A stretch of 64,000 nt of DNA from an uncultured Dehalococcoidia bacterium (lineage in GTDB: Bacteria; Chloroflexota; Dehalococcoidia; Lucifugimonadales; GCA-2712585), in contig OX638324.1 of NCBI GenBank assembly GCA_951812825.1, positions 568,459-632,458 on the forward strand, read 5' to 3'. The notes beneath the pieces were generated by a model that worked only from the letters and a program-made list of their open reading frames with translations, was not told the DNA's origin and did no database searches. The position numbers and the translations under genes were made by a program. Positions 1 through 64,000 of the stretch are shown in pieces (the stretch's first letter is position 1; each line of letters starts with the position of its first letter).

Positions 1-1010
1 CACACTTTAGGTAAACTACGCAATACAACAGTCTACCCAGACCACCACTCTCAATCAGGATGCCATTGTTTGCAAGGTTTTGTTTCCCCAATAGTACGTC
101 AATTAATTCTAGTGTTTGGGAAGTTTGCCTCGAAGCTGAGTCGCTGCTACTAGTACTAGAACCAATAACACTGCCGGTACCCGATATAAGGGCAATTGCA
201 TTCTTTGGGCCAGACAATACCACAGCTCTCGAGAACAGCGGTGGAATTGCGCTCCTGGTCTTCGGATAGTGAGACGGATTTGTTTGCATGGGATTATCCA
301 AGGCAAATACGTTCCAACTATTTCTTGTTTTGCATGCTATTCCGCTGATGGAGGGGGAGTCCTCTTGAGTTCCTACGCCTGTATTAGCAGGAAGGAACGC
401 ATTGCTACATCTACCCGAGAGCAAACCTGTCTCTCGAAAAAATTGCGTCCTCGAAATATTGAAATCCAGAAAGAAGTCTGAAGTGTCCGAGAGTCTTGGT
501 ATGTCTCCGTAATACGTCCATGTCTTTACAATATCAAAGACACTGGATTCTATGCTTTCCAGCTTCTCTTGAAGTTGGTGAAAGCAGCTAGCAAATTGCT
601 CTTGATACAATCCTAAGGGGAACTCTGGGTAGATAGAACCTACAAACTTGAGTGTGATGTCACGATGCAACAAAATGGAGATGCCATTCGCTGGATATCT
701 CACTTCTACGTTGGGACCGCTGGCCAACCATACTAGCAACAAAGCAGAATTCTTGCCTAATGGTCGTTGCAATAGTACTTCTGTAGCAGGTAAGCGTCCT
801 TCAAAGAGCCTAGCTAGTTCGGAGACAATCTGTAGCCTTGGCGGTTTTGCGGCCAAGAAGAATGTCAACTTAAGTATAGAGTCCATCCTTAGATTCAGCA
901 CTTTTTGCATTTCGGTGAGCATCTGAAGAAGTCCGGTTAAGTCATCTTTGGTACCTTCCAGAAGAATAAATCTAAAATGTGGGCCCTCATAATCCCCATA
1001 CTCACTCAAT
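1..1010 (-). CDS. Chorismatase-like protein with RidA/YjgF-like modules, 3' end outside window
   Basis: Reading the minus strand from a TTG at 1010 (preceded by a GGGGGG stretch) gives about 336 uninterrupted codons that run off the window start. Three RidA/YjgF-like modules can be seen. The first has a region like '...MDSILKLTFFLA...LPATEVLLQRPL'. The second has 'DIVKTWTYYGDIP' and 'LPANTGVG'. The third has 'FSRAVVL' and 'ALISGTGSVIG', followed by a Q-x-x-x-T-x-x-x-I helix. This pattern matches the chorismatase family (FkbO, Hyg5, XanB2), which hydrolyses chorismate to dihydroxycyclohexadiene-carboxylate or 3-/4-hydroxybenzoate. The last strands, where the family's catalytic Glu lies, are outside the window, so activity cannot be judged. 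Family similarity is by eye; the product is inferred. Confidence 0.6.
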
Positions 1011-1042
1011 GTAATTGCCCCCCACTTTGTGTTAGTTGCAAC

Positions 1043-1210
1043 CTAATGAAACACTGTGGATTTGGTGGATTTGACAAAATCAAGTCGAAACGAAATCAGT
1101 GTGCCGTGACTCTTCCACACGGTACCAGCATCGGCTCCTTTTCTCAACTCCTTGTACTCGTTCAGCACATATAAGGCAATGGCGTTGGGATCAAAGTTGG
1201 ACGGCACTAG
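1043..1210 (-). pseudogene. C-terminal remnant of an unrecognised gene
   Basis: A 55-codon stretch ends in TAG at 1043-1045, in the same frame as and just before the chorismatase-like gene. Its composition looks protein-coding ('NAIALYVLNEYKELRKG', 'GTLISFRLDFV'). Its 5' end stops exactly where a transposase remnant begins at 1211, so the rest of the gene was probably removed by that insertion. I do not recognise the family. It could also be the N-terminal part of the next gene separated by a nonsense codon. Confidence 0.4.
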
Positions 1211-1531
1211 TTAAGATACTCGGGGCGGAGTGCGTCCATCCAGTGTGTGGTGGGGTCGGAAAGTGTTGTAGACGCGCTCCCAATGCAGCAGGGCCCAGTT
1301 GAGGGTTGGGATGTCCAGATCGCCGTCATACATTGCGTAGAACTCCTCGGAGAGAGTGCACTGTACCCGCTCCGCGTGGCCGTTGAAATTCTGGGAGCAA
1401 TGCGGCAGTACAAAGAGCCTGATACCGAACTGCTAGCATACGATCTCGAAAGCAGCCCGGAAGTCGGAGTCTCCGTCCACCCGTATGGCTCTGATCAGGA
1501 AGGGAAACCGGCGCCGCATGGTGTCAAGGAA
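1211..1531 (-). pseudogene. Integrase-core transposase remnant (IS481/IS3-like C-terminus)
   Basis: The minus strand encodes the second half of an rve (DDE integrase) domain: 'RAIRVDGDSDFRAAFE', 'FGIRLFVLP', 'NGHAERVQ', 'LHWERVYNTFRPHHTLDGRTP', ending at TAA 1211-1213. A TAG interrupts the frame before 'QFGIRL', where a CAG Gln codon would fit, and another TAG precedes the fragment. The N-terminal half and terminal repeats are absent, so it cannot move. It abuts both the truncated gene on one side and the IS3 element on the other. Confidence 0.65.
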
Positions 1532-1652
1532 CTAGGAACACTCTGAACAACGTGATTCAGGGTGAGGTGGACCTGGAAAATCGGACAGGTAGCTAAGTGA
1601 GAGTCCTGCTCCTGGACTAGAGGTAGAAGAAGCTGTCGAGAAGGAGTGGGAG

Positions 1653-1937
1653 ATGAGAAAAGGAAGAAGGAAACAGAGCGCAGCCTTCAAGGCGAAGGTG
1701 GTCCTGGAGGCGGTGAGAGGGGATGAGACGGTGGCGGAGTTGGCGGCCCGGTACGAAGTGCACCCGGGGCAGATACAGGCATGGAAGCAGGCGCTGAAGG
1801 AAGGAGCGGCCGGGGTATTCAGCAACGGGCGGGACAGGAAGGCCAAGAGGGAGGAGGCGCTGATAGCGCGGCTGTATCAGGAGATAGGGCAGTTGAAGGT
1901 AGAGCGGGATTTCTTGGCGGAGAGGTCCGGTCCATGA
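1653..1937 (+). CDS. IS3-family transposase OrfA (helix-turn-helix)
   Basis: This 94-residue protein has the IS3/IS911 OrfA pattern: an N-terminal helix-turn-helix ('FKAKVVLEAVRGDETVAELAARYEVHPGQI' region, residues 11-40) and a C-terminal leucine-zipper-like helix ('ARLYQEIGQLKVERDFL'). OrfA binds the terminal repeats and, through programmed -1 frameshifting or coupled translation, works with OrfB. Its TGA overlaps the ATG of orfB (ATGA at 1934-1937). A purine-rich GGGAG sequence precedes the ATG. The frame is intact. Confidence 0.8.
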   Translation: MRKGRRKQSAAFKAKVVLEAVRGDETVAELAARYEVHPGQIQAWKQALKEGAAGVFSNGRDRKAKREEALIARLYQEIGQLKVERDFLAERSGP

Positions 1938-2732
1938 GTAGGGAGCGACGGCGGAAGATGGTGGACCGGGAACATCACACACTATCCATAGTGCGGCAGT
2001 GCGCCCTCCTTGGGGTGAGCAGATCCAGCCTCTACCATCGGCCCAAAGGTGCTTCTGCGAAGGAGTTGTCCCTGATGAAGGAGATGGGACCGTCAGTACC
2101 TTGTGACTCCCTTCTACGGATCGAGACGAATGAAGGCTGGACTGAACCAGCAAGGTATCCGGGTGAGCCGCAAACGGGTACAGAGGTTGATGGGACTCAT
2201 GGGGTTACAGACCCTCTATCGGCGCCCACCCACCAGCCGACGGGCGAAGGGGGACTGGATCTATCCCTATCTGTTGAGGGATATCAAGGTCACGAAGCCC
2301 AATCTGGTCTGGGTGGCGGACATCACCTACATCCCCATGGCTCGTGGCTTCCTATACCTGGTGGCGGTGATGGACTACTACAGCCGCTACCTGTTGGCTT
2401 GGCGATTGTCCAATACCCTGGAGGCCTACTTCTGCGTCGAGGCGTTGACGGATGCATTGGAGCAAGGGAAACCACAGATGTTCAACACCCACCAGGGCAG
2501 TCAGTTCACCAGCTTCGAGTGCACCCGGGTCCTACAGCAGCGTGGAGTGAAGATCAGCATGGACGGGAAGGGAAGGTACCAGGACAACATCCTGGCGGAG
2601 CGGCTGTGGAGGACGGTGAAGTACGAGGAGGTGCATCTGAAAGCCTATGCTAACGGCGCCATCGCCAGGAGGGAGCGTAGTGGCTACTTCCGCTTCTACA
2701 ACAACCAGAGGCCCCATCAGGCCCTGGGCTGA
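1934..2732 (+). pseudogene. IS3-family transposase OrfB, frameshifted and truncated
   Basis: The first part (from ATG 1934, 'MSRERRRKMVDREHH...LMKEM') and the second part ('RQYLVTPFYGSRRMKAGLNQQGIRVSRKRVQRLMGLMG', then the rve core 'VWVADITYIPM', 'HQGSQFTS', 'DNILAERLWRTVKYEEV') lie in different frames. One extra G near 2090 explains the shift. The second part then meets TGA at 2730-2732 in 'HQALG*RTPAALFHTDRT'. Beyond it the frame still encodes recognisable protein for about 50 codons, so the TGA looks like a nonsense mutation, possibly from CGA. Not functional as it stands. Confidence 0.8.
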
Positions 2733-2890
2733 CGCACCCCCGCGGCGCTGTTCCACACAGACCGGACGGCGCCGGAGAAGGAATCAAAAGCGAGGAGGTG
2801 CTCTATAGACCGGTGTTGGTATCATGTGCAGGAGCGACGGGACCCTCACTCTGTCCATCTAATGGGGTCTACCTCAGCATTCTGGACTCC

Positions 2891-3437
2891 GGCTTCAGCC
2901 GGAATGACTAACTCTTAGTAGATATTCTATGCTCCCACTCAGAAAGCCGTCCGCAATCTTCTTGGAATGCTTAACATGAAACATAGGTGAGGACTTATGA
3001 GACAGGCTCTATGGATAAGGTGGAGCGCACCAATACATAGGAATTCTACGGGATCTATGGCGGCGTTCTGGACATCCCTTACCTCAATTGAATCCCTACT
3101 CCAATGGGAGTATTCTAAGACAGCCTCCGTCCCCAACACTCACTGAACAGACGCACTAATGCCGAGTAGCTCAACCAATCCCAACCATGCTCGGGTCCAT
3201 TTCATCTGTCCAAATGAGTGCCTAACGAGTACAAGGGATTGATATAGCGAAAATAGAAATGTAGAATCAAAGTTACCGTGGCGGTGAGAATATCACATAT
3301 GGAATGTAGTTGGGCCATTTCGGTTGAAGCCTAATGATTACTACACACGGTGTAGGCTTGGCAGCTACCCCAAGATGCCGGGACTGCAGGCGTCCTTTGA
3401 AAACGAGAAAGCCCACAATACCTGAGCAAGTGCATAG
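2891..3437. other. Intergenic region between IS3 copy and S51 peptidase gene
   Basis: No convincing gene is visible. It begins with a small hairpin (CCGGCTTCAGCCGG) just right of the IS end. The remainder is AT-richer than the chromosomal backbone and carries only short, composition-poor open frames. A TAG directly precedes the ATG at 3438, which fixes the start of the next gene. Confidence 0.5.
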
Positions 3438-4253
3438 ATGGGAATAGTTGTTGGTATCGGAGGTGGTGAGTTTCGCCTTCGCGAGACGCTGGATATGGAC
3501 AAAGAGATAGTTCGGTTAACTGGAAAGTACAAGCCAACTGCTCTTTTCCTGCCAACGGCAAGTGGGGATTCCGAAAGTTATTCAAGAATGTTTATCGAGA
3601 CCTATGGAGAACTTCTTGGTTGCGCGACGAATGTGTTGCATATAGCAAATAAAACCGCCTCGCCGCGTGAAATCGAATCAGCCATACTGTCGAGTGATTT
3701 GGTTTACGTAGGCGGAGGGAATACCCTAAAAATGATGCGTCGCTGGCGAAGACTAGGATTGGATGCGGTGCTCAGAACGGCGTTCGATCAGGGGGTGTTG
3801 CTCTCTGGTATAAGTGCAGGAGCCATGTGCTGGTTTAAGGCTGGACATAGTGATTCGCTCCGCTTCTATAATTCTGACAATTGGCGCTTCATTGCCGTGG
3901 CCGGACTTGGCCTAATAGATGCCACTCTATGCCCACACTATGATCAACCGTGGAAAGGAGGGTCCAGAAAGGCAAGTTTTCAAACCATGGTCGCCCGTCG
4001 GGGAGGCACAGGTATAGCTCTTGACAATAACTGCGCTATTGTATTCAAAGATGGTAGATACAAGATAATCGCAACAACTCCAAGATCGTCCGCTTACATG
4101 GTTTTCAAGTCCAAGGGCAAGATGATTACATTCCCACTTCAGAAGGGGCGATGGTTTCAATGGCAGGAACCAAATAAGAAAGTTCAATTGAAGTCAAATT
4201 CTCCGGAACTCACGCCTCGACCGGATAAGAGTAGGTTGCTATATGAAGGATAA
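3438..4253 (+). CDS. Peptidase S51 family protein (dipeptidase E / cyanophycinase-like)
   Basis: This 271-residue protein has the class-I glutamine-amidotransferase-like fold of family S51. It opens with a beta-strand 'GIVVGIGGGEF', has a 'YVGGGNTLKMM' motif (residues 90-100) and the nucleophile elbow 'SGISAGAMCWF' with Ser126. A His follows in 'TLCPHYDQ' (His167). The length fits peptidase E-like members rather than cyanophycinases, which are longer. Family members cleave Asp-X or related isopeptide bonds; the substrate here is unknown. It overlaps the start of a carrier-protein gene by 11 bp, so the two were probably translated together. Placement inside a broken biosynthetic island suggests a role in maturing or releasing a small acylated or peptidic product, but that is inference. 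Confidence 0.75.
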   Translation: MGIVVGIGGGEFRLRETLDMDKEIVRLTGKYKPTALFLPTASGDSESYSRMFIETYGELLGCATNVLHIANKTASPREIESAILSSDLVYVGGGNTLKMMRRWRRLGLDAVLRTAFDQGVLLSGISAGAMCWFKAGHSDSLRFYNSDNWRFIAVAGLGLIDATLCPHYDQPWKGGSRKASFQTMVARRGGTGIALDNNCAIVFKDGRYKIIATTPRSSAYMVFKSKGKMITFPLQKGRWFQWQEPNKKVQLKSNSPELTPRPDKSRLLYEG

Positions 4254-4512
4254 GAACTATAACAACCTTAGGTCTAATGTGCTTTCAATCATATTGAAGC
4301 ACTCCATTTACGATGATCCAGCCTTACTTAAGCCGTCTGCATGATTGATTGAAGAGCTTGGAATGGACTCCTTTGCCTTCCTGGATATGTTTCGAGAATT
4401 GGAGGACCTACTACAGGAAGAATTCGACGATTCCACCCTCTCCTATGATCAATGGTCTACTGTTGATGCTGTCCTAGAGAAAACACTAAAGAGATCTGAT
4501 ATGGCTGATTAA
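4243..4512 (+). pseudogene. Acyl/peptidyl carrier protein with in-frame TGA
   Basis: An ATG at 4243 overlaps the end of the S51 gene. The frame to TAA at 4512 has 89 codons and reads as a carrier protein: helix I 'LRSNVLSIILKHSIYDD', then the phosphopantetheine site 'IEELGMDSFAFLDMF' with the attachment Ser in MDS, then an acidic helix and 'STVDAVLEKTL'. Codon 34 is TGA (4342-4344), between helix I and the DS motif, where carrier proteins often have a polar residue. An ancestral CGA would fit. No selenocysteine insertion hairpin is evident after it, and no good internal start exists before the DS motif. Probably a recent pseudogene; readthrough or a sequencing error is possible. Confidence 0.65.
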
Positions 4513-4637
4513 TTGAAGTATGCTCTGCTTTCTGTCCAGTCATGATGCGCCAAGAACGTTGTTATCCAACGAATATGTCGCCTCAAGTGAAAAGCGAAAA
4601 AGCAACCGTCTAGGTTGTCAAGAGGTAGCAAAGGTAG

Positions 4638-4830
4638 GCTGAGGTGGACCCCATTAGATGGACAGAGTGAGGGTAGACTTAAGTGAGGGTCCCGTCGCTC
4701 CTGCACATGATACCAACATCGGTCGTATAGAGTACCTCCTCTTCTTTGATTCCTTCTCCGACGCCGTACGGTCTGTGTGGAACACTTCTACATCCACAAG
4801 AGTTCTCCCAATGAGAACGCAGTTTGAGAA
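4638..4830 (-). mobile_element. Inverted 3'-end fragment of the IS3 element
   Basis: Read on the minus strand, this stretch matches the end of the IS3 copy at 2740-2878. It encodes 'EVFHTDRTASEKESKKRRYSI' and ends in the same terminal repeat (GCTGAGGTGGACC at 4638-4650). It also carries a short internal duplication (AGTGAGGGT..AAGTGAGGGT). The fragment stops at the IS21 left end at 4831, so IS21 probably inserted into this copy. Together with the first IS3 copy it brackets the S51 and carrier-protein genes in inverted orientation. Confidence 0.7.
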
Positions 4831-4946
4831 GGGCGGAGAGAAAATGTACCAAGGGGGCGGCTTGATCGTCTGATTGTGGCGGTCGAAAACTGTACCACCT
4901 CCCACCTTCCGATAGAGTCGAAGCAGACTCGAAGGAGGGTGACAGG

Positions 4947-6443
4947 ATGTATGTGGTGGATCTGTATTTTCGTGTGCGGAAGGCTTGTCTGGTGGAAGGG
5001 ATGAGCATGAGGGAAGCATCCCGGATGTTTGGAATTCACAGGGACACTGTGCGGAAGATGCTCTCCAACCCAACGCCACCCGGATACCGAAGGCAGCGCC
5101 CTGCCCGGCGTCCCAAGCTTGAGCTCTTCACCGGCATCATAGACCGGGTCCTTGAAGAGGACCTGAGCCTTCCCAGGAAGCAGCGTCACACGGTCAAGCG
5201 CATCTTCGAGCGGCTGAGAGAAGAACACGGCTTCGATGGCGGCTACACCATAGTCAAGGACTATGTGCGCAAGAGCAGGAGGCAGGGGCGAGAGATGTTC
5301 GTTCCCCTGGCCCATCCTACCGGACACGCGCAGTGCGACTTCGGACAGGCGTGGGCAGTCATAGGGGGCGAGAGGCGCAGGGCCCACTACTTTGTGATGT
5401 CCCTTCCGCACAGTGACGGAATCTTCGTGAAGGCGTATCCGGCGGAGACTACGGAGGCGTTCTGTGATGGCCACGTATCCGCGTTCGCCTACCTGGGCGG
5501 GGTTCCGCAGAGCATCCTGTACGACAACACGAAGCTGGCGGTGGCCAGGATACGGGGAGATGGACGCCGCAAGAGAACGAGGGTGTTCACGGAGCTTCAG
5601 TCCCACTACCTGTTCAGCGACAGGTTCGGCCGACCCGGCAAGGCCACAGACAAGGGGAATGTGGAGGGGATGGTGGGATACGTGAGGCGCAACTTCCTGG
5701 TGCCTGTGCCGAAGTTCGACAGCTTCAACGCGCTCAATGCCTACCTGGAGTCAAGATGTTTTGGCAGGAAGGAGGCGAAGCTGAGGGGGCACAGGGAGAG
5801 CATAGGAGAGCGAATGGAGCGAGACCTCGGCGCATTACTGCCCTTGCCCTCGGTTCCCTACGACCCGTGCGACAGGCACGCCACCCGGGTGAGTTCCCTG
5901 TCCCTGGTCCGATACCGGGCCGACTACTCGGTGCCGGTGGCCTACGGACACAGGGACGTGCTGGTCAGGGGCTATGTGGAGGAGGTGGTGATCAGTTGCG
6001 GTTCTGAGGTGATAGCCCGCCACAGGCGGTCCTACGAACGGGGGAACTTCGTCTTCGATCCCATCCACTATCTGCCACTTCTGGAGAAGAAGATAGCAGC
6101 CCTGGACCAGGCGGCGCCCCTGGCCGGGTGGAAGCTACCGGGAGAGTTCGACACCCTTCGCAGGCTGCTTGAGTACCGCATGGGCAGACGTGGAAAGAGG
6201 GAGTTCGTTCAGGTGTTGAGGTTGTTGGAGACCTTCTCACGGGAGGATGTGCATATGGCCGTGCGCGATGCCGTCAGGATGGGAGCGGCCGGCTTCGACG
6301 CTGTCAAGCATCTTGTGCTGTGCAACATCGAGGAACGGCCACCCAGGCTGGACCTCGACCTGTATCCCCACCTGCCCAGGGTGTGTGTGAGCACCACGTC
6401 GGCGGGAGACTATATGAAGCTGCTGAATGGGAGGACATCGTGA
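4947..6443 (+). CDS. istA: IS21-family transposase IstA
   Basis: This 498-residue protein has an N-terminal helix-turn-helix ('SMREASRMFGIHRDTVRKML', residues 20-39) and an rve catalytic core. Likely DDE residues are D131 ('AQCDFGQAW'), D193 ('ILYDNTKLA') and E240 ('KGNVEGMVGYV'). A Mu-transposase-like beta-barrel region follows. IstA cuts and joins the IS ends. A GGAGGGTGACAGG ribosome-binding region precedes the ATG. The stop TGA overlaps the GTG start of istB. The frame is intact. Confidence 0.9.
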   Translation: MYVVDLYFRVRKACLVEGMSMREASRMFGIHRDTVRKMLSNPTPPGYRRQRPARRPKLELFTGIIDRVLEEDLSLPRKQRHTVKRIFERLREEHGFDGGYTIVKDYVRKSRRQGREMFVPLAHPTGHAQCDFGQAWAVIGGERRRAHYFVMSLPHSDGIFVKAYPAETTEAFCDGHVSAFAYLGGVPQSILYDNTKLAVARIRGDGRRKRTRVFTELQSHYLFSDRFGRPGKATDKGNVEGMVGYVRRNFLVPVPKFDSFNALNAYLESRCFGRKEAKLRGHRESIGERMERDLGALLPLPSVPYDPCDRHATRVSSLSLVRYRADYSVPVAYGHRDVLVRGYVEEVVISCGSEVIARHRRSYERGNFVFDPIHYLPLLEKKIAALDQAAPLAGWKLPGEFDTLRRLLEYRMGRRGKREFVQVLRLLETFSREDVHMAVRDAVRMGAAGFDAVKHLVLCNIEERPPRLDLDLYPHLPRVCVSTTSAGDYMKLLNGRTS

Positions 6444-7228
6444 CTGACAGATCAACGCTGCTGCTGCAACACAACCTGAAGGAGTTGAAGCTGCCGACCT
6501 TCCTGAGGGAGTTCGGCAAGGTTGCGGCCCAGTGCGCCGCCGAAGGGGTGGACCATCCCGACTACCTGCTGAGGCTGTCTGAGCTTGAGCTCATAGACCG
6601 TCATCACCGCATGGTGGGGCGCAGGATCAAGGCCGCCCGCTTTCCGTCTATAAAGAGCCTGGACTCCTTCGACTTCAAGGCCATGCCGTCGGTGAACAGC
6701 CGGCTTGTGGCTCAACTCGCCCGCTGCGAGTACATAGAACGCCGCGAGAACGTCATCGCCATAGGCAACAGCGGTACCGGCAAGACCCACATAGCCCTGG
6801 GACTGGGACTCGCCGCCTGTCAGAGGGGACTCTCCGTCGGCTTCACCACGGCTGCCAGTCTGGTGAATGAGCTTGTGGAAGCCAGGGACGAGAAGCGCCT
6901 GCTGAACCTGCAGAAGAAGCTGTTCCGGCTGAAGCTGCTCATCGTAGACGAGCTCGGCTTCGTGCCCTTGTCTCAAACGGGAGCGGAACTGCTCTTTGAG
7001 ATCTTCAGCCAGCGATATGAATGAGGCTCCATACTCGTCACAACCAACCTGCCCTTCGACGAGTGGACCGAGATGTTCGGCTCCGAAAGACTCACCGGAG
7101 CCCTGCTGGACCGGCTCACTCACCACGTGCACATCCTGGAGATGAACGGCGAGAGCTACCGCCTCAAACAGAGCAGTCTAGACGCTGTGGCGGCGACTCC
7201 AGACCTACACTCGTCCCCCAGCCAATAG
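6440..7228 (+). pseudogene. istB: IS21-family helper ATPase IstB with in-frame TGA
   Basis: Starting at GTG 6440, overlapping the istA stop, the 262-codon frame matches IstB, the AAA+ helper ATPase. It has Walker A 'GNSGTGKTHIAL' and Walker B 'LLIVDELGF'. Codon 195 is TGA (7022-7024) in 'FSQRYE*GSILVTTNLPFDEW', where IstB proteins normally have Arg; CGA to TGA explains it. After the stop, the frame continues with 'ERLTGALLDRLTHHVHILEMNGESYRLK' to TAG at 7228. The truncated form lacks the sensor-2 region, so it is likely inactive. Confidence 0.85.
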
Positions 7229-7252
7229 CCGCTGCAGAGGACATTTTCGCTT

Positions 7253-7283
7253 GACATTTAATTGATGACATTTTTGCTGACCA
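7253..7283. repeat. Transposon-end-like repeat motif inside the IS21 right end
   Basis: TTGACATTTAATTGATGACATTTTTGCTGAC resembles the subterminal motifs of the ISNCY-like element just to the right (CAGCATAAATGTCA and CAGCAAGAATGTCA when read on the other strand). It may be an end of another copy, or a shared transposase-binding motif. Confidence 0.4.
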
Positions 7284-7330
7284 ATAGCGCCCAAGTGGTA
7301 CACTTTTACTCCGCCCCGCTTGTTGTTGCC

Positions 7331-8964
7331 CAGCATAAGTGTCAGTAGTTAACTGTTCAGCAAGAATGTCACATCATGGAGAATGTGACGTTGAATCAAA
7401 AGGAACAAGGGAGACTACAGGTACTCAACAGCTTGCTGGCGAAGCATATGACGATAGAGCAGGCATCTACGCTGATGGGGGTGAGCATACGTCAAGCCTG
7501 GCGCATTCTGGCGGCTTACAAGGAGGAGGGAGCAGCCGCCCTGGCTCACGGTCATCGAGGTCGGAGGGCGCCCAACGCGATATCGGAGGATGCGAAGGCT
7601 GTTGTGCTTTACCTGGCACAGACACGGTACGTGGGAACCAATCACACGCACATGAGCGAGTTGTTGAGAGAACACGAAGGCATAGACATTCCTCGCAGCA
7701 CGCTGCGGAGACTTTTGGTGAGCGTCGGTGAGAACAGCCCGCGCGGGAGACGTCCACCCAAGCATCGAAGTCGACGTCAGAGAATGCCTCGTGAGGGTAT
7801 GCTCATTCAGATAGACGGGAGCTACCATAGATGGCTTGGGGAAGATGGTCCACAGTTCACATTACTGCTGGCGGTGGATGATGCTACGGGCATCGTGGCT
7901 AGCGCCCTATTCTGTGGGCTGGAGAAGACCCGCAGCTACTTCCAGCTGCTTGAGGCCTTGATAAGGCGTTGCGGGTTGCCCCTCGCCCTTTATACGGACC
8001 GGCATGCCGTCTTCAAGTACACGCCATCCTCAGATAGTGCCGCCGCTCCTACTCAGTTCAGTCGAGCTATGGACGAGCTAGGGATACAGCTGATATTCGC
8101 TCGGTCGCCACAGGCTAAGGGACGAGTGGAACGCACAGCGGGAACACTCCAGGATAGGCTGGTTACGGAGCTTCGGCTTGCGGGGGCGATCACCATCGAT
8201 GATGCAAATCGCGTGCTAGAGGACTTTCTTCCACGCTTCAACAGCCGCTTCAAGGTGCCTTCCCAGGAGTCTGAAGCCGTCTACCGCCCAGTGGACGATG
8301 GAATCCGCTTGGAGAAGGTGCTGTGCTTCAAGTATCGCCGCAGAGTTGCCAGGGACAACACTGTCAGATATCGCCGCCGTACTCTGCAACTGCTGCCCGG
8401 TACGGACAGGACGAGCTACGCCGGTACAGTCGTAGATGTACTTGAGAGATTGGACGGACACCTGGAAGTGCAGCACCAAGGGTGGGACATCCCCTCTCAA
8501 GAGGCGCCGCCACATCCGAGTGTCCTTCGCGGCCTCGCCGGGAGAACCGCACACACAGTTGCCCCTTACCTGTCCTCTAAAGTCAACGGCAACGGTCTGG
8601 GTGGAAGATCGGTGACCAGGCTAGCGACGCCGGACCAGGTTCACCATATCGGAAAGCTCATTGCTGTCGCCGGTCCCAATGGCACCAGAAGAGTTCGCAA
8701 ATCTGTAGGCCCACCACGAAGAGATCCCACGCCACTGCAGACGGCCAGGTGGAAGGCGGTGCAAAAGGCTAAGCGAAAGGGCCTGTCTATTCGAGGAATA
8801 GCCCGGGAACTGGGCATTCATAGGGACACCGCGAAGAAGTACATGAACGCCAGGAGCCCGCCCATAACCGGCCATCAACCCAGATTCAAGAATTCGTGAC
8901 CTGTTATGATCAGAGACGAAGTCGGTGACATTTATGCTGGTCACTTTCACTGACATTTATCCTG
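7331..8964 (+). mobile_element. ISNCY-like insertion sequence
   Basis: The ends carry imperfect inverted repeats. The left reads CAGCATAAGTGTCAGT with an inner copy TTCAGCAAGAATGTCAC. The right read in reverse is CAGGATAAATGTCAGT with an inner copy CCAGCATAAATGTCAC. One intact transposase gene lies between them. The exact outer boundaries are uncertain by about ten bases. It sits immediately beside the IS21 right end and is followed by a stretch resembling another IS21 end. Confidence 0.65.
7376..8899 (+). CDS. ISNCY-like DDE transposase
   Basis: This 507-residue protein begins with helix-turn-helix repeats ('MTIEQASTLMGVSIRQAWRIL', residues 25-45). An rve core follows with likely catalytic D147 ('LIQIDGSYHRW'), D208 ('ALYTDRHAVF') and E252 ('AKGRVERTAG'). 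The C-terminus has an additional helix-turn-helix ('LSIRGIARELGIHRDTAKKYM'). This layout fits ISNCY-family transposases. The frame is complete, and it is the only transposase here without visible damage apart from istA and orfA, so this may be the most recent arrival. Confidence 0.8.
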   Translation: MENVTLNQKEQGRLQVLNSLLAKHMTIEQASTLMGVSIRQAWRILAAYKEEGAAALAHGHRGRRAPNAISEDAKAVVLYLAQTRYVGTNHTHMSELLREHEGIDIPRSTLRRLLVSVGENSPRGRRPPKHRSRRQRMPREGMLIQIDGSYHRWLGEDGPQFTLLLAVDDATGIVASALFCGLEKTRSYFQLLEALIRRCGLPLALYTDRHAVFKYTPSSDSAAAPTQFSRAMDELGIQLIFARSPQAKGRVERTAGTLQDRLVTELRLAGAITIDDANRVLEDFLPRFNSRFKVPSQESEAVYRPVDDGIRLEKVLCFKYRRRVARDNTVRYRRRTLQLLPGTDRTSYAGTVVDVLERLDGHLEVQHQGWDIPSQEAPPHPSVLRGLAGRTAHTVAPYLSSKVNGNGLGGRSVTRLATPDQVHHIGKLIAVAGPNGTRRVRKSVGPPRRDPTPLQTARWKAVQKAKRKGLSIRGIARELGIHRDTAKKYMNARSPPITGHQPRFKNS

Positions 8965-8965
8965 A

Positions 8966-9001
8966 GCGGCGACACCCCGCTGGTACGTCTTTGCTCCGCC
9001 C
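8966..9001. repeat. Second IS21-type terminal repeat, diverged
   Basis: CTGGTACGTCTTTGCTCCGCCC near 8980-9001 resembles the IS21 right end at 7295-7316 (TGGTACACTTTTACTCCGCCC). No IS21 coding sequence adjoins it, so it is probably a leftover end from another copy, separated by the ISNCY-like insertion. Confidence 0.5.
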
Positions 9002-9005
9002 TTGA

Positions 9006-9200
9006 CACGCAGTGGTGGAGCGCAGCTTCCGCACCGACGAAGAAGAGTTCTTCTTCTGGCTGGAAAGTCCTCCCCGTAACTATGGCCAACTGAACTCCTG
9101 GTACCAGCGCTTCCTCTACACCTACAATCAAATCCGCCCTCACATGGGCATCAATATGCTTACTCCCAAGGAGGCAATCTCCCTTTGCCTTAAGTCTTGA
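9006..9200 (+). pseudogene. C-terminal transposase remnant (integrase core)
   Basis: The frame encodes 'VVERSFRTDEEEFFFWL', then 'NSWYQRFLYTYNQIRPHMGINMLTPKEAI', the usual end of an IS3/IS481-type rve domain (the E of the DDE triad in 'VERSFRTD', then the 'YN..RPH..L...TP' tail). The upstream part is missing, replaced by the IS ends. It is not the same element as the remnant at 1211-1531. Confidence 0.65.
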
Positions 9201-9256
9201 GAGAATAAGGTGCTCAGGCGTGATACACTGCTTTGATACCAGCGATGGAGGACAAT

Positions 9257-9496
9257 ATGTCAGAGCGGATTAAGAGTGTGCAGGTCAAACGAACCAGCAG
9301 TCCCTACTACCATGAACACCTAGCGTTGATTGTGAATGCCGACATCGTTCGAGCCGGTGAAGCTGTCTCTGATACTAGTCAGCACAAACCCCACGGCAGC
9401 CCCGAGGCTATTCTTGAGTGCGGTTATCAGATAGTTCGTCAAATGGAGGAACTTCTCCGCTTAGCCCAAGGTGCAATTCTTTGTCGTCATGAGTAG
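9257..9496 (+). CDS. Small hypothetical protein
   Basis: A 79-residue frame starts at ATG 9257 with a good GGAGG at 9247-9251. An earlier alternative start exists near 9233. The protein is hydrophilic with a predicted C-terminal amphipathic helix ('AILECGYQIVRQMEELLRLAQGA'). I recognise no family. It lies alone between a transposase remnant and the BtrH-like operon on the opposite strand. The ribosome-binding site is the main support. Confidence 0.45.
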   Translation: MSERIKSVQVKRTSSPYYHEHLALIVNADIVRAGEAVSDTSQHKPHGSPEAILECGYQIVRQMEELLRLAQGAILCRHE

Positions 9497-9789
9497 GCTC
9501 GAATGCAATCCACACTAGATGTTCTTCATCGAAAGAGGTACATCGAACCTGAATCTCTGGTGATATCTCGGTTCATTCATAATTTCACTTGTTCAGTTTG
9601 GTATATAAATCCCCAAATAAACACTAAGGGCCAACGCTCTAGTAGAATGAGTCGTGGTCACGGACGAATGAATGACATTCCCCGATCATCGGTCAGGAAT
9701 TCCATGCAAAGGCGAGAGGAAATGAACCATTAGTCAACGGGTTATTTGATGAGCACATCGCTCCTCTCATGACAGAACAGGGTCCTCAC

Positions 9790-10821
9790 TTAGTCACCGA
9801 TCCCATTCTCCGGGACCATCTCAAGTGTTGCCAGGCCACTTTGGATTTCTTCCTCCCAATTTGCGATCATTTCGATTCTAGAACTCAAGAAATCTGGAGC
9901 CGGCACTATTTCTTCATATGACATCTTTAGACATGTCTTGGCTGCAATTAGCCATGACCTTTCGATTTTTGCGGCAAATGACACTAGCGTTTGAAGCTCT
10001 AATCTATTAGAAACATTGTAGGCAGTTTCAAAGACCGCTTTGCCGAGCCTTTTTTCGACCCATAAGCTGGAAAACTTGCGCCACATTTCCTGAAGGAGAC
10101 CATTGTCAATTCGCGACCGTAATGTTTCAGCAAAGTCGATATTAAATTCTCTAACTGCATCTGGGCCAACTAGTGACCCGCTCGGACCAATGGCACATAG
10201 GGAATTCAGTCTTGCGTTCTTGATATATTCGTCGACTTGATGTTCTACGGAATAGGCGGCCATGCAAGGCGTATCGATTGAGAGAAAACGATTTCTAACT
10301 GCGCCTCCAGGATTTAGTGGGAGGTGCTCATCAGCAGTGTCCTTTGACTCTCGAGCGGATAAATAGTCGGCAAGGGAAATCGGGCCAGCAAATGAAATTG
10401 CATTGAACCCATCCATCACCCAAACTTGGTCTCTGTCATCATAACCGTACACAAGCAAGGTGTGCAGAGTGTGAGTCTTAAGCGGCCAAAATGGCAAATA
10501 ATAAGGATCTACAAAAACTATTACAGGCTTACCCTCATCAAGCAGTCTACGCGTCTCATGCCATGCCTCAGCACTGTTATCAGTCTCAATTTCCTCAACT
10601 GAGAATCCAGACCTTCTAAGCCCATCGTATCTATCCAAATGGCTAGCTTCAATTGAGGAATGCATTACGCTGGAACCCTTCGAATAGTAAAACCCCCACT
10701 CTCGCGCAAGAACGGTATCAGCGGCGGGAACACCCATATAACTCAAGTAACTCCTTAAACAAACTAGAAGGCAATTATCACTTCCTGGGACCAGCGGTAC
10801 TCCTTGTAAAACATGCCTCAT
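9790..10821 (-). CDS. BtrH-like acyltransferase / papain-fold protein
   Basis: The 343-residue product resembles BtrH N-terminal-domain proteins, related to C39 papain-fold enzymes. In butirosin synthesis BtrH moves an acyl group from carrier protein BtrI to the aminoglycoside. Visible features are an N-terminal Cys in 'SDNCLLVCLRSYLSYMGV' (Cys17, with Cys21 close by), 'KPVIVFVDPYYLPFW', and His120 and Asp136 in 'HTLHTLLVYGYDD...VWVMDGF', a plausible Cys-His-Asp triad. I start at ATG 10821, with GGAG 9 bases upstream; GTG 10836 is an alternative. It is the last gene of a tight minus-strand operon behind the adenylation-carrier protein, which fits a role in off-loading its thioester. The acceptor is unknown. 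Confidence 0.65.
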   Translation of the reverse strand: MRHVLQGVPLVPGSDNCLLVCLRSYLSYMGVPAADTVLAREWGFYYSKGSSVMHSSIEASHLDRYDGLRRSGFSVEEIETDNSAEAWHETRRLLDEGKPVIVFVDPYYLPFWPLKTHTLHTLLVYGYDDRDQVWVMDGFNAISFAGPISLADYLSARESKDTADEHLPLNPGGAVRNRFLSIDTPCMAAYSVEHQVDEYIKNARLNSLCAIGPSGSLVGPDAVREFNIDFAETLRSRIDNGLLQEMWRKFSSLWVEKRLGKAVFETAYNVSNRLELQTLVSFAAKIERSWLIAAKTCLKMSYEEIVPAPDFLSSRIEMIANWEEEIQSGLATLEMVPENGIGD

Positions 10822-10842
10822 CCTATAAATCTCCACTACTGT

Positions 10843-11433
10843 TTAATTTGTTAAGTCCTGGTCTTGGATCGTAATGCTGAAAATGTGGGCGAACGGGTTA
10901 TCTCCAAAAGCTAATCCGCAAACAGCAATGTTAGAGTTGACTTGTACCTCTTGCAGCCAAATGGATCTAGGGAAGTTCAAGTCGCTGCCCTTATGGTGGC
11001 TATGTGAACATCTCAAGCCGTAGCTGGCTCCTAAAGTAGGTGATGAATTGAAACCGTCTGGGAATCCCAAGATCCTTATTTGTTTTGAACCATTGAGGAA
11101 ATGAATCTCGATTTCCTCCGAATAGTCGCCAAAATCTCCCGCACACAAGAAGAAAAGCTTGACTAGCTTCATTGGGGGGAACGAAACTACTTGGTTCGCC
11201 AAATAGAAGTTATTTGAGGCGCCATCGTCCTTTCTGGGAAATACAAATGGCACATCGGCCATGCATATGGTTTGCTCGGACTCAGGCAATTCTTCGGCTG
11301 GATATGCCCCCAGAAACCATTCATTTACGTCAGCCCGATTTGAGTCGTAGGAGATGGCATCGTTGTTGAACACTTCGTTAAGATGCATTATCCCAAAGGA
11401 CGCCCGGGCACTCAGTGGCACATTAAAAGGCAT
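10843..11433 (-). CDS. Beta-sandwich protein, hypothetical
   Basis: A 196-residue protein with no signal peptide. The pattern 'LNEVFNNDAISYDSNRADVNEW', 'YPAEELP', 'VPFVFPRKDDGASNN', 'KLVKLFFLCAG' and 'NPFAHIFSITI' resembles carbohydrate-binding-like beta-sandwich modules that are usually appended to extracellular glycoside hydrolases. Here it stands alone and appears cytosolic. It lies 19 bp after the adenylation gene and 6-21 bp before the BtrH-like gene, so the three are co-transcribed. A GAGAGGGAA ribosome-binding site precedes the ATG. A role in recognising a sugar acceptor is possible but unproven. Confidence 0.6.
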   Translation of the reverse strand: MPFNVPLSARASFGIMHLNEVFNNDAISYDSNRADVNEWFLGAYPAEELPESEQTICMADVPFVFPRKDDGASNNFYLANQVVSFPPMKLVKLFFLCAGDFGDYSEEIEIHFLNGSKQIRILGFPDGFNSSPTLGASYGLRCSHSHHKGSDLNFPRSIWLQEVQVNSNIAVCGLAFGDNPFAHIFSITIQDQDLTN

Positions 11434-11452
11434 GGGTTCCCTCTCCTAACCC

Positions 11453-13270
11453 CTAGCTCGGCCTTACTTGGGACATTCGCTCTTGGCAGATCTTTGCAAG
11501 TCTCTCGATCGGCTCAAGCATTATTTCGGCTGGTTGCAGGTGGCATCCAGTCTCCTTCTCCAAGCAAATCGAGGCTTCCATGCCCGAAAGGGAATCCCCC
11601 CCAAGGTCAAAGAAAGTTTCATTTGCGCTGACTTCCTCGACCCTCAGAATCGTCTGCCAGATTCGCCCAATGATTTTTTCCATCTCGGTCCCAGGCTCTC
11701 TAAAGGTCGTCTTCGAGACCTCCCGAATGTTATTGAGATTGGGGAGATTAATTCTATCGATCTTCCCGCTACTTGTTAGAGGAAGTGTTTCCATTTGGAC
11801 AAATATAGATGGAAGCATGTACTCTGGGAGCATAGGTCTAAGAAAGCTCCTTAATTCGTTGAGGTTGGGAGAGATTCCTTCTACAGGGACGATGTATGCA
11901 GATAGGCGTTTCTGTCCTGCCTGATCTTTTCGGATTATGATTGCCACTTGTTCTATGTCAGGGTGTCGCCCAATTGCTGCTTCAACTTCCTGGAGCTCGA
12001 TTCGATAGCCCCTTAGTTTAACTTCGCTATCAGCGCGTCCGATGTATTCGAGCGTGGCACCATCTTCCCCGTATCGAGCGAGGTCTCCCGTCTTGTACAT
12101 GAGACTGTAGTTATCTTTGCTTAGGCCATTAGGTAAGAACCTGCGACTTGTCAGGTCACTGTCAACGTATCCCGAAGCAATCTCACCTGCAACGTATACC
12201 TCTCCGATTTCTCCCCTTCTAGTGGGGTAAAAATAGGGATCAAGTAGATAGACAGCCATTCCCGGAATTCGTCTTCCAATGGGTGAATTGCCGTGCTCGT
12301 TTCGTTCGCATTGCCAATGTGTAACTAGAGGTGCTTCACTCATAGCATATATATTGTGCAACTCCGCTTTCAAGAAATCGAAAAATCGCGCGCGGAGGCC
12401 CTCCGAAATCTTATCTGCACCGCAGATGACGTGCCTCAAAGATTTACAAAGTGAAATTCTCGAGTCCTTCAACATAACATTTAAAACAGACGGCATGAGA
12501 GTAATTATGGTGACTTTCATTTTATGGATTAGCTCAATTTGATAGGATATATCTTGTTCCTTCCCAGAAGGTACTATTACTATGCAACCCCCAGACAAAA
12601 GTGGCCAAACAATCTGTCGCAATAAGCTCACGAAACCTATCGAAGTTTTGAACAAATGCCTGTCTTGATCGCTAAGACCAAATCTTTCATTCACCCAAGG
12701 CAAAGAATTAACGCACACGCCATGAGAGAGAATAACACCTTTTGGACGTCCAGTAGACCCCGAAGTGCCAAAAATGAATGCCAAGTCGTTTGCGCCAACA
12801 GAATTTATTGGTCTAAAATTATCAAATTGTCGATGGATGTGGAAATTCTTGTCCGCCGCTACAATCGGTACTCCCAAATAAGAAAGCATGCCCAAGAAAT
12901 GTGTTTGCGTCACAATAAGCTTCACATTAGAGTCTTCCAGCAGAGCTTTCAGCCGGTCAAAGGGTTCGGAAGGCTCAAAGGGAACACATACACAGCCTGC
13001 CTTTAGAATGCCCAAGACGCCTACTATTACGTCGATCGATCGATTCATGCTGAGGCCAACTCGATCCTGTCTGGCGACTCCCTTCCGCCTCAAATAGGTT
13101 GCCAGTTGGTTTGACCTTAGCGACAACTCTCTATAGCTGATGTTTTCGCCTTCATAAATGGCGGCTACTCCCTTAGGAGTCCTTGTTGCCTGAGCTTCGA
13201 AAAGTGTGCTTATGCAAATGTCCTTTTCGGTGAATCGTTTCGATGCGCAAATCACTTTGGTGCCTCTCAA
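11453..13270 (-). CDS. NRPS-like adenylation domain fused to peptidyl carrier protein
   Basis: The 605-residue protein is a stand-alone loading module. The adenylation core motifs are present: A3 'FGTSGSTGRPKG' (168-178), A5-like 'NIYAMSEAP', A7 'YKTGDLARY', A8 'RADSEVKLRGYRIE', and A10 'PLTSSGKIDR' with Lys503. The carrier domain has 'FFDLGGDSLSG' with Ser560. No condensation or thioesterase domain follows. In A4 the usual Asp that binds the alpha-amino group is replaced ('FKTSIGF', Lys208), which argues against a normal alpha-amino acid substrate. The start is TTG 13270 (AGGA 6 bp upstream) or GTG 13255 (GAGAGG upstream). First gene of the operon with the beta-sandwich and BtrH-like proteins. 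Confidence 0.85.
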   Translation of the reverse strand: MRGTKVICASKRFTEKDICISTLFEAQATRTPKGVAAIYEGENISYRELSLRSNQLATYLRRKGVARQDRVGLSMNRSIDVIVGVLGILKAGCVCVPFEPSEPFDRLKALLEDSNVKLIVTQTHFLGMLSYLGVPIVAADKNFHIHRQFDNFRPINSVGANDLAFIFGTSGSTGRPKGVILSHGVCVNSLPWVNERFGLSDQDRHLFKTSIGFVSLLRQIVWPLLSGGCIVIVPSGKEQDISYQIELIHKMKVTIITLMPSVLNVMLKDSRISLCKSLRHVICGADKISEGLRARFFDFLKAELHNIYAMSEAPLVTHWQCERNEHGNSPIGRRIPGMAVYLLDPYFYPTRRGEIGEVYVAGEIASGYVDSDLTSRRFLPNGLSKDNYSLMYKTGDLARYGEDGATLEYIGRADSEVKLRGYRIELQEVEAAIGRHPDIEQVAIIIRKDQAGQKRLSAYIVPVEGISPNLNELRSFLRPMLPEYMLPSIFVQMETLPLTSSGKIDRINLPNLNNIREVSKTTFREPGTEMEKIIGRIWQTILRVEEVSANETFFDLGGDSLSGMEASICLEKETGCHLQPAEIMLEPIERLAKICQERMSQVRPS

Positions 13271-13854
13271 ATGGTCCTAAGTTCGATTTGCAAGAACTGT
13301 AATTCAAGACACTCATCGAAGTCAACCAATCTAGGGGGTCCTATTTGTTGGGCAGGACTATGTTGGAGCTAAGTGAGGGACCGGTCACTCCGCCTGACTG
13401 GACTCGAACTCGTCAGAAGATAGTCGACATAGAAAGACGGCTTTTGTTTGAATATGCTAAAATTACAGTAAATAATATTGAAACTAACGGCTAGCCACGC
13501 CCTCCTATTATCCTATGACTGCTCCCCACTGCTCTAAGCCACCCGCACCAAAGACTCTTTTGCCCTCCATTCAGGTTCCAACTCTTGTCGGTGTAACACA
13601 TCAGGTGGCACACCTATAGAGGGTAGATAAGCATATGGGAGGCAGCCCGAATAGAATCAAACAACCATTATTCCAAACAGATCCTTTTGAAGCTACCTTT
13701 GTGGTACCGAATGTGGTACTTAAACCCAAATTACACTGATTTTATAGCTGAGTAAGAATCCAGGCTCGGCAGCCAACTCAACTCATCGCGCACATTCGCA
13801 GAGCTGCTCGTCCACTGTCTCCCCAGCCATCGAAAAACCCACCGAGAAGAACCT
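13271..13854. other. Intergenic boundary between accessory island and backbone
   Basis: No gene is visible in 584 bp. On the minus strand a TTGACT-18-TACAGT-like promoter candidate lies near 13310-13340, upstream of the adenylation gene. An IS3-type end remnant lies at about 13340-13395. The right-hand part, leading to the dehydrogenase gene, shows only weak tRNA-like fragments that do not fold properly. Composition shifts to GC-rich backbone at about 13.75 kb. Confidence 0.5.
13340..13395. repeat. IS3-type terminal remnant
   Basis: GGGCAGGACTATGTTGGAGCTAAGTGAGGGACCGGTCACTCC parallels the IS3 left end (GGACAGGTAGCTAAGTGAGAGTCC) and the inverted copy (GACTTAAGTGAGGGTCCCGTCGCTCC). No transposase sequence adjoins it. 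It marks the right edge of the accessory island. Confidence 0.45.
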
Positions 13855-14751
13855 ATGAAAATCGCATTCATCGGAACCGGCAACATCGGCAACCCCATGG
13901 CCCGCCACATCCTGGAGGCCGGTCACCAATTGACGGTCCACGACCTCAACCGTCAATCCACCATCAACCTTGAGGAGATGGGCGCAACCTTGGCTCCCAC
14001 GCCCCAGGCCGCTGCCGAAAAAAGCGAAATCATCCTCACCTCCCTCCCCGGCCCTCGCGAAGTTGAGGCCGTCGCCCTCGGCGACCAGTCCGTCCTGCAG
14101 GGTGCGTCGGAAGGCGCCATCTACGTAGACCTCTCAACCAGTTCTCCCAGCCTCGCCCGGCGCATCTACCAGGAATTCCAGGCCCGCGGCGTTGCCGCCC
14201 TCGACGCTCCCGTCAGCGGCGGCGTCCCGGGTGCGGAGGCCGCCACCCTGTCAATCATGGTCGGTGGTGACCGCAACGTTTTCGAAAAAGCATCTCCCGT
14301 CCTTCGCGCCATGGGCGACAAGCTCATCTACTGCGGGCCCCCGGGCTGCGGCATGGTATGCAAGATCTGCAACAACCTCGTCACCATGAGCCTCGCCGCC
14401 TTCCTCCCGGAAGTCCTCACCCTTGGCGTAGAGGCCGGCGTAGACCTCAAGACCGTCGCCAAGTCCATCACCAGCGGCTCCGGCAACAACTGGGTGCTGG
14501 AGGGCAAGTTCCCCACCACCCTGTTTCAGGGCAAGTTCGACCCCGGATTCACCCTGTATCTCGCAGCTAAGGACGTGCATCTCGCCACTGAGCTTGGCCG
14601 CGAGTTGGGACTGCCCATGGAAGCCTCTAACCTCTTCGCCCAGATATACCGCGCGGCCTTGCGCAATGGATTGGGCGACTTGGATGCCGACGCAGTGGCC
14701 CTCCTCTACGAAAGGCGCACCGGCACCAAGCTCCGCTTCACTGAAGGCTAG
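13855..14751 (+). CDS. NAD(P)-dependent beta-hydroxyacid dehydrogenase (GarR/HIBADH family)
   Basis: The 298-residue protein fits the 3-hydroxyisobutyrate / tartronate semialdehyde / 6-phosphogluconate dehydrogenase-like family. It begins with a Rossmann fingerprint 'IAFIGTGNIGNPMA', then 'YVDLSTSSP' and 'LDAPVSGGVPGAE' (substrate-binding motif). The catalytic helix 'GPPGCGMVCKICNN' supplies the family Lys and Asn. The all-alpha C-terminal domain has 'FDPGFTLYLAAKDVHLA', which matches the dimer-core signature. The exact substrate cannot be told from sequence. It converges with recF, the two coding regions overlapping by 4 bp at their 3' ends. Confidence 0.85.
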   Translation: MKIAFIGTGNIGNPMARHILEAGHQLTVHDLNRQSTINLEEMGATLAPTPQAAAEKSEIILTSLPGPREVEAVALGDQSVLQGASEGAIYVDLSTSSPSLARRIYQEFQARGVAALDAPVSGGVPGAEAATLSIMVGGDRNVFEKASPVLRAMGDKLIYCGPPGCGMVCKICNNLVTMSLAAFLPEVLTLGVEAGVDLKTVAKSITSGSGNNWVLEGKFPTTLFQGKFDPGFTLYLAAKDVHLATELGRELGLPMEASNLFAQIYRAALRNGLGDLDADAVALLYERRTGTKLRFTEG

Positions 14752-15914
14752 TCGTTGGCTCTTCTCAATTCGCCTTCGCACAGCCGCAATATGGACGCCC
14801 TCGACAGATACGCGTTGCTGAAGGGGTCCAGGTCTGTCGCCGTAATCACCGACTGACCGTAGGCAAGCACCCGCTCCAACACCTGCTCTCGCCGTTCTTC
14901 GTCCAACTCCGAGAGTATGTCGTCCAGCAACACCAAAGGCTCTCCCTTGTAGGCCGAAAGGTACTGGGCCTCGGAAAGCCGGAGAGTCAATGCCAGGGTG
15001 CGCGCTTGGCCTCGAGAGGAATATACTCCCATATCAACATCACCCACCAACAACTGAAAATCGTCCCGATGTGGCCCAAGGGCCGTAGACCCCAAACGGA
15101 TCTCCTGGTCCCTCAAGGCTTCCAAACCATTCAGAAATTCTGCGGCGCAGTCTCCGGCATCATCGGCCTGCGTGACGTTGGGCAAGTACTCCAGCCGCAG
15201 GTCCTCTGCATCGCCCGTCAGCTCCCGCTGGGTGGCCCTTGCGGTTTGCGCCAATTCAGTCATCGTATCTGTCCTTTGCTGGACAATCAGAGAACCGGCC
15301 TGCACAAGCTGCTCGTCCCAGAATGCAATCTCGCTTTCCCGTGCCCGCCCATCGCGAATCAGCTTCAACAGCTGATTGCGCTGGTGAAGCACCTTTTGAT
15401 AACGCTGTAGGGCGCGCAGGTACGCGGGACTCGACTGCGAAATTAGTATGTCCAGGTAGCGCCGTCGGACCGAAGGGGAACCCTGTACCAGCCGAATGTC
15501 CTCCGCCGAAAACAGCACCACGTTCAGAAGTCCCACCAACTCCGCTGCCGTCCTGCGAACGCCGTCTACCCGCACCTCCTTCCGCACCGAGTGGATGGGT
15601 GCGCCCTGGGAAGCTGCGCTCCGTGCCCTGAAATGCGTCTGATATCCGACGATGATCCGGGTGCGGCTTCCATCCAACTGCACCGTTCCATCCACGGCTG
15701 CCTGCTCCAGTGTAGACGCCGCATCCCAGTTCACCACCTCCCGCTCGTTCTCCGCACGGAAGGACTTTGCAATAGCCAGCAGGTAGATTGCTTCAAGGAT
15801 GGTTGTCTTGCCCTGGGCATTGGCCCCTACAATGAGGCTTGGGCCCTCAGGCACGTCAACTTCCAGCCTCCGGAAGGACCGAAAGTTCACCAGATTCAGA
15901 CGTGCCAGGTGCAT
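14748..15914 (-). CDS. recF: DNA replication and repair protein RecF
   Basis: The 388-residue protein has the SMC/ABC-type ATPase layout of RecF. Walker A is 'GANAQGKTTILE' near residues 31-42, followed by 'EAIYLLAIAKSFR'. The signature is 'YSSRGQARTLALTLRLSEA' and Walker B 'PLVLLDDILSELD'. RecF loads RecO/RecR at single-strand gaps. It is separated from dnaA/dnaN/gyrB, which usually neighbour it. It follows a hypothetical gene on the same strand by 53 bp. Confidence 0.95.
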   Translation of the reverse strand: MHLARLNLVNFRSFRRLEVDVPEGPSLIVGANAQGKTTILEAIYLLAIAKSFRAENEREVVNWDAASTLEQAAVDGTVQLDGSRTRIIVGYQTHFRARSAASQGAPIHSVRKEVRVDGVRRTAAELVGLLNVVLFSAEDIRLVQGSPSVRRRYLDILISQSSPAYLRALQRYQKVLHQRNQLLKLIRDGRARESEIAFWDEQLVQAGSLIVQQRTDTMTELAQTARATQRELTGDAEDLRLEYLPNVTQADDAGDCAAEFLNGLEALRDQEIRLGSTALGPHRDDFQLLVGDVDMGVYSSRGQARTLALTLRLSEAQYLSAYKGEPLVLLDDILSELDEERREQVLERVLAYGQSVITATDLDPFSNAYLSRASILRLCEGELRRAND

Positions 15915-15967
15915 GTCAGACCGCCTTCGCCACAGAGGTCTGGTAATGACGTCGAGAAGGTCGGTAG

Positions 15968-16720
15968 CTAGTCGGAGTCTTCCATTGTCTGAATCTCTCG
16001 CTCCAGGTCCTGCACCTTCGCCGCATCATCGTCGGAGAGACCGTAGCAACGCTCCAGATACAGCTGCGCCAGGCGGGTGCCCCGGCCGGAGCTGTCTTCC
16101 GCCGCGTCAATCAGCTTGCCCACGTGGTAGCGTTCAGGGAGAAAGCGCGCCAGCGTACGAAGTTCGTTGCCCACCTCTTCCCGCATCTCACGGTCTCGAC
16201 CCTCCACGGCATAACGGAACTTTACCACAAGCTTGGAAAGCTCGTTCAAGCGGTCCTTCTCCCCCAAAAGGCTGTACATCACCTCGTTGACGCCCAACCC
16301 CTCCTCTGCAGGCTCCTCCAATACGGGCGCCTTCTGCGAATCATCAAACTTGGACCAGACCTCGGAGTATTCGTGGGCAATCTCGCCCACCGTCTGCATT
16401 CCGCCCGCCACATCCTGAGGCGAATGAAGACCTCCGTATATCAGGTCGTCCCCTCGCGCTTCTGCAAGTTGTAACAGCCGCTCGTAACTTTCCATGTCCT
16501 CAGGCACGGGCGGCATGGGGAAGGACGAAATCTCCGCTGCCGAAGCGGCGCCAAGGGATGAGGCCAGGAAGGGAGGGACGTACTTGGCAATGTTCACCGG
16601 CAGCGGAAATACCACCACGTAGGTGGCGTACAACTTCTCCGAGTCCGTCCTGTCTCGGAAATAGACCAGCGCATGACCACGAGGGTTCTGCGAATCACCG
16701 ATTTCAAAATCTAGGGCCAT
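15968..16720 (-). CDS. Conserved-looking hypothetical protein upstream of recF
   Basis: A 250-residue acidic, soluble protein without signal peptide or membrane segment. The N-terminal half looks like a beta-rich domain ('HALVYFRDRTDSEKLYATYVVVFPLPVNIAKYVPPFL'). The C-terminal half is helical, with 'LNELSKLVVKFRYAVEGRDREMREEVGNELRTLARFLPERY' and a charged end. I do not recognise a named family. It probably shares a transcript with recF. Confidence 0.7.
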   Translation of the reverse strand: MALDFEIGDSQNPRGHALVYFRDRTDSEKLYATYVVVFPLPVNIAKYVPPFLASSLGAASAAEISSFPMPPVPEDMESYERLLQLAEARGDDLIYGGLHSPQDVAGGMQTVGEIAHEYSEVWSKFDDSQKAPVLEEPAEEGLGVNEVMYSLLGEKDRLNELSKLVVKFRYAVEGRDREMREEVGNELRTLARFLPERYHVGKLIDAAEDSSGRGTRLAQLYLERCYGLSDDDAAKVQDLEREIQTMEDSD

Positions 16721-16796
16721 CAGACTTTCAGAAATGCTTCTGCTCTACGCCAACAGTCAAGATTGGGATAGGTAAAGTATAACCCATCGTCACCTG

Positions 16797-17177
16797 CTAA
16801 ATGACCGCTGTGGCCTCCACTTCAACGCGGAACTCCGGCTCTGCCAGCCCGCTAATCAGCACCAGGGTACTGGCCGGAGGATTGTCGCCAGTTAAATGCC
16901 TGTCCCTCGCGACGCGAAAGCCTGGGATGTCCTCCCTGTGAGTCAAATAGACTGTAATCTTCGTCATGTCCCCAAATCCCGCACCCACCGACGCCAAAGC
17001 CGCCCTCAGGTTCCGGAATACCTGGTCCGTCTGGGATTCGATGTCGACGCCGGCCAGGGTGCCATCTGGCCGCCGGCCCACCTGTCCGGAAATGTACGCG
17101 ACGTCTCCCGCCTTTACCACGTGGGTGAATCCTCGCGGCGGGGCAACGTCAGAAGGGTTGATGTGTTCAAGCGCCAT
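16797..17177 (-). CDS. RidA/YjgF family protein (enamine/imine deaminase-like)
   Basis: The 126-residue protein has the Rid fold: 'GDVAYISGQVGRRPDGTL', 'QVFRNLRAALASVGAGFGDMTKITVYLTHREDI' and the end 'LVLISGLAEPEFRVEVEATAVI'. The Arg of the canonical RidA 'R.Q/E' site is not obvious, so this may be a non-RidA subfamily member. Last gene of the thiolase-DUF35 operon; its ATG touches the stop of the preceding DUF35 gene. In such operons Rid proteins may handle reactive intermediates, but this is inference. Confidence 0.85.
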   Translation of the reverse strand: MALEHINPSDVAPPRGFTHVVKAGDVAYISGQVGRRPDGTLAGVDIESQTDQVFRNLRAALASVGAGFGDMTKITVYLTHREDIPGFRVARDRHLTGDNPPASTLVLISGLAEPEFRVEVEATAVI

Positions 17178-17665
17178 TATGCGCCTCCTCGATGAAATGG
17201 CCGGTCAACAGGCTTGAAGTAAAGTATGTCAGCTATGCCGCCAGTACGTACCTCCCGCCATTGCGGCTCTACTTTTTGCCCTATTCTCAGTTGCGAAGTG
17301 TCCATACCGCCAATCCGGTGGACGATGCCGCCCCGCACGCCCTCCCAGCCAATAACCGCCGCTGCCACCGGCTCCGTTAGAACTTCCTCGTCCAGATTGC
17401 GATGCACCAGCGTAAACGTCTTCACGTACCCCGGGCCTTTGACAGGACTCCACTCCTTCGTGTCCACGAAGCACCGCTCGCAATAGATCTTGGGAAGCAG
17501 GAACCTGGCCCCGCATCCCGAACACGTGGAAGCAAGAATCACCTTCTCGTCTCTCAGCGCGGCGAAGAACCGCTGCCCCGCAACGCCAACGGTATACCGA
17601 TGGTGGATGGGGATATTCCCCCTCCACTGGGAGATGCGTTCCGGACTTGGGGTTTCTTCAGTCAT
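17177..17665 (-). CDS. DUF35 OB-fold protein with zinc ribbon (second copy)
   Basis: The product has a rubredoxin-like zinc ribbon ('CSGCGARFLLPKIYCERC') followed by an OB-fold ('GYVKTFTLVHRN', 'VAAAVIGWEG', 'IGQKVEPQW'), as in DUF35 proteins that partner thiolase-fold enzymes. The start is taken as ATG 17665 with GAGG upstream; a longer frame to 17764 would overlap the previous gene and is less likely. About 162 residues. It forms a tandem pair with the DUF35 gene upstream, one for each thiolase-fold gene. Confidence 0.85.
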   Translation of the reverse strand: MTEETPSPERISQWRGNIPIHHRYTVGVAGQRFFAALRDEKVILASTCSGCGARFLLPKIYCERCFVDTKEWSPVKGPGYVKTFTLVHRNLDEEVLTEPVAAAVIGWEGVRGGIVHRIGGMDTSQLRIGQKVEPQWREVRTGGIADILYFKPVDRPFHRGGA

Positions 17666-17697
17666 CGCCTGGCTTGCCTCTAAGCGCCTTCGAAATA

Positions 17698-18213
17698 TCA
17701 GTCGATCAGCTTGAAATATCGGATGTCGGTGATTGAACCTTCCCGCTCCTCCGCGGGCTTCCACACCGCCTCCACCCTCTTGCCTATGGCCACCCTCGAC
17801 ACTACGGTCTCCAGGTCTTCCCCCACTTCGCCCAGAACGTGAAGGATCCCCACGCCCGGACTCGCCCCGTCTATCTCAATTACGGCAGGGACCTCCGGCG
17901 TTTCCCTACGGGTGGCGTCCCAGTTCACGAAACTCACAGAGAAGGTGTTGATGACCCCAGTGTCCTGCAGCTTCGTCCACCGGTCCATCGGCACGTAGCA
18001 GAGTTCGCAAAATGCCCTCGGTGGAATAACTGTCCGTTTGCATTGTAAACAACGCAAGCCGAGAATCTCTCCGTCCTTTAGTCCTGCCATAAACCGGCCA
18101 ACCGCTGCGCCCGTGTCCCACTCGTACTCCATCTTGCCCCGCCAGCGCGTTGTGAAGACCTCTCCTTGGGTTAAGGCCTGGTCGGTCAAGGACGTTCCTG
18201 CAAACGGCTCCAC
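17698..18213 (-). CDS. DUF35 OB-fold protein with zinc ribbon (first copy)
   Basis: A zinc ribbon 'CLQCKRTVIPPRAFCELC' is followed by an OB-fold ('GVINTFSVSFVNWD', 'PEVPAVIEIDGA', 'IGKRVEAVWKP'). The chosen start is GTG 18213, six bases after the stop of the upstream thiolase-like gene; ATG 18132 is an alternative. DUF35 proteins stabilise or feed CoA-bound substrates to thiolase-superfamily partners (for example ChsH2 with Ltp2 in steroid side-chain cleavage, or the archaeal thiolase/HMG-CoA synthase complex). Confidence 0.85.
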   Translation of the reverse strand: MEPFAGTSLTDQALTQGEVFTTRWRGKMEYEWDTGAAVGRFMAGLKDGEILGLRCLQCKRTVIPPRAFCELCYVPMDRWTKLQDTGVINTFSVSFVNWDATRRETPEVPAVIEIDGASPGVGILHVLGEVGEDLETVVSRVAIGKRVEAVWKPAEEREGSITDIRYFKLID

Positions 18214-18218
18214 GTTCT

Positions 18219-19403
18219 CTAACTCTGCTTCCCTAGAATCACAACCGTTCCCACCTGCATCAGGTCCCCCCAAGCCTGGGCCAAGCCCCGCTGCACCGAT
18301 CGCTTTACCTGCCGCTTACCCGCGCGACCTTCCAGCTGCCAGAATATCTCCGCCACCTTCATCACTCCCGCCGCCGATATGGGGTTGCCGACGCCAATCA
18401 GACCTCCGGAGGGAGTGGCCGGAATTCCCGTCTCCGTATCCCTGTCCCAGAACCCCTCCTCAACCAGCCGCGGCGCCTCCCCCTTGTCCGCCAACTGCAA
18501 GCCCTCAAGATGGTGAAGCTCCTTGTAGGCGAAAGGATCATACGGCTCCACCACATGAATCTCTTTACGTGGCTCGGTTACTCCGGCCATCTCGTATGCC
18601 ATCCGGGCCGCCTTCTCCACGTAGCGAGGATAGTACAGGTCTCGGTTGGTCCAGTAGGACGTGTCCAGGTTCCAGCCCACCCCTTCTATCCAAACCGGGT
18701 CCAAACCTCGCTTCTTCACGAACTCCTCGGAGGCGAGCACCATGGCGCCGGCCCCGTCGCTGACAGGAGAAACCATCAGCCTTTGCACCGGCCAGGCCAT
18801 CACCTCTGAGTCCATTATCTGATCGAGGGTGTAGTCCCCGGAAATGCCCGACTGAGACGAAGGATGGTCCATCCCGTTGCGCTTGTTCTTCTGCGCCACC
18901 TTGGCGAAGGTCTCCATGGGAACGTTGTGGGTGGTCATGTAGCGGTTCATCTCAAGAGAGAAGATCCAGAGCAGGTTCACTCCCAGAGGACGTTCCAGGA
19001 ACTGATCGTAGATGGCGTTAAAGCAGCCCTGCGGATGAGGCAATGCGGAAGACATCTTCTCTTCCCCAACCACCAGGCAGGTGTCAAAATGCCCACTTGC
19101 AACGTGGTACCAGCCATTTATAATCCCGAACACGCCGGACCCGCCACCCACGTAGCTGCGCATAAAAGGCTTTCCCCGCGCGCCGGACCCGTCGGCCAGA
19201 TACTCCCCGTTCATGTGGACGCCGTCGAAGGCGTCCGGCGCCGTCACCGACACCACGGCATCCATGTCGTCTATCTCCAGCGAAGCGTCGTCCAGCGCCG
19301 CCCGGGCTGCCTCGAATGCCAGCTCCTTCGGCGTCTCCAGGGCACGACGCATGAACCTGGTCAACCCCGCTCCCAGAACTGCCACGCGGTTTCTATAGGC
19401 CAC
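18219..19403 (-). CDS. Thiolase-fold acyl-CoA enzyme lacking the nucleophilic Cys (Ltp2-like)
   Basis: The 394-residue protein has the SCP-x/archaeal thiolase layout, with 'VAVLGAGLTRF' at the start and 'GGLIGVGNPISAAGVMKVAEIFWQL' near the end. The nucleophile loop reads 'FMRSYVGGGSGVFGI' with no Cys. The motif that normally holds the active-site His is 'VVEPYDPFAYKELHHLEGL', Tyr-rich. That pattern is known from the aldolase Ltp2, which cleaves a CoA-linked steroid side chain with a DUF35 partner. A retro-aldolase or other non-Claisen role is therefore more likely than a thiolase; the substrate is unknown. Confidence 0.8.
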   Translation of the reverse strand: MAYRNRVAVLGAGLTRFMRRALETPKELAFEAARAALDDASLEIDDMDAVVSVTAPDAFDGVHMNGEYLADGSGARGKPFMRSYVGGGSGVFGIINGWYHVASGHFDTCLVVGEEKMSSALPHPQGCFNAIYDQFLERPLGVNLLWIFSLEMNRYMTTHNVPMETFAKVAQKNKRNGMDHPSSQSGISGDYTLDQIMDSEVMAWPVQRLMVSPVSDGAGAMVLASEEFVKKRGLDPVWIEGVGWNLDTSYWTNRDLYYPRYVEKAARMAYEMAGVTEPRKEIHVVEPYDPFAYKELHHLEGLQLADKGEAPRLVEEGFWDRDTETGIPATPSGGLIGVGNPISAAGVMKVAEIFWQLEGRAGKRQVKRSVQRGLAQAWGDLMQVGTVVILGKQS

Positions 19404-19415
19404 CGTATCTCCCCA

Positions 19416-20567
19416 TCAGGCAGCCTCCAGAATCGCCACGCCTCCGGTGGCAGTGGGTACGCCCCGCCACGACTGCGCCAGCCCTAGCTTGACATTATCC
19501 AACTGACGCCATCGCGCCTCACCCCGAAGCTGAAGCACAATCTCCAGCACGCTGCGAAGTCCCGAAAGGTCGTGGGTGTAGCCACATCCCAGACTCCCCC
19601 CGGAAACGTTAACGGGCAGCCGCCCATCGAAACTAAACTCGCCGGCTTCAAGCATGGCGCCGGAGCGACCGTGGGCCGCCAGTCCTAACGCCTCCAGGTG
19701 TTGCAGTTCCTTGTATGCGAAAGTATCGTCCACCTCCGCCAGATGTATTTCACTGGCAGGTTCGACAATCCCTGCCATCTTGTAGGCGCGGCTTGCTGCA
19801 TCTTCGGCGTAACCGGCCCTTCCCCAATCTCGCTCTTCCAGGTTCGGTGTCTCCTGTCCCCAACCGATGCCTTTTATGTATACTGGATTGCCCTTCATCC
19901 TCGCCGCCGCTTGCTCCGTTGCCAGTACCATGACGATAGACCCGTCCGCAGTACTAGCGCTCTGATCTTCCCTCAACGGGTCTGCAACCAGCTTTGAAGA
20001 CGTAACGTCGTCAACGGAAAAACTGCATCCGTAGGCCGCCATCGGATTTCGCTGAGCGTTCCCCCTGTTCTTTACCACCACCGCCGAAGTCTGCTCTGCC
20101 GTGTTTCCGGAAGACGCCAGAAACGCCCGCATCTCCATACCCGCAACAAACCGGGGGTGAAAATCCAAGGGGCGTACGCTTACGGGGTCCAGCGCCATCG
20201 CCTCAACGTAAGCGGGATAGAGAACGTTGGAGGCCTTGGAGCGGCCTTCCACCACCGCAATGTCGAACTCCCCCGTCCGAAGCTGCATGAGTATCGCTCC
20301 CAAGGCCGTGATGCCGTCCGAAGTTATTGTGTGCACGGGCTTCAGCACCGCACCCAACTGGTCGGGAACGTACTCGTCGGCAATGGCCGTGCCTTCCAGG
20401 TAGTCTTCGCTGACGGAAACGAAGGTGTCCACCTGTCCTGGCTCTATGCCGGCATCCTGATATGCGCTGACCGCCGCCTCGAATATCATCTCACGAAATG
20501 AGACCTCCGGAGAGGAGGGACGGAAGGAGGTGTAGCCAACGCCAACTATGGCAACTCTCTGGGACAT
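19416..20567 (-). CDS. Second thiolase-fold protein lacking the nucleophilic Cys
   Basis: The 383-residue homologue of the downstream gene begins 'RVAIVGVGYTSFRP'. The nucleophile loop is 'PVHTITSDGITALGAILMQL' (no Cys). Later come 'EVDDTFAYKELQHLEALGL' and 'GGSLGCGYTHDLSGLRSVLEI'. The usual catalytic GHP motif near the C-terminus is altered to GYT. It sits 12 bp upstream of the other thiolase-like gene and probably forms a heteromer with it and the DUF35 proteins. It begins 72 bp after trpB on the same strand, so read-through from the trp operon is possible. Confidence 0.8.
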   Translation of the reverse strand: MSQRVAIVGVGYTSFRPSSPEVSFREMIFEAAVSAYQDAGIEPGQVDTFVSVSEDYLEGTAIADEYVPDQLGAVLKPVHTITSDGITALGAILMQLRTGEFDIAVVEGRSKASNVLYPAYVEAMALDPVSVRPLDFHPRFVAGMEMRAFLASSGNTAEQTSAVVVKNRGNAQRNPMAAYGCSFSVDDVTSSKLVADPLREDQSASTADGSIVMVLATEQAAARMKGNPVYIKGIGWGQETPNLEERDWGRAGYAEDAASRAYKMAGIVEPASEIHLAEVDDTFAYKELQHLEALGLAAHGRSGAMLEAGEFSFDGRLPVNVSGGSLGCGYTHDLSGLRSVLEIVLQLRGEARWRQLDNVKLGLAQSWRGVPTATGGVAILEAA

Positions 20568-20639
20568 CAGCTAACCACCAATAGGCAAGAACCAATCATG
20601 GCCCAAGAATTGTAGCCGCCGATTCCCCGCCTTTCAACC

Positions 20640-21851
20640 TCATGCCTCCTCACCTCCCATCGTCTCCAACACTATATGAATGTCCTTGTCTCCACGCCCG
20701 CTCAGGCACACCAGAATGATCTCTTCCGACGAAAGCTTGGGTGCCAGCTTCGATGCATAGTAGATAGCGTGGGATGGCTCCAGCGCCGGAATGATCCCCT
20801 CCGTCTTGCACAACAGATGAAATCCCTCCAACGCCTGCGCGTCGTTGACCGACGTATATTCCGCCCGTCCGATGTCCTTCAGATAGCTATGCTCCGGCCC
20901 CACGCCGGGGTAGTCCAGGCCCGGCGATATGCTGTGAGTCTCCACCACCTGCCCGTTCCCGTCCTGTAGCAGGTACGACATCGAACCGTGCAGCACGCCC
21001 GGCCGTCCGGCAACCAGCGTCGCAGCGTGCTTGGAACCCTCCTCTCCGCCTCCACCCGCCTCCACACCAACCAGCCTAGTTTCTTCGTCGCCCACAAAAG
21101 GATGAAAAGCCCCGATGGCGTTGCTGCCTCCGCCAACGCACGCGATCACGTAATCAGGCAGCCGCCCATCCGAGTCCAGAAGCTGCCGGCGGGCCTCCCT
21201 GCCTATCACCGACTGGTAGTCTCGCACCATTAGCGGGTACGGATGCGGTCCCACGGCGCTGCCCAGAAGATAGTGGGTGGTCTCAACGTTCGTCACCCAG
21301 TCGCGAATGGCCTCGTTTATTGCGTCCTTAAGCGTCTGACTCCCCGTGTCCACCGGGCGTACTTCCGCGCCCAACAGCCTCATGCGGAAGACATTCAGCG
21401 CTTGCCTCCTCATATCCTCCACGCCCATGTACACAATGCAGTCCAGACCAAGCATGGCGCAGGCCGTAGCCGAGGCTACCCCATGCTGCCCCGCCCCCGT
21501 TTCTGCGATTATCCTCTGTTTGCCCAACCTCTTGGCCAGCAAACCCTGACCCAGTGCGTTGTTTATCTTGTGCGCCCCGGTGTGGGCCAGGTCCTCCCGC
21601 TTCAGAAAAATCTTCGCGCCGCCCAACTCCCGTGTCAGGTTTGCCGCAAAATACAGGGGCGTGGGCCTACCGACATAGGTCGAAAGCAGAAAGTCCAACT
21701 CCTGCTGGAACTCCTCGTCCTCGCGATACTTTTGGTAGGCCGACTCCAACTCTTCCAACGCCACCATCAACGTCTCCGGCACAAACTTCCCGCCGTAGTC
21801 GCCGTAACGGCCGCGCCCATCCGGGCCTTCGATAATCGTCTTCACTGTCAT
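20640..21851 (-). CDS. trpB: Tryptophan synthase beta chain
   Basis: The 403-residue protein is a standard TrpB1: '[15 protein letters not shown]', the PLP lysine in '[17 protein letters not shown]', the phosphate loop '[10 protein letters not shown]' and '[12 protein letters not shown]'. It condenses indole with serine. Last gene of trpEGDCFB; trpA does not follow and is not in this window. Its start overlaps the trpF stop. Confidence 0.97.
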
Positions 21852-22540
21852 GTCTTTCTCCTATTCAAAAACTGAGCCGCCCGCCTCGCCTCGGCAACGA
21901 ATTGACGTATCTTCTCAGCGTCCTGCACACCCTGCGTCTCCACGCCGCTGGAAACGTCAACTCCCCAAGGCTGCACCTCCCTCACCGCTCGTCCTACGTT
22001 CTCCGGCGTTAACCCTCCCGCCAGCATGAACTCAAATCCCGCCTGCGAAAGCTGCCCCGCGACGCTCCAATCGAAGGACTGGCCTGTTCCTCCCTGCAGC
22101 CCTGCCACCAACCGGTCCAGGGTCGCCAAGTGCCCCCGCTCACGCAGCATCGTAAGCTGCTTCTCCACCTTGCCCACTACCTCATCGCCAACCATTCCGC
22201 CTGGAACATGGATTGCCTTGAAGAGCGGGACCGGTACTTCGTCACAGTATTCCATTGACTCTTTGCCTGACATCTGTACCATGTCCACCCCTGATCGAAC
22301 CACCGTCTCCTTCACCTCCTCCAGAGGCTGGTCTGCAAAAAGTCCCAAGAGTTTGGGAGGATTTTCGACTGCCGTCTTCACCGCATCCACCATCCGCCTG
22401 GCCTGCTCCACAGACACACAACGGCGACGATTAGGCACAAAAACAAACCCGATGAAGTCCGCTCCCGTCTCCGCAGCCGTCAGAGCATCCTCCACCCTCC
22501 GGACCCCATCAATCTTCACCTTCACCATTTGGATACACAT
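21848..22540 (-). CDS. trpF: Phosphoribosylanthranilate isomerase
   Basis: The (beta/alpha)8 protein of about 226-230 residues has '[27 protein letters not shown]' (the family's usual catalytic Cys position reads Asp-Gly here), 'RRCVSVEQA', 'LFADQ', '[15 protein letters not shown]' and '[10 protein letters not shown]'. The catalytic Cys of typical TrpF ('KICG') appears as 'KIDG', which is unusual and could affect activity. Start is ATG 22540 (GAGGG close by) or ATG 22528. Confidence 0.88.
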
Positions 22541-22615
22541 ACCCTCTTTGACAATCCCCGCATCTCGTATGGCTTCGATTCTCTCCTTCTTGGGAGTAAT
22601 CCACTGCCTGCCATC

Positions 22616-23410
22616 TCAGACAACCTCTCCCAGCGCTAGTTCCCGCACCTTCGCCGCCGTATCCTCCGCGGTAACTAGCGCTTCCCCCACCAGCACCGCG
22701 TTGACGCCCAAACCCTGCAGCATCGACACGTGCTCTGCCGTGAAAATCCCGCTTTCGCTGACGATAATCTTGCCTCGAGGCACTCGTCCGGCCAGCCTTT
22801 CAGTCACCGAAAGGTTAGTCTCGAAAGTGTGCAGGTTTCTGTTGTTGATGCCGATTATTTCCGCCCCTGCTTCCACCGCCGCCTCTAATTCTCCCTCGTC
22901 ATGCACCTCCACCAACGCCTGAATCCACAACTCCTGGCACACCGACAGCATCTCCGACAACTGCGACGGCGAGAGAATCGCCGCAATTAGCAGCAGACCG
23001 TCGGCGCCACGGCTCCTCGCCTCGTACACCTGGTACGGGTCGAAGATGAAGTCCTTGCGGATTACGGGCTTCCTCTTTGCTCCGGCAACCTGCGACACCT
23101 CCTCCAGGTCATCCAGCGTCCCCTGGAATCGAGGGTCCGTCAGGACCGAAATCGCCGCCGCCCCGTTATCAACGTATGCCCGAGCCAGCGCCTTTGGGTC
23201 AAAATTCTCCGCCAGCAGCCCCCGGGAAGGCGACGCCTTCTTAACCTCCGCAATGAGCCGCACCCGATCTCCCAGCAGCGCGCCGGAAAGGTTCAGCGGC
23301 AAGCCAATATCCTTCACTCGACCCTCTAACTCGGCCTGAGAAATCCTCCGCTTCTGCTCCTCCACCTCTCCCTTCTTGGCCATAACTATTTTCTCAAGAA
23401 TCGTTGCCAA
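22616..23410 (-). CDS. trpC: Indole-3-glycerol phosphate synthase
   Basis: The 264-residue protein shows IGPS motifs: 'LIAEVKKASPSRGLL' (catalytic Lys), 'ISVLTDPRFQGTLDDL', 'PVIRKDFIFDPYQVYEARSRGADGLLLI', 'ALVEVHDEGELEAA', 'IIGINNRNLHTFE' and 'SESGI'. It closes the indole ring in the fourth step of the pathway. It lies 12 bp after trpD. Confidence 0.97.
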   Translation of the reverse strand: MATILEKIVMAKKGEVEEQKRRISQAELEGRVKDIGLPLNLSGALLGDRVRLIAEVKKASPSRGLLAENFDPKALARAYVDNGAAAISVLTDPRFQGTLDDLEEVSQVAGAKRKPVIRKDFIFDPYQVYEARSRGADGLLLIAAILSPSQLSEMLSVCQELWIQALVEVHDEGELEAAVEAGAEIIGINNRNLHTFETNLSVTERLAGRVPRGKIIVSESGIFTAEHVSMLQGLGVNAVLVGEALVTAEDTAAKVRELALGEVV

Positions 23411-23422
23411 ATCCGCTGCTCC

Positions 23423-24460
23423 TCATCTTCGCTGGCCCTCCGCTTCCATTGCCAGCTCCTGGCTGACCTCGACCAGCGCCTCTAACTTCGTAAGAGCGCG
23501 CCCATCATCTATTACCTGGGCCGCCATCTCCACGCCCTCCTGCAGACTCTCAACCAGCCCGCCCACCATCAGCACGGCGGCGCTATTGAGAAGCACCACG
23601 TCTCTGTGCGCCCCTCTCTCTCCCGTCAGGATCCGACGAAGCAGGAAGGCATTGTCCGCCGGCGTCCCTCCCCGTATCGCCTGCCACGGTGCCTTAGCCA
23701 GCCCCAGGTCCTGTGGGTTGACCAAACTGTGGGACACCTCCCCGGCCTTCAGCTCCCAGACGTGATTTTCGCCACCCAGCGTAAGCTCGTCCGCCCCTTC
23801 GGAACTGTGGACCACCAGGCAGTGCTCAGACCCCATCAGGTTCAGCACCTGTGCCAGCTTCTCTCCCAACGCTGGTTCAGCTACCCCCAGTAGCTGCTGC
23901 TTCACCCTTGCAGGGCTGGTCAACGGGCCGAGAACGTTGAACACTGTGCGAATCCCCATGTCCCGACGTACGGGCGCTGCGTATCTCATGGCCGGATGAA
24001 AGACCAGCGCGAACATGAACCCCATCCCCACCTCGTTTATGCATCGCTGAACCGCTTCGGGCGGCAATTCTAGTTCAACTCCCAAAGCTTCCAGCACGTC
24101 GGCGCTGCCGCATGTCCCGGATGCGGCCCTGTTGCCGTGCTTGGCCACCTTCAATCCCGCTCCCGCCGCTACGAAGGCCGTTCCGGTAGAGATATTGAAT
24201 GTCTTGGCCCTGGCGCCTCCCGTGCCGCACGTGTCCACCACCACCCCATCCGTCTCAACAGGCAGCGCCTTGTCTCGCATCACCGACGCCATCCCTGCTA
24301 TCTCCCCCGGCGTCTCCCCCTTAATCCGCAGCGCCGTCAGGAAGGACGCCAGTTGCACCGGCGTTGCCTCACCCTCCATTATCTGCGTCATGACTCCCGA
24401 CGCCTCTTCCATCGAGAGAGAAGAACCCCCAATAAGTTTCTCCGTTGCTTCCCTAATCAT
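23423..24460 (-). CDS. trpD: Anthranilate phosphoribosyltransferase
   Basis: The 345-residue protein has the family signatures 'VDTCGTGGARAKTFNISTGTAFVAAGAGLKVAKHGNRAASG' region (PRPP-binding and GNRAxS loops), 'FMFALVFHPAMR' and 'FNVLGPLTSPA'. It transfers phosphoribose to anthranilate. The start overlaps the trpG stop by 8 bp, which suggests translational coupling. Confidence 0.97.
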   Translation of the reverse strand: MIREATEKLIGGSSLSMEEASGVMTQIMEGEATPVQLASFLTALRIKGETPGEIAGMASVMRDKALPVETDGVVVDTCGTGGARAKTFNISTGTAFVAAGAGLKVAKHGNRAASGTCGSADVLEALGVELELPPEAVQRCINEVGMGFMFALVFHPAMRYAAPVRRDMGIRTVFNVLGPLTSPARVKQQLLGVAEPALGEKLAQVLNLMGSEHCLVVHSSEGADELTLGGENHVWELKAGEVSHSLVNPQDLGLAKAPWQAIRGGTPADNAFLLRRILTGERGAHRDVVLLNSAAVLMVGGLVESLQEGVEMAAQVIDDGRALTKLEALVEVSQELAMEAEGQRR

Positions 24461-25055
24461 CGCTGGCCCCTTTCTCCTCGGCCCACCGTTCTACTCGGTT
24501 CAGATAATTCCGCAAGAGATCATGCCCCACTCTTGTCATTATCGACTCAGGATGAAACTGCACCCCCTCAACCGGCAGGCTCTTGTGTCGCACCCCCATG
24601 ACGATCCCGTCCTCCGTCCGAGACGTTACCTCCAGAAAGTCCGGCAGCGTGTCCGGGTTGACCATCAATGAATGATACCGGATCGCCTCGAAGGGGTTGG
24701 GCAGCCCCTCGTACAACCCCTTGCCGTCGTGGTGAACCATAGACGTCTTTCCATGCATGATCTCGGGCGCCTGCTCCACCACTCCGCCGTAGGCATAACC
24801 GATGGTCTGGTGTCCTAGACAGACCCCCAAGACCGGAAGTTTCTCCCCAAACTTCTTCACCACTTCGCCGGAAATCCCCGCCTCCCGAGGGGTGCACGGC
24901 CCCGGCGAAACAACTATCCCCTGAGGGTTCATTTCTTCAATCTCTTCCAGACTGATCTTGTCATTCCGCTCCACCCGCACCTCCGCCCCCAGCTCACAGA
25001 GATACTGGTACAGGTTGTAGGTGAAGCTGTCGTAGTTATCGATTAGAAGAATCAT
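24453..25055 (-). CDS. trpG: Anthranilate synthase component II (glutamine amidotransferase)
   Basis: The 200-residue protein starts at ATG 25055 ('MILLIDNYDSFTYNLYQYL'), one base after trpE ends. It has the class-I amidotransferase Cys in 'LGVCLGHQTIGYAYGG' and the C-terminal 'GVQFHPESI' His-Glu. It supplies ammonia to TrpE. A longer frame upstream lies inside trpE and is rejected. Confidence 0.97.
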   Translation of the reverse strand: MILLIDNYDSFTYNLYQYLCELGAEVRVERNDKISLEEIEEMNPQGIVVSPGPCTPREAGISGEVVKKFGEKLPVLGVCLGHQTIGYAYGGVVEQAPEIMHGKTSMVHHDGKGLYEGLPNPFEAIRYHSLMVNPDTLPDFLEVTSRTEDGIVMGVRHKSLPVEGVQFHPESIMTRVGHDLLRNYLNRVERWAEEKGASDD

Positions 25056-25056
25056 C

Positions 25057-26514
25057 TCAGCCCCTCCGTCCTTCGGCCCGGTCCATCGCCCTGAACAGTG
25101 CGCCTGCCTTATGTAAAGTTTCCTCGTATTCGTCCCGCGGGTTACTGTCGGAAACAATGCCTCCCCCCGCCTGAACATACATGGTACCGTCCTTGTAGAT
25201 CCCCGTCCGAAGTACCAGCGCCGTGTCCATGTTGCCCGAGTAGCTGAAATAGCCAACCGCACCACCGTATGGCCCCCGCATCTCCCCCTCCACTTCCGCG
25301 ATTATCTCCATCGCCCGAATCTTCGGCGCACCGGAAACCGTCCCGGCTGGGAAGCAGGAACGCAGGGCGTCGTAGACCGTCATCTCCGGCTTCAACTGCC
25401 CCTCCACGTGGGATACCAGGTGCATCACGTGAGAAAACCTCTCCACGTCCATCAACTGCGTCACTTTCACCGTGCCGGGCACGCTCACGCGTCCGATGTC
25501 GTTCCGCCCCAGGTCCACCAGCATGATGTGCTCCGCCCGCTGCTTGATGCTGCTGCGAAGCTCCTCCTCCCACGCCGCGTCCTCCTCCGGCGTCGCTCCC
25601 CGAGGCCTCGTGCCCGCAATGGGGTGCGTCGCCACGATGCCGTCCTCCACCTGCGCCACCGTCTCTATCGCCGCCCCTACAATATGGAAGTCGTCCATCT
25701 GCAGGAAGTACATATACGGAGAAGGATTCACGCTCCTCAACGCCCTGTAGATCTCAAAGGGCGGCGCTTCCGTCCGACGGCTGAATCTTTGGGAGTTCAC
25801 CACCTGAATGCAGTCGCCGGCGTAGATGTAGTCGATGCACTTTCCGATAACCTCTTCATACTCATCCAGCGTGAAGTTGGAAGCGAAGTCAGAGGTTTCC
25901 CGTCCTCCCCTTAGCGGGTCCAACAGCAGTCTGGGCCCGCTAAGGGGCTGCGCCAGACGCTCCACCAGCCCGTCGATCTTGTCCGTAGCCTCGGCGTAGG
26001 CCGATTCCACGTCGCCGTCCAGACGAACGTGGCTCACAACCTTGATGTCGTGCTGGAGATGGTCGAATACCAGCATCGTATCGGCGAACATGAACACAGA
26101 TTCCGGCAGACCCTGCGGGTCCTTCGGCATCATCGGCACTCGCGGCTCGAAGTAGCTGACCGAATCGTACGCCAGGTAGCCCACGCCGCCGCCATGAAAC
26201 CGCGGCAGTTCCGGCACTTGTACCAGCTTGTACCGGCTCATCTCCTCTTCTACCGGAATCAGCGGGTCCACCCGGCCTTCCGGCTGTCCCGGGCCCGTTT
26301 TCACCACCTTGTACGGTTCCGTGCCGATGAAGCTGTACCTGGCAATCCGCTCCCCGCCTTCCACGCTCTCCAGCAGGAACGAATAGGGTGGCCTTGCCAC
26401 TTTCAAATAGGCCGAAACCGGCGTCTCCAGGTCCGCCTGCACGGCCCGGTATATTGGCACCAGGTTTCCCCGGCCCACCATCCCCTTGACCTCTTCCAAC
26501 GATGGATAGTACAT
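25057..26514 (-). CDS. trpE: Anthranilate synthase component I
   Basis: The 485-residue chorismate-binding enzyme has 'SAYLKVARPPYSFLLESVEGGERIARYSFIG' (with the Trp-feedback LLES element), 'NPSPYMYFLQM', 'PIAGTRPRG', 'AEHIMLVDLGRNDIGRV' and 'FPAGTVSGAPKIRAMEII'. It aminates chorismate using ammonia from TrpG. A GGAGAAAGAGG sequence precedes the ATG. It starts 103 bp after trpS on the same strand. Confidence 0.97.
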   Translation of the reverse strand: MYYPSLEEVKGMVGRGNLVPIYRAVQADLETPVSAYLKVARPPYSFLLESVEGGERIARYSFIGTEPYKVVKTGPGQPEGRVDPLIPVEEEMSRYKLVQVPELPRFHGGGVGYLAYDSVSYFEPRVPMMPKDPQGLPESVFMFADTMLVFDHLQHDIKVVSHVRLDGDVESAYAEATDKIDGLVERLAQPLSGPRLLLDPLRGGRETSDFASNFTLDEYEEVIGKCIDYIYAGDCIQVVNSQRFSRRTEAPPFEIYRALRSVNPSPYMYFLQMDDFHIVGAAIETVAQVEDGIVATHPIAGTRPRGATPEEDAAWEEELRSSIKQRAEHIMLVDLGRNDIGRVSVPGTVKVTQLMDVERFSHVMHLVSHVEGQLKPEMTVYDALRSCFPAGTVSGAPKIRAMEIIAEVEGEMRGPYGGAVGYFSYSGNMDTALVLRTGIYKDGTMYVQAGGGIVSDSNPRDEYEETLHKAGALFRAMDRAEGRRG

Positions 26515-26561
26515 GGCTCTATCCCCTCTTTCTCCTTCTACGCTTACTCATTGATGCACTC

Positions 26562-26596
26562 ATGCCTGTCTTTCTGAGCGGAGCGAAGAATCGCGC
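26562..26596. repeat. Dispersed repeat, family A (diverged copy)
   Basis: CTGTCTTTCTGAGCGGAGCGAAGAATCGCGC between trpS and trpE is a diverged copy of the TGTCATTCTGAGGAGGCCCCGCGACGAAGAATCTCG repeat found at six other places in the window. Confidence 0.6.
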
Positions 26597-26616
26597 ACTC
26601 ACAGGCTGAGAACTCC

Positions 26617-27630
26617 CTACTCCCCCGCAATCACCAACCCCATCCGACGCTTGATCTCCTCAACCTTCGGCTCCGACACCGACGCCGCCTGCTCCGCCCC
26701 TCTCGCCAGCATCCTCTCCAATTCCCCTACGTCGTCCATTAGCTCGTAGTACCGCTCCCGAATCGGCTGCAGCTCTTCCACCACCACCTCTGCCACCCGC
26801 GACTTCAGGTCGCCATACCCCCGCGCCGACGCGAAGTCCTCCTCGCACTCCTCGACCGTCCTGTCCGTAATCGCCTTGTATATACCCAGCAGGTTATTCA
26901 CCCCCGCCTTGGCAGGGTCCTCCGAGAATCGGATCTCATTCCCCGAATCCGTCACCGCCCTTCTGATCGATCTCACCATCTCTTTTGGATCGTCCAGAAG
27001 ATTCACCGCATGACCCCGGATGTGCGCCGAACTCTTCGACATCTTCACCCTAGGCTCGTCCAGACCCATCACCCGCGCCCCAACCTCCGGAATCACCGCC
27101 TCCGGTACCACGAAAGTCTCCCCATACAGATGATTGAACCGCTGCGCGATGTCTCGCGTCAGCTCCACGTGCTGACGCTGGTCGTCACCCACCGGCACCT
27201 CGTGGGCGTCGTACAACAGAATATCCGCCGCCATCAGCACCGGATAGTCCAGAAGCCCCGTCGACACACTTTCCTGACGCTGCACCTTGTCCTTGTACTG
27301 CGTCATCCGCTCCAGCCAGCCCAGGGGCGTCACGCAGTTCAGCAGCCAGCACCCCTCGGCGTGCGCCGTGACGTGACTCTGCACGAACACCGTGCACTGG
27401 TCCGGGTCAAGCCCCGCGGCGAACAGCATCGCCGCCAGCGACCTCGTCTCCCGCCGAAGCTCCTCCGGGTCCTGCTGAACGGTGATAGCGTGAAGGTCCA
27501 CAATACAGAAAAAGTTCTCCTTCTCCGATTGACGCTCCACCCAGCCCTTGATCGCACCCAGATAGTTGCCCAGCTGCACACTGCCCGAAGGCTGTATCCC
27601 GCTGAACACCCGACGCTTGACCTCTGTCAT
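26617..27630 (-). CDS. trpS: Tryptophanyl-tRNA synthetase
   Basis: The 337-residue class-I synthetase has 'VFSGIQPSGSVQLGNYLGAI' (HIGH-like region), 'PVLMAADILLYDAHEVPVGDDQRQHVELTRD' and the 'PRVKMSKSS' loop. I start at ATG 27630: the longer frame to 27732 includes a dispersed intergenic repeat (27669-27694) and adds no conserved sequence. A Trp-type T-box leader lies upstream. The gap to trpE is only 103 bp without a terminator I can see, so the T-box may govern the trp genes too. Confidence 0.96.
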   Translation of the reverse strand: MTEVKRRVFSGIQPSGSVQLGNYLGAIKGWVERQSEKENFFCIVDLHAITVQQDPEELRRETRSLAAMLFAAGLDPDQCTVFVQSHVTAHAEGCWLLNCVTPLGWLERMTQYKDKVQRQESVSTGLLDYPVLMAADILLYDAHEVPVGDDQRQHVELTRDIAQRFNHLYGETFVVPEAVIPEVGARVMGLDEPRVKMSKSSAHIRGHAVNLLDDPKEMVRSIRRAVTDSGNEIRFSEDPAKAGVNNLLGIYKAITDRTVEECEEDFASARGYGDLKSRVAEVVVEELQPIRERYYELMDDVGELERMLARGAEQAASVSEPKVEEIKRRMGLVIAGE

Positions 27631-27668
27631 GGCCCCTGATGCCTCCATTTCTCCAAAACCTACCCATT

Positions 27669-27694
27669 CTTGTTCCTGCGAAGGCAGGAACGCA
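27669..27694. repeat. Dispersed hairpin repeat, family C
   Basis: CTTGTTCCTGCGAAGGCAGGAAC is a hairpin (TTCCTGC..GCAGGAA). A related copy, CTTGTTCCCGCGAAGGGAGGAAC, lies at 60146-60171. It sits just upstream of trpS. Confidence 0.6.
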
Positions 27695-27771
27695 TTCTCA
27701 ACCCAAGCACGCCGTCTTTTCACAACGCCCATCTCCGTCCCTCCCTTTCAGACCCACCCCAACGCTCTCTC

Positions 27772-27797
27772 GTAGGGCGGTTCGCGAACCGCCCTTC
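27772..27797. repeat. Palindromic repeat, family B
   Basis: AGGGCGGTTCGCGAACCGCCCTT is a near-perfect palindrome. A second copy, GGACGGTTCGCAAACCGCCCC, follows trxB at 35787-35808. Both lie directly beside a family A repeat, so the two may form one composite unit. Confidence 0.65.
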
Positions 27798-27809
27798 CCC
27801 CTCTACCCT

Positions 27810-27848
27810 CATGTTATTCTGAGGAGGCCCCGCGACGAAGAATCTCGC
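27810..27848. repeat. Dispersed repeat, family A
   Basis: CATGTTATTCTGAGGAGGCCCCGCGACGAAGAATCTCGCC, between the T-box leader and trpS. It matches copies at 35829, 58289, 60212 and 63799 closely. Confidence 0.75.
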
Positions 27849-27880
27849 CTCTCTCGACATCCCAACTTCCCCAAAATAAG

Positions 27881-27905
27881 AAAACCCCGCCTCAAGGGAC
27901 GGGGC
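27881..27905 (-). terminator. T-box-controlled intrinsic terminator
   Basis: The stem CCCCGtcccttgaGGCGGGG followed by TTTTC on the minus strand competes with the antiterminator formed by the adjacent T-box sequence. Confidence 0.8.
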
Positions 27906-28145
27906 AAAGCCGCGGTGCCACCCTAGTTTCCCGACGAAACGGGACTCTCTGGACGCCCCAACAATCTGGGACGCAAGGGCTGTAACGGGCCCGCCCGATG
28001 ATTGGTGGGAGCATCAGCCGACCTGCCTAACACGTCAACTTCAAACTCCGAAGGGGTCCATTCACTCCTCTGCCCTGGGCGCCGGCTTCCACCTTCCCCG
28101 GCTCTCTAGGCCCGGCCTGAGGGTTACTACTCCCCAACCAACCTT
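27881..28145 (-). promoter_or_regulatory. T-box leader (tRNA-Trp-sensing) upstream of trpS
   Basis: The minus strand carries the T-box core AGGGTGGCACCGCGGC (27909-27924). Next is an intrinsic terminator, GCCCCGTCCCTTGAGGCGGGG followed by TTTT (27905-27881). Stem I precedes it: an AGTAG element near 28135, and on its 3' side GTGAA-TGG-ACC, with UGG as specifier codon (28058-28060). UGG decodes Trp, which fits trpS downstream. Uncharged tRNA-Trp would favour the antiterminator and allow transcription. The leader to trpS distance is about 250 bp. Confidence 0.88.
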
Positions 28146-28311
28146 ATGCTATTTTGTTCACCAAAATTCTAGGCCCACCCCTCCCCCACTGTCAACTGCG
28201 TGTACTCGTCTGAACCAGTCGTCTAATGTGTTGACTCTTTGGTGTCAGCATATTATTCACGGAATCCAATATTGCCTAAATCAAGAATTATCCTAATTGG
28301 AGTGGAGCTTT

Positions 28312-28803
28312 ATGTTCAGCGCACGATTTACGTTGGTATTGGCTATACTAATGGTCATGCTATTTGTGGTTGGTAACGTAGCTGCTGATACTAATACAAC
28401 AAATTTGGCTACCCACAGTGGATCGTGGGGAAGCTATAAGAGCAGGCAGAAGCAATACTACTATAATTTCAATGAGTCCAGCATTAAGTTAGGAAGTACA
28501 CAGCACTACGTTGAAGCCATAGATGGCTGTGTTAGATCAAAGAGCGGGTATGTGTACTATGACAGTGGTGACCAGTATCCAGCAGAGAATGGTCATAATT
28601 TGGACCCGATCCTATGCAATCCAGATTCTGAAACGCATACTTGGGGCACATGGAGCGGAAGGACCTTCCAACATGGCGCTCAGGGAGGAACAATGGTGGA
28701 ATCGTACATGCACATTGGATCAAATGGTGGTTACTTAACGTTCGGCTGGCACGTGTATTATTATGACGACAAAACCATTGGCGAGTTTTGTGTCGCGTGT
28801 TGA
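28312..28803 (+). CDS. Secreted hypothetical protein
   Basis: A 163-residue protein with a clear signal peptide ('FTLVLAILMVMLFVVGNVAA', cleavage likely after AADT or VAA). The mature part is rich in Tyr, Ser and Gly and has four Cys residues ('DGCVRS', 'PILCNPDS', 'GEFCVAC'), suggesting disulfide bonds. It is reminiscent of small secreted beta-sheet proteins, but I recognise no family. I chose ATG 28312 with GGAG upstream; TTG 28297 is an alternative. Base composition is AT-richer than the flanking genes, suggesting transfer. Confidence 0.65.
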   Translation: MFSARFTLVLAILMVMLFVVGNVAADTNTTNLATHSGSWGSYKSRQKQYYYNFNESSIKLGSTQHYVEAIDGCVRSKSGYVYYDSGDQYPAENGHNLDPILCNPDSETHTWGTWSGRTFQHGAQGGTMVESYMHIGSNGGYLTFGWHVYYYDDKTIGEFCVAC

Positions 28804-28870
28804 GCCAATGGCATAACCCTCTCCCTCATTCAAATGCACCTAAAATCCATCAATTGAGAGCGAAATCACC

Positions 28871-29716
28871 ATGGTCAAGCGAATAATCCGCAAAGTATTT
28901 ACACCCCCGATTCTAGCTATAACTCTAGTAGGTATAGTTGGAGTTGGTATCGCGTTGGCTTTTTCTGGAGGAAATGGCAAAAAAGTCGACGTGAATGACA
29001 CGCTTTCAATCGGAGGTGTCGAAGTTGAACTTCACTCCCTCGACCGCAGTCTAGAGGGAATCACCATTGAATATTCATACCAACCGGAAGAAACCGTCTT
29101 TCAGTTAGGCGTCAGCAGCATAACTAAGAGCGATGGCTCAAAGTTGGAAGCTACGTCCGGTGCCGGCCTCAGCAACGGAAATATCTCTGAAACCATCCCC
29201 TATGTACCAGTCGGCAGAGACCAATCTGGAGACGTTTACCTTGGTTCTTTCGTAAAATATGATACGACAAAGACGGGAACAAAATCCTTTGACCTGGGAT
29301 CTGACTATTCCTCAATGGTGAACGACAGTGAATCCGAGAACTCTACGCTTCCCATAAACACCAACTTTTCCGTTGACAATGCTCAATACAAAGTCTCTGA
29401 ATTGACTTTTGACCGAGAGTCGACAACGAGAAACTTCATTCTAGTTCTTACCCCTGTCAACGATGTTGCGAAGCAAACTGAGATAGCTGCAGGACCGTCC
29501 ACCGCAAGCCTTTCTGACAATCTTGGCAACAGTTACCATTGGTTGGGTACTAGAACTAGATGGACACGGAACGCCAACGGACAGCATGAAGTCGCATGGC
29601 AACAACTGAGCTTTAAGGGCACTCCCTCTGCTGACGCACAGCGATTCACCCTATCAATAAACGGCTCTGGGACAGTTTCAGGCCCCTTCGTGTTTGATGA
29701 CATCACGCTGCCATAG
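28871..29716 (+). CDS. Membrane-anchored hypothetical protein
   Basis: A 281-residue protein with one N-terminal transmembrane or signal-anchor segment ('PPILAITLVGIVGVGIALAFSGG', residues 12-34). The extracellular part looks all-beta ('LSIGGVEVELHSLDRSLEGITIEYSY', 'FSVDNAQYKVSELTFDRESTTRNFILVLTPV', 'TFSGPFVFDDITLP'-type end), resembling DUF4179/DUF5643-like immunoglobulin-fold domains. Function unknown. It lies 67 bp after the other exported protein on the same strand and shares its lower GC, so the two may be a transferred pair. Confidence 0.65.
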   Translation: MVKRIIRKVFTPPILAITLVGIVGVGIALAFSGGNGKKVDVNDTLSIGGVEVELHSLDRSLEGITIEYSYQPEETVFQLGVSSITKSDGSKLEATSGAGLSNGNISETIPYVPVGRDQSGDVYLGSFVKYDTTKTGTKSFDLGSDYSSMVNDSESENSTLPINTNFSVDNAQYKVSELTFDRESTTRNFILVLTPVNDVAKQTEIAAGPSTASLSDNLGNSYHWLGTRTRWTRNANGQHEVAWQQLSFKGTPSADAQRFTLSINGSGTVSGPFVFDDITLP

Positions 29717-29757
29717 CAATAAATCCCTATCCCACTCCCGCCCCACTCCCCAACCCC

Positions 29758-29907
29758 CTAACGCCGCCAATACCGATAATAATCCGCATCAGGATTCGGC
29801 GGCCCATCCACGTCCCCATCCCCACCACCCAAATCCCCGCAGGTAGCGCACCTCATGTCCGTCACGTTCGGATGCCCGAAGAACCTGTGCCACATTCGCT
29901 TCAGCAT
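29758..29907 (-). CDS. 49-residue zinc-knuckle-like protein downstream of fumC
   Basis: An ATG at 29907, three bases after the fumC stop, opens 49 codons ending at TAG 29758. The protein starts 'MLKRMWHRFFGHPNVTDMRCATCGDL', with a single CxxC that could bind zinc or pair as a disulfide. The C-terminus is Gly/Asp/Tyr-rich. Tight spacing behind fumC suggests co-translation. No family recognised; short length makes the call tentative. Confidence 0.5.
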   Translation of the reverse strand: MLKRMWHRFFGHPNVTDMRCATCGDLGGGDGDVDGPPNPDADYYRYWRR

Positions 29908-29910
29908 ACC

Positions 29911-31332
29911 CTAACCCCCCGACGGTCCCCCTCCCAACCCTGGCTCCGTCATCTTCTCCGGGTTCAGCAGCGCGCCCAGCTCCTCCCCCGTTAGCTCCGT
30001 ACGTTCCAGCGCCGTCTCCCGAATCGTCGCGCCGGAGGCCGCCGCCTCCTTCGCAATCGCCGCCGCCGCGTCGTACCCGATGGCCGGAGCCAGCGCCGTC
30101 CCCAGCATCAGTCCCCGCTCCACCATCTGCGGCCCCGTCTCCGTCGCCTGCAAGCCCTTCACGCACTGGTCGGCAAAGTTGTCCGCCGACGCCGCCAGCA
30201 GGTCAATCGACTCCAGCAGGTTATGCGCCGCCACCGGCATCATCATATTCAATTCGAAATAGCTGCCCTGCGCCGACTGCGCGATAGCCAGGTCGTTCCC
30301 CACCACCTGCGCCGCCGCCTGAATCACCGACTCCGATATCACCGGGTTCACCTTCCCGGGCATAATCGAGCTCCCCGGCTGCACCTCCGGCAGCGCCAGC
30401 TCTCCCAACCCCGCCCTCGGCCCAGACCCCAGCCACCGCACGTCGTTCGCGATCTTGTTCAGGCTCAACGCAATCGTCCGTAACGACCCGCTCGCCTCCA
30501 CCACCGAATCCAAGGTGTTCTGCGCCTGGAAGTGATTGTCCGTCTCCCGCACATCGACCCCCATCTTCTCCGACAAGCTGCTGCACACCCTCGCTGCGAA
30601 TTCGGGGTGCGCGTTGACCCCCGTCCCCACCGCCGTGCCTCCCAGCGCCACCTCTCCCAGCTCCTCCTGCGCGTGTCGCAATCGACGTACCCCTCGCTCC
30701 ACCTGCCCCGCGTAGCCCAAGAACTCCTGCCCCAACCGGATAGGCGTCGCGTCCTGCAGGTGCGTCCGGCCCGTCTTTACCAGCGGCCAGAACTCCCTGC
30801 TCTTCTCCTCCAACGCCCCCTGCAGATTTTCCAGAGCCGGAATCAACCGCTCCTTTATCTGCACCAGCGCCGCCAAGTGTATCGCCGTCGGTATCACGTC
30901 GTTCGACGACTGGCAGATGTTCACGTGATCGTTCGGATGTACCCGCCTTGACCCCGCTTCCGATCCCAGCATCTCCGACGCCCTGGTCGCGATGACTTCG
31001 TTGGCGTTCATGTTCGTCGAGGTTCCAGACCCCGTCTGAAAAATATCAATGACGAAATGATCATCGAATCCCCCGTCCGCCACTTCCTGCGCTGCCCGCG
31101 CCATCGACCCTCCCGTCTCTCCGTCCAACAGGCCCAACTCAACGTTCACCTCCGCCGCAGTCCCCTTTATCAACGCCAGGGCCTGGATGAAGCTGCGAGA
31201 AAACCTAAGGTTGCTGATGGGAAAGTTCAAAACCGCGCGCATGGTGGAAGCCCCGTAGTACGCATCCACCGGCACCTCCATCGGCCCCATGGAATCACGC
31301 TCTACGCGCGTCGTTGGCTGGTTGCTGGACAT
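29911..31332 (-). CDS. fumC: Fumarate hydratase, class II
   Basis: The 473-residue protein belongs to the fumarase/aspartase superfamily and shows 'RVERDSMGPMEVPVDAYYGA', 'FQTGSGTSTNMNANEVIA', 'HPNDHVNICQSSND', 'TGRTHLQDATPI' and the 'GSSIMPGKVNP' signature. It interconverts fumarate and malate in the TCA cycle. The usual FumC start context 'R.E.D..G' is present. Aspartase is less likely but cannot be wholly excluded by eye. Confidence 0.93.
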   Translation of the reverse strand: MSSNQPTTRVERDSMGPMEVPVDAYYGASTMRAVLNFPISNLRFSRSFIQALALIKGTAAEVNVELGLLDGETGGSMARAAQEVADGGFDDHFVIDIFQTGSGTSTNMNANEVIATRASEMLGSEAGSRRVHPNDHVNICQSSNDVIPTAIHLAALVQIKERLIPALENLQGALEEKSREFWPLVKTGRTHLQDATPIRLGQEFLGYAGQVERGVRRLRHAQEELGEVALGGTAVGTGVNAHPEFAARVCSSLSEKMGVDVRETDNHFQAQNTLDSVVEASGSLRTIALSLNKIANDVRWLGSGPRAGLGELALPEVQPGSSIMPGKVNPVISESVIQAAAQVVGNDLAIAQSAQGSYFELNMMMPVAAHNLLESIDLLAASADNFADQCVKGLQATETGPQMVERGLMLGTALAPAIGYDAAAAIAKEAAASGATIRETALERTELTGEELGALLNPEKMTEPGLGGGPSGG

Positions 31333-31540
31333 GACGACTCCTTGTAATTGATTTGAATTTGCCGGAAAAGCATACCCCTTTTACCCCAAGCCGCCAAGCC
31401 AACATACCATCCTGGTTGCGACGCACCCGAACAATTCCTTCCTCACCCTTCCCTCTCAACGGGAGAAGGTTTGAGCCTGCCCTCGCGAAGGCGGGGGACT
31501 GGGGGTAACTCCCCCTTCTCCTCCCCAACGCAGACCACCC

Positions 31541-32389
31541 TTAACCCTCCGCTTCCCCAACCTCCTTCATACCCTCCAACTCGCCCGTCACCACCAGCCG
31601 GTGATCGTATAGAAACCGCGGCACGCACGTTACCAGGCTGATGCCCGCCGTTCCTTCGTCGAACACTACCAGCTCGTCCTCGTCCACCACCCTGGAAGAT
31701 GTTAGCCTGTAGAGAAACGTCGACTCCCCGTTTCCCACCGTGGCGAACACCGGACCTTGCCGAAGAAGATCCGGTAGCTCAGGCAAACGCCTGAACACGT
31801 TTCCCTCACCCTGAATCGGACTCTCGAGATGCCCGAAGAACCACGCCGTCCCATCCTCTCCCGGATTGAACGTCTCCGGAATATGCCCCACCACGTTCTT
31901 CGGCGTCTCATATGCCAGGCTATCTCCTAGATCGAGAATCTGTAGCGAAATTACCTCGGAATCTACGTCAATGGCGGGAATGGTGATCTTCACCGGCACT
32001 GGCAGTGTATGCCGGGCCCCTGGCGTCACCGCATCAAAATCGCCTGTTATGGGGTTTCTCGGCGCGTATGCCGCTTCCGCCTCCATCGGGTTGCGCCAGT
32101 TCACCGGAGGCAAAGCCTCTCCGGGAAACATCCTTTGGGCCGCAATCGCCTCCGACGAAAACCCTACAGACACCTCCCCGGGCGACGTCGTTGGCAACGG
32201 AACCGTGATAGTCGGCACTACCGTTGGGGCAGGCACAACCAGATCCTCTAGGTCGGAACTCGCCCGCCATGAATAGATGAAGAACGCCCCAACGCCTAGA
32301 ACAAGCAACAGGCCCAAGCCCATCAGGCCCAGACCCGCCATAGGCGCGAATCGACGTCCCTTGTCTCCCCGACCTTCGTTAAGCTGCAC
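31541..32389 (-). CDS. Sortase family transpeptidase
   Basis: The 282-residue protein has an N-terminal transmembrane anchor ('GLGLMGLGLLLVLGVGAFFIYSW', residues 19-41), a Pro/Thr-rich linker, and a sortase beta-barrel: 'KITIPAIDVDSEVISLQI', His in 'AWFFGHLES', Cys in 'ISLVTCVPRF' and Arg in 'YDHRLVVTGEL'. The architecture resembles class D/E sortases. These attach or polymerise surface proteins with C-terminal sorting signals. No such substrate is apparent in the window. Confidence 0.88.
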   Translation of the reverse strand: MQLNEGRGDKGRRFAPMAGLGLMGLGLLLVLGVGAFFIYSWRASSDLEDLVVPAPTVVPTITVPLPTTSPGEVSVGFSSEAIAAQRMFPGEALPPVNWRNPMEAEAAYAPRNPITGDFDAVTPGARHTLPVPVKITIPAIDVDSEVISLQILDLGDSLAYETPKNVVGHIPETFNPGEDGTAWFFGHLESPIQGEGNVFRRLPELPDLLRQGPVFATVGNGESTFLYRLTSSRVVDEDELVVFDEGTAGISLVTCVPRFLYDHRLVVTGELEGMKEVGEAEG

Positions 32390-32565
32390 AGCCAGACTCC
32401 CGCTCTTGCGTATAGCCTATGATATCAGAGGCGTACCTATGAGGCATCGGAAAGCTGGTCGGCCCGGTCAACGTCTCTAAGGCTGCGGACCCGCAACTTC
32501 GTCAAAGCAAACCCCACGCAACGACGGATCACGCCGCGCCGAGTTCACCGGAGTCTGCCGGCGGC

Positions 32566-32778
32566 CTACCGCATCCGCGGTACGTGAGAAGCGCCGCTGG
32601 CTATCGGTTCGTTAAAATAAATGTCTCCGTTGCGGATCTTCATATTGAAGCCGCAGGTCGGATTGCTGCAAACCCATGCCTTATAGTGCACCGCCGCCCC
32701 TTGGCTGCCATAGTCCGAAAGCGGACACAACTGGCCCACGTTGCACTTCAAGCAAGATGGAAAAACGTTTCCTTCCAC
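32566..32778 (-). CDS. Small zinc-ribbon protein
   Basis: About 70 residues from GTG 32778, preceded by a strong GGGAGGAGG. It has two Cys pairs, 'SCLKCNVGQLCPL' and 'WVCSNPTCGF', which likely bind one zinc ion. The longer upstream frame to 32853 adds no recognisable sequence. It is divergently oriented to htpX with a promoter between. Function unknown. Confidence 0.65.
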   Translation of the reverse strand: MEGNVFPSCLKCNVGQLCPLSDYGSQGAAVHYKAWVCSNPTCGFNMKIRNGDIYFNEPIASGASHVPRMR

Positions 32779-32894
32779 AACTCCTCCTCCCAATCCAAAA
32801 CTTGTGAGACAACTCACCCTAGTATTTTCCCCGCTCCCATCACCTGTCAACAATAATACGGATAGCGAGTATTAACGGATTTACGCCTGAACTC

Positions 32895-32925
32895 TTGCCT
32901 ATTCCCCACCTTTTGCAGGTATAAT
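32895..32925 (+). promoter_or_regulatory. Candidate promoter for htpX
   Basis: TTGCCT at 32895-32900 and TATAAT at 32920-32925 are separated by 19 bp, somewhat long. The -10 is a perfect consensus and sits 65 bp before the chosen htpX start. Confidence 0.5.
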
Positions 32926-32989
32926 AGAAATGATCCATTTAAAGGCAATGAGAGCCGAACACAGACCCCGAGACGAGGTCCTACACAAC

Positions 32990-33877
32990 ATGAACGCTAT
33001 AAAAACCGGCTTCCTGATGATGTTTATGGGCGCCCTCCTACTTCTCGTCGGCACCCTCCTAGGCGGCATTACGGGCCTCATCATCGCCCTGGTATTCGCC
33101 ATAGGGCTTAACTTCTTCTCCTACTGGTTCAGCGACAAGCTGGCCCTCCGGATGGCCGGCGCTAAAGAGGTCTCCCCTGAAGATGCTCCCGAACTCCACA
33201 TGATTGTGGACGAACAGGTCATGCGCGCCAATATCCCCAAGCCTAAGGTCTACATTATTCAGAACGACTCACCCAACGCTTTCGCCACCGGCAGAAGCCC
33301 CAAGAACGCCAGCATCGCCGCCACCAGCGGCATAATTCAACTTCTCAATCGCGAGGAGTTGGGCGGCGTAATCGCTCACGAACTCGCCCACGTCGGCAAC
33401 CGCGACACCCTGATAATGACCATGGTGGCCACCGTCGCTTCCGCCATCGCAATGATCGCCTGGATGGCCCAATTCGCCCTTATCTTCGGCGGTTTCGGCG
33501 GTCGCGGCCGGGGCGGCGGAGGCGGCTCCATGATAGGCATCGGCGCCCTGCTGCTCATCGCCATCATCATCCCCCTTCTTGCCACCCTCGTCCGTCTCGC
33601 CATCTCACGCACCCGGGAATTCCAGGCCGACGCCACCGGCGCAAAGACCTCCGGCAACCCCTGGGCCTTAGCTAGCGGCCTCGAAAAGCTGCAGACCTGG
33701 TCCAAGCGCGTTCCCATGGAAGCCAACCAGGCCGTCGCCCACCTCTACATCGTCGAGCCCCTCCACGGGAAGTCCATGAATTTCCTCAACGGAGAGGGTA
33801 TGATGCGCCTCTTCTCCACCCATCCTCCCGTCGCCGACCGCGTCAAAAGATTGAGGAGCATGCGCGAGGGTTGGTAG
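32990..33877 (+). CDS. htpX: HtpX-type membrane zinc metalloprotease
   Basis: The 295-residue M48B protease has two N-terminal transmembrane segments ('TGFLMMFMGALLLLVGTLLGG' and 'LIIALVFAIGLNFFSYWF'). The zinc motif is 'VIAHELAHVGNRD', followed by two more hydrophobic segments with a Gly/Arg-rich loop ('GGFGGRGRGGGGGSM'), and 'SRTREFQADATGA' supplies the third zinc ligand. It degrades misfolded membrane proteins. ATG 32990 is chosen with GAGG upstream; ATG 32930 would add 20 charged residues and is less typical. Confidence 0.93.
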   Translation: MNAIKTGFLMMFMGALLLLVGTLLGGITGLIIALVFAIGLNFFSYWFSDKLALRMAGAKEVSPEDAPELHMIVDEQVMRANIPKPKVYIIQNDSPNAFATGRSPKNASIAATSGIIQLLNREELGGVIAHELAHVGNRDTLIMTMVATVASAIAMIAWMAQFALIFGGFGGRGRGGGGGSMIGIGALLLIAIIIPLLATLVRLAISRTREFQADATGAKTSGNPWALASGLEKLQTWSKRVPMEANQAVAHLYIVEPLHGKSMNFLNGEGMMRLFSTHPPVADRVKRLRSMREGW

Positions 33878-34818
33878 ACAGCAAAACCGTTCTCGTCACC
33901 GGTGGCGCCGGCTTCATCGGCTCCCATCTCGTCGACAGGCTCCTCGAGCTTGGTCACCGCGTAGTCGTGCTCGACGATCTCAGTTCAGGCAGGCTGGCTA
34001 ACCTCTCCAATCGTATCAACTTCCATCACACTGATATCAACGAGGCTAACCTCGACGAGACTTTCAGCCGGGAAAACCCCCAGCTGGTATTCCACCTGGC
34101 CGCCCAGGTAAGTGTGTCAACCTCCATGCGAAACCCCCTCATGGATGCCGAAGCCAACATCCTCGGCACCCTAAGGCTCTTGGAGGCCTCACGACGCCAC
34201 GGTGTCGAGAAGTTCATCTACTCCTCCACCGGCGGCGCCCTGTACGGCGACCCTGATTACCTCCCATGCGACGAAGACCACCCCATTCGCCCCCTGTCGC
34301 CCTATGGCCTCGCCAAGTCCGTCTGCGAAAAGTATCTCGAGCTCTACAACAAGATGTTCATCCTCAACTATGCCGCCCTGCGATACGGCAACGTCTACGG
34401 GCCTCGGCAGGATCCCAACGGAGAGGCCGGCGTAATTGCCATCTTTTCCCAGGCCATGCTGGAAGGTAAGCAGCCCGTCATCTTCGGCTCCGGCGAGCAG
34501 GAGCGAGACTTTGTTTACGTGCAGGACGTTGTGGACGCCAATCTCCTCGCCATCAACGAGAATGTCACCGGCGCCTACAACATCGGCAGCGGTGAGAGCA
34601 CCTCCGTGAACCGGATATATCAGATGCTCAGGGACCTCTACCGCTTTCGCAAGACGCCGCTAAAATCCCCCTCAAGGCTTGGCGACGTACAAAAGATAAG
34701 CCTCAACTCGGAAAAGTCCCTTAGAGAGATGGGATGGCGGCCCAAGACCGGCCTGAAGGAAGGGTTGGAGCTGACCGCAGACTATTTCAAGCAAGTCCAG
34801 ACGAGAAGCTGGGTATAA
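33871..34818 (+). CDS. NAD-dependent epimerase/dehydratase (UDP-glucose 4-epimerase-like)
   Basis: The 315-residue extended SDR protein starts at TTG 33871, overlapping the htpX stop. Motifs: 'VLVTGGAGFIGSHLVDRLLELGH', 'LVFHLAAQVSVSTSM', the catalytic Ser in 'FIYSSTGGALYGD', and 'SPYGLAKSVCEKY' (YxxxK). 'RYGNVYGPRQDPNGEAGV' suggests a UDP-sugar substrate. Likely role: nucleotide-sugar conversion for cell-surface glycans. Overlap with htpX indicates co-translation. Confidence 0.88.
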   Translation: MVDSKTVLVTGGAGFIGSHLVDRLLELGHRVVVLDDLSSGRLANLSNRINFHHTDINEANLDETFSRENPQLVFHLAAQVSVSTSMRNPLMDAEANILGTLRLLEASRRHGVEKFIYSSTGGALYGDPDYLPCDEDHPIRPLSPYGLAKSVCEKYLELYNKMFILNYAALRYGNVYGPRQDPNGEAGVIAIFSQAMLEGKQPVIFGSGEQERDFVYVQDVVDANLLAINENVTGAYNIGSGESTSVNRIYQMLRDLYRFRKTPLKSPSRLGDVQKISLNSEKSLREMGWRPKTGLKEGLELTADYFKQVQTRSWV

Positions 34819-34840
34819 ATCACTACCGAGAGGTCAAACA

Positions 34841-35764
34841 ATGGAGCAATTTGACGTTATCATCCTTGGCGGCGGCGCCGCGGGTCTCAGCGCCGGCCTC
34901 TATTCCACTAGGGCCATGCAGAAAACCCTCATCCTGGAAAAGCTCGGCTACGGCGGCCAGATTCTGGTCACCGACGAAATAGAAAACTACCCCGGCTTTC
35001 CGGAAGGCATCAAAGGGCCGGAACTCTCCATAATGATGGAAAAGCAGACCAGAAGATTCGGCGCCGACATGCGATACGAAGAAGTAGAGGGCGTCGAGAA
35101 TCTTGACCAACCCCTCAAGCTGATCCACACCTCGGAGGGCGCCTACGCCGGCAAGACCGTCATAATCGCCGCCGGTGGCTCCCACAAGAAGCTGGGAGTC
35201 CCCGGCGAGGACGAACTCTCTGGGCGCGGTGTCTCCTACTGCGCCGTCTGCGACGCTAACTTCTTCCGCGGTCAGGACGTCGTAGTTGTTGGCGGCGGGG
35301 ATGCGGCCCTCGATGAAGGCGGCTACCTCTCAGGCATCGTTAACAAGGTCACCGTCATACACCGCCGCGACGAACTCCGCGCCAGCAAGATCCTCCAGGA
35401 ACGCTCCCTCGCAAACCCCAAAATGGACTTCCTCTGGAGCCATGTCGTCGAGGAATTTCAGGGCGAACCGGACCTGGAGAACGCCCTCGTCCGCAACCTA
35501 AAGACCCAGGAAGTCTATAAATACCCCGCTTCAGGCGCTTTCATTTACATCGGCTTCGAGTCCAATAGTGGCTTCCTCAAGGGTCAGGTTCCCATGGACG
35601 AATTCGGACACATCCAGACCGACATCTCCATGGCCACGGGCATACCTGGCGTCTACGCCTGCGGCGACATCCGGGTCAACTCCGACCGCCAGTTGGGCAA
35701 CGCCGTCGGCGACGGTATTACCGCAGCCCTCTCCGCCTACCACTATCTCACGGAAGGGGAATAA
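34841..35764 (+). CDS. trxB: Thioredoxin-disulfide reductase
   Basis: The 307-residue flavoprotein has the FAD site 'VIILGGGAAGLSAGLYSTRA', the NADPH site 'VVVVGGGDAALDEGGYL' and the redox Cys pair in 'SYCAVCDANFF'. 'GVYACGDIRV' is the second FAD motif. It reduces thioredoxin with NADPH. A GAGAGG site precedes the ATG. It lies 23 bp after the epimerase gene in the same apparent transcript. Confidence 0.94.
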   Translation: MEQFDVIILGGGAAGLSAGLYSTRAMQKTLILEKLGYGGQILVTDEIENYPGFPEGIKGPELSIMMEKQTRRFGADMRYEEVEGVENLDQPLKLIHTSEGAYAGKTVIIAAGGSHKKLGVPGEDELSGRGVSYCAVCDANFFRGQDVVVVGGGDAALDEGGYLSGIVNKVTVIHRRDELRASKILQERSLANPKMDFLWSHVVEEFQGEPDLENALVRNLKTQEVYKYPASGAFIYIGFESNSGFLKGQVPMDEFGHIQTDISMATGIPGVYACGDIRVNSDRQLGNAVGDGITAALSAYHYLTEGE

Positions 35765-35786
35765 CTCCAAACCTCACCATTCGTCG

Positions 35787-35808
35787 GGACGGTTCGCAAA
35801 CCGCCCCC
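35787..35808. repeat. Palindromic repeat, family B
   Basis: GGGACGGTTCGCAAACCGCCCC, partner of the palindrome at 27772-27797. It is followed by a family A repeat as there. Confidence 0.65.
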
Positions 35809-35828
35809 TCTCTTCACCCTTCAACCCA

Positions 35829-35867
35829 CATGTCATTCTGAGGAGGTCCCGCCACGAATAATCTCGC
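35829..35867. repeat. Dispersed repeat, family A
   Basis: CATGTCATTCTGAGGAGGTCCCGCCACGAATAATCTCGC between trxB and the Fe-S scaffold gene; a close copy of the family. Confidence 0.75.
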
Positions 35868-35990
35868 TCCCGAAGCAGATCCCCTCCCACCCGAAACCGC
35901 CCAACTGAATCACCTGCCCTCGCGGATGCGGGGCCACTCATCAAACCTATACCAATCTCCAACTCACCTAAAGCTCACATCTTGACCCAA

Positions 35991-36028
35991 ACAAAAAAGG
36001 GGCGGTCACATCGACCGCCCCTTTTGCA
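35991..36028. terminator. Bidirectional intrinsic terminator
   Basis: AAAAAAGGGGCGGTCACATCGACCGCCCCTTTTGC forms a perfect 10-bp GC-rich stem (GGGGCGGTC/GACCGCCCC) with an A-run before and a T-run after. It can end both the trxB transcript and the convergent Fe-S scaffold transcript. Confidence 0.85.
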
Positions 36029-36047
36029 TTCATACTGAAATAATCGT

Positions 36048-36446
36048 CTAGTGGCCACCGCAGCCGCCGCCACCACAGCCACATCCTCCACCGCCACTGC
36101 CGCAGCCACCACCCCCAGCGCCACAGCCGCACCCGCCGGAACCGCAGCCGCCTGCGGCCGGATAGTCCGGGTTTGTAATCAGGAACCCCACCCTCGTGAA
36201 GTCCTCAACAAAGTCAATCGTCGCCTTCTCAAGGAAAGGCGCGCTGTCCGAGTCCACCAGGAACCTGATGCCGCTCCTGTCAAGCGACGTGTCGTCCGGC
36301 TGGTTATCCTCTTCCAGCGTCAGCATATACTGGACGCTGCCGTGACCATTGGGCAGCGCAATTACTCGCAGAGGCGCGTCCTCCTTCCCCTCCTCCTCCA
36401 ACACCTCCCTGATCTTCTCTGCCGCAATGTCCGTAATCTCAAGCAT
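36048..36446 (-). CDS. HesB/IscA-like Fe-S biogenesis protein with Gly/Cys-rich tail
   Basis: The 132-residue protein starts at ATG 36446 (GGAGAG upstream). Residues 1-95 have the HesB fold ('ITDIAAEKIREVLEEEGKEDAPLRV', 'YMLTLEED', 'GIRFLVDSDSAPFLEKATIDFV'). The first conserved Cys of A-type scaffolds is replaced by Ser/Asp in 'DSDSAPF'. The C-terminus is a long Gly/Cys run with at least seven Cys in about 35 residues, instead of the usual short CGCG. It may bind Fe-S or zinc. Role inferred from fold. Confidence 0.8.
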   Translation of the reverse strand: MLEITDIAAEKIREVLEEEGKEDAPLRVIALPNGHGSVQYMLTLEEDNQPDDTSLDRSGIRFLVDSDSAPFLEKATIDFVEDFTRVGFLITNPDYPAAGGCGSGGCGCGAGGGGCGSGGGGCGCGGGGCGGH

Positions 36447-36542
36447 TGTGAACTCTCCTGTCACTCAGGCTGAACTGTAGTGCCACGGTATCAGGAACAA
36501 AGCCAACTTGTCAACGATTTTACAAGTGGACGACGGTTTCCT

Positions 36543-37052
36543 TCAAATAGCAAAGGCAATTACAATGCAGACAACAATGATAACTACGGCCCATACTGCC
36601 AAGGCAAACCCACAACCGCTTCCGCCACCCCCTCTGGCATGGGCAAACCGCTTCCTCCGAGCATTGGCGAATCGCTCAAAATATATCCTCCGAACTTCAT
36701 ATGAAGCCCTTGTATACTCCGTTTCCTCTGAGAATGCCTCTTGAGAAACTGGGGGGTCAGGTATACTCCCGTCCCTCGGCAACAGCCGCCAATATCGGTC
36801 CCTGAACTCCTCGTCAGACTGAATCCCCTTGCGCATGTTGCAGGGAGTGCAAAGCAGCTGCAAATTGCCAATCTCATTGCCGCCCCCTCTACTGAATGGA
36901 TATTTATGGTCAATCTCAAAGTAGCGGATTCGGTGAAGCCGCCCGCAATACGCGCACTTGCCTTTCTGACCCATGAAGAGCTTATTCTTCACACTCCTGG
37001 GAAAAATACATCTGCGTCTCTCCCCGTTGCTCGTATCGTCGTCCCATCTCAT
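36543..37052 (-). CDS. HNH endonuclease domain protein with C-terminal membrane segment
   Basis: The 169-residue protein has an HNH fold near residues 30-75: 'GKCAYCGRLHRIRYFEIDHKYPFSRGGGNEIGNLQLLCTPCNMRKG', with two CxxC zinc pairs and the His of 'EIDHKYP'. The C-terminus has a Gly-rich link and one strongly hydrophobic segment ('FALAVWAVVIIVVCIVIAFAI'), as in tail-anchored proteins. Such an anchor is unusual for HNH nucleases. Start ATG 37052. The gene stands alone between the scaffold gene and rpsL. Confidence 0.8.
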   Translation of the reverse strand: MRWDDDTSNGERRRCIFPRSVKNKLFMGQKGKCAYCGRLHRIRYFEIDHKYPFSRGGGNEIGNLQLLCTPCNMRKGIQSDEEFRDRYWRLLPRDGSIPDPPVSQEAFSEETEYTRASYEVRRIYFERFANARRKRFAHARGGGGSGCGFALAVWAVVIIVVCIVIAFAI

Positions 37053-37229
37053 TTAATCGGACCACCACTAAATCTAGGCAGTTTTTGGGCTTCTTTCCAT
37101 GAACTTCTTGGTGGAGGGTTCCGCACTCCATTCCTGCCTGAGCGGTTCGCCTCAGGCTTTCGGTAGTATACACTCAGGTTCAAGGCCAATCCCCTTCGTT
37201 TCACTCACCCAAATCCCCTCTGTTGCAAG

Positions 37230-37258
37230 TTGACACTACCTTCAAATAGTTGTAAAAT
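37230..37258 (+). promoter_or_regulatory. Promoter of the ribosomal superoperon
   Basis: TTGACA at 37230-37235 and TAAAAT at 37253-37258 with ideal 17-bp spacing and TG just before the -10. It lies 35 bp upstream of the rpsL start. Confidence 0.75.
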
Positions 37259-37292
37259 CCCAAACTGTCCCGTCGGATAGCGAGGTATATCT

Positions 37293-37712
37293 GTGCCTAC
37301 CATAAATCAACTTGTAAGAAAGGGCCGTAAAAAGGCCCGTAAGAAGTCCAAGTCGCCTGCTATGCATTGGATCCATAATGCCTTGAAAAACAAGGTAATC
37401 TGGAGCAAAGGCGCCCCTCAAAGAAGGGGCGTATGTGTGCAGGTCAGAACCATGACCCCCAAGAAGCCCAACTCCGCCCTGCGGAAGATCGCTCGCGTTA
37501 GGCTGACCAACGGCTTCGAAGTCACCGCATACATCCCCGGCGAAGGTCACAATCTTCAAGAACACTCCGTCGTCATGATCCGTGGCGGCAGGGTCAAAGA
37601 CCTCCCCGGCGTCCGCTACCACGTCGTCCGCGGCACCCTCGACTGCGAAGGCGTCGAAGGCCGCATGCGTGGCCGCAGCAAGTACGGCTCCTCAAGGCCG
37701 CGGAGAAGGTAG
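37293..37712 (+). CDS. rpsL: Small ribosomal subunit protein S12
   Basis: The 139-residue protein starts at GTG 37293 and shows '[13 protein letters not shown]', '[19 protein letters not shown]' (the streptomycin-associated PKKPNS loop with Lys) and '[17 protein letters not shown]'. First gene of the superoperon, behind a strong promoter. S12 helps monitor codon-anticodon pairing. Confidence 0.97.
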
Positions 37713-37718
37713 ACCGCC

Positions 37719-38189
37719 ATGTCCCGCAGAAGAAGGGCCGAACGCAGGCCCTGCCCTCCCGACGCCCGCTTCAACAGCGTGGAGCTTTCCCGCTTTATCA
37801 ACCGTGTGATGACCCGCGGCAAGAAGACCCTCGCCCAGCGCATCGTCTACGGCGCACTGGACACCGTAGCCCAGGAGACCAGGCGCGAGCCCATGGAGGT
37901 CTTCAACAAGGCCCTCGAAAACACTAGACCCCTGCTGGAGGTAAAGTCCCGCCGCGTCGGCGGCGCCACCTACCAGGTGCCCATCGAAGTGGCAGCCAAT
38001 CGCAGCGAGGCTCTGGCCATGCGGTGGCTTATCACCGCCGCCCGCGCCCGCCGCAACATGCCAATGCAACGCCGCCTTGCCATCGAGCTGATGGAAGCCG
38101 CCCGCGCTGAGGGCACCGCTGTCAAACGTAAAGAAGACCTGCACAGAATGGCAGAGGCCAACCGCGCCTTCGTCCACTACAGGTGGTAG
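37719..38189 (+). CDS. rpsG: Small ribosomal subunit protein S7
   Basis: The 156-residue protein has 'MSRRRRAERRPCPPD', 'FINRVMTRGKKTLAQRIVYGAL', 'VKSRRVGGATYQVPIEV' and 'MAEANRAFVHYRW'. It nucleates the 30S head and is normally the autoregulator of the str operon. It follows rpsL by 6 bp. Confidence 0.97.
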   Translation: MSRRRRAERRPCPPDARFNSVELSRFINRVMTRGKKTLAQRIVYGALDTVAQETRREPMEVFNKALENTRPLLEVKSRRVGGATYQVPIEVAANRSEALAMRWLITAARARRNMPMQRRLAIELMEAARAEGTAVKRKEDLHRMAEANRAFVHYRW

Positions 38190-38228
38190 GGGGCCGTCGG
38201 CAAAAGCCCAGGCCGGAAGCCTCACGCC

Positions 38229-40292
38229 ATGTCTAAGTCCCTACCTATAAGCCGGGTCCGAAATATCGGATTCATCGCCCACATTGACGCCGGTAAGACC
38301 ACCGTCACCGAGCGTGCGCTCTATGTCACCGGCCGTACCTACAAGATCGGCCAGGTGGACCTCGGCACCGCCGTCATGGACTGGATGCCCCAGGAACGCG
38401 AGCGCGGCATCACCATCACCGCCGCAGCTACCACCGCCCAGTGGAGAGACCATCAGATCAACGTCATCGACACCCCAGGCCACGTGGACTTCACCGCCGA
38501 GGTGGAACGAAGCCTCCGAGTCCTCGACGGCGGCGTGGTGGTCCTCGATTCCGTCGCCGGCGTTCAGCCCCAGTCTGAAACGGTATGGCGTCAGGCCGAC
38601 AAGTACCACGTCCCCCGTATCTGCTTCGTCAACAAGATGGACCGCGTGGGCGCCGATTTCGAGCGCACCATCCACTCCATGCGGCATCGACTCAATGCCA
38701 ACCCCTTGGCCGTTCAGATGCCCATAGGCCAGGAGTCCGAGTTTGAAGGCGTGTTCGACCTCATGGGAGAGCGCGCCTACTACTATAGGAATGGCGGCCC
38801 CAGCTTCGAGGAAGGGCCCATCCCCTCTGAACACGTGGAGGACTTCCGACGCTACCGTGACGCTATGATTGAGCGTATCGTGGAAACGGAAGAGAGCCTG
38901 ATGATCCGGTACCTGGAGGGCGAGGACATCCCCGTCGACGACCTGAAGAACGCCCTCCGTAAGGCGACAATCGCCCAGCAGTTGATCCCCGTCCTCTGTG
39001 GCAGCGCCCTCAGGACTTACGGCATCCAGCCCCTACTGGACGCCGTTCTCGACTACCTCCCCTCCCCCGCCGACGTTCCGCCGGTGGAAGGCGAAAATCC
39101 CGACACCGACGAGCTGGAGGTTCGTCCCGCTCACCCCAACGCCCCCTTCTCCGCCCTCGCCATGAAAGTAACCACCGACCCCTACGTTGGTCGGCTCGTC
39201 TACCTGCGGATCTACTCCGGCACCGTCAACTCCGGCGCCATGGTTTACAACGCGACGAAGGGACGGCGTGAGCGTCTGGGACGTATCCTTCAGATGCACG
39301 CCAACCATCGCCAGGAGGTGGAAGAGATCAGCGCCGGCAACATCGCTGCCGCCATTGGCCTCAAGAACACCTTTACCGGAGACACTATCTGCGACCAGGA
39401 CAACCCTGTCATTCTGGAACCCCCAACTTTCCCTGCACCCGTAATCTCCCTCGCCATCGAGCCCATTACCCAGGCCGACCGGGACAAGCTCATAGAATCC
39501 ATCGGCAAGCTCGTCGAGGAAGACCCCACCTTCATCGTTCGCCACGACGAAGAAACCGGCCAGACTATAATTTCCGGCATGGGTGAGCTTCATCTCGAAG
39601 TCTTCGTCGACAGGCTCCGCCGCGAATTCGGCGTAGGCGCCAACGTGGGCCAGCCCAAGGTCTCCTACCGCGAGACCATCACCACACCGGCGCGCGCCCA
39701 GGGCCGCTTCGTTCGACAGACCGGCGGCCACGGCCAGTACGGAGACGTCGTCCTGGACATCGAGCCGCTGGATCGCGGCGAAGGACTTGTATTTGAAAAT
39801 CGCATCACCGGCGGCGTTATCCCGCAGCAGTTCATCAGGCCCGTGGAACAGGGCGTGAAGCAGGCCGCCGAGAACGGCTCTGTGGCCGGCTACCAGGTCG
39901 TGGACATGAAGGTCTCCCTCGTGGACGGCAGCTTCCACACCGTCGACTCCTCTGAAATCGCCTTCCGGGCCGCCGGCTCAATGGCCTTCCGGGAAGCCTT
40001 CAGAAAGGGCAAGCCCATCCTTCTGGAACCCATTATGGAGATGGAAGTGGTTACCCCCGCCGAGTTCCTCGGCTCCGTCCTCGGCGACCTGAATTCCCGC
40101 CGTGCTCAGATACAGACTATTGAGGGCGGCGACACCATCCAGCAGATCCGCGTCCTCGTTCCCCTGGCGGAATCCTTCCAATACGCCGGCATCCTGCGTT
40201 CCATTACCCAGGGCCGCGCCAGCCACAGCATGGAGTTTAAATATTACCAGCCTGTCCCCAGCGGACACACTCAGGAAATCCTCAACCGTTAG
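38229..40292 (+). CDS. fusA: Elongation factor G
   Basis: The 687-residue GTPase has G1 'AHIDAGKTTVTERAL', G2 'ERGITI', G3 'DTPGHVDF' and G4 'NKMD'. Domains II-V follow ('GMGELHLEVFVDRLRREF', 'GGVIPQQFIRPVEQG'). It drives translocation. The next gene is rpsJ; tuf, which usually lies between, is absent here. Confidence 0.97.
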   Translation: MSKSLPISRVRNIGFIAHIDAGKTTVTERALYVTGRTYKIGQVDLGTAVMDWMPQERERGITITAAATTAQWRDHQINVIDTPGHVDFTAEVERSLRVLDGGVVVLDSVAGVQPQSETVWRQADKYHVPRICFVNKMDRVGADFERTIHSMRHRLNANPLAVQMPIGQESEFEGVFDLMGERAYYYRNGGPSFEEGPIPSEHVEDFRRYRDAMIERIVETEESLMIRYLEGEDIPVDDLKNALRKATIAQQLIPVLCGSALRTYGIQPLLDAVLDYLPSPADVPPVEGENPDTDELEVRPAHPNAPFSALAMKVTTDPYVGRLVYLRIYSGTVNSGAMVYNATKGRRERLGRILQMHANHRQEVEEISAGNIAAAIGLKNTFTGDTICDQDNPVILEPPTFPAPVISLAIEPITQADRDKLIESIGKLVEEDPTFIVRHDEETGQTIISGMGELHLEVFVDRLRREFGVGANVGQPKVSYRETITTPARAQGRFVRQTGGHGQYGDVVLDIEPLDRGEGLVFENRITGGVIPQQFIRPVEQGVKQAAENGSVAGYQVVDMKVSLVDGSFHTVDSSEIAFRAAGSMAFREAFRKGKPILLEPIMEMEVVTPAEFLGSVLGDLNSRRAQIQTIEGGDTIQQIRVLVPLAESFQYAGILRSITQGRASHSMEFKYYQPVPSGHTQEILNR

Positions 40293-40308
40293 CAGGGCAT
40301 TGAATTAG

Positions 40309-40641
40309 ATGGTAAGACAGTCAGTCCAGGCAACCACCTCGCAAAAGATACGAATCGTCCTCAAGGCCTTCGACCACAAGACCTTGGACCTTTCGGCCAC
40401 TCAGATAGTGGAAACAGCGGAGCAGACCGGCGCCATGGTGGCCGGCCCTGTCCCCCTGCCCACCCACATCCGACGCTTCTGCGTCATTCGCTCCCCCCAC
40501 ATCGACAAGGACTCCCGCGAGCATTTCGAAATCCGCACTCACAAGAGGTTGATAGATATCCTGGAACCCACCAGCAAGACCATAGACGCCCTCACCCGGT
40601 TGAATCTTCCCGCGGGCGTGGACATCTCTATTAAGCTGTAG
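40309..40641 (+). CDS. rpsJ: Small ribosomal subunit protein S10
   Basis: The 110-residue protein has '[15 protein letters not shown]', '[40 protein letters not shown]' and '[13 protein letters not shown]'. First gene of the S10 cluster. It has a short N-terminal extension ('[12 protein letters not shown]'). Confidence 0.96.
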
Positions 40642-40659
40642 GATAAGAAGAATCCAACC

Positions 40660-41283
40660 GTGATTAAGGCAATATTAGGAAAAAAGCTGGGCATGACCCA
40701 GTATATTTATGAAGACGGACGTATGGTTCCGGTCACCGTCATCGAGGCCGGCCCCTGCACCGTAACTCAGCTGAGGACCACCGAAAGAGACGGCTACGAA
40801 AGCGCTCAGTTGGGCTTCGGTTCCAAGCGAAAGCTCAACCGTCCCACGCTAGGACACCTGAAGAACAACGGCTCCTTCCGCTACCTCCGCGAAGTGCCCG
40901 TACAAGGCCTCGAAGGTCTGGAAGTGGGACAGCAAGTCGGCCCCGATATTTTCGAGGCCGGTGAGCGCGTCACCGTTGTCGGCTCCTCCCGCGGTCGGGG
41001 CTTCCAGGGCACCGTCAAGCGGCACGGCTTCGGCGGCGGTGACCGCACCCACGGCCAGTCCGACCGCCTGCGAGCCCCCGGCTCCATCGGTATGGGCACC
41101 ACTCCAGGACGGGTATTCAAAGGGAAAAAAATGTCCGGTCACATGGGTAACGCGCGAATCACCGTCAAGAATCTGGAAGTGGTCCACGTCAACCCGGACC
41201 GCAACCTCCTCATGGTCAAGGGCGGCGTCCCCGGCGCTCCCCAGGGCCTCCTCATGGTCAAGAAATCGGAGAAAGGCGGATAG
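40660..41283 (+). CDS. rplC: Large ribosomal subunit protein L3
   Basis: The 207-residue protein starts at GTG 40660 with 'KAILGKKLGMTQYIYEDGRMVPVTVIEAGPC', followed by 'FQGTVKRHGFGGGDRTHGQSDRLRAPGSIGMGTTPGRVFKGKKMSGHMG', the conserved L3 core loop that reaches the peptidyl-transferase centre. Confidence 0.97.
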   Translation: MIKAILGKKLGMTQYIYEDGRMVPVTVIEAGPCTVTQLRTTERDGYESAQLGFGSKRKLNRPTLGHLKNNGSFRYLREVPVQGLEGLEVGQQVGPDIFEAGERVTVVGSSRGRGFQGTVKRHGFGGGDRTHGQSDRLRAPGSIGMGTTPGRVFKGKKMSGHMGNARITVKNLEVVHVNPDRNLLMVKGGVPGAPQGLLMVKKSEKGG

Positions 41284-41301
41284 TCCGCCCAGGACGCAGA
41301 G

Positions 41302-42132
41302 ATGGAACTTCAACTGCAAGATATTAAGGGTCGCGTGGTGGGCGAAGTCCCCGTCAGCCGTACCCTCTTCGGCGCTCCCTTTAACGCCGACCTCGTCCAT
41401 CAGGCCCTCGTCATGTACCAGCTAAACTCTCGGCAGGGCACCCACAAGGTCAAGGTCCGAAGCGAGGTCTCCGGCGGCGGTGCCAAGCCCTGGCGACAGA
41501 AGCACACAGGCCGCGCCCGACACGGAAGCATCCGCTCCCCCATCTGGAGGGGCGGCGGCGTCACCTTCGGGCCCCACCCCCGCAGCTATAGACGCGACAT
41601 GCCCAAGCGTATGCGCCATCTGGCCCTTCGCTGCGTCCTCTCCCAGAAGCTCGAGGCCGGACGCGTCGTCCTGGTGGAGGACTTCGACAGCATCACCGGC
41701 CGCACCAGGGAAATGATTAGAGCGTTAAGCAACCTGAATACCAGCGGCTCCACCCTCATCGTAACCGCATCGTCGGAAACCAACGTGGTCCGTTCCGCCC
41801 GCAACATCCCCAGAGTCTGGACCATGCCCGCCAACCTCCTCAACGCCGGCGAGCTGCTCAAGCGCAGCAATCTGGTGCTGACCCTGGAAGCTCTCCGTCG
41901 CGCCGAGGATCTTTGGGGCGAAGGTTCCGACACTGTAGAAGTCCTTCCTGTCTACGCTTCCGCCCCGGAAGAAGAGGTCAAGGAAGGAGTCGAGCCTGAA
42001 GTCGTAGAAGAGCCCGCCCTCGAAGAGACTTCCGAACCCGCAGAAGCCGCCCTGGACGAGGCCCCTGCCGACGATGAACCGGACGCTTCTGATGTCGATG
42101 CCGAATCAGAGAAGCAGGAAGGGGAGGCCTAA
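41302..42132 (+). CDS. rplD: Large ribosomal subunit protein L4 with acidic C-terminal extension
   Basis: Residues 1-210 are a normal L4 ('KGRVVGEVPV', 'NSRQGTHKVKVRSEVSGGGAKPWRQKHTGRARHGSIRSPIWRGGGVTFGP', 'LSNLNTSGSTLIVTAS'). After 'DTVEVLPVYAS' comes an extra tail of about 60 residues made almost only of Glu, Asp, Ala and Pro, probably disordered. L4 binds 23S rRNA and lines the exit tunnel. The tail is unusual and echoes S3 and S17 in this operon. Confidence 0.95.
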   Translation: MELQLQDIKGRVVGEVPVSRTLFGAPFNADLVHQALVMYQLNSRQGTHKVKVRSEVSGGGAKPWRQKHTGRARHGSIRSPIWRGGGVTFGPHPRSYRRDMPKRMRHLALRCVLSQKLEAGRVVLVEDFDSITGRTREMIRALSNLNTSGSTLIVTASSETNVVRSARNIPRVWTMPANLLNAGELLKRSNLVLTLEALRRAEDLWGEGSDTVEVLPVYASAPEEEVKEGVEPEVVEEPALEETSEPAEAALDEAPADDEPDASDVDAESEKQEGEA

Positions 42133-42137
42133 CCGCC

Positions 42138-42425
42138 ATGTTGGAACTTCAGCAGGTGCTGGTCAAGCCCCTCATCACTGAAAAGACCACCCTCCTTCAG
42201 GAGGAGGGCAAGTACGTCTTCCACGTTGCCCCCAGAGCCAACAAAGTGCAAATCCGAGAAGCCGTCGAAAAGTCCTTTGGCGTCGTCGTCGTTGATGTTA
42301 ATATATGCAGAGTTCGCGGGAAGCTTAAGCGCTACGGCCCGAGGCTCTCCCGCACTCCCGATATGAAGAAAGCTATCGTGACGCTGCGTGCCGGCGACAG
42401 GATACAGCTGATAGAGGGTCTGTAA
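42138..42425 (+). CDS. rplW: Large ribosomal subunit protein L23
   Basis: The 95-residue protein has '[43 protein letters not shown]' and '[11 protein letters not shown]'. It sits at the exit-tunnel mouth and docks SRP and trigger factor. Five bp after rplD. Confidence 0.96.
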
Positions 42426-42427
42426 AG

Positions 42428-43267
42428 ATGCCCCTTAGAATACCCAACCCACGCACCCCCGGCACCCGCAACGCGGCGCTGCCTACCTTTACGGAGATTA
42501 CCCGGAATAAGCCGGAGAAGTCCCTCCTGCGTCCGCTGAAGAAGCACGCCGGACGCAACAACTCCAACCGTATCACCATGCGACGAAGAGGCGGCGGCAG
42601 CAAGCGCCACTACCGTCTCATCGACTTCAAGCGCGACAAGGACGGCATCCCCGGCACCGTTGTGTCCGTCGAGTACGACCCCAACCGCACCGCGCGCATC
42701 GCCCTTATCGCCTACGCCGATGGAGAAAAGCGCTACATCCTTTCCCCCCTCGGCCTGACCCCCGGCGCGAAGGTCGAGTCCGGCCCCAATGCCGCAATCA
42801 GCCCCGGCAACTGCCTCCCCATCCGGCTGATACCCACCGGCACCCTCGTGCATAACCTTGAACTGGAAGTGGGACGTGGCGCCAAGATGGTCCGCAGCGC
42901 CGGTACCGCCGCCCAGATCCTCTCCCGCGAAGACGTATACGTACTCATCCGCCTGCCCTCGGGCGAAATCCGTCGAGTGCCCGCCAACTGCCGGGCAACC
43001 ATAGGGCAGCTGAGCAACGTCGACCACAAGAACATCATCTGGGGCAAGGCCGGCAAGACCCGCCACCGGGGCCGGAGACCCAAGGTCCGCGGTTCCGCCA
43101 TGAATCCCAGCGACCACCCCCACGGCGGCGGCGAAGGTAAGGCCGGCATCGGACTGCCAGGCCCCAAGACCCCTTGGGGCAAGCCCGCCCTCGGATACCG
43201 CACCCGCAACAAGCGCAAACCCACGAACCTTGTCGTCCGTGGGCGGCGCAGGGGAAGGAGAAGATAG
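42428..43267 (+). CDS. rplB: Large ribosomal subunit protein L2
   Basis: The 279-residue protein has '[33 protein letters not shown]', '[28 protein letters not shown]'-type OB domain, and '[17 protein letters not shown]' with the conserved His of the peptidyl-transferase region. Two bp after rplW. Confidence 0.97.
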
Positions 43268-43270
43268 TCT

Positions 43271-43537
43271 ATGTCCCGATCCACCAAGAAAGGGCCTTAC
43301 GTTCATCCCAAGCTGCAGAAAAAGGTGCTGAACGCCCAGCGCGCAAGCTCCAAGACCATCATTCGTACCTGGTCCAGGGCCTCCACCATCATGCCTGAGA
43401 TGATTAACCTCACCATCGCCGTCCACGACGGCCGCCGGCACGTACCTATCTTCATCACCGAAAACATGGTCGGCCACAAGCTTGGCGAATTCGCTCCCAC
43501 CCGCACCATCCGCGGCGCCGGTAGGGGTCCCCGCTAG
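43271..43537 (+). CDS. rpsS: Small ribosomal subunit protein S19
   Basis: The 88-residue protein has '[19 protein letters not shown]', '[50 protein letters not shown]'. Binds 16S rRNA in the head near S13. Confidence 0.97.
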
Positions 43538-43539
43538 CC

Positions 43540-43890
43540 ATGGTTGCAGTTCAGGCAGTAGCCAAGCAGGTGGGCGTCTCCCAGAAGCGCGTCATGCCCA
43601 TTATTGCCCTGGTGCGGGGCAAGCAGGTAGACGAGGCAGTGAATATCCTCGAGCTCTCGTCTTCCCCCTGGGCCAGGGTGGTGGCTAAGACCGTCAAGTC
43701 CGCCGCCGCCAACGCCGAAAATAACCTGCTGGCCGACAGAGACAGCCTGCGCATCGTGCGCATCACCGCAGACGTTGCCCCTTCCATGCGCCGTTTCAAA
43801 CCCCACGCCCGGGGCCGCGTCGGCAGAATGCACCGAAGATCATGCCATATCACCGTAGTAGTGGATGAGGAGGCGACTGATGGGCCATAA
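43540..43890 (+). CDS. rplV: Large ribosomal subunit protein L22
   Basis: The 116-residue protein has 'AKQVGVSQKRVMPIIALVRGKQVDEAVNILELSS' and the tunnel hairpin 'APSMRRFKPHARGRVGRMHRRSCHITVVV'. Its end overlaps the rpsC start by 11 bp. Confidence 0.97.
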   Translation: MVAVQAVAKQVGVSQKRVMPIIALVRGKQVDEAVNILELSSSPWARVVAKTVKSAAANAENNLLADRDSLRIVRITADVAPSMRRFKPHARGRVGRMHRRSCHITVVVDEEATDGP

Positions 43891-44632
43891 GACCCACCCT
43901 ATAGGCTTCCGCCTGGGAATCAACAAGCCCTGGCTGGCCAACTGGTTCGTCCCCAAAGCCAGCCAGTACCGCGAGATGGTCCTCGGCGACCTCACCATAC
44001 GCGACGAAGTTAAGAAAGCCTACAGCGGCTTCTCCGACGCCGGCATCGCCTCCGTCGAGATTGCCCGCCACAGCCAGAACCTTGTCATCAACATCCACTC
44101 CGCCCGCCCGGGCATCCTCATCGGCAGGGACGGCGAACGGGTCAAGCGCCTCCGCGCCAACCTGGAGAGAATTACCGGCAAGCGCATACAGCTTAATATC
44201 CTCGAAATTCAGCAGCCCGAGCTCAACGCCTATCTCGTAGCCAAGAATATCGCCGACCAGCTCACCCGACGCGTCGCCTACCGCCGCGCCCTCAGGCAGG
44301 CCCTCCAGCGCACCATGCAGGGCGGAGCCCAAGGCATCAAGATCGTCATCAAGGGCCGCATCATGGGCTCTGAGATCGCCCGCACCGAGCGGGTTATGGA
44401 AGGCCGGGTCCCCCTTCACACCCTCGGCGCAGACATCGACTATAACTACGCAGAGGCTTCCACCGTCATGGGTCAGATTGGCGTGAAAGTCTGGATATAC
44501 AAGGGCAACATCGAACCGGAGCCCCAGCCGGAACAGATGGAGGAGATGGAGACCATCGAGGTCACCGTCCACGCCGATGACCCCCAGGAAGAGGAAACTG
44601 CCGAACTGGAGACGGAAGATGTTACAGCCTAA
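43880..44632 (+). CDS. rpsC: Small ribosomal subunit protein S3 with acidic tail
   Basis: ATG 43880 ('[23 protein letters not shown]') is the family start; an earlier start would lie inside rplV. The KH domain '[34 protein letters not shown]' and the C-terminal S3 domain are complete by residue ~215. An acidic extension ('[17 protein letters not shown]' and on, about 35 residues) follows. S3 forms part of the mRNA entry helicase. Confidence 0.96.
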
Positions 44633-45053
44633 GCGTGTCAAGTTCCGCAAGGTTATGAGGGGCCGCCGCAAGGGCAAGGCCACCACCGGCAACACCGTCA
44701 GCTTCGGAGATTACGGCCTCAAGGCCATAGAGTCCTGCTGGCTGACCGCCCGTCAGATTGAAGCCGGTCGCGTAACCATCACCCGTCATCTGCGTCGCGG
44801 TGGCAAGGTCTGGGTCCGCGTGTTCCCAGACAAGTCCGTCACCAAGAAGCCCGCCGAAACCCGCATGGGCGGCGGCAAGGCCAACGTGGACTACTGGGTC
44901 GCCGTCGTAAAGCCCGGCAAGATCCTCTTCGAGGTCATGGGCGCCGAGCGCAGCCAGGTCCAGGAAGCCCTCCGCCTCGCCTCCCACAAGCTGCCCATCG
45001 CCACCAAGATGGTGTCCAGGGACAACCTGGCATCCCTCATAGGCTCGGAGTAG
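44619..45053 (+). CDS. rplP: Large ribosomal subunit protein L16
   Basis: The 144-residue protein starts at ATG 44619 ('[19 protein letters not shown]'), overlapping the rpsC end. '[59 protein letters not shown]' is the conserved core that contacts A-site tRNA and includes the RMGxGK loop. Confidence 0.97.
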
Positions 45054-45060
45054 ACGTCCC

Positions 45061-45264
45061 ATGCGTATTGATGAAATCAGAGAGCTTTCCGACGAGGATA
45101 TCCAGAAACAGTTGGACAACACCCTGCGGGAGCTTATGAACCTGCGATTTCGTAACGCCAGCCGCCAACTGGCCAACAACGCCCAGATCGGCCAGGCCAG
45201 GAAGATCATCGCCCGGCTTCGCACCGTCGTAAGAGAAAGGGAGATTCAGGGTATAACCCTATGA
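45061..45264 (+). CDS. rpmC: Large ribosomal subunit protein L29
   Basis: The 67-residue two-helix protein has 'MRIDEIRELSDEDIQKQLDNTLRELMNLRFRNASRQLANNAQIGQARKIIARLRTVVRER'. Sits by the exit tunnel. Its stop overlaps the rpsQ start (ATGA). Confidence 0.95.
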   Translation: MRIDEIRELSDEDIQKQLDNTLRELMNLRFRNASRQLANNAQIGQARKIIARLRTVVREREIQGITL

Positions 45265-46097
45265 GTAAGGAACGAAGAAAAGTCAGGACCGGCCGCGTCG
45301 TGTCCGACAAGATGGACAAGACCGTCGTCGTCGCCGTCCGGTGGAGCCAGCGCAACCGGCTCTATCGCAAACCCATGCGCCGCATCACCAAGTTCTACGC
45401 CCACGACGCAACCAACGACTGCTCCCTCGGCGACCTTGTCCGAATCGAGGAAACCCGACCCATCTCCCGGCAGAAGAACTGGCGCGTCATTGACGTTCTG
45501 GAACGCCGCGAAGTGGCTGAAGTCCGCCCCATGGAGCTGGACAGAGAATTCTTGGAGTCCCAGATGCGCGGCCAGGATGCCGAAGCCGAGACCGAAGTCG
45601 AAGTCCAGGAAGACGCCGTAGCCCTCGCCCTTGACGTTGCCGAAGAGCCTGACACCGGCGACTCCGAAGCCGTTGCAGAGGCCGAAACCCTCGCCCTCGA
45701 AGAGGCCGTACTTGAAATGGACGCCCCGGAAGAAATCGAAGAACACTCAGCCATCGACGACGCTGATGAACACTCAGCCATCGACGACGCCGAAGAACCC
45801 GCGCCCATCGACGATGCTGAAGAACCCACTGCCATCGACGACGTCGAAGAACCCTCATCCATCGACGACGCTGATGAACCCACCGCCATCGACGATGCCG
45901 AAGAACCAGTGGCTCTCGACGACGCTGATGAACCCACAGCCCTCGACAACGCTGAAGAACCCACCGCCATCGATGACGCTGATGAACCCACAGCCCTCGA
46001 CAACGCTGAAGAACCCACCGCCATCGACGACGCTGATGATGCCCCGACCGCTGAAGCGGCGGAGGCTGATGCCCCAGAGGAAGAAAAACAGCCATGA
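45261..46097 (+). CDS. rpsQ: Small ribosomal subunit protein S17 with long acidic repeat tail
   Basis: Residues 1-95 are a normal S17 OB-fold ('[48 protein letters not shown]', '[23 protein letters not shown]'). The typical length is about 85 residues; this frame continues to 278. Residues 96-160 are an acidic linker. Residues 161-259 are eleven 9-residue repeats (consensus [10 protein letters not shown], also EHSAIDDAD and EPTALDNAE). Residues 260-278 end in 'DAPEEEKQP'. The frame stays open through all repeats and overlaps rplN by 4 bp, so the tail is likely translated. Its role is unknown. Confidence 0.93.
45741..46037 (+). repeat. Eleven tandem 27-bp units inside rpsQ
   Basis: Units like GAACCCACCGCCATCGACGA plus CGCTGAT repeat in phase with the codons, with point changes between units and two pairs of near-identical alternating units near the 3' end ([19 protein letters not shown]). 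This looks like a coding minisatellite that could vary in copy number between strains. Confidence 0.9.
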
Positions 46098-46465
46098 TTC
46101 AGCCCTATACCCGCCTCACCGTTGCCGATAACAGCGGCGCCCGAAAGGTTATGTGCATCAACATTCCCGGTAGCAGCCGCCGCAGGTACGCCCACGTGGG
46201 CGACATCATCGTCTGCTCCGTTAAGGAAGCCATGCCCGCTGCCGCCGTAAAGAAGGGCGAAGTGGTCCGCGCCGTCATCGTTCGCACCGCCAAGCCCTAT
46301 ATCCGGCCCGACGGCTCCCATATCCGGTTCGACGACAATGCCGCCGTCATAGTCGCGGACCGCCAGAATAACCCCAGGGGCACCCGCATCTTCGGCCCCG
46401 TCGCCCGGGAACTGCGGGAAAAAGGCTATATGAAAATTATCTCCCTCGCCCCGGAGGTCGTATAA
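46094..46465 (+). CDS. rplN: Large ribosomal subunit protein L14
   Basis: The 123-residue protein has '[26 protein letters not shown]', '[14 protein letters not shown]', '[17 protein letters not shown]' and '[29 protein letters not shown]'. Contacts 16S helix 14 at the subunit bridge. Confidence 0.97.
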
Positions 46466-46776
46466 TGAAAATACGCAAGGGCGATACCGTCAAGGTCATA
46501 GCCGGCAAGGACCAGACCAAGCAAGGCCGCGTAGAGCGTGTGCTCCCCAAGAGCAACCGCGTCCTTGTGGAGGGCATCAACGTCATTACCCGCCACGTCA
46601 AGGCCTCCCCCGGCCTCAGACAGGGAGGCCGCATCACCCAGGAGGCCCCCATCCATATCTCGAACGTCATGCTGGTTTGCAGCCGCTGCAGTCAACCAGT
46701 CCGCGTCGGATTCAGAAGGCTGGACGACGGTGCCAAAGTCCGCGTCTGCCAACTGTGTAAGGAGACCATCACCTAG
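46465..46776 (+). CDS. rplX: Large ribosomal subunit protein L24
   Basis: The 103-residue KOW protein has '[48 protein letters not shown]' and '[18 protein letters not shown]', with a CxxC and a second 'CQLC' pair that make a zinc-ribbon-like end. Assembly initiator of the 50S subunit. Start coincides with the rplN stop. Confidence 0.96.
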
Positions 46777-46777
46777 G

Positions 46778-47404
46778 ATGACCACCAAAAAAGCGAAACG
46801 ACAAAAAGGTTCCACAAAGAACGGCAGCTCCGCCGGCGCCGCCGTCAACGGTTCGCAGGAGCCTCAGATCGTCAAGACATATCGGGATCAGATAATCCCG
46901 ACCATGATGCAAGAATTCAAGTACAAGAACATCATGCAGGTGCCCCGCATCAGCAAGATTGTCCTCAACATCGGGCTGGGCGAAGCCAAGGACAACGCCC
47001 GCTCCCTTGAAGGTGCCCTGCGGGACCTCACCACCATCGCCGGCCAGAAGCCCGTCATCACCCGCGCCCGGAAGGCCATCGCCGGCTTCAAGATTCGCGA
47101 GGGTATGCCCGTAGGCGTATCCGTCACCCTTCGGGGCGAGCGCATGAACTATTTCCTCGAACGTCTCCTGAGCACGGCTCTGCCTAGAATTAGAGACTTC
47201 CGCGGTGTGCCCAAGTCCAGCTTCGATGGACGCGGCAACTACTCAATGGGCATCCGCGAGCAGGTCATTTTCCCCGAAATCGACTATAACCAGATAGACA
47301 AGATCCGCGGCTTCCAGGTCACCATCACCACCTCCGCCAATACCGACGCCGAAGCCGCCCGGCTCCTTGAGCTTCTGGGCATGCCCTTCGTTCGACAACA
47401 GTAA
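46778..47404 (+). CDS. rplE: Large ribosomal subunit protein L5 with N-terminal extension
   Basis: ATG 46778 follows rplX by 1 bp. Residues 1-30 are a Lys/Gly/Ser-rich extension ('[20 protein letters not shown]'). The L5 core follows ('[37 protein letters not shown]', '[32 protein letters not shown]', '[31 protein letters not shown]'). L5 binds 5S rRNA and P-site tRNA. The extension is unusual. Confidence 0.95.
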
Positions 47405-47416
47405 AGTAAGGACCTT

Positions 47417-47602
47417 ATGGCAAAGAAGTCTAAAATCGAAAAGTGGAAAAGGACCCCTAAGTACAAAGTTCAGTTCAGCAACCGGTGCAACAAGTGCGGC
47501 CGGCCTCGCGCCTACATGAGATTCTTCGGTCTCTGCCGCATCTGCTTCCGGGAGATGGCCCTCCGCGGCGAACTGCCCGGCGTCCGTAAAGCCAGCTGGT
47601 AA
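47417..47602 (+). CDS. rpsN: Small ribosomal subunit protein S14, zinc type
   Basis: The 61-residue protein has '[38 protein letters not shown]', a four-Cys zinc site typical of the Z-type S14 found in many Gram-positives, Chloroflexota and Thermus. Confidence 0.97.
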
Positions 47603-47621
47603 ATCTTATAAGAGGCCAACC

Positions 47622-48023
47622 TTGTCCAACATAAGCGACCCCATCGCAGACATGCTCACCCGCATCCGCAACGCCTTGGCCGTGCGCCACAACTCCGTGG
47701 CCATGCCCACCTCCAAGGTGAAGGTTGCCGTGTGCCAGATTCTCAAGCGGGAGGGCTACATACGCGACTTCGAAGTTGGTGGCCCAGGCCCCCAACGCAC
47801 CCTCCGCGTCCACCTCCTCTATCGGGAAGGCAGAGAGTCCGCCATCAGAGGGCTCAAACGCATCAGCAAGCCCGGCCTCAGAATCTACGTCGGCAAAGGG
47901 GAAGTCCCCCGCGTCTTCGGCGGCATCGGCACCGCCATTATCTCTACGTCCAAGGGGCTGCTGACCGACCGGGAAGCCTGGTACAGCGGCACCGGCGGGG
48001 AGGTGCTCTGCTATGTCTGGTAA
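47622..48023 (+). CDS. rpsH: Small ribosomal subunit protein S8
   Basis: The 133-residue protein starts at TTG 47622 with GAGG upstream: 'SNISDPIADMLTRIRNALAVRHNSVAMPTSKVKVAVCQILKREGYIRDF'. The end 'VFGGIGTAIISTSKGLLTDREAWYSGTGGEVLCYVW' is the rRNA-binding C-terminal domain. Usually the translational repressor of the spc operon. Confidence 0.97.
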   Translation: MSNISDPIADMLTRIRNALAVRHNSVAMPTSKVKVAVCQILKREGYIRDFEVGGPGPQRTLRVHLLYREGRESAIRGLKRISKPGLRIYVGKGEVPRVFGGIGTAIISTSKGLLTDREAWYSGTGGEVLCYVW

Positions 48024-48597
48024 CGCAGCCGTCACAACCACGGAACGCACCCTCTCCAGGGTTGGCCGCAGGCCCATCTCCATCCCTGCTAACGTGCAGG
48101 TGGACTTGAAGTACACGCAGATAACCGTAAAGGGCCCAAAGGGCGAAATCGTCCAGTCCCTCCATCCTGAAGTCAACGTCAAGATGGATAACGGAAGCAT
48201 CGTCGTCGAGCGTGCCTCCTCTAGAAAATTCCATCGCTCCCTTCACGGCCTCACCCGCACCCTCATCGCCAACGCCATCCAGGGAGTCTCCCAAGGCTAC
48301 CACAAGACCCTGCAGCTCATGGGCGTCGGATACCGCGTTCAGCAGCGGGGTCAGGGCATCACCCTCAACGTGGGCCACAGCCACCCCATCGACGTCGACC
48401 CGCCGGAAGGTATCGTCCTGACCGTTGAGGGTAATAACCGCGTCCACGTTTCGGGCTTCGACAAGCAGAAGGTGGGAGAAGTGGCCGCAAACATCCGCAA
48501 GGCCCGTCCTCCAAACGCCTACAAGGAAAAAGGCATCCGCTACTCCGACGAAATCCTCCACCTGAAGCCGGGCAAGGCCGCCGGACGAAAGGCCTAA
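48013..48597 (+). CDS. rplF: Large ribosomal subunit protein L6
   Basis: The 194-residue protein overlaps rpsH by 11 bp. Two homologous domains are visible ('SRVGRRPISIPANVQVDLKYTQITVKGPKGEI' and 'GYHKTLQLMGVGYRVQQRGQGITLNVGHSHPIDVD'), then 'KVGEVAANIRKARPPNAYKEKGIRYSDEILHLKPGKAAG'. It supports the sarcin-ricin region. Confidence 0.97.
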   Translation: MSGNAAVTTTERTLSRVGRRPISIPANVQVDLKYTQITVKGPKGEIVQSLHPEVNVKMDNGSIVVERASSRKFHRSLHGLTRTLIANAIQGVSQGYHKTLQLMGVGYRVQQRGQGITLNVGHSHPIDVDPPEGIVLTVEGNNRVHVSGFDKQKVGEVAANIRKARPPNAYKEKGIRYSDEILHLKPGKAAGRKA

Positions 48598-48721
48598 TCC
48601 CAGATGAACTTAAAATATTCCAACTGCATTCAACCCTCCGCCGCTGCTATCTTCGCAACCGCCAACCGCTGCGGCAAACCTCCCACGCTTAAGAAAAGAA
48701 AAATGCCCAGGGGTAAAAGAA

Positions 48722-49090
48722 ATGGGTAAAGTGAGGAACAGCCGCAGACTCCGAATCGCCCGCCACAAGAGACTGCGCCAGCGGTTAAAGGGCACTCCGG
48801 AAAGGCCCCGTCTCTCCGTATTTCGGAGCCTGCGCAATATCTCCGCCCAGATAATCGACGACACTCACCACCACACGCTGGTCTCCGCCTCCAGCCTCGA
48901 CAAGGACCTGCGCCCCGACGACGACAAGCTGTCGAAAGTGGAGCTCTCCCAGCTCGTGGGCACGTCCATAGCCAAAAAAGCCTCGGAAAAGGGCATCTCC
49001 CGCGTGGTCTTCGACCGGGGTGGATACAAGTACCATGGCCGGGTCAAGTCCCTGGCAGAGGCTGCGCGGAAGGAAGGCTTAATTATCTAG
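48722..49090 (+). CDS. rplR: Large ribosomal subunit protein L18
   Basis: The 122-residue protein has '[50 protein letters not shown]' and '[25 protein letters not shown]'. It binds 5S rRNA. In the 124-bp gap after rplF a 41-codon frame (48604-48729, basic, '[10 protein letters not shown]') overlaps the rplR start; it may be a leader peptide or nothing. Confidence 0.96.
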
Positions 49091-49624
49091 ATGATGTATC
49101 GCAACCGGAACCCCGGGCCTACCACCGACGGCGGGCCCGTCATAACAGAAAAAGTCGTTTACACCCGTCGCATCTCCAAGGTTGTCAAAGGCGGCAGGCA
49201 CCTGCGCTTCAACGCCCTCGTCGTCATCGGAGACGGTGAAGGCATGGTTGGCGCCGGGCTGGGTAAGGCCAGCGCCATCCCAGACGCCGTCCGTAAGGGC
49301 GGGGCCACTGCCCGCAAGAAGTCCATGACCATACCCCTCAACGGCAGCACCATCCCCCAGGAAACCTCCGCTACCTTTGGCGCCTCCCTCGTTCTCATCA
49401 AGCCCGCGCCCCAAGGCACCGGCCTCATCGCTTCCGGTCCCGTGCGGGCAGTATTGGACGCCGCCGGCGTCAAGGACGCTGTGGCCAAGTCCCTCCGTTC
49501 CCGCAACCCCATAAACGTCATATACGCCACCCTCAAAGCCCTCGGCGAACTCAAGGACCCCGCCGTAGAACTGGCCAAGCGCAAGGGCCACCTCAATCCC
49601 AAGGAAGAATCGGCCGCCGGCTAG
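49091..49624 (+). CDS. rpsE: Small ribosomal subunit protein S5
   Basis: The 177-residue protein has 'EKVVYTRRISKVVKGGRHLRFNALVVIGDGEGMVGAGLGKASAIPDAVRKGGATARKKSM' and 'SGPVRAVLDAAGVKDAVAKSLRSRNPINVIYATLKAL'. Contributes to mRNA unwinding and decoding fidelity. Starts directly at the rplR stop; ATG 49091 or 49094. Confidence 0.97.
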   Translation: MMYRNRNPGPTTDGGPVITEKVVYTRRISKVVKGGRHLRFNALVVIGDGEGMVGAGLGKASAIPDAVRKGGATARKKSMTIPLNGSTIPQETSATFGASLVLIKPAPQGTGLIASGPVRAVLDAAGVKDAVAKSLRSRNPINVIYATLKALGELKDPAVELAKRKGHLNPKEESAAG

Positions 49625-49670
49625 AAGAAGGAAGCAGCCTGCAAAAGCCTGAAAACGGGCAACAAAAGCT

Positions 49671-49898
49671 ATGTCATATCTCAAGATAACCTGGAAGAAG
49701 AGCTTCATTGGCAGAAACCAGAAGCAGCGACGCATCATCCAGTCCCTTGGACTGCGTCGGCTCAACCATTCCGTAGTTCACCGCAGCACCCCAACCATCC
49801 GTGGCATGGTCAACAAGACCATCCACATGCTGCACGTGGAAGAACTGGAAAATCTGCCCGCGGAATCTTCCCCAACGGAGTCTGAAGACCAGTCATGA
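49671..49898 (+). CDS. rpmD: Large ribosomal subunit protein L30
   Basis: The 75-residue protein has 'KITWKKSFIGRNQKQRRIIQSLGLRRLNHSVVHRSTPTIRGMVNKTIHMLHVEEL'. L30 is a non-universal bacterial protein. Overlaps rplO by 4 bp. Confidence 0.95.
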   Translation: MSYLKITWKKSFIGRNQKQRRIIQSLGLRRLNHSVVHRSTPTIRGMVNKTIHMLHVEELENLPAESSPTESEDQS

Positions 49899-50344
49899 TG
49901 CAGCATCTTATACAACCCAACAAAAAGGCCCGGCGTCAGCGTCGGCGGAGAGGCCGCGGCGATGGCAGTGGCCGTGGAACCTATTCCGGCAAGGGCCTCA
50001 AGGGCCAGAAGTCCCGCTCCGGCAAAGGCCCCAGGCCCGGCTTCGAGGGCGGCCAGCTCCCCCTCATCAAGCGGCTGCCGGAACGCCGCGGCTTCACCAA
50101 CATCTTCAAGAAATACTATTCGCTGGTTAAGGTCGGCGACCTGGAGGGTCTCGACGTAGAAGGTCAGATAACCCCCGAAGTGATGCTCAAGATGAAACTC
50201 GTGAAAAACCTGAAACTGCCGGTAAAGGTCCTCGGCAACGGTGAGCTCACCAGAAGCGTGAACGTCCTCGCTCACAAGTACACCGGTTCAGCCAGACAGA
50301 AGATACAAAGTGCGGGAGGCGTCGTTGAGGTGATTACCTCATGA
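49895..50344 (+). CDS. rplO: Large ribosomal subunit protein L15
   Basis: The 149-residue protein has the Gly/Arg-rich N-terminus 'NKKARRQRRRRGRGDGSGRGTYSGKGLKGQKSRSGKGPRPGFEGGQLPLIKRLPERRGFTN' and the C-terminal domain 'VKVGDLEGLDVEGQITPEVM'. Overlaps secY by 4 bp. Confidence 0.96.
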   Translation: MMQHLIQPNKKARRQRRRRGRGDGSGRGTYSGKGLKGQKSRSGKGPRPGFEGGQLPLIKRLPERRGFTNIFKKYYSLVKVGDLEGLDVEGQITPEVMLKMKLVKNLKLPVKVLGNGELTRSVNVLAHKYTGSARQKIQSAGGVVEVITS

Positions 50345-51663
50345 TGACCCAAGAGGGCCGAGGTCGCCCTGCTTTACTTCAGGCGGCCCTGGACTCCCTG
50401 CGCGTCCCCGACCTTCGCAACAAGATAATCTTTACCTTCGCCATGCTCGCCATCTACCGGCTCGTGGCCCAGGTTCCCCTTCCCGGTGTCGACCAGGGTT
50501 CGCTGGACAACCTATTCAACCGCATCCAGCTCCTCGGCTTCCTGGACCTCTTCAGCGGCGGCGCTCTCAGAAACATGAGCATCGCCGCCCTCGGCGTCTT
50601 CCCATACATCACCTCCTCCATCGTCATGCAGCTCCTCGTGCCCATCATCCCGCGCCTGCAGCAGCTCTCCAAGGAGGGCGAACGGGGACGCCAGCAGATC
50701 AACCGCATCGTTCACTGGGCCACAGTGCCCATAGCCATGGCCCAGGGCTACGGCCAGCTCCTCCTCCTCCGCAACGCCGGCGTCCTAGACAACATCGGCC
50801 TCTCCGGCGAAGCCTTCCTGCCCACCGTGGCCGCCGTCCTCTCCATGACCGCCGGCGTGATGTTCCTCGTCTGGCTCGGCGAACTCATAACTGAACGCGG
50901 CATAGGCAACGGCATATCTCTCATCATCTTTGCCGGTATCGTGGCCGGCTTCCCCAATCTCATACAACAGGGCTTCCTGGCCAACAATGACCAGGGCGGA
51001 CTCATCATCTTCGCAATCATCGGAATTCTCATCATCGCCCTAATTGTGGTCTTCAACGAGGCCCATCGGAGAATCCCCGTTCAATATGGCCGCAGCGTCT
51101 TCCGCTCGGGGAGGATGTATAGACAAACGGGCAGTTCCTATCTGCCCTTGCGCGTTAACATGGCAGGCGTCATACCCCTCATATTTGCCTTCTCCGTCGT
51201 CATCCTGCCCGGCACCATCGCCACTTTCCTGGCCGATAATCCGGGTCTTATAGGCGACGTCGCAAGCTGGTTCTCCACCGCCTTCAGCCCCAACAACGCC
51301 CTCTACTGGGTCTTGACCTTCGTGCTGGTTGTCATTTTCACCTTCTTCTACACCCTCATAACCTTCCAGCAACAAAACCTGGCGGAAAACCTCCAGAAGA
51401 GCGGAGGTTTCGTCACCGGCATCAGGCCCGGCAAGCCCACCCAGGACTATCTCAACCAGGTCATATTCCGCCTCACCTTCGGCGGCGCCCTCTTCCTCGG
51501 CTTCGTGGCCATCGTGCCCTTCCTAGCCTCCACTCTCACCGACATTCAAGCGCTCCAGCTTAGCAGCACCAGCCTGCTCATTCTGGTTTCCGTGGCCCTG
51601 GACACCCTGCGCCAGCTGGAAGCCCAGCTCCAAATGCGCAACTACGAGGGGTTCCTCAGGTGA
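50341..51663 (+). CDS. secY: Protein translocase subunit SecY
   Basis: The 440-residue channel subunit has ten hydrophobic segments, beginning 'IIFTFAMLAIYRLVAQVPLPGVD' (plug follows). Conserved loops include 'ISLIIFAGIVAGFPNLIQQ', 'EAHRRIPVQYGR' and 'QNLAENLQKSGGFVTGIRPG'. It forms the Sec pore for membrane and exported proteins. The next gene starts at its stop. Confidence 0.97.
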   Translation: MMTQEGRGRPALLQAALDSLRVPDLRNKIIFTFAMLAIYRLVAQVPLPGVDQGSLDNLFNRIQLLGFLDLFSGGALRNMSIAALGVFPYITSSIVMQLLVPIIPRLQQLSKEGERGRQQINRIVHWATVPIAMAQGYGQLLLLRNAGVLDNIGLSGEAFLPTVAAVLSMTAGVMFLVWLGELITERGIGNGISLIIFAGIVAGFPNLIQQGFLANNDQGGLIIFAIIGILIIALIVVFNEAHRRIPVQYGRSVFRSGRMYRQTGSSYLPLRVNMAGVIPLIFAFSVVILPGTIATFLADNPGLIGDVASWFSTAFSPNNALYWVLTFVLVVIFTFFYTLITFQQQNLAENLQKSGGFVTGIRPGKPTQDYLNQVIFRLTFGGALFLGFVAIVPFLASTLTDIQALQLSSTSLLILVSVALDTLRQLEAQLQMRNYEGFLR

Positions 51664-52397
51664 ACGAGAGCAGCCACAACAGATTCGTCATCCTCGGCCC
51701 CCCAGGGGCGGGCAAAGGCACTCAAGGCAAGATCCTTGCGGAAACCTTGGGCCTGCGTCACATCGCCTCGGGCGATCTCGTTCGTCAGCATCAGGCAAAC
51801 GAAACAACCTTGGGAATCGCCTCCCAGACCTACTATTCCATGGGTCTCCTGGTCCCCGACGTCATCACCTTCCAGATTGTCCTTCCTGAAGTCCTGAAAG
51901 CAGCCGATGGCTTCCTCCTGGATGGCTTCCCCCGCAACATCCACCAGGCGGAGAGGCTCGATCAGGAGCTAAAGCTCAAGAATCTCCAAGTCGACCTAAC
52001 CCTTCTCATTACCGCGCCCGAAGAAGAGATCATGCACCGTTTGGCCAACCGAAGAGTGTGCCCCACGTGCAAGCGCGTCTACCACAAGCAGTCCGCCGCT
52101 CCGGTGGTTGACAACGTCTGCGACAACTGCCAGGTCCCTCTCCTCCAACGTAAGGACGACACCCTGGACGCCATCAAAATCCGCATGGAGGAGTACCACG
52201 CCCAGACCCTCCCGCTGGCCCAGTACTACCGCAGCCAGAACAAGCTCATGGAGGTTTCCGGCCTCGGCGAGGTGCAGGACGTCCTCCACCGCATCCTCGG
52301 TTGCCTCCAGGAATATCAACCGTCGGAGACTTTCGCCAACGGCCCCGGGGCCCAGCAGCCGAATCTAAGCTTGAGCTTCAAAAAACGCCCCGTTTAG
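51660..52397 (+). CDS. adk: Adenylate kinase with zinc-type LID
   Basis: The 245-residue enzyme starts at GTG 51660 overlapping the secY stop. P-loop 'LGPPGAGKGTQGKIL', 'DGFPRNIHQAERLD', and the LID with four Cys ('CPTCKRVYHKQ...CDNC') that likely bind zinc. It interconverts ATP+AMP and ADP. The C-terminal 25 residues are an extra low-complexity tail. Confidence 0.95.
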   Translation: MNESSHNRFVILGPPGAGKGTQGKILAETLGLRHIASGDLVRQHQANETTLGIASQTYYSMGLLVPDVITFQIVLPEVLKAADGFLLDGFPRNIHQAERLDQELKLKNLQVDLTLLITAPEEEIMHRLANRRVCPTCKRVYHKQSAAPVVDNVCDNCQVPLLQRKDDTLDAIKIRMEEYHAQTLPLAQYYRSQNKLMEVSGLGEVQDVLHRILGCLQEYQPSETFANGPGAQQPNLSLSFKKRPV

Positions 52398-52413
52398 CGT
52401 ACAATAAGGCTTC

Positions 52414-53220
52414 ATGAACCAGAATTTACAGCAGAAAACCGCATCCAACTCCCCGCCCGTCTACAACGGCGGTATAACCATCAAGTCGGAACGCGAGCTT
52501 CAGGCCATGCGACGCGCCGGAGCTATCGTTGCGGAGACCATCGCCGTCCTCAAGCAAACCGCCAAGCCCGGAACAACCACTGGGCGCTTGGATCAGATCG
52601 CCTCCCGCGAGATCCGAAAGCGTGGCGCAGTGCCCACCTTCAAGGGCTATCGCGGCTTCCCCGGCAGCATCTGCGCCTCCGTCAATGAGGAAATCGTCCA
52701 CGGTATCCCCGGCGGCCGCATCCTCGAAGATGGCGACCTGCTCAAAGTGGATGTCGGCGCAACTATCGACAGCTTCATCGGCGATTCCGCAGTCACCATA
52801 GGCGTCGGCAACATATCAGAAGAAGCCGCGGAACTTATCGAAGTCACCGAGCAGTCCCTCTACGAAGGCATCGCCGCAGCCATCGACGGCGCGCGCACCG
52901 GCGACATCGGCCACGCCGTCGAGCAGTACGCGGTCTCTCGAGGCTACGGCATCGTCACGGAATACGTCGGACACGGCATTGGCCGTTTCCTCCACGAAGA
53001 CCCCCAGGTCCCCAACTACGGCCCCGCCGGCCGCGGCGCCAAACTCAAGAAAAACATGACTATTGCCATCGAGCCCATGGTCAACATCGGCGGCGGGAAG
53101 ACCCGTCTTCTCCCCGACCTCTGGACCGTGGTCACCGCCGACGGCAGTCTTTCCGCCCACTTCGAACACACCATAGCCATCAACAAAGGCAAGGCAGAGA
53201 TACTAACCAAAATTCAATAG
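52414..53220 (+). CDS. map: Methionine aminopeptidase, type I
   Basis: The 268-residue enzyme has '[25 protein letters not shown]', metal ligands in '[24 protein letters not shown]' (two Asp), '[20 protein letters not shown]' (His), '[14 protein letters not shown]' (Glu) and 'FEHTIAI' (Glu). It removes the initiator Met from new proteins. A 25-residue N-terminal extension precedes the core. Confidence 0.96.
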
Positions 53221-53230
53221 AAGAGGCAGT

Positions 53231-53449
53231 ATGGCAAAAAAGCAGGGAATAGAGGTAGAGGGTATAATTACGGAGGCGCTCCCCAACGGCATGTTCCGGG
53301 TGGAACTTCCCAACAAGCACAAGGTTCTCGCCCACGTTTCGGGCAAGATCCGGCTGCACTTCATCCGCGTTCTCAACGGCGACCGAGTGCTGGTGGAACT
53401 CTCCCCCTATGACCTCAGCCAGGGCAGAATCACCTACAGGTTCAAATAA
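53231..53449 (+). CDS. infA: Translation initiation factor IF-1
   Basis: The 72-residue OB-fold protein has '[66 protein letters not shown]'. Binds the A site of the 30S subunit at initiation. Followed by a dispersed repeat. Confidence 0.97.
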
Positions 53450-53487
53450 CTGAAGATAATCACTAATGCAGAGCCCAGCCTGCCACT

Positions 53488-53525
53488 ATGTCATTCTGAA
53501 CGAGGAGTAGCGTAGTGAAGAATCT
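53488..53525. repeat. Dispersed repeat, family A, inside the ribosomal operon
   Basis: ATGTCATTCTGAACGAGGAGTAGCGTAGTGAAGAATCT between infA and rpmJ. It is a diverged member of the family and the only one lying within a conserved operon. Confidence 0.7.
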
Positions 53526-53561
53526 AGTACACTTAGACTTATATAAGGCTCAATCGAAAAA

Positions 53562-53675
53562 ATGAAAGTCAAAGCTTCCGTTAAAGTGCGTTGCGACAAG
53601 TGTCGCATCATCCGGCGCAAACGCGTCGTTCGCGTCATATGCAGCAACCCCAGACACGCCCAGAGGCAGGGCTAA
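53562..53675 (+). CDS. rpmJ: Large ribosomal subunit protein L36
   Basis: A 37-residue frame '[20 protein letters not shown]' followed by '..[13 protein letters not shown]' with the C-C-C-H zinc ligands of zinc-type L36. It lies between infA and rpsM, its usual place. It is shorter than the 60-residue cut often used for gene finding. GGAGG for rpsM follows its stop. Confidence 0.97.
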
Positions 53676-53684
53676 GGAGGTCCC

Positions 53685-54077
53685 ATGGTCAGAATCGTTG
53701 GAGTGGACGTTCCCGATGGCAAAAGGGTGGACGTTGCCCTCACACGCATCTACGGCGTCGGTCTCTTCACCGCCCGACAAGTGGTGGAACAGGCCGGCAT
53801 CCAGGGCGAACCACGCCCAAAGATGTACGAGCTCACCGAGGAGCAGGTTGACCGCCTCCGGGAGATAATCGACAGGGAATACCGCGTCGAAGGCGACCTC
53901 CGGCGCGGCAACGTCATGAACATCCGACGCCTCATTGACATCGGCTCCTACCGCGGCCTGCGCCACCGACGTGGACTCCCCGTCCGCGGACAGCGCACCC
54001 GCACCAACGCCCGGACCCGCAAAGGCCCCCGCAAGACCGTCGCTGGCCGCGGACGCCGAACCGGAATGAAGAAGTAA
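53685..54077 (+). CDS. rpsM: Small ribosomal subunit protein S13
   Basis: The 130-residue protein has '[24 protein letters not shown]', '[45 protein letters not shown]'. Helix-two-turn-helix protein of the 30S head. TAAGGAGG precedes the ATG. Confidence 0.97.
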
Positions 54078-54095
54078 ATCAGAGGTTATCGCTAG

Positions 54096-54479
54096 ATGCC
54101 AAGACAGAGAAGCCGCAGGCGTGACAAGAGGGTGCCCCCCAATGGCCGCGCCTACATCCGCGCCACCTTTAACAACACCCAGGTCACCCTGACCGACGTT
54201 CAGGGCAACACCATCGGCTGGTCCACCGCAGGCACCAGCGGATTCAAAGGCTCCCGTAAGGGCACCGCCTTCGCTGCCCAACGCGCGGCGGAGCAGGCCG
54301 CCAAGAAGGCCCTCGATCAGGGCCTCCAGAGAGTGGACGTTTTCGTCAAAGGCCCCGGCGCGGGCAGAGAGGCCGCCATCCGCTCCCTCCAGGCCGCCGG
54401 CCTCGCCATCACCAGCATCCGCGACGTTACCCCCATACCCCACAACGGCTGCAGACCCCCCAAGAGAAGAAGAGTGTAA
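54096..54479 (+). CDS. rpsK: Small ribosomal subunit protein S11
   Basis: The 127-residue protein has '[60 protein letters not shown]' and '[21 protein letters not shown]'. Part of the platform near the mRNA exit. Confidence 0.97.
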
Positions 54480-54558
54480 CGAGAAGTACTTGCGCCGGGT
54501 GCGGAATCTCCCGTCCGGCACCCACTTCCGTCAAGTCCTAAAAAGGAAAGGAAAAGAG

Positions 54559-55185
54559 TTGGCAAGATATACAGGCCCGGCCTGCAGGCTATGCCGCAGA
54601 GTGGGCGAAAAGCTGTTCCTTAAGGGTGAGCGGTGCTACACCCCAAAGTGCGCCGTAGACCGGCGACGTACCCTCCCCGGCGACCGCTCCATGCGACGCC
54701 GCCGCATCTCCGACCACGGCATTAAGCTTCGCGAGAAGCAGAAGGCCCGCTACATGTACGGAATCATGGAGACCCAATTCAGGAAATACATGGACAAGGC
54801 CTTCAAACAGGCCGAATCCACCGGCCAGAACCTCATCCGCCAGTTGGAGACCCGCTTGGACAACGTCGCCTACCGCCTCGGTTTCGCCGACTCACGCCGA
54901 CAGGCCCGCCAGATCGTCCTGCACGGCCACCTCACAGTGGGCGATCGCAAGACGGACATCCCCTCCTACTCCGTTCGACCGGGAGACGTTATCGAATGGA
55001 AGGAGTCCCGGAAGGACAACGAGTACGCCAAGCTAATGTCCGCCGATCTCCCCAAGCGTCCCGTACCCGCGTGGCTCGAGCTGGACGTGCAGAACCTCAA
55101 AGCCACCGTCCGGCGGCTCCCTAGCGACGAAGAACTGGACACCACCATCGATACCCGCCTTATCGTTGAGTACTATTCGAGGTAG
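54559..55185 (+). CDS. rpsD: Small ribosomal subunit protein S4
   Basis: The family start is 'xARYTGPACRLCRRVGEKLFLKGERC', which places the start at TTG 54559 with AAAGGAAAGG upstream and gives the usual 208 residues. An upstream start at 54490 would add 23 atypical residues. The four Cys ('CRLC', 'CYTPKC') form a zinc site, and the S4 RNA-binding domain follows ('RLDNVAYRLGFADSRRQARQIVLHGHLTVG'). Primary 16S binder. Confidence 0.96.
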   Translation: MARYTGPACRLCRRVGEKLFLKGERCYTPKCAVDRRRTLPGDRSMRRRRISDHGIKLREKQKARYMYGIMETQFRKYMDKAFKQAESTGQNLIRQLETRLDNVAYRLGFADSRRQARQIVLHGHLTVGDRKTDIPSYSVRPGDVIEWKESRKDNEYAKLMSADLPKRPVPAWLELDVQNLKATVRRLPSDEELDTTIDTRLIVEYYSR

Positions 55186-55192
55186 CGCCCCA

Positions 55193-56254
55193 ATGCTCGA
55201 CTTTGACAGCGACAACGTCATCCTGGAAGATTCCCCCGTTGCCCCGGAAAAGCCCATCACCCCGGGCATCAACATCATCGAGGTCACGGAAACCTACGGT
55301 AAGTTCCACATCGAACCCTTGGAACGAGGATACGGCGCCACCCTGGGCAACCCTATGCGCCGCACCCTCTTGAGCTCCATCTCCGGAGCCGCCGTCACCT
55401 GGGTCAAGGTGGAGGAAGTGCTTCACGAATACAGTGTCATCCCCAACGTCAAAGAAGACGTTATGGAAATCCTTTACAACATCGGCCAGGTCCGCATCCG
55501 TTCTGTGACCGGCCGTCCGGGCAAGATGCGTCTGGAAGTTGCCGGCGAAGGCATGGTCTCCGCCGGTGACATTGCCACCTCCTCCGACTTTGAAATCGTC
55601 AACCCCGAGCAGCATCTCGCCACAATCGACTCGCCCGACGGCTCCCTCGCCGTCGAGCTTAACGTGGAGCCCGGCAAAGGCTACCAGCCCGCCTCCTCCG
55701 GCGACAGCATGCCCCGCGGCGTTCTCCCTCTGGACGCCATTTTTAACCCCGTCCGCAAGGTTAACTACACCGTGGAGAAGACCCGCGTCGGCCAGGTCAC
55801 GGACTACGAACGCCTCATCCTAGAGGTGTGGACCAACGCCACAATTACCCCCGCCGAAGCCCTGAAGAAGGCCTCGGAAGTCCTAGTCGACCACTTCTTC
55901 ATGTTCAACAGCCTGGACAAGAGCGGTGCCATCAGCCCCGAGGACCTGCGGCGCACCCGCACCGTCCCCGTCGAGGTCTATCAGACGCCCCTCGAAAAGC
56001 TGGAGATCTCCCCGCGGACCCTGAACTCCCTCAAGAATCACGGCCTCCAGCGTGTCGGCCAGATCTTGGAAATGTCCGACGACGAACTAAAGGAAATTAG
56101 GAACTTCGGCGTAAAGTCCCTGGGCGAACTCAAGGAAAGACTCAAGGACATTGGCTACGGCCTCCAGGAAGAACCTGAGGAGCCGCCCCCGGAAGAACCC
56201 CAAGAGGTAACAGCCGGCCTCCCCACGGAAGAGGAGGTAGCCTCCAATGGTTAG
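55193..56254 (+). CDS. rpoA: RNA polymerase alpha subunit
   Basis: ATG 55193 gives 353 residues. The alpha-NTD '[56 protein letters not shown]' drives polymerase assembly. The alpha-CTD has '[48 protein letters not shown]'. The last 20 residues are Glu/Pro-rich, like tails elsewhere in this operon. It overlaps rplQ by 8 bp. Confidence 0.97.
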
Positions 56255-56600
56255 ACACAGAGTGGCCGGCAGAAAGCTCGGACGGCCCACCGCCCAGCGC
56301 GTTGCCCTCCTTCGAGCCCTCGCCTCCCAGCTCATCATCCACGAGCGCATCATTACCACCGAAGCCAAGGCCAAGGAGGCCCGCAGCTTCACCGAAAAGA
56401 TGATCACCTACGGCAAGAAGGGCACCCTCCATCACCGCAGGCTCGCTACGGCCAAAATCCCCAACAAGACCGTGGTCAGGAAGATCTTCGACGACCTGGC
56501 TCCCCGCTATTCCAACCGCGCCGGCGGTTACACCCGCATCATCAAGCTTGGCCGGCGCAAGGGCGACGCCGCTCCTCTCGCCCAGCTGGAACTCGTCTAA
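56247..56600 (+). CDS. rplQ: Large ribosomal subunit protein L17
   Basis: The 117-residue protein has '[59 protein letters not shown]' and '[28 protein letters not shown]'. Near the exit tunnel. Confidence 0.97.
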
Positions 56601-56620
56601 GACCGTCCCAGAGTCATGCC

Positions 56621-57406
56621 TTGCTTCAACAAACTCAGCCAACCCGCAAGTTGGCCCTCATCATCGAGTACCACGGCGGAAACTACCACGGCTTTCAGTT
56701 CCAGCCCAATCTCCCGACCATTCAGCACGAACTGGAAAAGGCCATCGCCAGAATTTCAGGCCGGGAGGTGCGCGTAAGAGGAGCCAGCCGCACTGACGCA
56801 GGCGTCCACGCCCTGGGGCAGGTGGTTGCATTCGAAACCAGCTCCGAGCTATCGGAGGAAACCTGGACGAGGGCTCTAAACCACCATCTCCCGCAGGACA
56901 TCAAGGTCCGACAGACCCACCAAACCACGCCGGACTTCAACCCCCGCCGTCACGCTCTGGCCCGCATCTACAGATATACCATCTTGAATCGAAGCACTCC
57001 CTCCCCCCTCCTTCACGACCGTAGCGCTTGGGTCCGCTCCCCTCTGGATGTCGACGCCATGCGGGTGAGCGCCCGGCAACTGGTGGGAATCCAAGACTTC
57101 GCACCCTTCACCGTTTCCATGCCGCCGGACAAATCCACCGTCAGGCACGTGAAGCGCTGGGATGTTTGGATAGACGGTGACCGAATCCTCATCGAAGCAG
57201 AAGCCAACGCCTTCATGATGCGCCAAATTCTCAGGACCAACGGCCTGCTCGTGGAAGTCGGAAGAGGAAAGGCCCCCGTTTCTGTAGTCAAACAGACCTT
57301 GGAAAATGGTATAATGAACGCCAATTTCGTCACTGGGCTTCCGGCCAAGGGCCTCTGCCTCATGAAAGTGGAATACCCGGGCTTTCCGCCCAACAAAGAG
57401 AACTGA
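56621..57406 (+). CDS. truA: tRNA pseudouridine(38-40) synthase
   Basis: The 261-residue enzyme starts near TTG 56621: 'LALIIEYHGGNYHGFQFQPNLPTIQHELEKAI', catalytic Asp in 'GASRTDAGVHALGQVVAF', then 'DFNPRRHALARIYRYTIL' and 'ANAFMMRQILRTNGLLVEVGRGK'. It modifies the anticodon stem. Usual position between rplQ and rplM. Confidence 0.95.
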   Translation: MLQQTQPTRKLALIIEYHGGNYHGFQFQPNLPTIQHELEKAIARISGREVRVRGASRTDAGVHALGQVVAFETSSELSEETWTRALNHHLPQDIKVRQTHQTTPDFNPRRHALARIYRYTILNRSTPSPLLHDRSAWVRSPLDVDAMRVSARQLVGIQDFAPFTVSMPPDKSTVRHVKRWDVWIDGDRILIEAEANAFMMRQILRTNGLLVEVGRGKAPVSVVKQTLENGIMNANFVTGLPAKGLCLMKVEYPGFPPNKEN

Positions 57407-57410
57407 AGAG

Positions 57411-57842
57411 ATGAAGCGAAACAAAACCTACTCAGCCAAGTCCCACGAGGTCCCCGCTGACTGGCACGTCATAGACGCCACCGGCCAGGTCCTTGGGCGA
57501 CTCTGCAGCCAGATTTCCAAGACCCTGCAAGGCAAGCACAAGGCCGCCTACACTCCCCACGTGCTTACGGGCGACTACGTGGTGGTCATCAACGCCTCCA
57601 AGATTCGGGTCACCGGCAAGAAGCTCCTCCAGAAAACCTACTACCGGCACAGCGGCTACACCGGCAACCTCAAGTCCACCATCCTGCGCGACATGCTGGA
57701 AGAGCACCCGGACAGGGTCATCAAGCTGGCCGTCAAGGGCATGCTCCCCGCCACCAAGCGCGGACGTGAGATGCTCCGTCGGCTAAAGGTCTACTCCGAC
57801 CAGACCCACCCCCACCAGGCCCAGGTAGCCGCCGCAAAATAG
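57411..57842 (+). CDS. rplM: Large ribosomal subunit protein L13
   Basis: The 143-residue protein has 'WHVIDATGQVLGRLCSQISKTLQGKHKAAYTPHVLTGDYVVVINASKIRVTGKKLLQKTYYRHSGYTGNLKS' and 'AVKGMLPATKRGREMLRRLKVY'. Early 50S assembly protein. Confidence 0.97.
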   Translation: MKRNKTYSAKSHEVPADWHVIDATGQVLGRLCSQISKTLQGKHKAAYTPHVLTGDYVVVINASKIRVTGKKLLQKTYYRHSGYTGNLKSTILRDMLEEHPDRVIKLAVKGMLPATKRGREMLRRLKVYSDQTHPHQAQVAAAK

Positions 57843-57860
57843 AGAAAGGTAATCAGCCAA

Positions 57861-58271
57861 TTGGTCCAGACAGCCACTGAACAGGAATACTACTACGGAA
57901 CGGGCAAGCGCAAGACCTCCATTGCCAAGGTGCGCCTGTACCTCGGAAACGGCAACATCATCCGGGTCAACGACCAGCCCTTGGAGGAAGCCTTCCCCTG
58001 GTTCATCTGGCAGATTACCGTCAAAGAGCCCCTGGAAGTCACCAACAGCCTGGGCCGATTCCACGTCATGGCCCAAGTCAAAGGCGGCGGCATCTCCTCC
58101 CAGAGTCAGGCGGTCCGACACGGCATCGCCCGCGCCCTCGTCGCCTTCGATGAGAACCTAAGAAAGCCCCTCCGACGGAACGGGCTCCTGACTCGCGACT
58201 CCCGCATCAAAGAGAGCAAGAAGTACGGCCTCAAGCGCGCCCGCCGCGCCCCCCAATACACCAAACGCTAA
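57861..58271 (+). CDS. rpsI: Small ribosomal subunit protein S9
   Basis: The 136-residue protein starts at TTG 57861: 'YYYGTGKRKTSIAKVRLYLGNGNIIRVNDQPLEEAFP', then 'GGGISSQSQAVRHGIARALVAFDENLRKPLRRNGLLTRDSRIKESKKYGLKRARRAPQYTKR', whose C-terminal Lys/Arg contacts P-site tRNA. Last gene of the superoperon. Confidence 0.97.
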   Translation: MVQTATEQEYYYGTGKRKTSIAKVRLYLGNGNIIRVNDQPLEEAFPWFIWQITVKEPLEVTNSLGRFHVMAQVKGGGISSQSQAVRHGIARALVAFDENLRKPLRRNGLLTRDSRIKESKKYGLKRARRAPQYTKR

Positions 58272-58288
58272 CCCCCTCCCTCTACCCA

Positions 58289-58327
58289 CATGTCATTCTG
58301 AGAAGGCCCCGCGACGAAGAATCTCGC
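58289..58327. repeat. Dispersed repeat, family A
   Basis: CATGTCATTCTGAGAAGGCCCCGCGACGAAGAATCTCGC just after rpsI, between convergent genes. Confidence 0.75.
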
Positions 58328-58422
58328 GGCGCGGGTCTCCTCCCCGTTCCCCCACACACGCAGGAACCCACTCTCTACCCATTTGCCAACACAACCACAG
58401 CACCCAAACCTCCCCCCATCCC

Positions 58423-59847
58423 CTACAACCCCAGCATCCCCGACGCCCCGCTCAGCAGCGCCTCCACTACCTCCTCCGAATCCGCCTCTGCATAGATCCG
58501 CACCAGCGGCTCCGTCCCCGACAGCCTCACCATCACCCATCCCTTCTCGAATCGGAACCGCCTCCCGTCCGTAGCGTCCGTCGACACAACCCGCATCCCC
58601 CCAATCTCCGAAACCTCTCCGCTCTTCGCCAGCGCCTCTTGAAACTCCGCCCGCTTGCCGTCATCGAAGGGCACGTCCCGCCGGTCGTAATACCACTCCC
58701 CCACCCTGTCGTACAGCATCGACAGCAGCTCCGAAGGACGCTTCCCCGTCCGAGCCATGAACTCCAGAAACAACAAGCTGCTCAAAATCCCGTCCCGCTC
58801 CGGAATATGCCCCCGAAATCCGTAGCCCCCGCTCTCCTCTCCCGCCATCAACGCATTCTCCTTCATCATCAACGGCCCCGCGTACTTGAACCCCACCCCC
58901 GTCTCCAGAATCGGCACGTCATAAATCTCCCCCAACCGGAACAGCATGTCCGACGACGTGATTGACTTGACGATGGGCCCCCGTTCTCCCCTGACCTCAA
59001 GCAGATACAAAGCCAGCAGCGCAAACACCTGCAGCGTATTGAAGTACCTTCCATTCTCGTCCAGCACCCCCAGCCTGTCCGCATCCCCATCGTAGGCGAT
59101 TCCGACGTCAAGATTTCCACCTGCCACCATTGCCGACGCCTGTGTCAGATTCTCCGCAATCGGCTCCGGCTGGTGCATCCCTGGGAAGGCCGGATTCACC
59201 TCCCCTCGGATCTCCTCCACCCTGCTCGCAGATCCCTCCAGCAGGCGCGGCAGGTACCCCGCCCCAGCCCCATGCATCGCGTCCACTAAGACCCTGATCC
59301 CCGCACCCCTCACCACCTCCAGGTCCACCATCCTCCCCATCTGCGACATATACTTCGGTGCCGGATCAACCTCCCTCACCAACCCCTCCTTCAACGCCTC
59401 CTCCAGCCCCATCCGCGAAGCCCCCGCAGCCTCCGCCGCCCTGACGTGCTCCTCAAGCCTCGCCACAATCTCCGACGACGCGCTGCCGCCGTATTCCGGC
59501 TTGAACTTCACCCCGTTCCACTCCGGCGGGTTGTGGCTCGCCGTAATCATCACCGCTCCCGCAGCCCCCCACTTGGGCACGCTATAGCTCACCACCGGCG
59601 TCGGACTCACCCCCTTAGAAAGCAGTGCCGGCACCCCGTTGGCCGCCAGCGTCTCGGCGGCGCAGTGAGCAAAATCCCTCGACCCGAACCGCGTGTCATA
59701 CCCCACTACAATCCCCCTATCCGCCCAACCCAACTCCTTCACGTAGCTCGCCACCCCCTGCACGCACAACGACACGTTCTCGAAGGTAAACTCCTCCGCT
59801 ATGATCGCCCGCCAGCCGTCCGTGCCAAACTTTATCGCCACCATCAA
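58423..59847 (-). CDS. Phosphohexomutase (phosphoglucomutase/phosphomannomutase family)
   Basis: The 474-residue alpha-D-phosphohexomutase has 'KFGTDGWRAIIAEEFTFENV', the phosphoserine loop 'VMITASHNPPEWNGVKFKPEYGG' (Ser104), the metal loop 'IAYDGDADRLG', the sugar loop 'GEESGGYGFRGHIPERDG' and the phosphate-binding 'VRLSGTEPLVRIYAEAD'. It interconverts hexose 1- and 6-phosphates. GEESGG fits phosphoglucomutase-type members, but mannose activity cannot be excluded. Start ATG 59847 or 59844. Confidence 0.92.
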   Translation of the reverse strand: MMVAIKFGTDGWRAIIAEEFTFENVSLCVQGVASYVKELGWADRGIVVGYDTRFGSRDFAHCAAETLAANGVPALLSKGVSPTPVVSYSVPKWGAAGAVMITASHNPPEWNGVKFKPEYGGSASSEIVARLEEHVRAAEAAGASRMGLEEALKEGLVREVDPAPKYMSQMGRMVDLEVVRGAGIRVLVDAMHGAGAGYLPRLLEGSASRVEEIRGEVNPAFPGMHQPEPIAENLTQASAMVAGGNLDVGIAYDGDADRLGVLDENGRYFNTLQVFALLALYLLEVRGERGPIVKSITSSDMLFRLGEIYDVPILETGVGFKYAGPLMMKENALMAGEESGGYGFRGHIPERDGILSSLLFLEFMARTGKRPSELLSMLYDRVGEWYYDRRDVPFDDGKRAEFQEALAKSGEVSEIGGMRVVSTDATDGRRFRFEKGWVMVRLSGTEPLVRIYAEADSEEVVEALLSGASGMLGL

Positions 59848-60145
59848 CCTCCAAGCCGCTCAACTACCGCAAGCGGCAGGAAAATTCTACCATCCCTCCA
59901 TAGAACATCTCTTCCCCTCTTCAGGAAGACCCTTGCTCAATCTCGCTCCCCTCGAAAGAGACCTTTGCATAATTCCCCTCTCCCTTGAGGGGAGGATTAA
60001 GGTGAGGGTGAAAACGTCCCCAAAGCAAGCCAATATCCACCATAGAATTCTCTCTTCATTACGCCATTCGCTCGAATCTCCATGTTTTGCAAAGCTCTCC
60101 GAAGGCAGAAACCCACCCCGGGGCGCAGTGAGGACGGGCCCCTAT

Positions 60146-60171
60146 CTTGTTCCCGCGAAGGGAGGAACCCA
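60146..60171. repeat. Dispersed hairpin repeat, family C
   Basis: CTTGTTCCCGCGAAGGGAGGAACCC, a variant of the hairpin at 27669-27694. Confidence 0.6.
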
Positions 60172-60211
60172 GTACAGGGTATGGTGAGGGCGGGATCCCT
60201 CTCCCCCTCTT

Positions 60212-60244
60212 TTTTCTGAGGAGGCCCCGCGACGAAGAACCTGG
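60212..60244. repeat. Dispersed repeat, family A (5'-shortened)
   Basis: TTTTCTGAGGAGGCCCCGCGACGAAGAACCTGGCG; lacks the leading CATGTCA. Confidence 0.7.
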
Positions 60245-60528
60245 CGGGGGGCGCTCTTTTCCCTCCCTCTCCCATAAAACTTGCCGACACGCAGCGTCCT
60301 CACTCTTCCCCCCTATAGTGACAACATCTCATTGCGAAAACTCCCTATCTCCTGATATCATGCTGTAATGAAACAAATATACGCACTAGTCAATGCTGCC
60401 TCTTCAACAACCCCCAGCGCCGAAAGAATTCTCATACGGTTTCTCCAAAGTGCACCATCGCCACGCCCTCAACGCCTCCATCCGGCCACGGCGCTCCACC
60501 AGCATTCTTTCTGTGATTGGGAACCACA

Positions 60529-60610
60529 TTCGTTTTCACCACAACAAATTACGAATCCTCGATTACGAAGGAAAACACCCTTCGTTTCCACCACAGAAAA
60601 TAACGAATGC
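60529..60610. repeat. Pair of 30-bp direct repeats upstream of the ThDP enzyme gene
   Basis: TTCGTTTTCACCACAACAAATTACGAATCC (60529-60558) and TTCGTTTCCACCACAGAAAATAACGAATGC (60581-60610), start to start 52 bp, about five helical turns. Each begins TTCGTT and ends AACGAA-like, so each copy is partly palindromic. The spacing and symmetry fit operator sites of a dimeric regulator, located 104-185 bp before the ATG at 60714. Confidence 0.5.
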
Positions 60611-60713
60611 TAAAAAACGAATCAGCTCTACAACAACAGTGGAACCCCTCCCTCCTCTGGACACCAACCCTCCCGCGTACTAGGATGAAACCCACAAAAC
60701 TCAAGGAGGAAAC

Positions 60714-62363
60714 ATGAAGGGAGCCGACGCCGTAGCCCAGATTCTCAAGAAGGAGGGTGTGGACTTCATCGGCTGCATCCCCTACAACTCCCTAGAGGAA
60801 GCCGCCGCCGTCGCCGGTATCCGCCCCCTCATCTTCCGCCAGGAGCGCGTCGGCGTAAATCTCGCCGACGGTTTCAGCCGCGTAACCAACGGTCGCGGCG
60901 CCGGCGTCTTCACCATGCAGGCAGGCCCAGGCGCGGAAAACGCCTACGCCGGAGTCGCCCAGGCCTACGCCGACTCCGTCCCCATCCTCCTCCTGCCCGC
61001 CTCCGCCCCCCTCGACAGGGCCGGCGTCCGTCCCACCTTCACCCCCTCTCAGAGCTACGCCTCCGTCACCAAGTGGTCGGATCGCGTCAACCTCCCGGCC
61101 CAGATCCCCAACATGATGCGAAGGGCCTTCAGCCAGCTCAGGTCCGGGCGACCCAGCCCCGTCCTCCTCGAGCTCCCCTCCGACATCCTCAATTCAGACG
61201 TAGCCGACTCCCTCATCGAAGCCTACCGCCCCGTCCAAAAATTCCGCAGCGGCTGCGATCCCCAGGAAATCCGCGAAGCCGCAAGATCCCTCCTCTCCGC
61301 CAAGCGACCCGTCATCCACGCCGGTCAGGGCGTCCTCTACGCCGAGGCTTGGGACGAACTTCAAGAACTGGCCGAACTTCTCCAGGCCCCCGTCATGACC
61401 ACCCTCTCCGGCAAAAGCGCCTTCCCGGAAAACCACCCCCTCGCCCTCGGCACAGGCTCCGCCACAACCACCGGCCCCGTCGTCCACTTCATCAACCACG
61501 CCGACCTCGTCTTCGGCATCGGTTGCAGCTTCACCCGCACCGGGTTCGGCGTCGAAATCCCCCAGGACAAGGTCATGATCCACTCCACCAACGACGACTC
61601 GGACATCAACAAGGACTACTCCATCGACTGCGCCCTCTGGGGCGATACCAAGCTCGTCCTCTCCCAGCTGATCGACGAAATCACCACCCTCTCCGGCCCC
61701 GCAGGACGACGCGAAGACAGCTTGATGGCCGACGAAGTCCGCGCAGTCCGCAGCGCCTGGCTGGATGAGTGGATGCCCAAACTCACCTCCGACGAAATCC
61801 CCATCAATCCCTATCGCGTCATCTGGGACCTCATGAACACCATCGACCGCAAGAACGCCGTCGTCACCCACGACTCCGGCAGCCCCCGCGACCAGATGGT
61901 CCCCTTCTACGAGTCAATCTCGCCCCGCGGCTTCATCGGCTGGGGCAAGTCCACCCAGCTCGGCTACGGCCTCGGCCTCGCCCTCGGCGCAAAGATGGCC
62001 GAACCGGATAAACTCGCCGTCAACGTCATGGGCGACTACGCCTTCGGCATGGTCGGCCTCGACGTGGAAACCGCCGTCCGGGAGCGCATCCCCATCCTCA
62101 CCATCATCCTCAACAACTCCGCTATGGGCATCTACGATTCCGACCGCTTCCCCACTGCCAACGAACGCTACGGCACCAAGTTCCTCACCGGCAACTACGC
62201 CCAGGTGGCCGAAGCCCTCGGTGGCTACAACGAGCTCGTGAAGACCCCAAATGAAATCATACCCGCCATCATCCGCGCCCAGCAGGTCATAGCGGAAGGC
62301 CGGCCCGCCCTGCTGGAGATAATCACCCGGGAAGAGCGTGCCTTCTCCTACAAAGACCGGTAG
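60714..62363 (+). CDS. Thiamine diphosphate-dependent enzyme (acetolactate synthase-like)
   Basis: The 549-residue protein has three ThDP-family domains. The PYR domain carries the catalytic Glu in 'IFRQERVGVNLADGFSRVTNGRGAGVFTMQAGPGAENA'. A central domain follows ('KRPVIHAGQGVLYAEAWDELQELAELLQAPVMTTLSGKSAFPENHPLALG'). The PP domain has the ThDP/Mg motif 'VMGDYAFGMVGLDVETAVRERIPILTIILNN'. It is not clearly IlvB, since no ilvN follows; substrate unknown (glyoxylate carboligase, benzoylformate or oxalyl-CoA type are all possible). AGGAGG lies 6 bp upstream. The amidohydrolase downstream probably belongs to the same pathway. Confidence 0.88.
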   Translation: MKGADAVAQILKKEGVDFIGCIPYNSLEEAAAVAGIRPLIFRQERVGVNLADGFSRVTNGRGAGVFTMQAGPGAENAYAGVAQAYADSVPILLLPASAPLDRAGVRPTFTPSQSYASVTKWSDRVNLPAQIPNMMRRAFSQLRSGRPSPVLLELPSDILNSDVADSLIEAYRPVQKFRSGCDPQEIREAARSLLSAKRPVIHAGQGVLYAEAWDELQELAELLQAPVMTTLSGKSAFPENHPLALGTGSATTTGPVVHFINHADLVFGIGCSFTRTGFGVEIPQDKVMIHSTNDDSDINKDYSIDCALWGDTKLVLSQLIDEITTLSGPAGRREDSLMADEVRAVRSAWLDEWMPKLTSDEIPINPYRVIWDLMNTIDRKNAVVTHDSGSPRDQMVPFYESISPRGFIGWGKSTQLGYGLGLALGAKMAEPDKLAVNVMGDYAFGMVGLDVETAVRERIPILTIILNNSAMGIYDSDRFPTANERYGTKFLTGNYAQVAEALGGYNELVKTPNEIIPAIIRAQQVIAEGRPALLEIITREERAFSYKDR

Positions 62364-62396
62364 CCTCCCGCAGCCACCAGTAACGAAAGGCCGTTT

Positions 62397-63779
62397 ATGT
62401 CAACCAAAGTCATCGCAAACACCACCATTGTCACCTGCGACCCGGGCCGCACCGTCCTTCATAACGCCGCCATCGCCATAAGGGACAATCGCATCGCCAC
62501 CCTCGGCGCCACCCCCCAGATTCGCGCCCTCTACCCCGGCGCCGAACTCATAGACGGACACGGCAAGGCCGTCTTTCCCGGCCTCATCAACTGCCACGCC
62601 CACCTCACCGCCAATCTCTTCCGCGGCATCTCAGAGGACTTCGGCTTCCCCTCCAGCTTCGCCTTCCCCGAAGACGTCCGCGACATGATCTCCGACGAGG
62701 AAACCACCATCATGGCTGCCCTCGGCGCCATCGAAGCCTCCCGCACCGGCTCCACCACCACCGTCGAAATCGCCGGCGGCATCCACCGTTACGCCCACAT
62801 GCTCGACAAGACGGGAATGCGTTGGGTCCTCGCCGAGACCACTGCCGACGGCGTAGTTCCCCCAACCTTCCGCGCTGGCGAACCCGTCCACGCCTACTCC
62901 TTCCAACTGCGGGACAAAAGCCTCGAACAGGCAACCCGCCTCTTCGAGAAATGGCATCACGGTACCGAAACCGACCGCATCACCTGCATGGGTTCCACCG
63001 GCCTGGTGGAAACCACCTCCCCCAACCTGCTCAGAGCCGTTCACGAACTCGCAGAAAAATTCGACAGCCGCTACACCATCCACCTCAACCAGAGCCGCCT
63101 GGAGGTGGAGTCCCTGTTGCTCATGCGCGGCGTCCGCCCCACCGAGAGCCTCTTCCACAACGACTACCTAGGCCCCCGCCTGTTAGGGGCCCACGTCCGC
63201 TTTCTGAGCCCCTCCGAAATCTCACTCCTCGGCGCCACCCGCTCCAACATCTCCCACCAGCCGGCCATGGCTGCCCGACGCGCCGTCATCCCCCCAATTC
63301 CCGCCCTCCGCAACGCAGGCTGCACCATCGGCATGGGCACCGACAACAACACCCAGGACATGGTCGAAGTAATGCGCACCGGCCTCTTCACCGAGCGCAT
63401 CATTCGCGACGACGGCATGAACCCTCAGCCCGAAGACATCCTCACAATGACCACCATGGGCAGCGCCTCAGCTTTAGGCATGGCCGACGACATAGGCTCC
63501 CTAGAAGTGGGCAAGAAGGCCGACCTCTTCATCATCAACACCCAGCGGTCCACCCTCGTCCCCACCAACCGCATCGTCTCAGCCTTCATACACAACGGCC
63601 AGCCAGGCGACATCGAGTCCGTCATGGTAGACGGCGAGTTCGTCCTGAAAGACGGAAAATTCCTGAACCTCGACGAAGACACCATCATCCGGGAAGCCGA
63701 CAACATCGGCAAAACCGTCTGGCGTCGCCTCCTGGAAAAATACCCTAACGTCCCCTTCCCCATTACCCTCGCCCCCTAA
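62397..63779 (+). CDS. Amidohydrolase (TRZ/ATZ, cytosine-deaminase-like family)
   Basis: The 460-residue metal-dependent hydrolase has 'GHGKAVFPGLINCHAHLTANLFRG' (HxH motif), a His in 'YTIHLNQSRLEVESLL', a later His in 'LLGAHVRFLSPSEISLLG', and the metal Asp in 'TIGMGTDNNTQDMVEVMRTG'. 'SALGMADDIGSLEVGKKADLFIINT' is the C-terminal composite domain. Such enzymes deaminate or hydrolyse rings such as guanine, cytosine, S-adenosylhomocysteine or triazines. It begins 33 bp after the ThDP enzyme, same operon. Confidence 0.88.
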   Translation: MSTKVIANTTIVTCDPGRTVLHNAAIAIRDNRIATLGATPQIRALYPGAELIDGHGKAVFPGLINCHAHLTANLFRGISEDFGFPSSFAFPEDVRDMISDEETTIMAALGAIEASRTGSTTTVEIAGGIHRYAHMLDKTGMRWVLAETTADGVVPPTFRAGEPVHAYSFQLRDKSLEQATRLFEKWHHGTETDRITCMGSTGLVETTSPNLLRAVHELAEKFDSRYTIHLNQSRLEVESLLLMRGVRPTESLFHNDYLGPRLLGAHVRFLSPSEISLLGATRSNISHQPAMAARRAVIPPIPALRNAGCTIGMGTDNNTQDMVEVMRTGLFTERIIRDDGMNPQPEDILTMTTMGSASALGMADDIGSLEVGKKADLFIINTQRSTLVPTNRIVSAFIHNGQPGDIESVMVDGEFVLKDGKFLNLDEDTIIREADNIGKTVWRRLLEKYPNVPFPITLAP

Positions 63780-63798
63780 CCCCCGTCCAACTAACAAC

Positions 63799-63838
63799 AT
63801 GCCATTCTGAGGAGGCCCCGCGACGAAGAATCTCGCTC
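63799..63838. repeat. Dispersed repeat, family A
   Basis: CATGCCATTCTGAGGAGGCCCCGCGACGAAGAATCTCGCTCC after the amidohydrolase gene, before a convergent gene. Confidence 0.75.
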
Positions 63839-63889
63839 CCTTCCATTCCCAACTCCCCTCTCCCAACGCTGTCCCCCCCTAACTTGCCG

Positions 63890-64000
63890 TCACGCAGTGA
63901 CCCCCCTCCGCGCCGAAACCGCCGCGCTGAACCAGAACTCCCCCTCCTTCGCCGGCGCCTCCACCTCGTACCCAACCTCCTCAAACCCCGCCGCGCGAAG
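63890..64000 (-). CDS. C-terminal end of a gene, probably a class I methyltransferase
   Basis: The minus strand encodes 36 codons from the window edge to TGA at 63890-63892: 'LRAAGFEEVGYEVEAPAKEG' then 'EFWFSAAVSARRG'. The 'LRAAGFEEV' stretch followed by a strand and 'FWFSAAVSARR' matches the end of many SAM-dependent methyltransferases. The rest lies beyond the window. Confidence 0.55.
   Translation of the reverse strand, partial: LRAAGFEEVGYEVEAPAKEGEFWFSAAVSARRGVTA

What the first reader, a model, noticed from the sequence alone, without database searches (positions are those of the whole stretch)
4243..4512. Carrier protein gene with TGA between helix I and the phosphopantetheine site
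The frame is otherwise perfectly carrier-protein-like on both sides of the TGA, so the stop is recent, recoded or a sequencing error. If real, the S51 gene upstream has lost its translational partner.
Basis: seen in the sequence. Interest (0 to 1): 0.5.

Follow-up and report, generated by a model that had tools for sequence, protein, structure and literature searches.

The report
Carrier-protein gene broken by a stop
A small carrier-protein gene in a transposon-riddled, apparently acquired gene cluster is interrupted by one stop codon; it looks like an ordinary broken gene, and the signs of reprogrammed decoding that were looked for were not found.

Summary
Confirmed: frame 4243-4512 (+) has a single in-frame TGA at 4342-4344. 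Read with X, it is a divergent phosphopantetheine carrier (Pfam PP-binding 22.5 bits, cut-off 20.8). The part after the stop is clearly coding; the 33 codons before it are only weakly so.

The genome encodes selenocysteine machinery (tRNA-Sec, SelB, SelA above cut-off), so recoding had to be tested. It is not supported: the hairpin after the TGA fails two of four bacterial SECIS rules, none of 29 usable carriers has Cys there, and TGA ends 8 of 31 other window genes.

The gene lies in an AT-rich island crowded with insertion sequences, some of which also carry in-frame stops, TGA and TAA. No orthologue was found in 399 other phylum genomes or 196 other relatives.

Best reading: a real, probably recent nonsense mutation in a stand-alone carrier gene. 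Sequencing error is the main rival. The 'S51 partner' idea rests on an 11-nt overlap; no S51 relative examined has a recognisable carrier beside it. Ordinary.

The parts
4243..4341 (+). Carrier-protein frame, part before the stop (33 codons, helix I)
   Evidence: translation; weak coding bias
4342..4344 (+). In-frame TGA
4345..4512 (+). Carrier-protein frame, part after the stop (55 codons and TAA), with the D-S attachment motif
   Evidence: PP-binding 21.7 bits; coding bias
3438..4253 (+). Peptidase S51 gene, overlaps the carrier start by 11 nt
   Evidence: PF03575 158.6 bits; ORF
2749..2878 (.). Left inverted-repeat arm, at the end of an IS3-type element
   Evidence: rve/HTH_21 of the element
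4638..4784 (.). Right inverted-repeat arm, IS end remnant
4820..9013 (+). IS21-IS481-like module, second copy at L004:566-4759 (99.95%)
   Evidence: domains
7022..7024 (+). In-frame TGA inside IstB, also in the second copy
9790..10836 (-). BtrH-like protein gene of the cluster
   Evidence: PF14399 64.1 bits
10843..11433 (-). 196-aa protein, no family found
11453..13270 (-). Adenylation domain with a PP-binding domain
2..1009 (-). Part of a FkbO/Hyg5-like chorismatase gene that continues left of the window (L004:18323-19468)
   Evidence: TIGR04444 116.9 bits, below its cut-off of 325; 5ag3 E 5e-23

Best explanation
The gene encoded a small stand-alone phosphopantetheine carrier protein of an acquired secondary-metabolite cluster. 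A nonsense mutation has put a TGA between helix I and the attachment serine. Translation should end after 33 residues, before the serine, so no working carrier is made: a pseudogene. The cluster sits in an AT-rich island crowded with insertion sequences, so loss of one gene is unsurprising. Shown: frame, stop, domain, island context. Inferred: that the stop is real in the cells, that it abolishes function, and that it is young.
For: Frame and TGA; carrier domain across and after the stop; coding bias after the stop. TGA is a working stop: it ends 8 of 31 window ORFs that I picked as likely real genes, and the anthranilate-synthase gene of the cluster. Of 54 PF00550 places in 41 genomes, this is the only one with a stop inside. 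Non-IS stretches of 1-14000 are about 45-49% GC against 58-63% at 14001-20000. Other in-frame stops inside IS domains: IstB TGA 7022, IS3 TGA 2730, L004 TAA 5138, L004 TGA 15520. No match to the carrier in 399 other phylum genomes or 196 other relatives, two of them of the same genus. Two copies of a 4194-bp IS module differ at 2 bases with no gaps, so gross base error is not evident.
Against: No orthologue was found, so ancestral state and age are unknown and no rate test was possible. The other eight cluster frames have no internal stop (they were chosen as open frames), so the cluster is not visibly decayed. Coding bias is kept after the stop, so the mutation is young or the codon is decoded. 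The genome has Sec machinery. Sequencing error is not excluded; the two IS copies may have been polished together.
Confidence: 0.7

Rival explanations
1. Sequencing or assembly error: the gene is intact in the cells and one base was misread.
For: The eight other cluster frames are open and codon bias continues after the stop; no reads could be seen.
Against: The two copies of the 4194-bp IS module differ at 2 bases and no gaps, which speaks against a high error rate, unless copies were polished together. The frame is otherwise in register.
Confidence: 0.2
2. Selenocysteine recoding: the TGA is decoded as Sec, giving a seleno-carrier protein.
For: tRNA-Sec (75.7 bits, anticodon tca), SelB and SelA above cut-off. 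The hairpin after the TGA has a suitable spacing (18 nt) and energy (-7.9 kcal/mol). PMC13188914 (passage) says that some putative bacterial SECIS elements do not fit the model.
Against: Upper stem 3 bp instead of 4-16 and no G in the first two loop bases, AUGGAC; 22 of 200 shuffles fold as well, and longer stretches are less remarkable (73, 53 and 165 of 200). 0 of 29 usable carriers have Cys at the position. No redox role is known for this position (recalled). Rfam finds nothing at 4200-4600.
Confidence: 0.03
3. Leaky read-through, or re-initiation at the TTG directly after the TGA, makes some functional carrier.
For: TTG follows the TGA directly; 4 of the 5 distinct in-frame stops seen inside domains in the scanned part of the island are TGA.
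Against: A re-initiated product lacks helix I. The fifth stop is TAA. The only tca anticodon among the tRNAs read was tRNA-Sec (by coordinates 5 of the 46 places were not read). TGA is used as a normal stop.
Confidence: 0.05

Closest known systems
Stand-alone acyl/peptidyl carrier proteins (Pfam PF00550 PP-binding)
   Same: Size, helix I, G-x-D-S attachment motif; best solved relatives are acyl carrier proteins (6lvt, 2l0q) and a D-alanyl carrier protein (9xgl), at E 0.03-0.06 only
   Different: Divergent (22.5 bits) and interrupted by TGA
Ordinary nonsense pseudogenes in IS-rich islands
   Same: In-frame stop in a coding-like frame, among IS elements that also carry in-frame stops
   Different: The other cluster frames are open; no intact orthologue was found to prove the loss
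Bacterial selenoprotein genes (UGA-Sec with bSECIS)
   Same: In-frame UGA in a genome with SelA, SelB and tRNA-Sec
   Different: No standard bSECIS, no Cys in the carriers compared
Butirosin-type carrier/BtrH systems (recalled; only the BtrH_N match comes)
   Same: A carrier and a BtrH-like protein in one cluster
   Different: S51 peptidase, adenylation-PCP, anthranilate synthase and chorismatase-like genes; that these parts work together is inference

Membership tests
PP-binding carrier protein (PF00550) | Profile match above the curated cut-off | tested here: met
   22.5 bits with the stop as X, 21.7 for the C part alone; cut-off 20.8
PP-binding carrier protein (PF00550) | Attachment serine in a D-S motif | tested here: met
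   LIEELGMDSF after the stop, aligned with the D-S of other carriers
PP-binding carrier protein (PF00550) | One uninterrupted domain | tested here: not met
   TGA between helix I and the attachment site; hence an interrupted carrier gene, not a working carrier
PP-binding carrier protein (PF00550) | Four-helix carrier fold | tested here: inconclusive
   Single-sequence model, mean pLDDT 63.5; no fold match at E <= 0.001
Bacterial selenoprotein | Sec machinery in the genome | tested here: met
   SelD was not searched
Bacterial selenoprotein | bSECIS: 3-9 nt loop with 4-16 bp upper stem; G in the first two loop bases; 16-37 nt spacing; MFE <= -7.5 (PMC13188914, passage) | tested here: not met
   Spacing and energy met; stem of 3 bp and loop AUGGAC fail
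Bacterial selenoprotein | Cys at the Sec position in homologues (PMC1088965, passage) | tested here: not met
   0 of 29 Cys: S 24, T 4, N 1 by alignment; S 25, T, A, N, E 1 each by fixed distance; two mis-extracted rows dropped. These are carriers of the class, not orthologues
Pseudogene | Disabling change relative to intact orthologues | tested here: inconclusive
   Stop present, but no orthologue found to compare
Pseudogene | No full-length protein made | not testable with these tools
   needs reads, peptides or a reporter

The most novel reading that the evidence does not exclude
The TGA is decoded, at least in part: a carrier protein whose full-length form needs UGA read-through (as selenocysteine through a non-standard SECIS, or by regulated leakiness), so that loading of the cluster's product is throttled at translation. 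Sec machinery is present, and 4 of the 5 distinct in-frame stops seen inside domains in the scanned part of this island are TGA.
Probability: 0.04. Interest if true: 0.8.

Novelty: new member of a known kind. Interest (0 to 1): 0.15.

Why it matters
If the stop is real, the cluster lacks its stand-alone carrier and probably makes no product, or uses the carrier domain of the adenylation protein; anyone mining the cluster should know this. If the TGA were decoded, it would be a selenium-containing or read-through-controlled carrier protein, of which I know no example (recalled; one search found one paper holding its four terms, a Plasmodium transcription study, and the passages of PMC13188914 seen came with 0 occurrences of 'carrier protein').

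Tried and rejected
Selenocysteine recoding: machinery present, but signal and homologue tests fail. As a positive control I looked at the genome's two PF00384 (molybdopterin) places; neither holds an internal stop, so no selenoprotein of this genome was found to compare. SelD was not searched.

Code change (TGA as sense): rejected; TGA ends 8 of 31 window ORFs that I picked as likely genes, and the internal stops in IS domains include a TAA.

Suppressor tRNA: ARAGORN was run on 38 loci, from 30 of the 46 tRNA-family places and 8 of the 15 places of the tRNA-Sec model. The only tca anticodon was tRNA-Sec. By coordinates 5 of the 46 places were not read.

Orthologues of the carrier: none in 399 other phylum genomes, 196 other relatives or 72,556 plasmid records. 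The BtrH-like neighbour likewise: none in 349 other phylum genomes or the plasmids. The one genome-contig scan went to the S51 gene and gave one relative, so the carrier was not looked for there.

S51-carrier pairing: the motif scan found the window's own carrier and, among the S51 relatives, one chance-like match in L024 in a 296-aa frame. The profile scan found no carrier near S51 relatives, but it also missed this window's own carrier in six-frame mode, so it is insensitive. 32 plasmid records hold S51 relatives below 60% identity; their neighbourhoods were not read.

Structure model from one sequence with the TGA read as Cys: low confidence, no use.

Papers: (S51 with carrier) 0 papers; (BtrH, BtrG) 0; one irrelevant; and search listings; PMC1088965 and PMC13188914 seen as passages.

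Full report
OBSERVATION. Window 4243-4512 (+) is a frame of 33 codons, one TGA (4342-4344), 55 codons and a TAA. Its ATG overlaps the end of the S51 peptidase gene 3438-4253 by 11 nt. With X at the stop the protein matches Pfam PP-binding at 22.5 bits (cut-off 20.8); the piece after the stop alone gives 21.7. A scan of the whole 2.47-Mb genome with PF00550 gives three places: the adenylation-PCP protein, one intact small carrier at C1:1314947, and this one, flagged with one TGA. Codon bias learnt from eight cluster genes is clear after the stop (0.243 bits per codon, next best frame 0.121; 0 of 2000 shuffles as high) and weak before it (0.079, two other frames at 0.071 and 0.076; 88 of 2000 shuffles as high); two non-coding control stretches gave 1089 and 207 of 2000. 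The N part alone is not recognisable by profile (-1.8 bits). The best solved-structure alignment, though weak (6lvt, residues 11-76, E 0.034), runs through both halves.

SURROUNDINGS. Positions 1-14000 alternate between AT-rich genes (about 45-49% GC) and GC-richer IS elements; 14001-20000 is 58-63% GC. The AT-rich genes, here and in L004 to the left, look like a secondary-metabolite cluster: DHA2-type efflux transporter (TIGR00711 just above cut-off), PhyH dioxygenase, fused anthranilate synthase (TIGR01815 above cut-off), FkbO/Hyg5-like chorismatase (TIGR04444 below its cut-off), S51 peptidase, this carrier, adenylation-PCP and a BtrH-like protein, plus a 196-aa protein of no known family. 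That they form one pathway is inference. The eight frames other than the carrier have no internal stop, but they were chosen as open frames. The S51-carrier piece lies between inverted arms (2749-2878 and 4638-4784), the left one at the end of an IS3-type element, and next to an IS21-IS481-like module whose second copy (L004:566-4759) is 99.95% identical over 4194 bp (2 mismatches, 0 gaps). In-frame stops inside IS domains: IstB TGA 7022 (both copies), IS3 TGA 2730 near the end of its domain, L004 IS110 TAA 5138 and TGA 15520; most other IS domain matches listed had none. Only the plus strand of window 1-9452 and parts of L004 (plus 4700-14302, minus 7600-17400) were scanned this way.

RELATIVES. 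The carrier has no match in 399 other genomes of the phylum, 196 other relatives, of which two are of the same genus and four of the same family, or 72,556 plasmid records. The S51 protein has relatives in 14 of 392 other class genomes (16 places, best 50% identity) and on one archaeal MAG contig. No recognisable carrier lies beside these 17 places in the DNA held, mostly 1.5 kb on each side, apart from one chance-like motif match. The pair is not a conserved unit as far as tested.

RECODING TEST. The genome has tRNA-Sec (75.7 bits, cut-off 47; ARAGORN anticodon tca), SelB (349.7, cut-off 242.25) and SelA (550, cut-off 267.9). In the 14 control genomes these models passed their cut-offs in 5, 2 and 1. 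The bSECIS rules come from a passage of PMC13188914, which adds that some putative elements do not fit. Here the stem is 3 bp, the loop AUGGAC, spacing 18 nt, MFE -7.9: two rules met, two not. Of 1890 TGAs on both strands of the window, 144 pass all rules in a 40-nt fold and 289 in a 48-nt fold; this one passes in neither. 22 of 200 shuffles fold as well at 40 nt, 73, 53 and 165 of 200 for the other three stretches. PMC1088965 (passage) required Cys homologues of a candidate. Of 54 PF00550 places in 41 genomes, 31 with loci were used, two of them from this genome; two rows (L080, L087) were mis-extracted and dropped. In the other 29 the residue is Ser 24, Thr 4, Asn 1 by alignment, or Ser 25 and Thr, Ala, Asn, Glu 1 each by fixed distance from the serine; Cys 0 either way. 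By eye most are fatty-acid-type carriers, not orthologues. TGA ends 8 of 31 window ORFs picked as likely genes, and the anthranilate-synthase gene. Rfam finds nothing at 4200-4600.

MECHANISM AND VERDICT. The best-supported account is a real, fairly young nonsense mutation in a divergent stand-alone carrier gene of an acquired, IS-bombarded cluster; translation should stop after 33 residues, before the attachment serine. Sequencing error is the main doubt and needs reads. A decoded TGA is possible only through a non-standard SECIS or leakiness; I give it about 4%.

LIMITS. No orthologue, hence no rate test. No reads. The structure model was uninformative.

Noticed in passing
window 6398-7180, and the second copy in L004: IstB of the IS21 element is interrupted by an in-frame TGA (7022-7024) in both near-identical copies; the domain match continues in the same frame across it.
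   Followed up: partly
window 45261-46097: Ribosomal protein S17 gene with a long acidic C-terminal tail made of about 11 tandem 27-nt units (45738-46036).
   Followed up: partly
window 41302-42132: Ribosomal protein L4 gene with an acidic C-terminal extension of about 74 residues beyond the Pfam match.
   Followed up: no
L029 (C1:530001-550000), 5999-15174: Left of the island: AIPR protein, Z1-domain protein, HATPase_c_3 protein and C-5 cytosine DNA methylase close together, possibly a phage-defence operon (Pfam; role inferred).
   Followed up: partly
own genome C1:1743062-1743154, 1942814-1944667, 2188473-2189807: tRNA-Sec, SelB and SelA genes: this genome can probably make selenoproteins, but none was identified here.
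   Followed up: partly
window 10843-11433: 196-aa protein between the BtrH-like and adenylation-PCP genes with no Pfam or NCBIfam match.
   Followed up: no
window 4820-9013 and L004 566-4759: Directly repeated 4.2-kb IS21-IS481-like module, 99.95% identical, bracketing about 18.5 kb that holds the S51-carrier piece and part of the cluster.
   Followed up: partly
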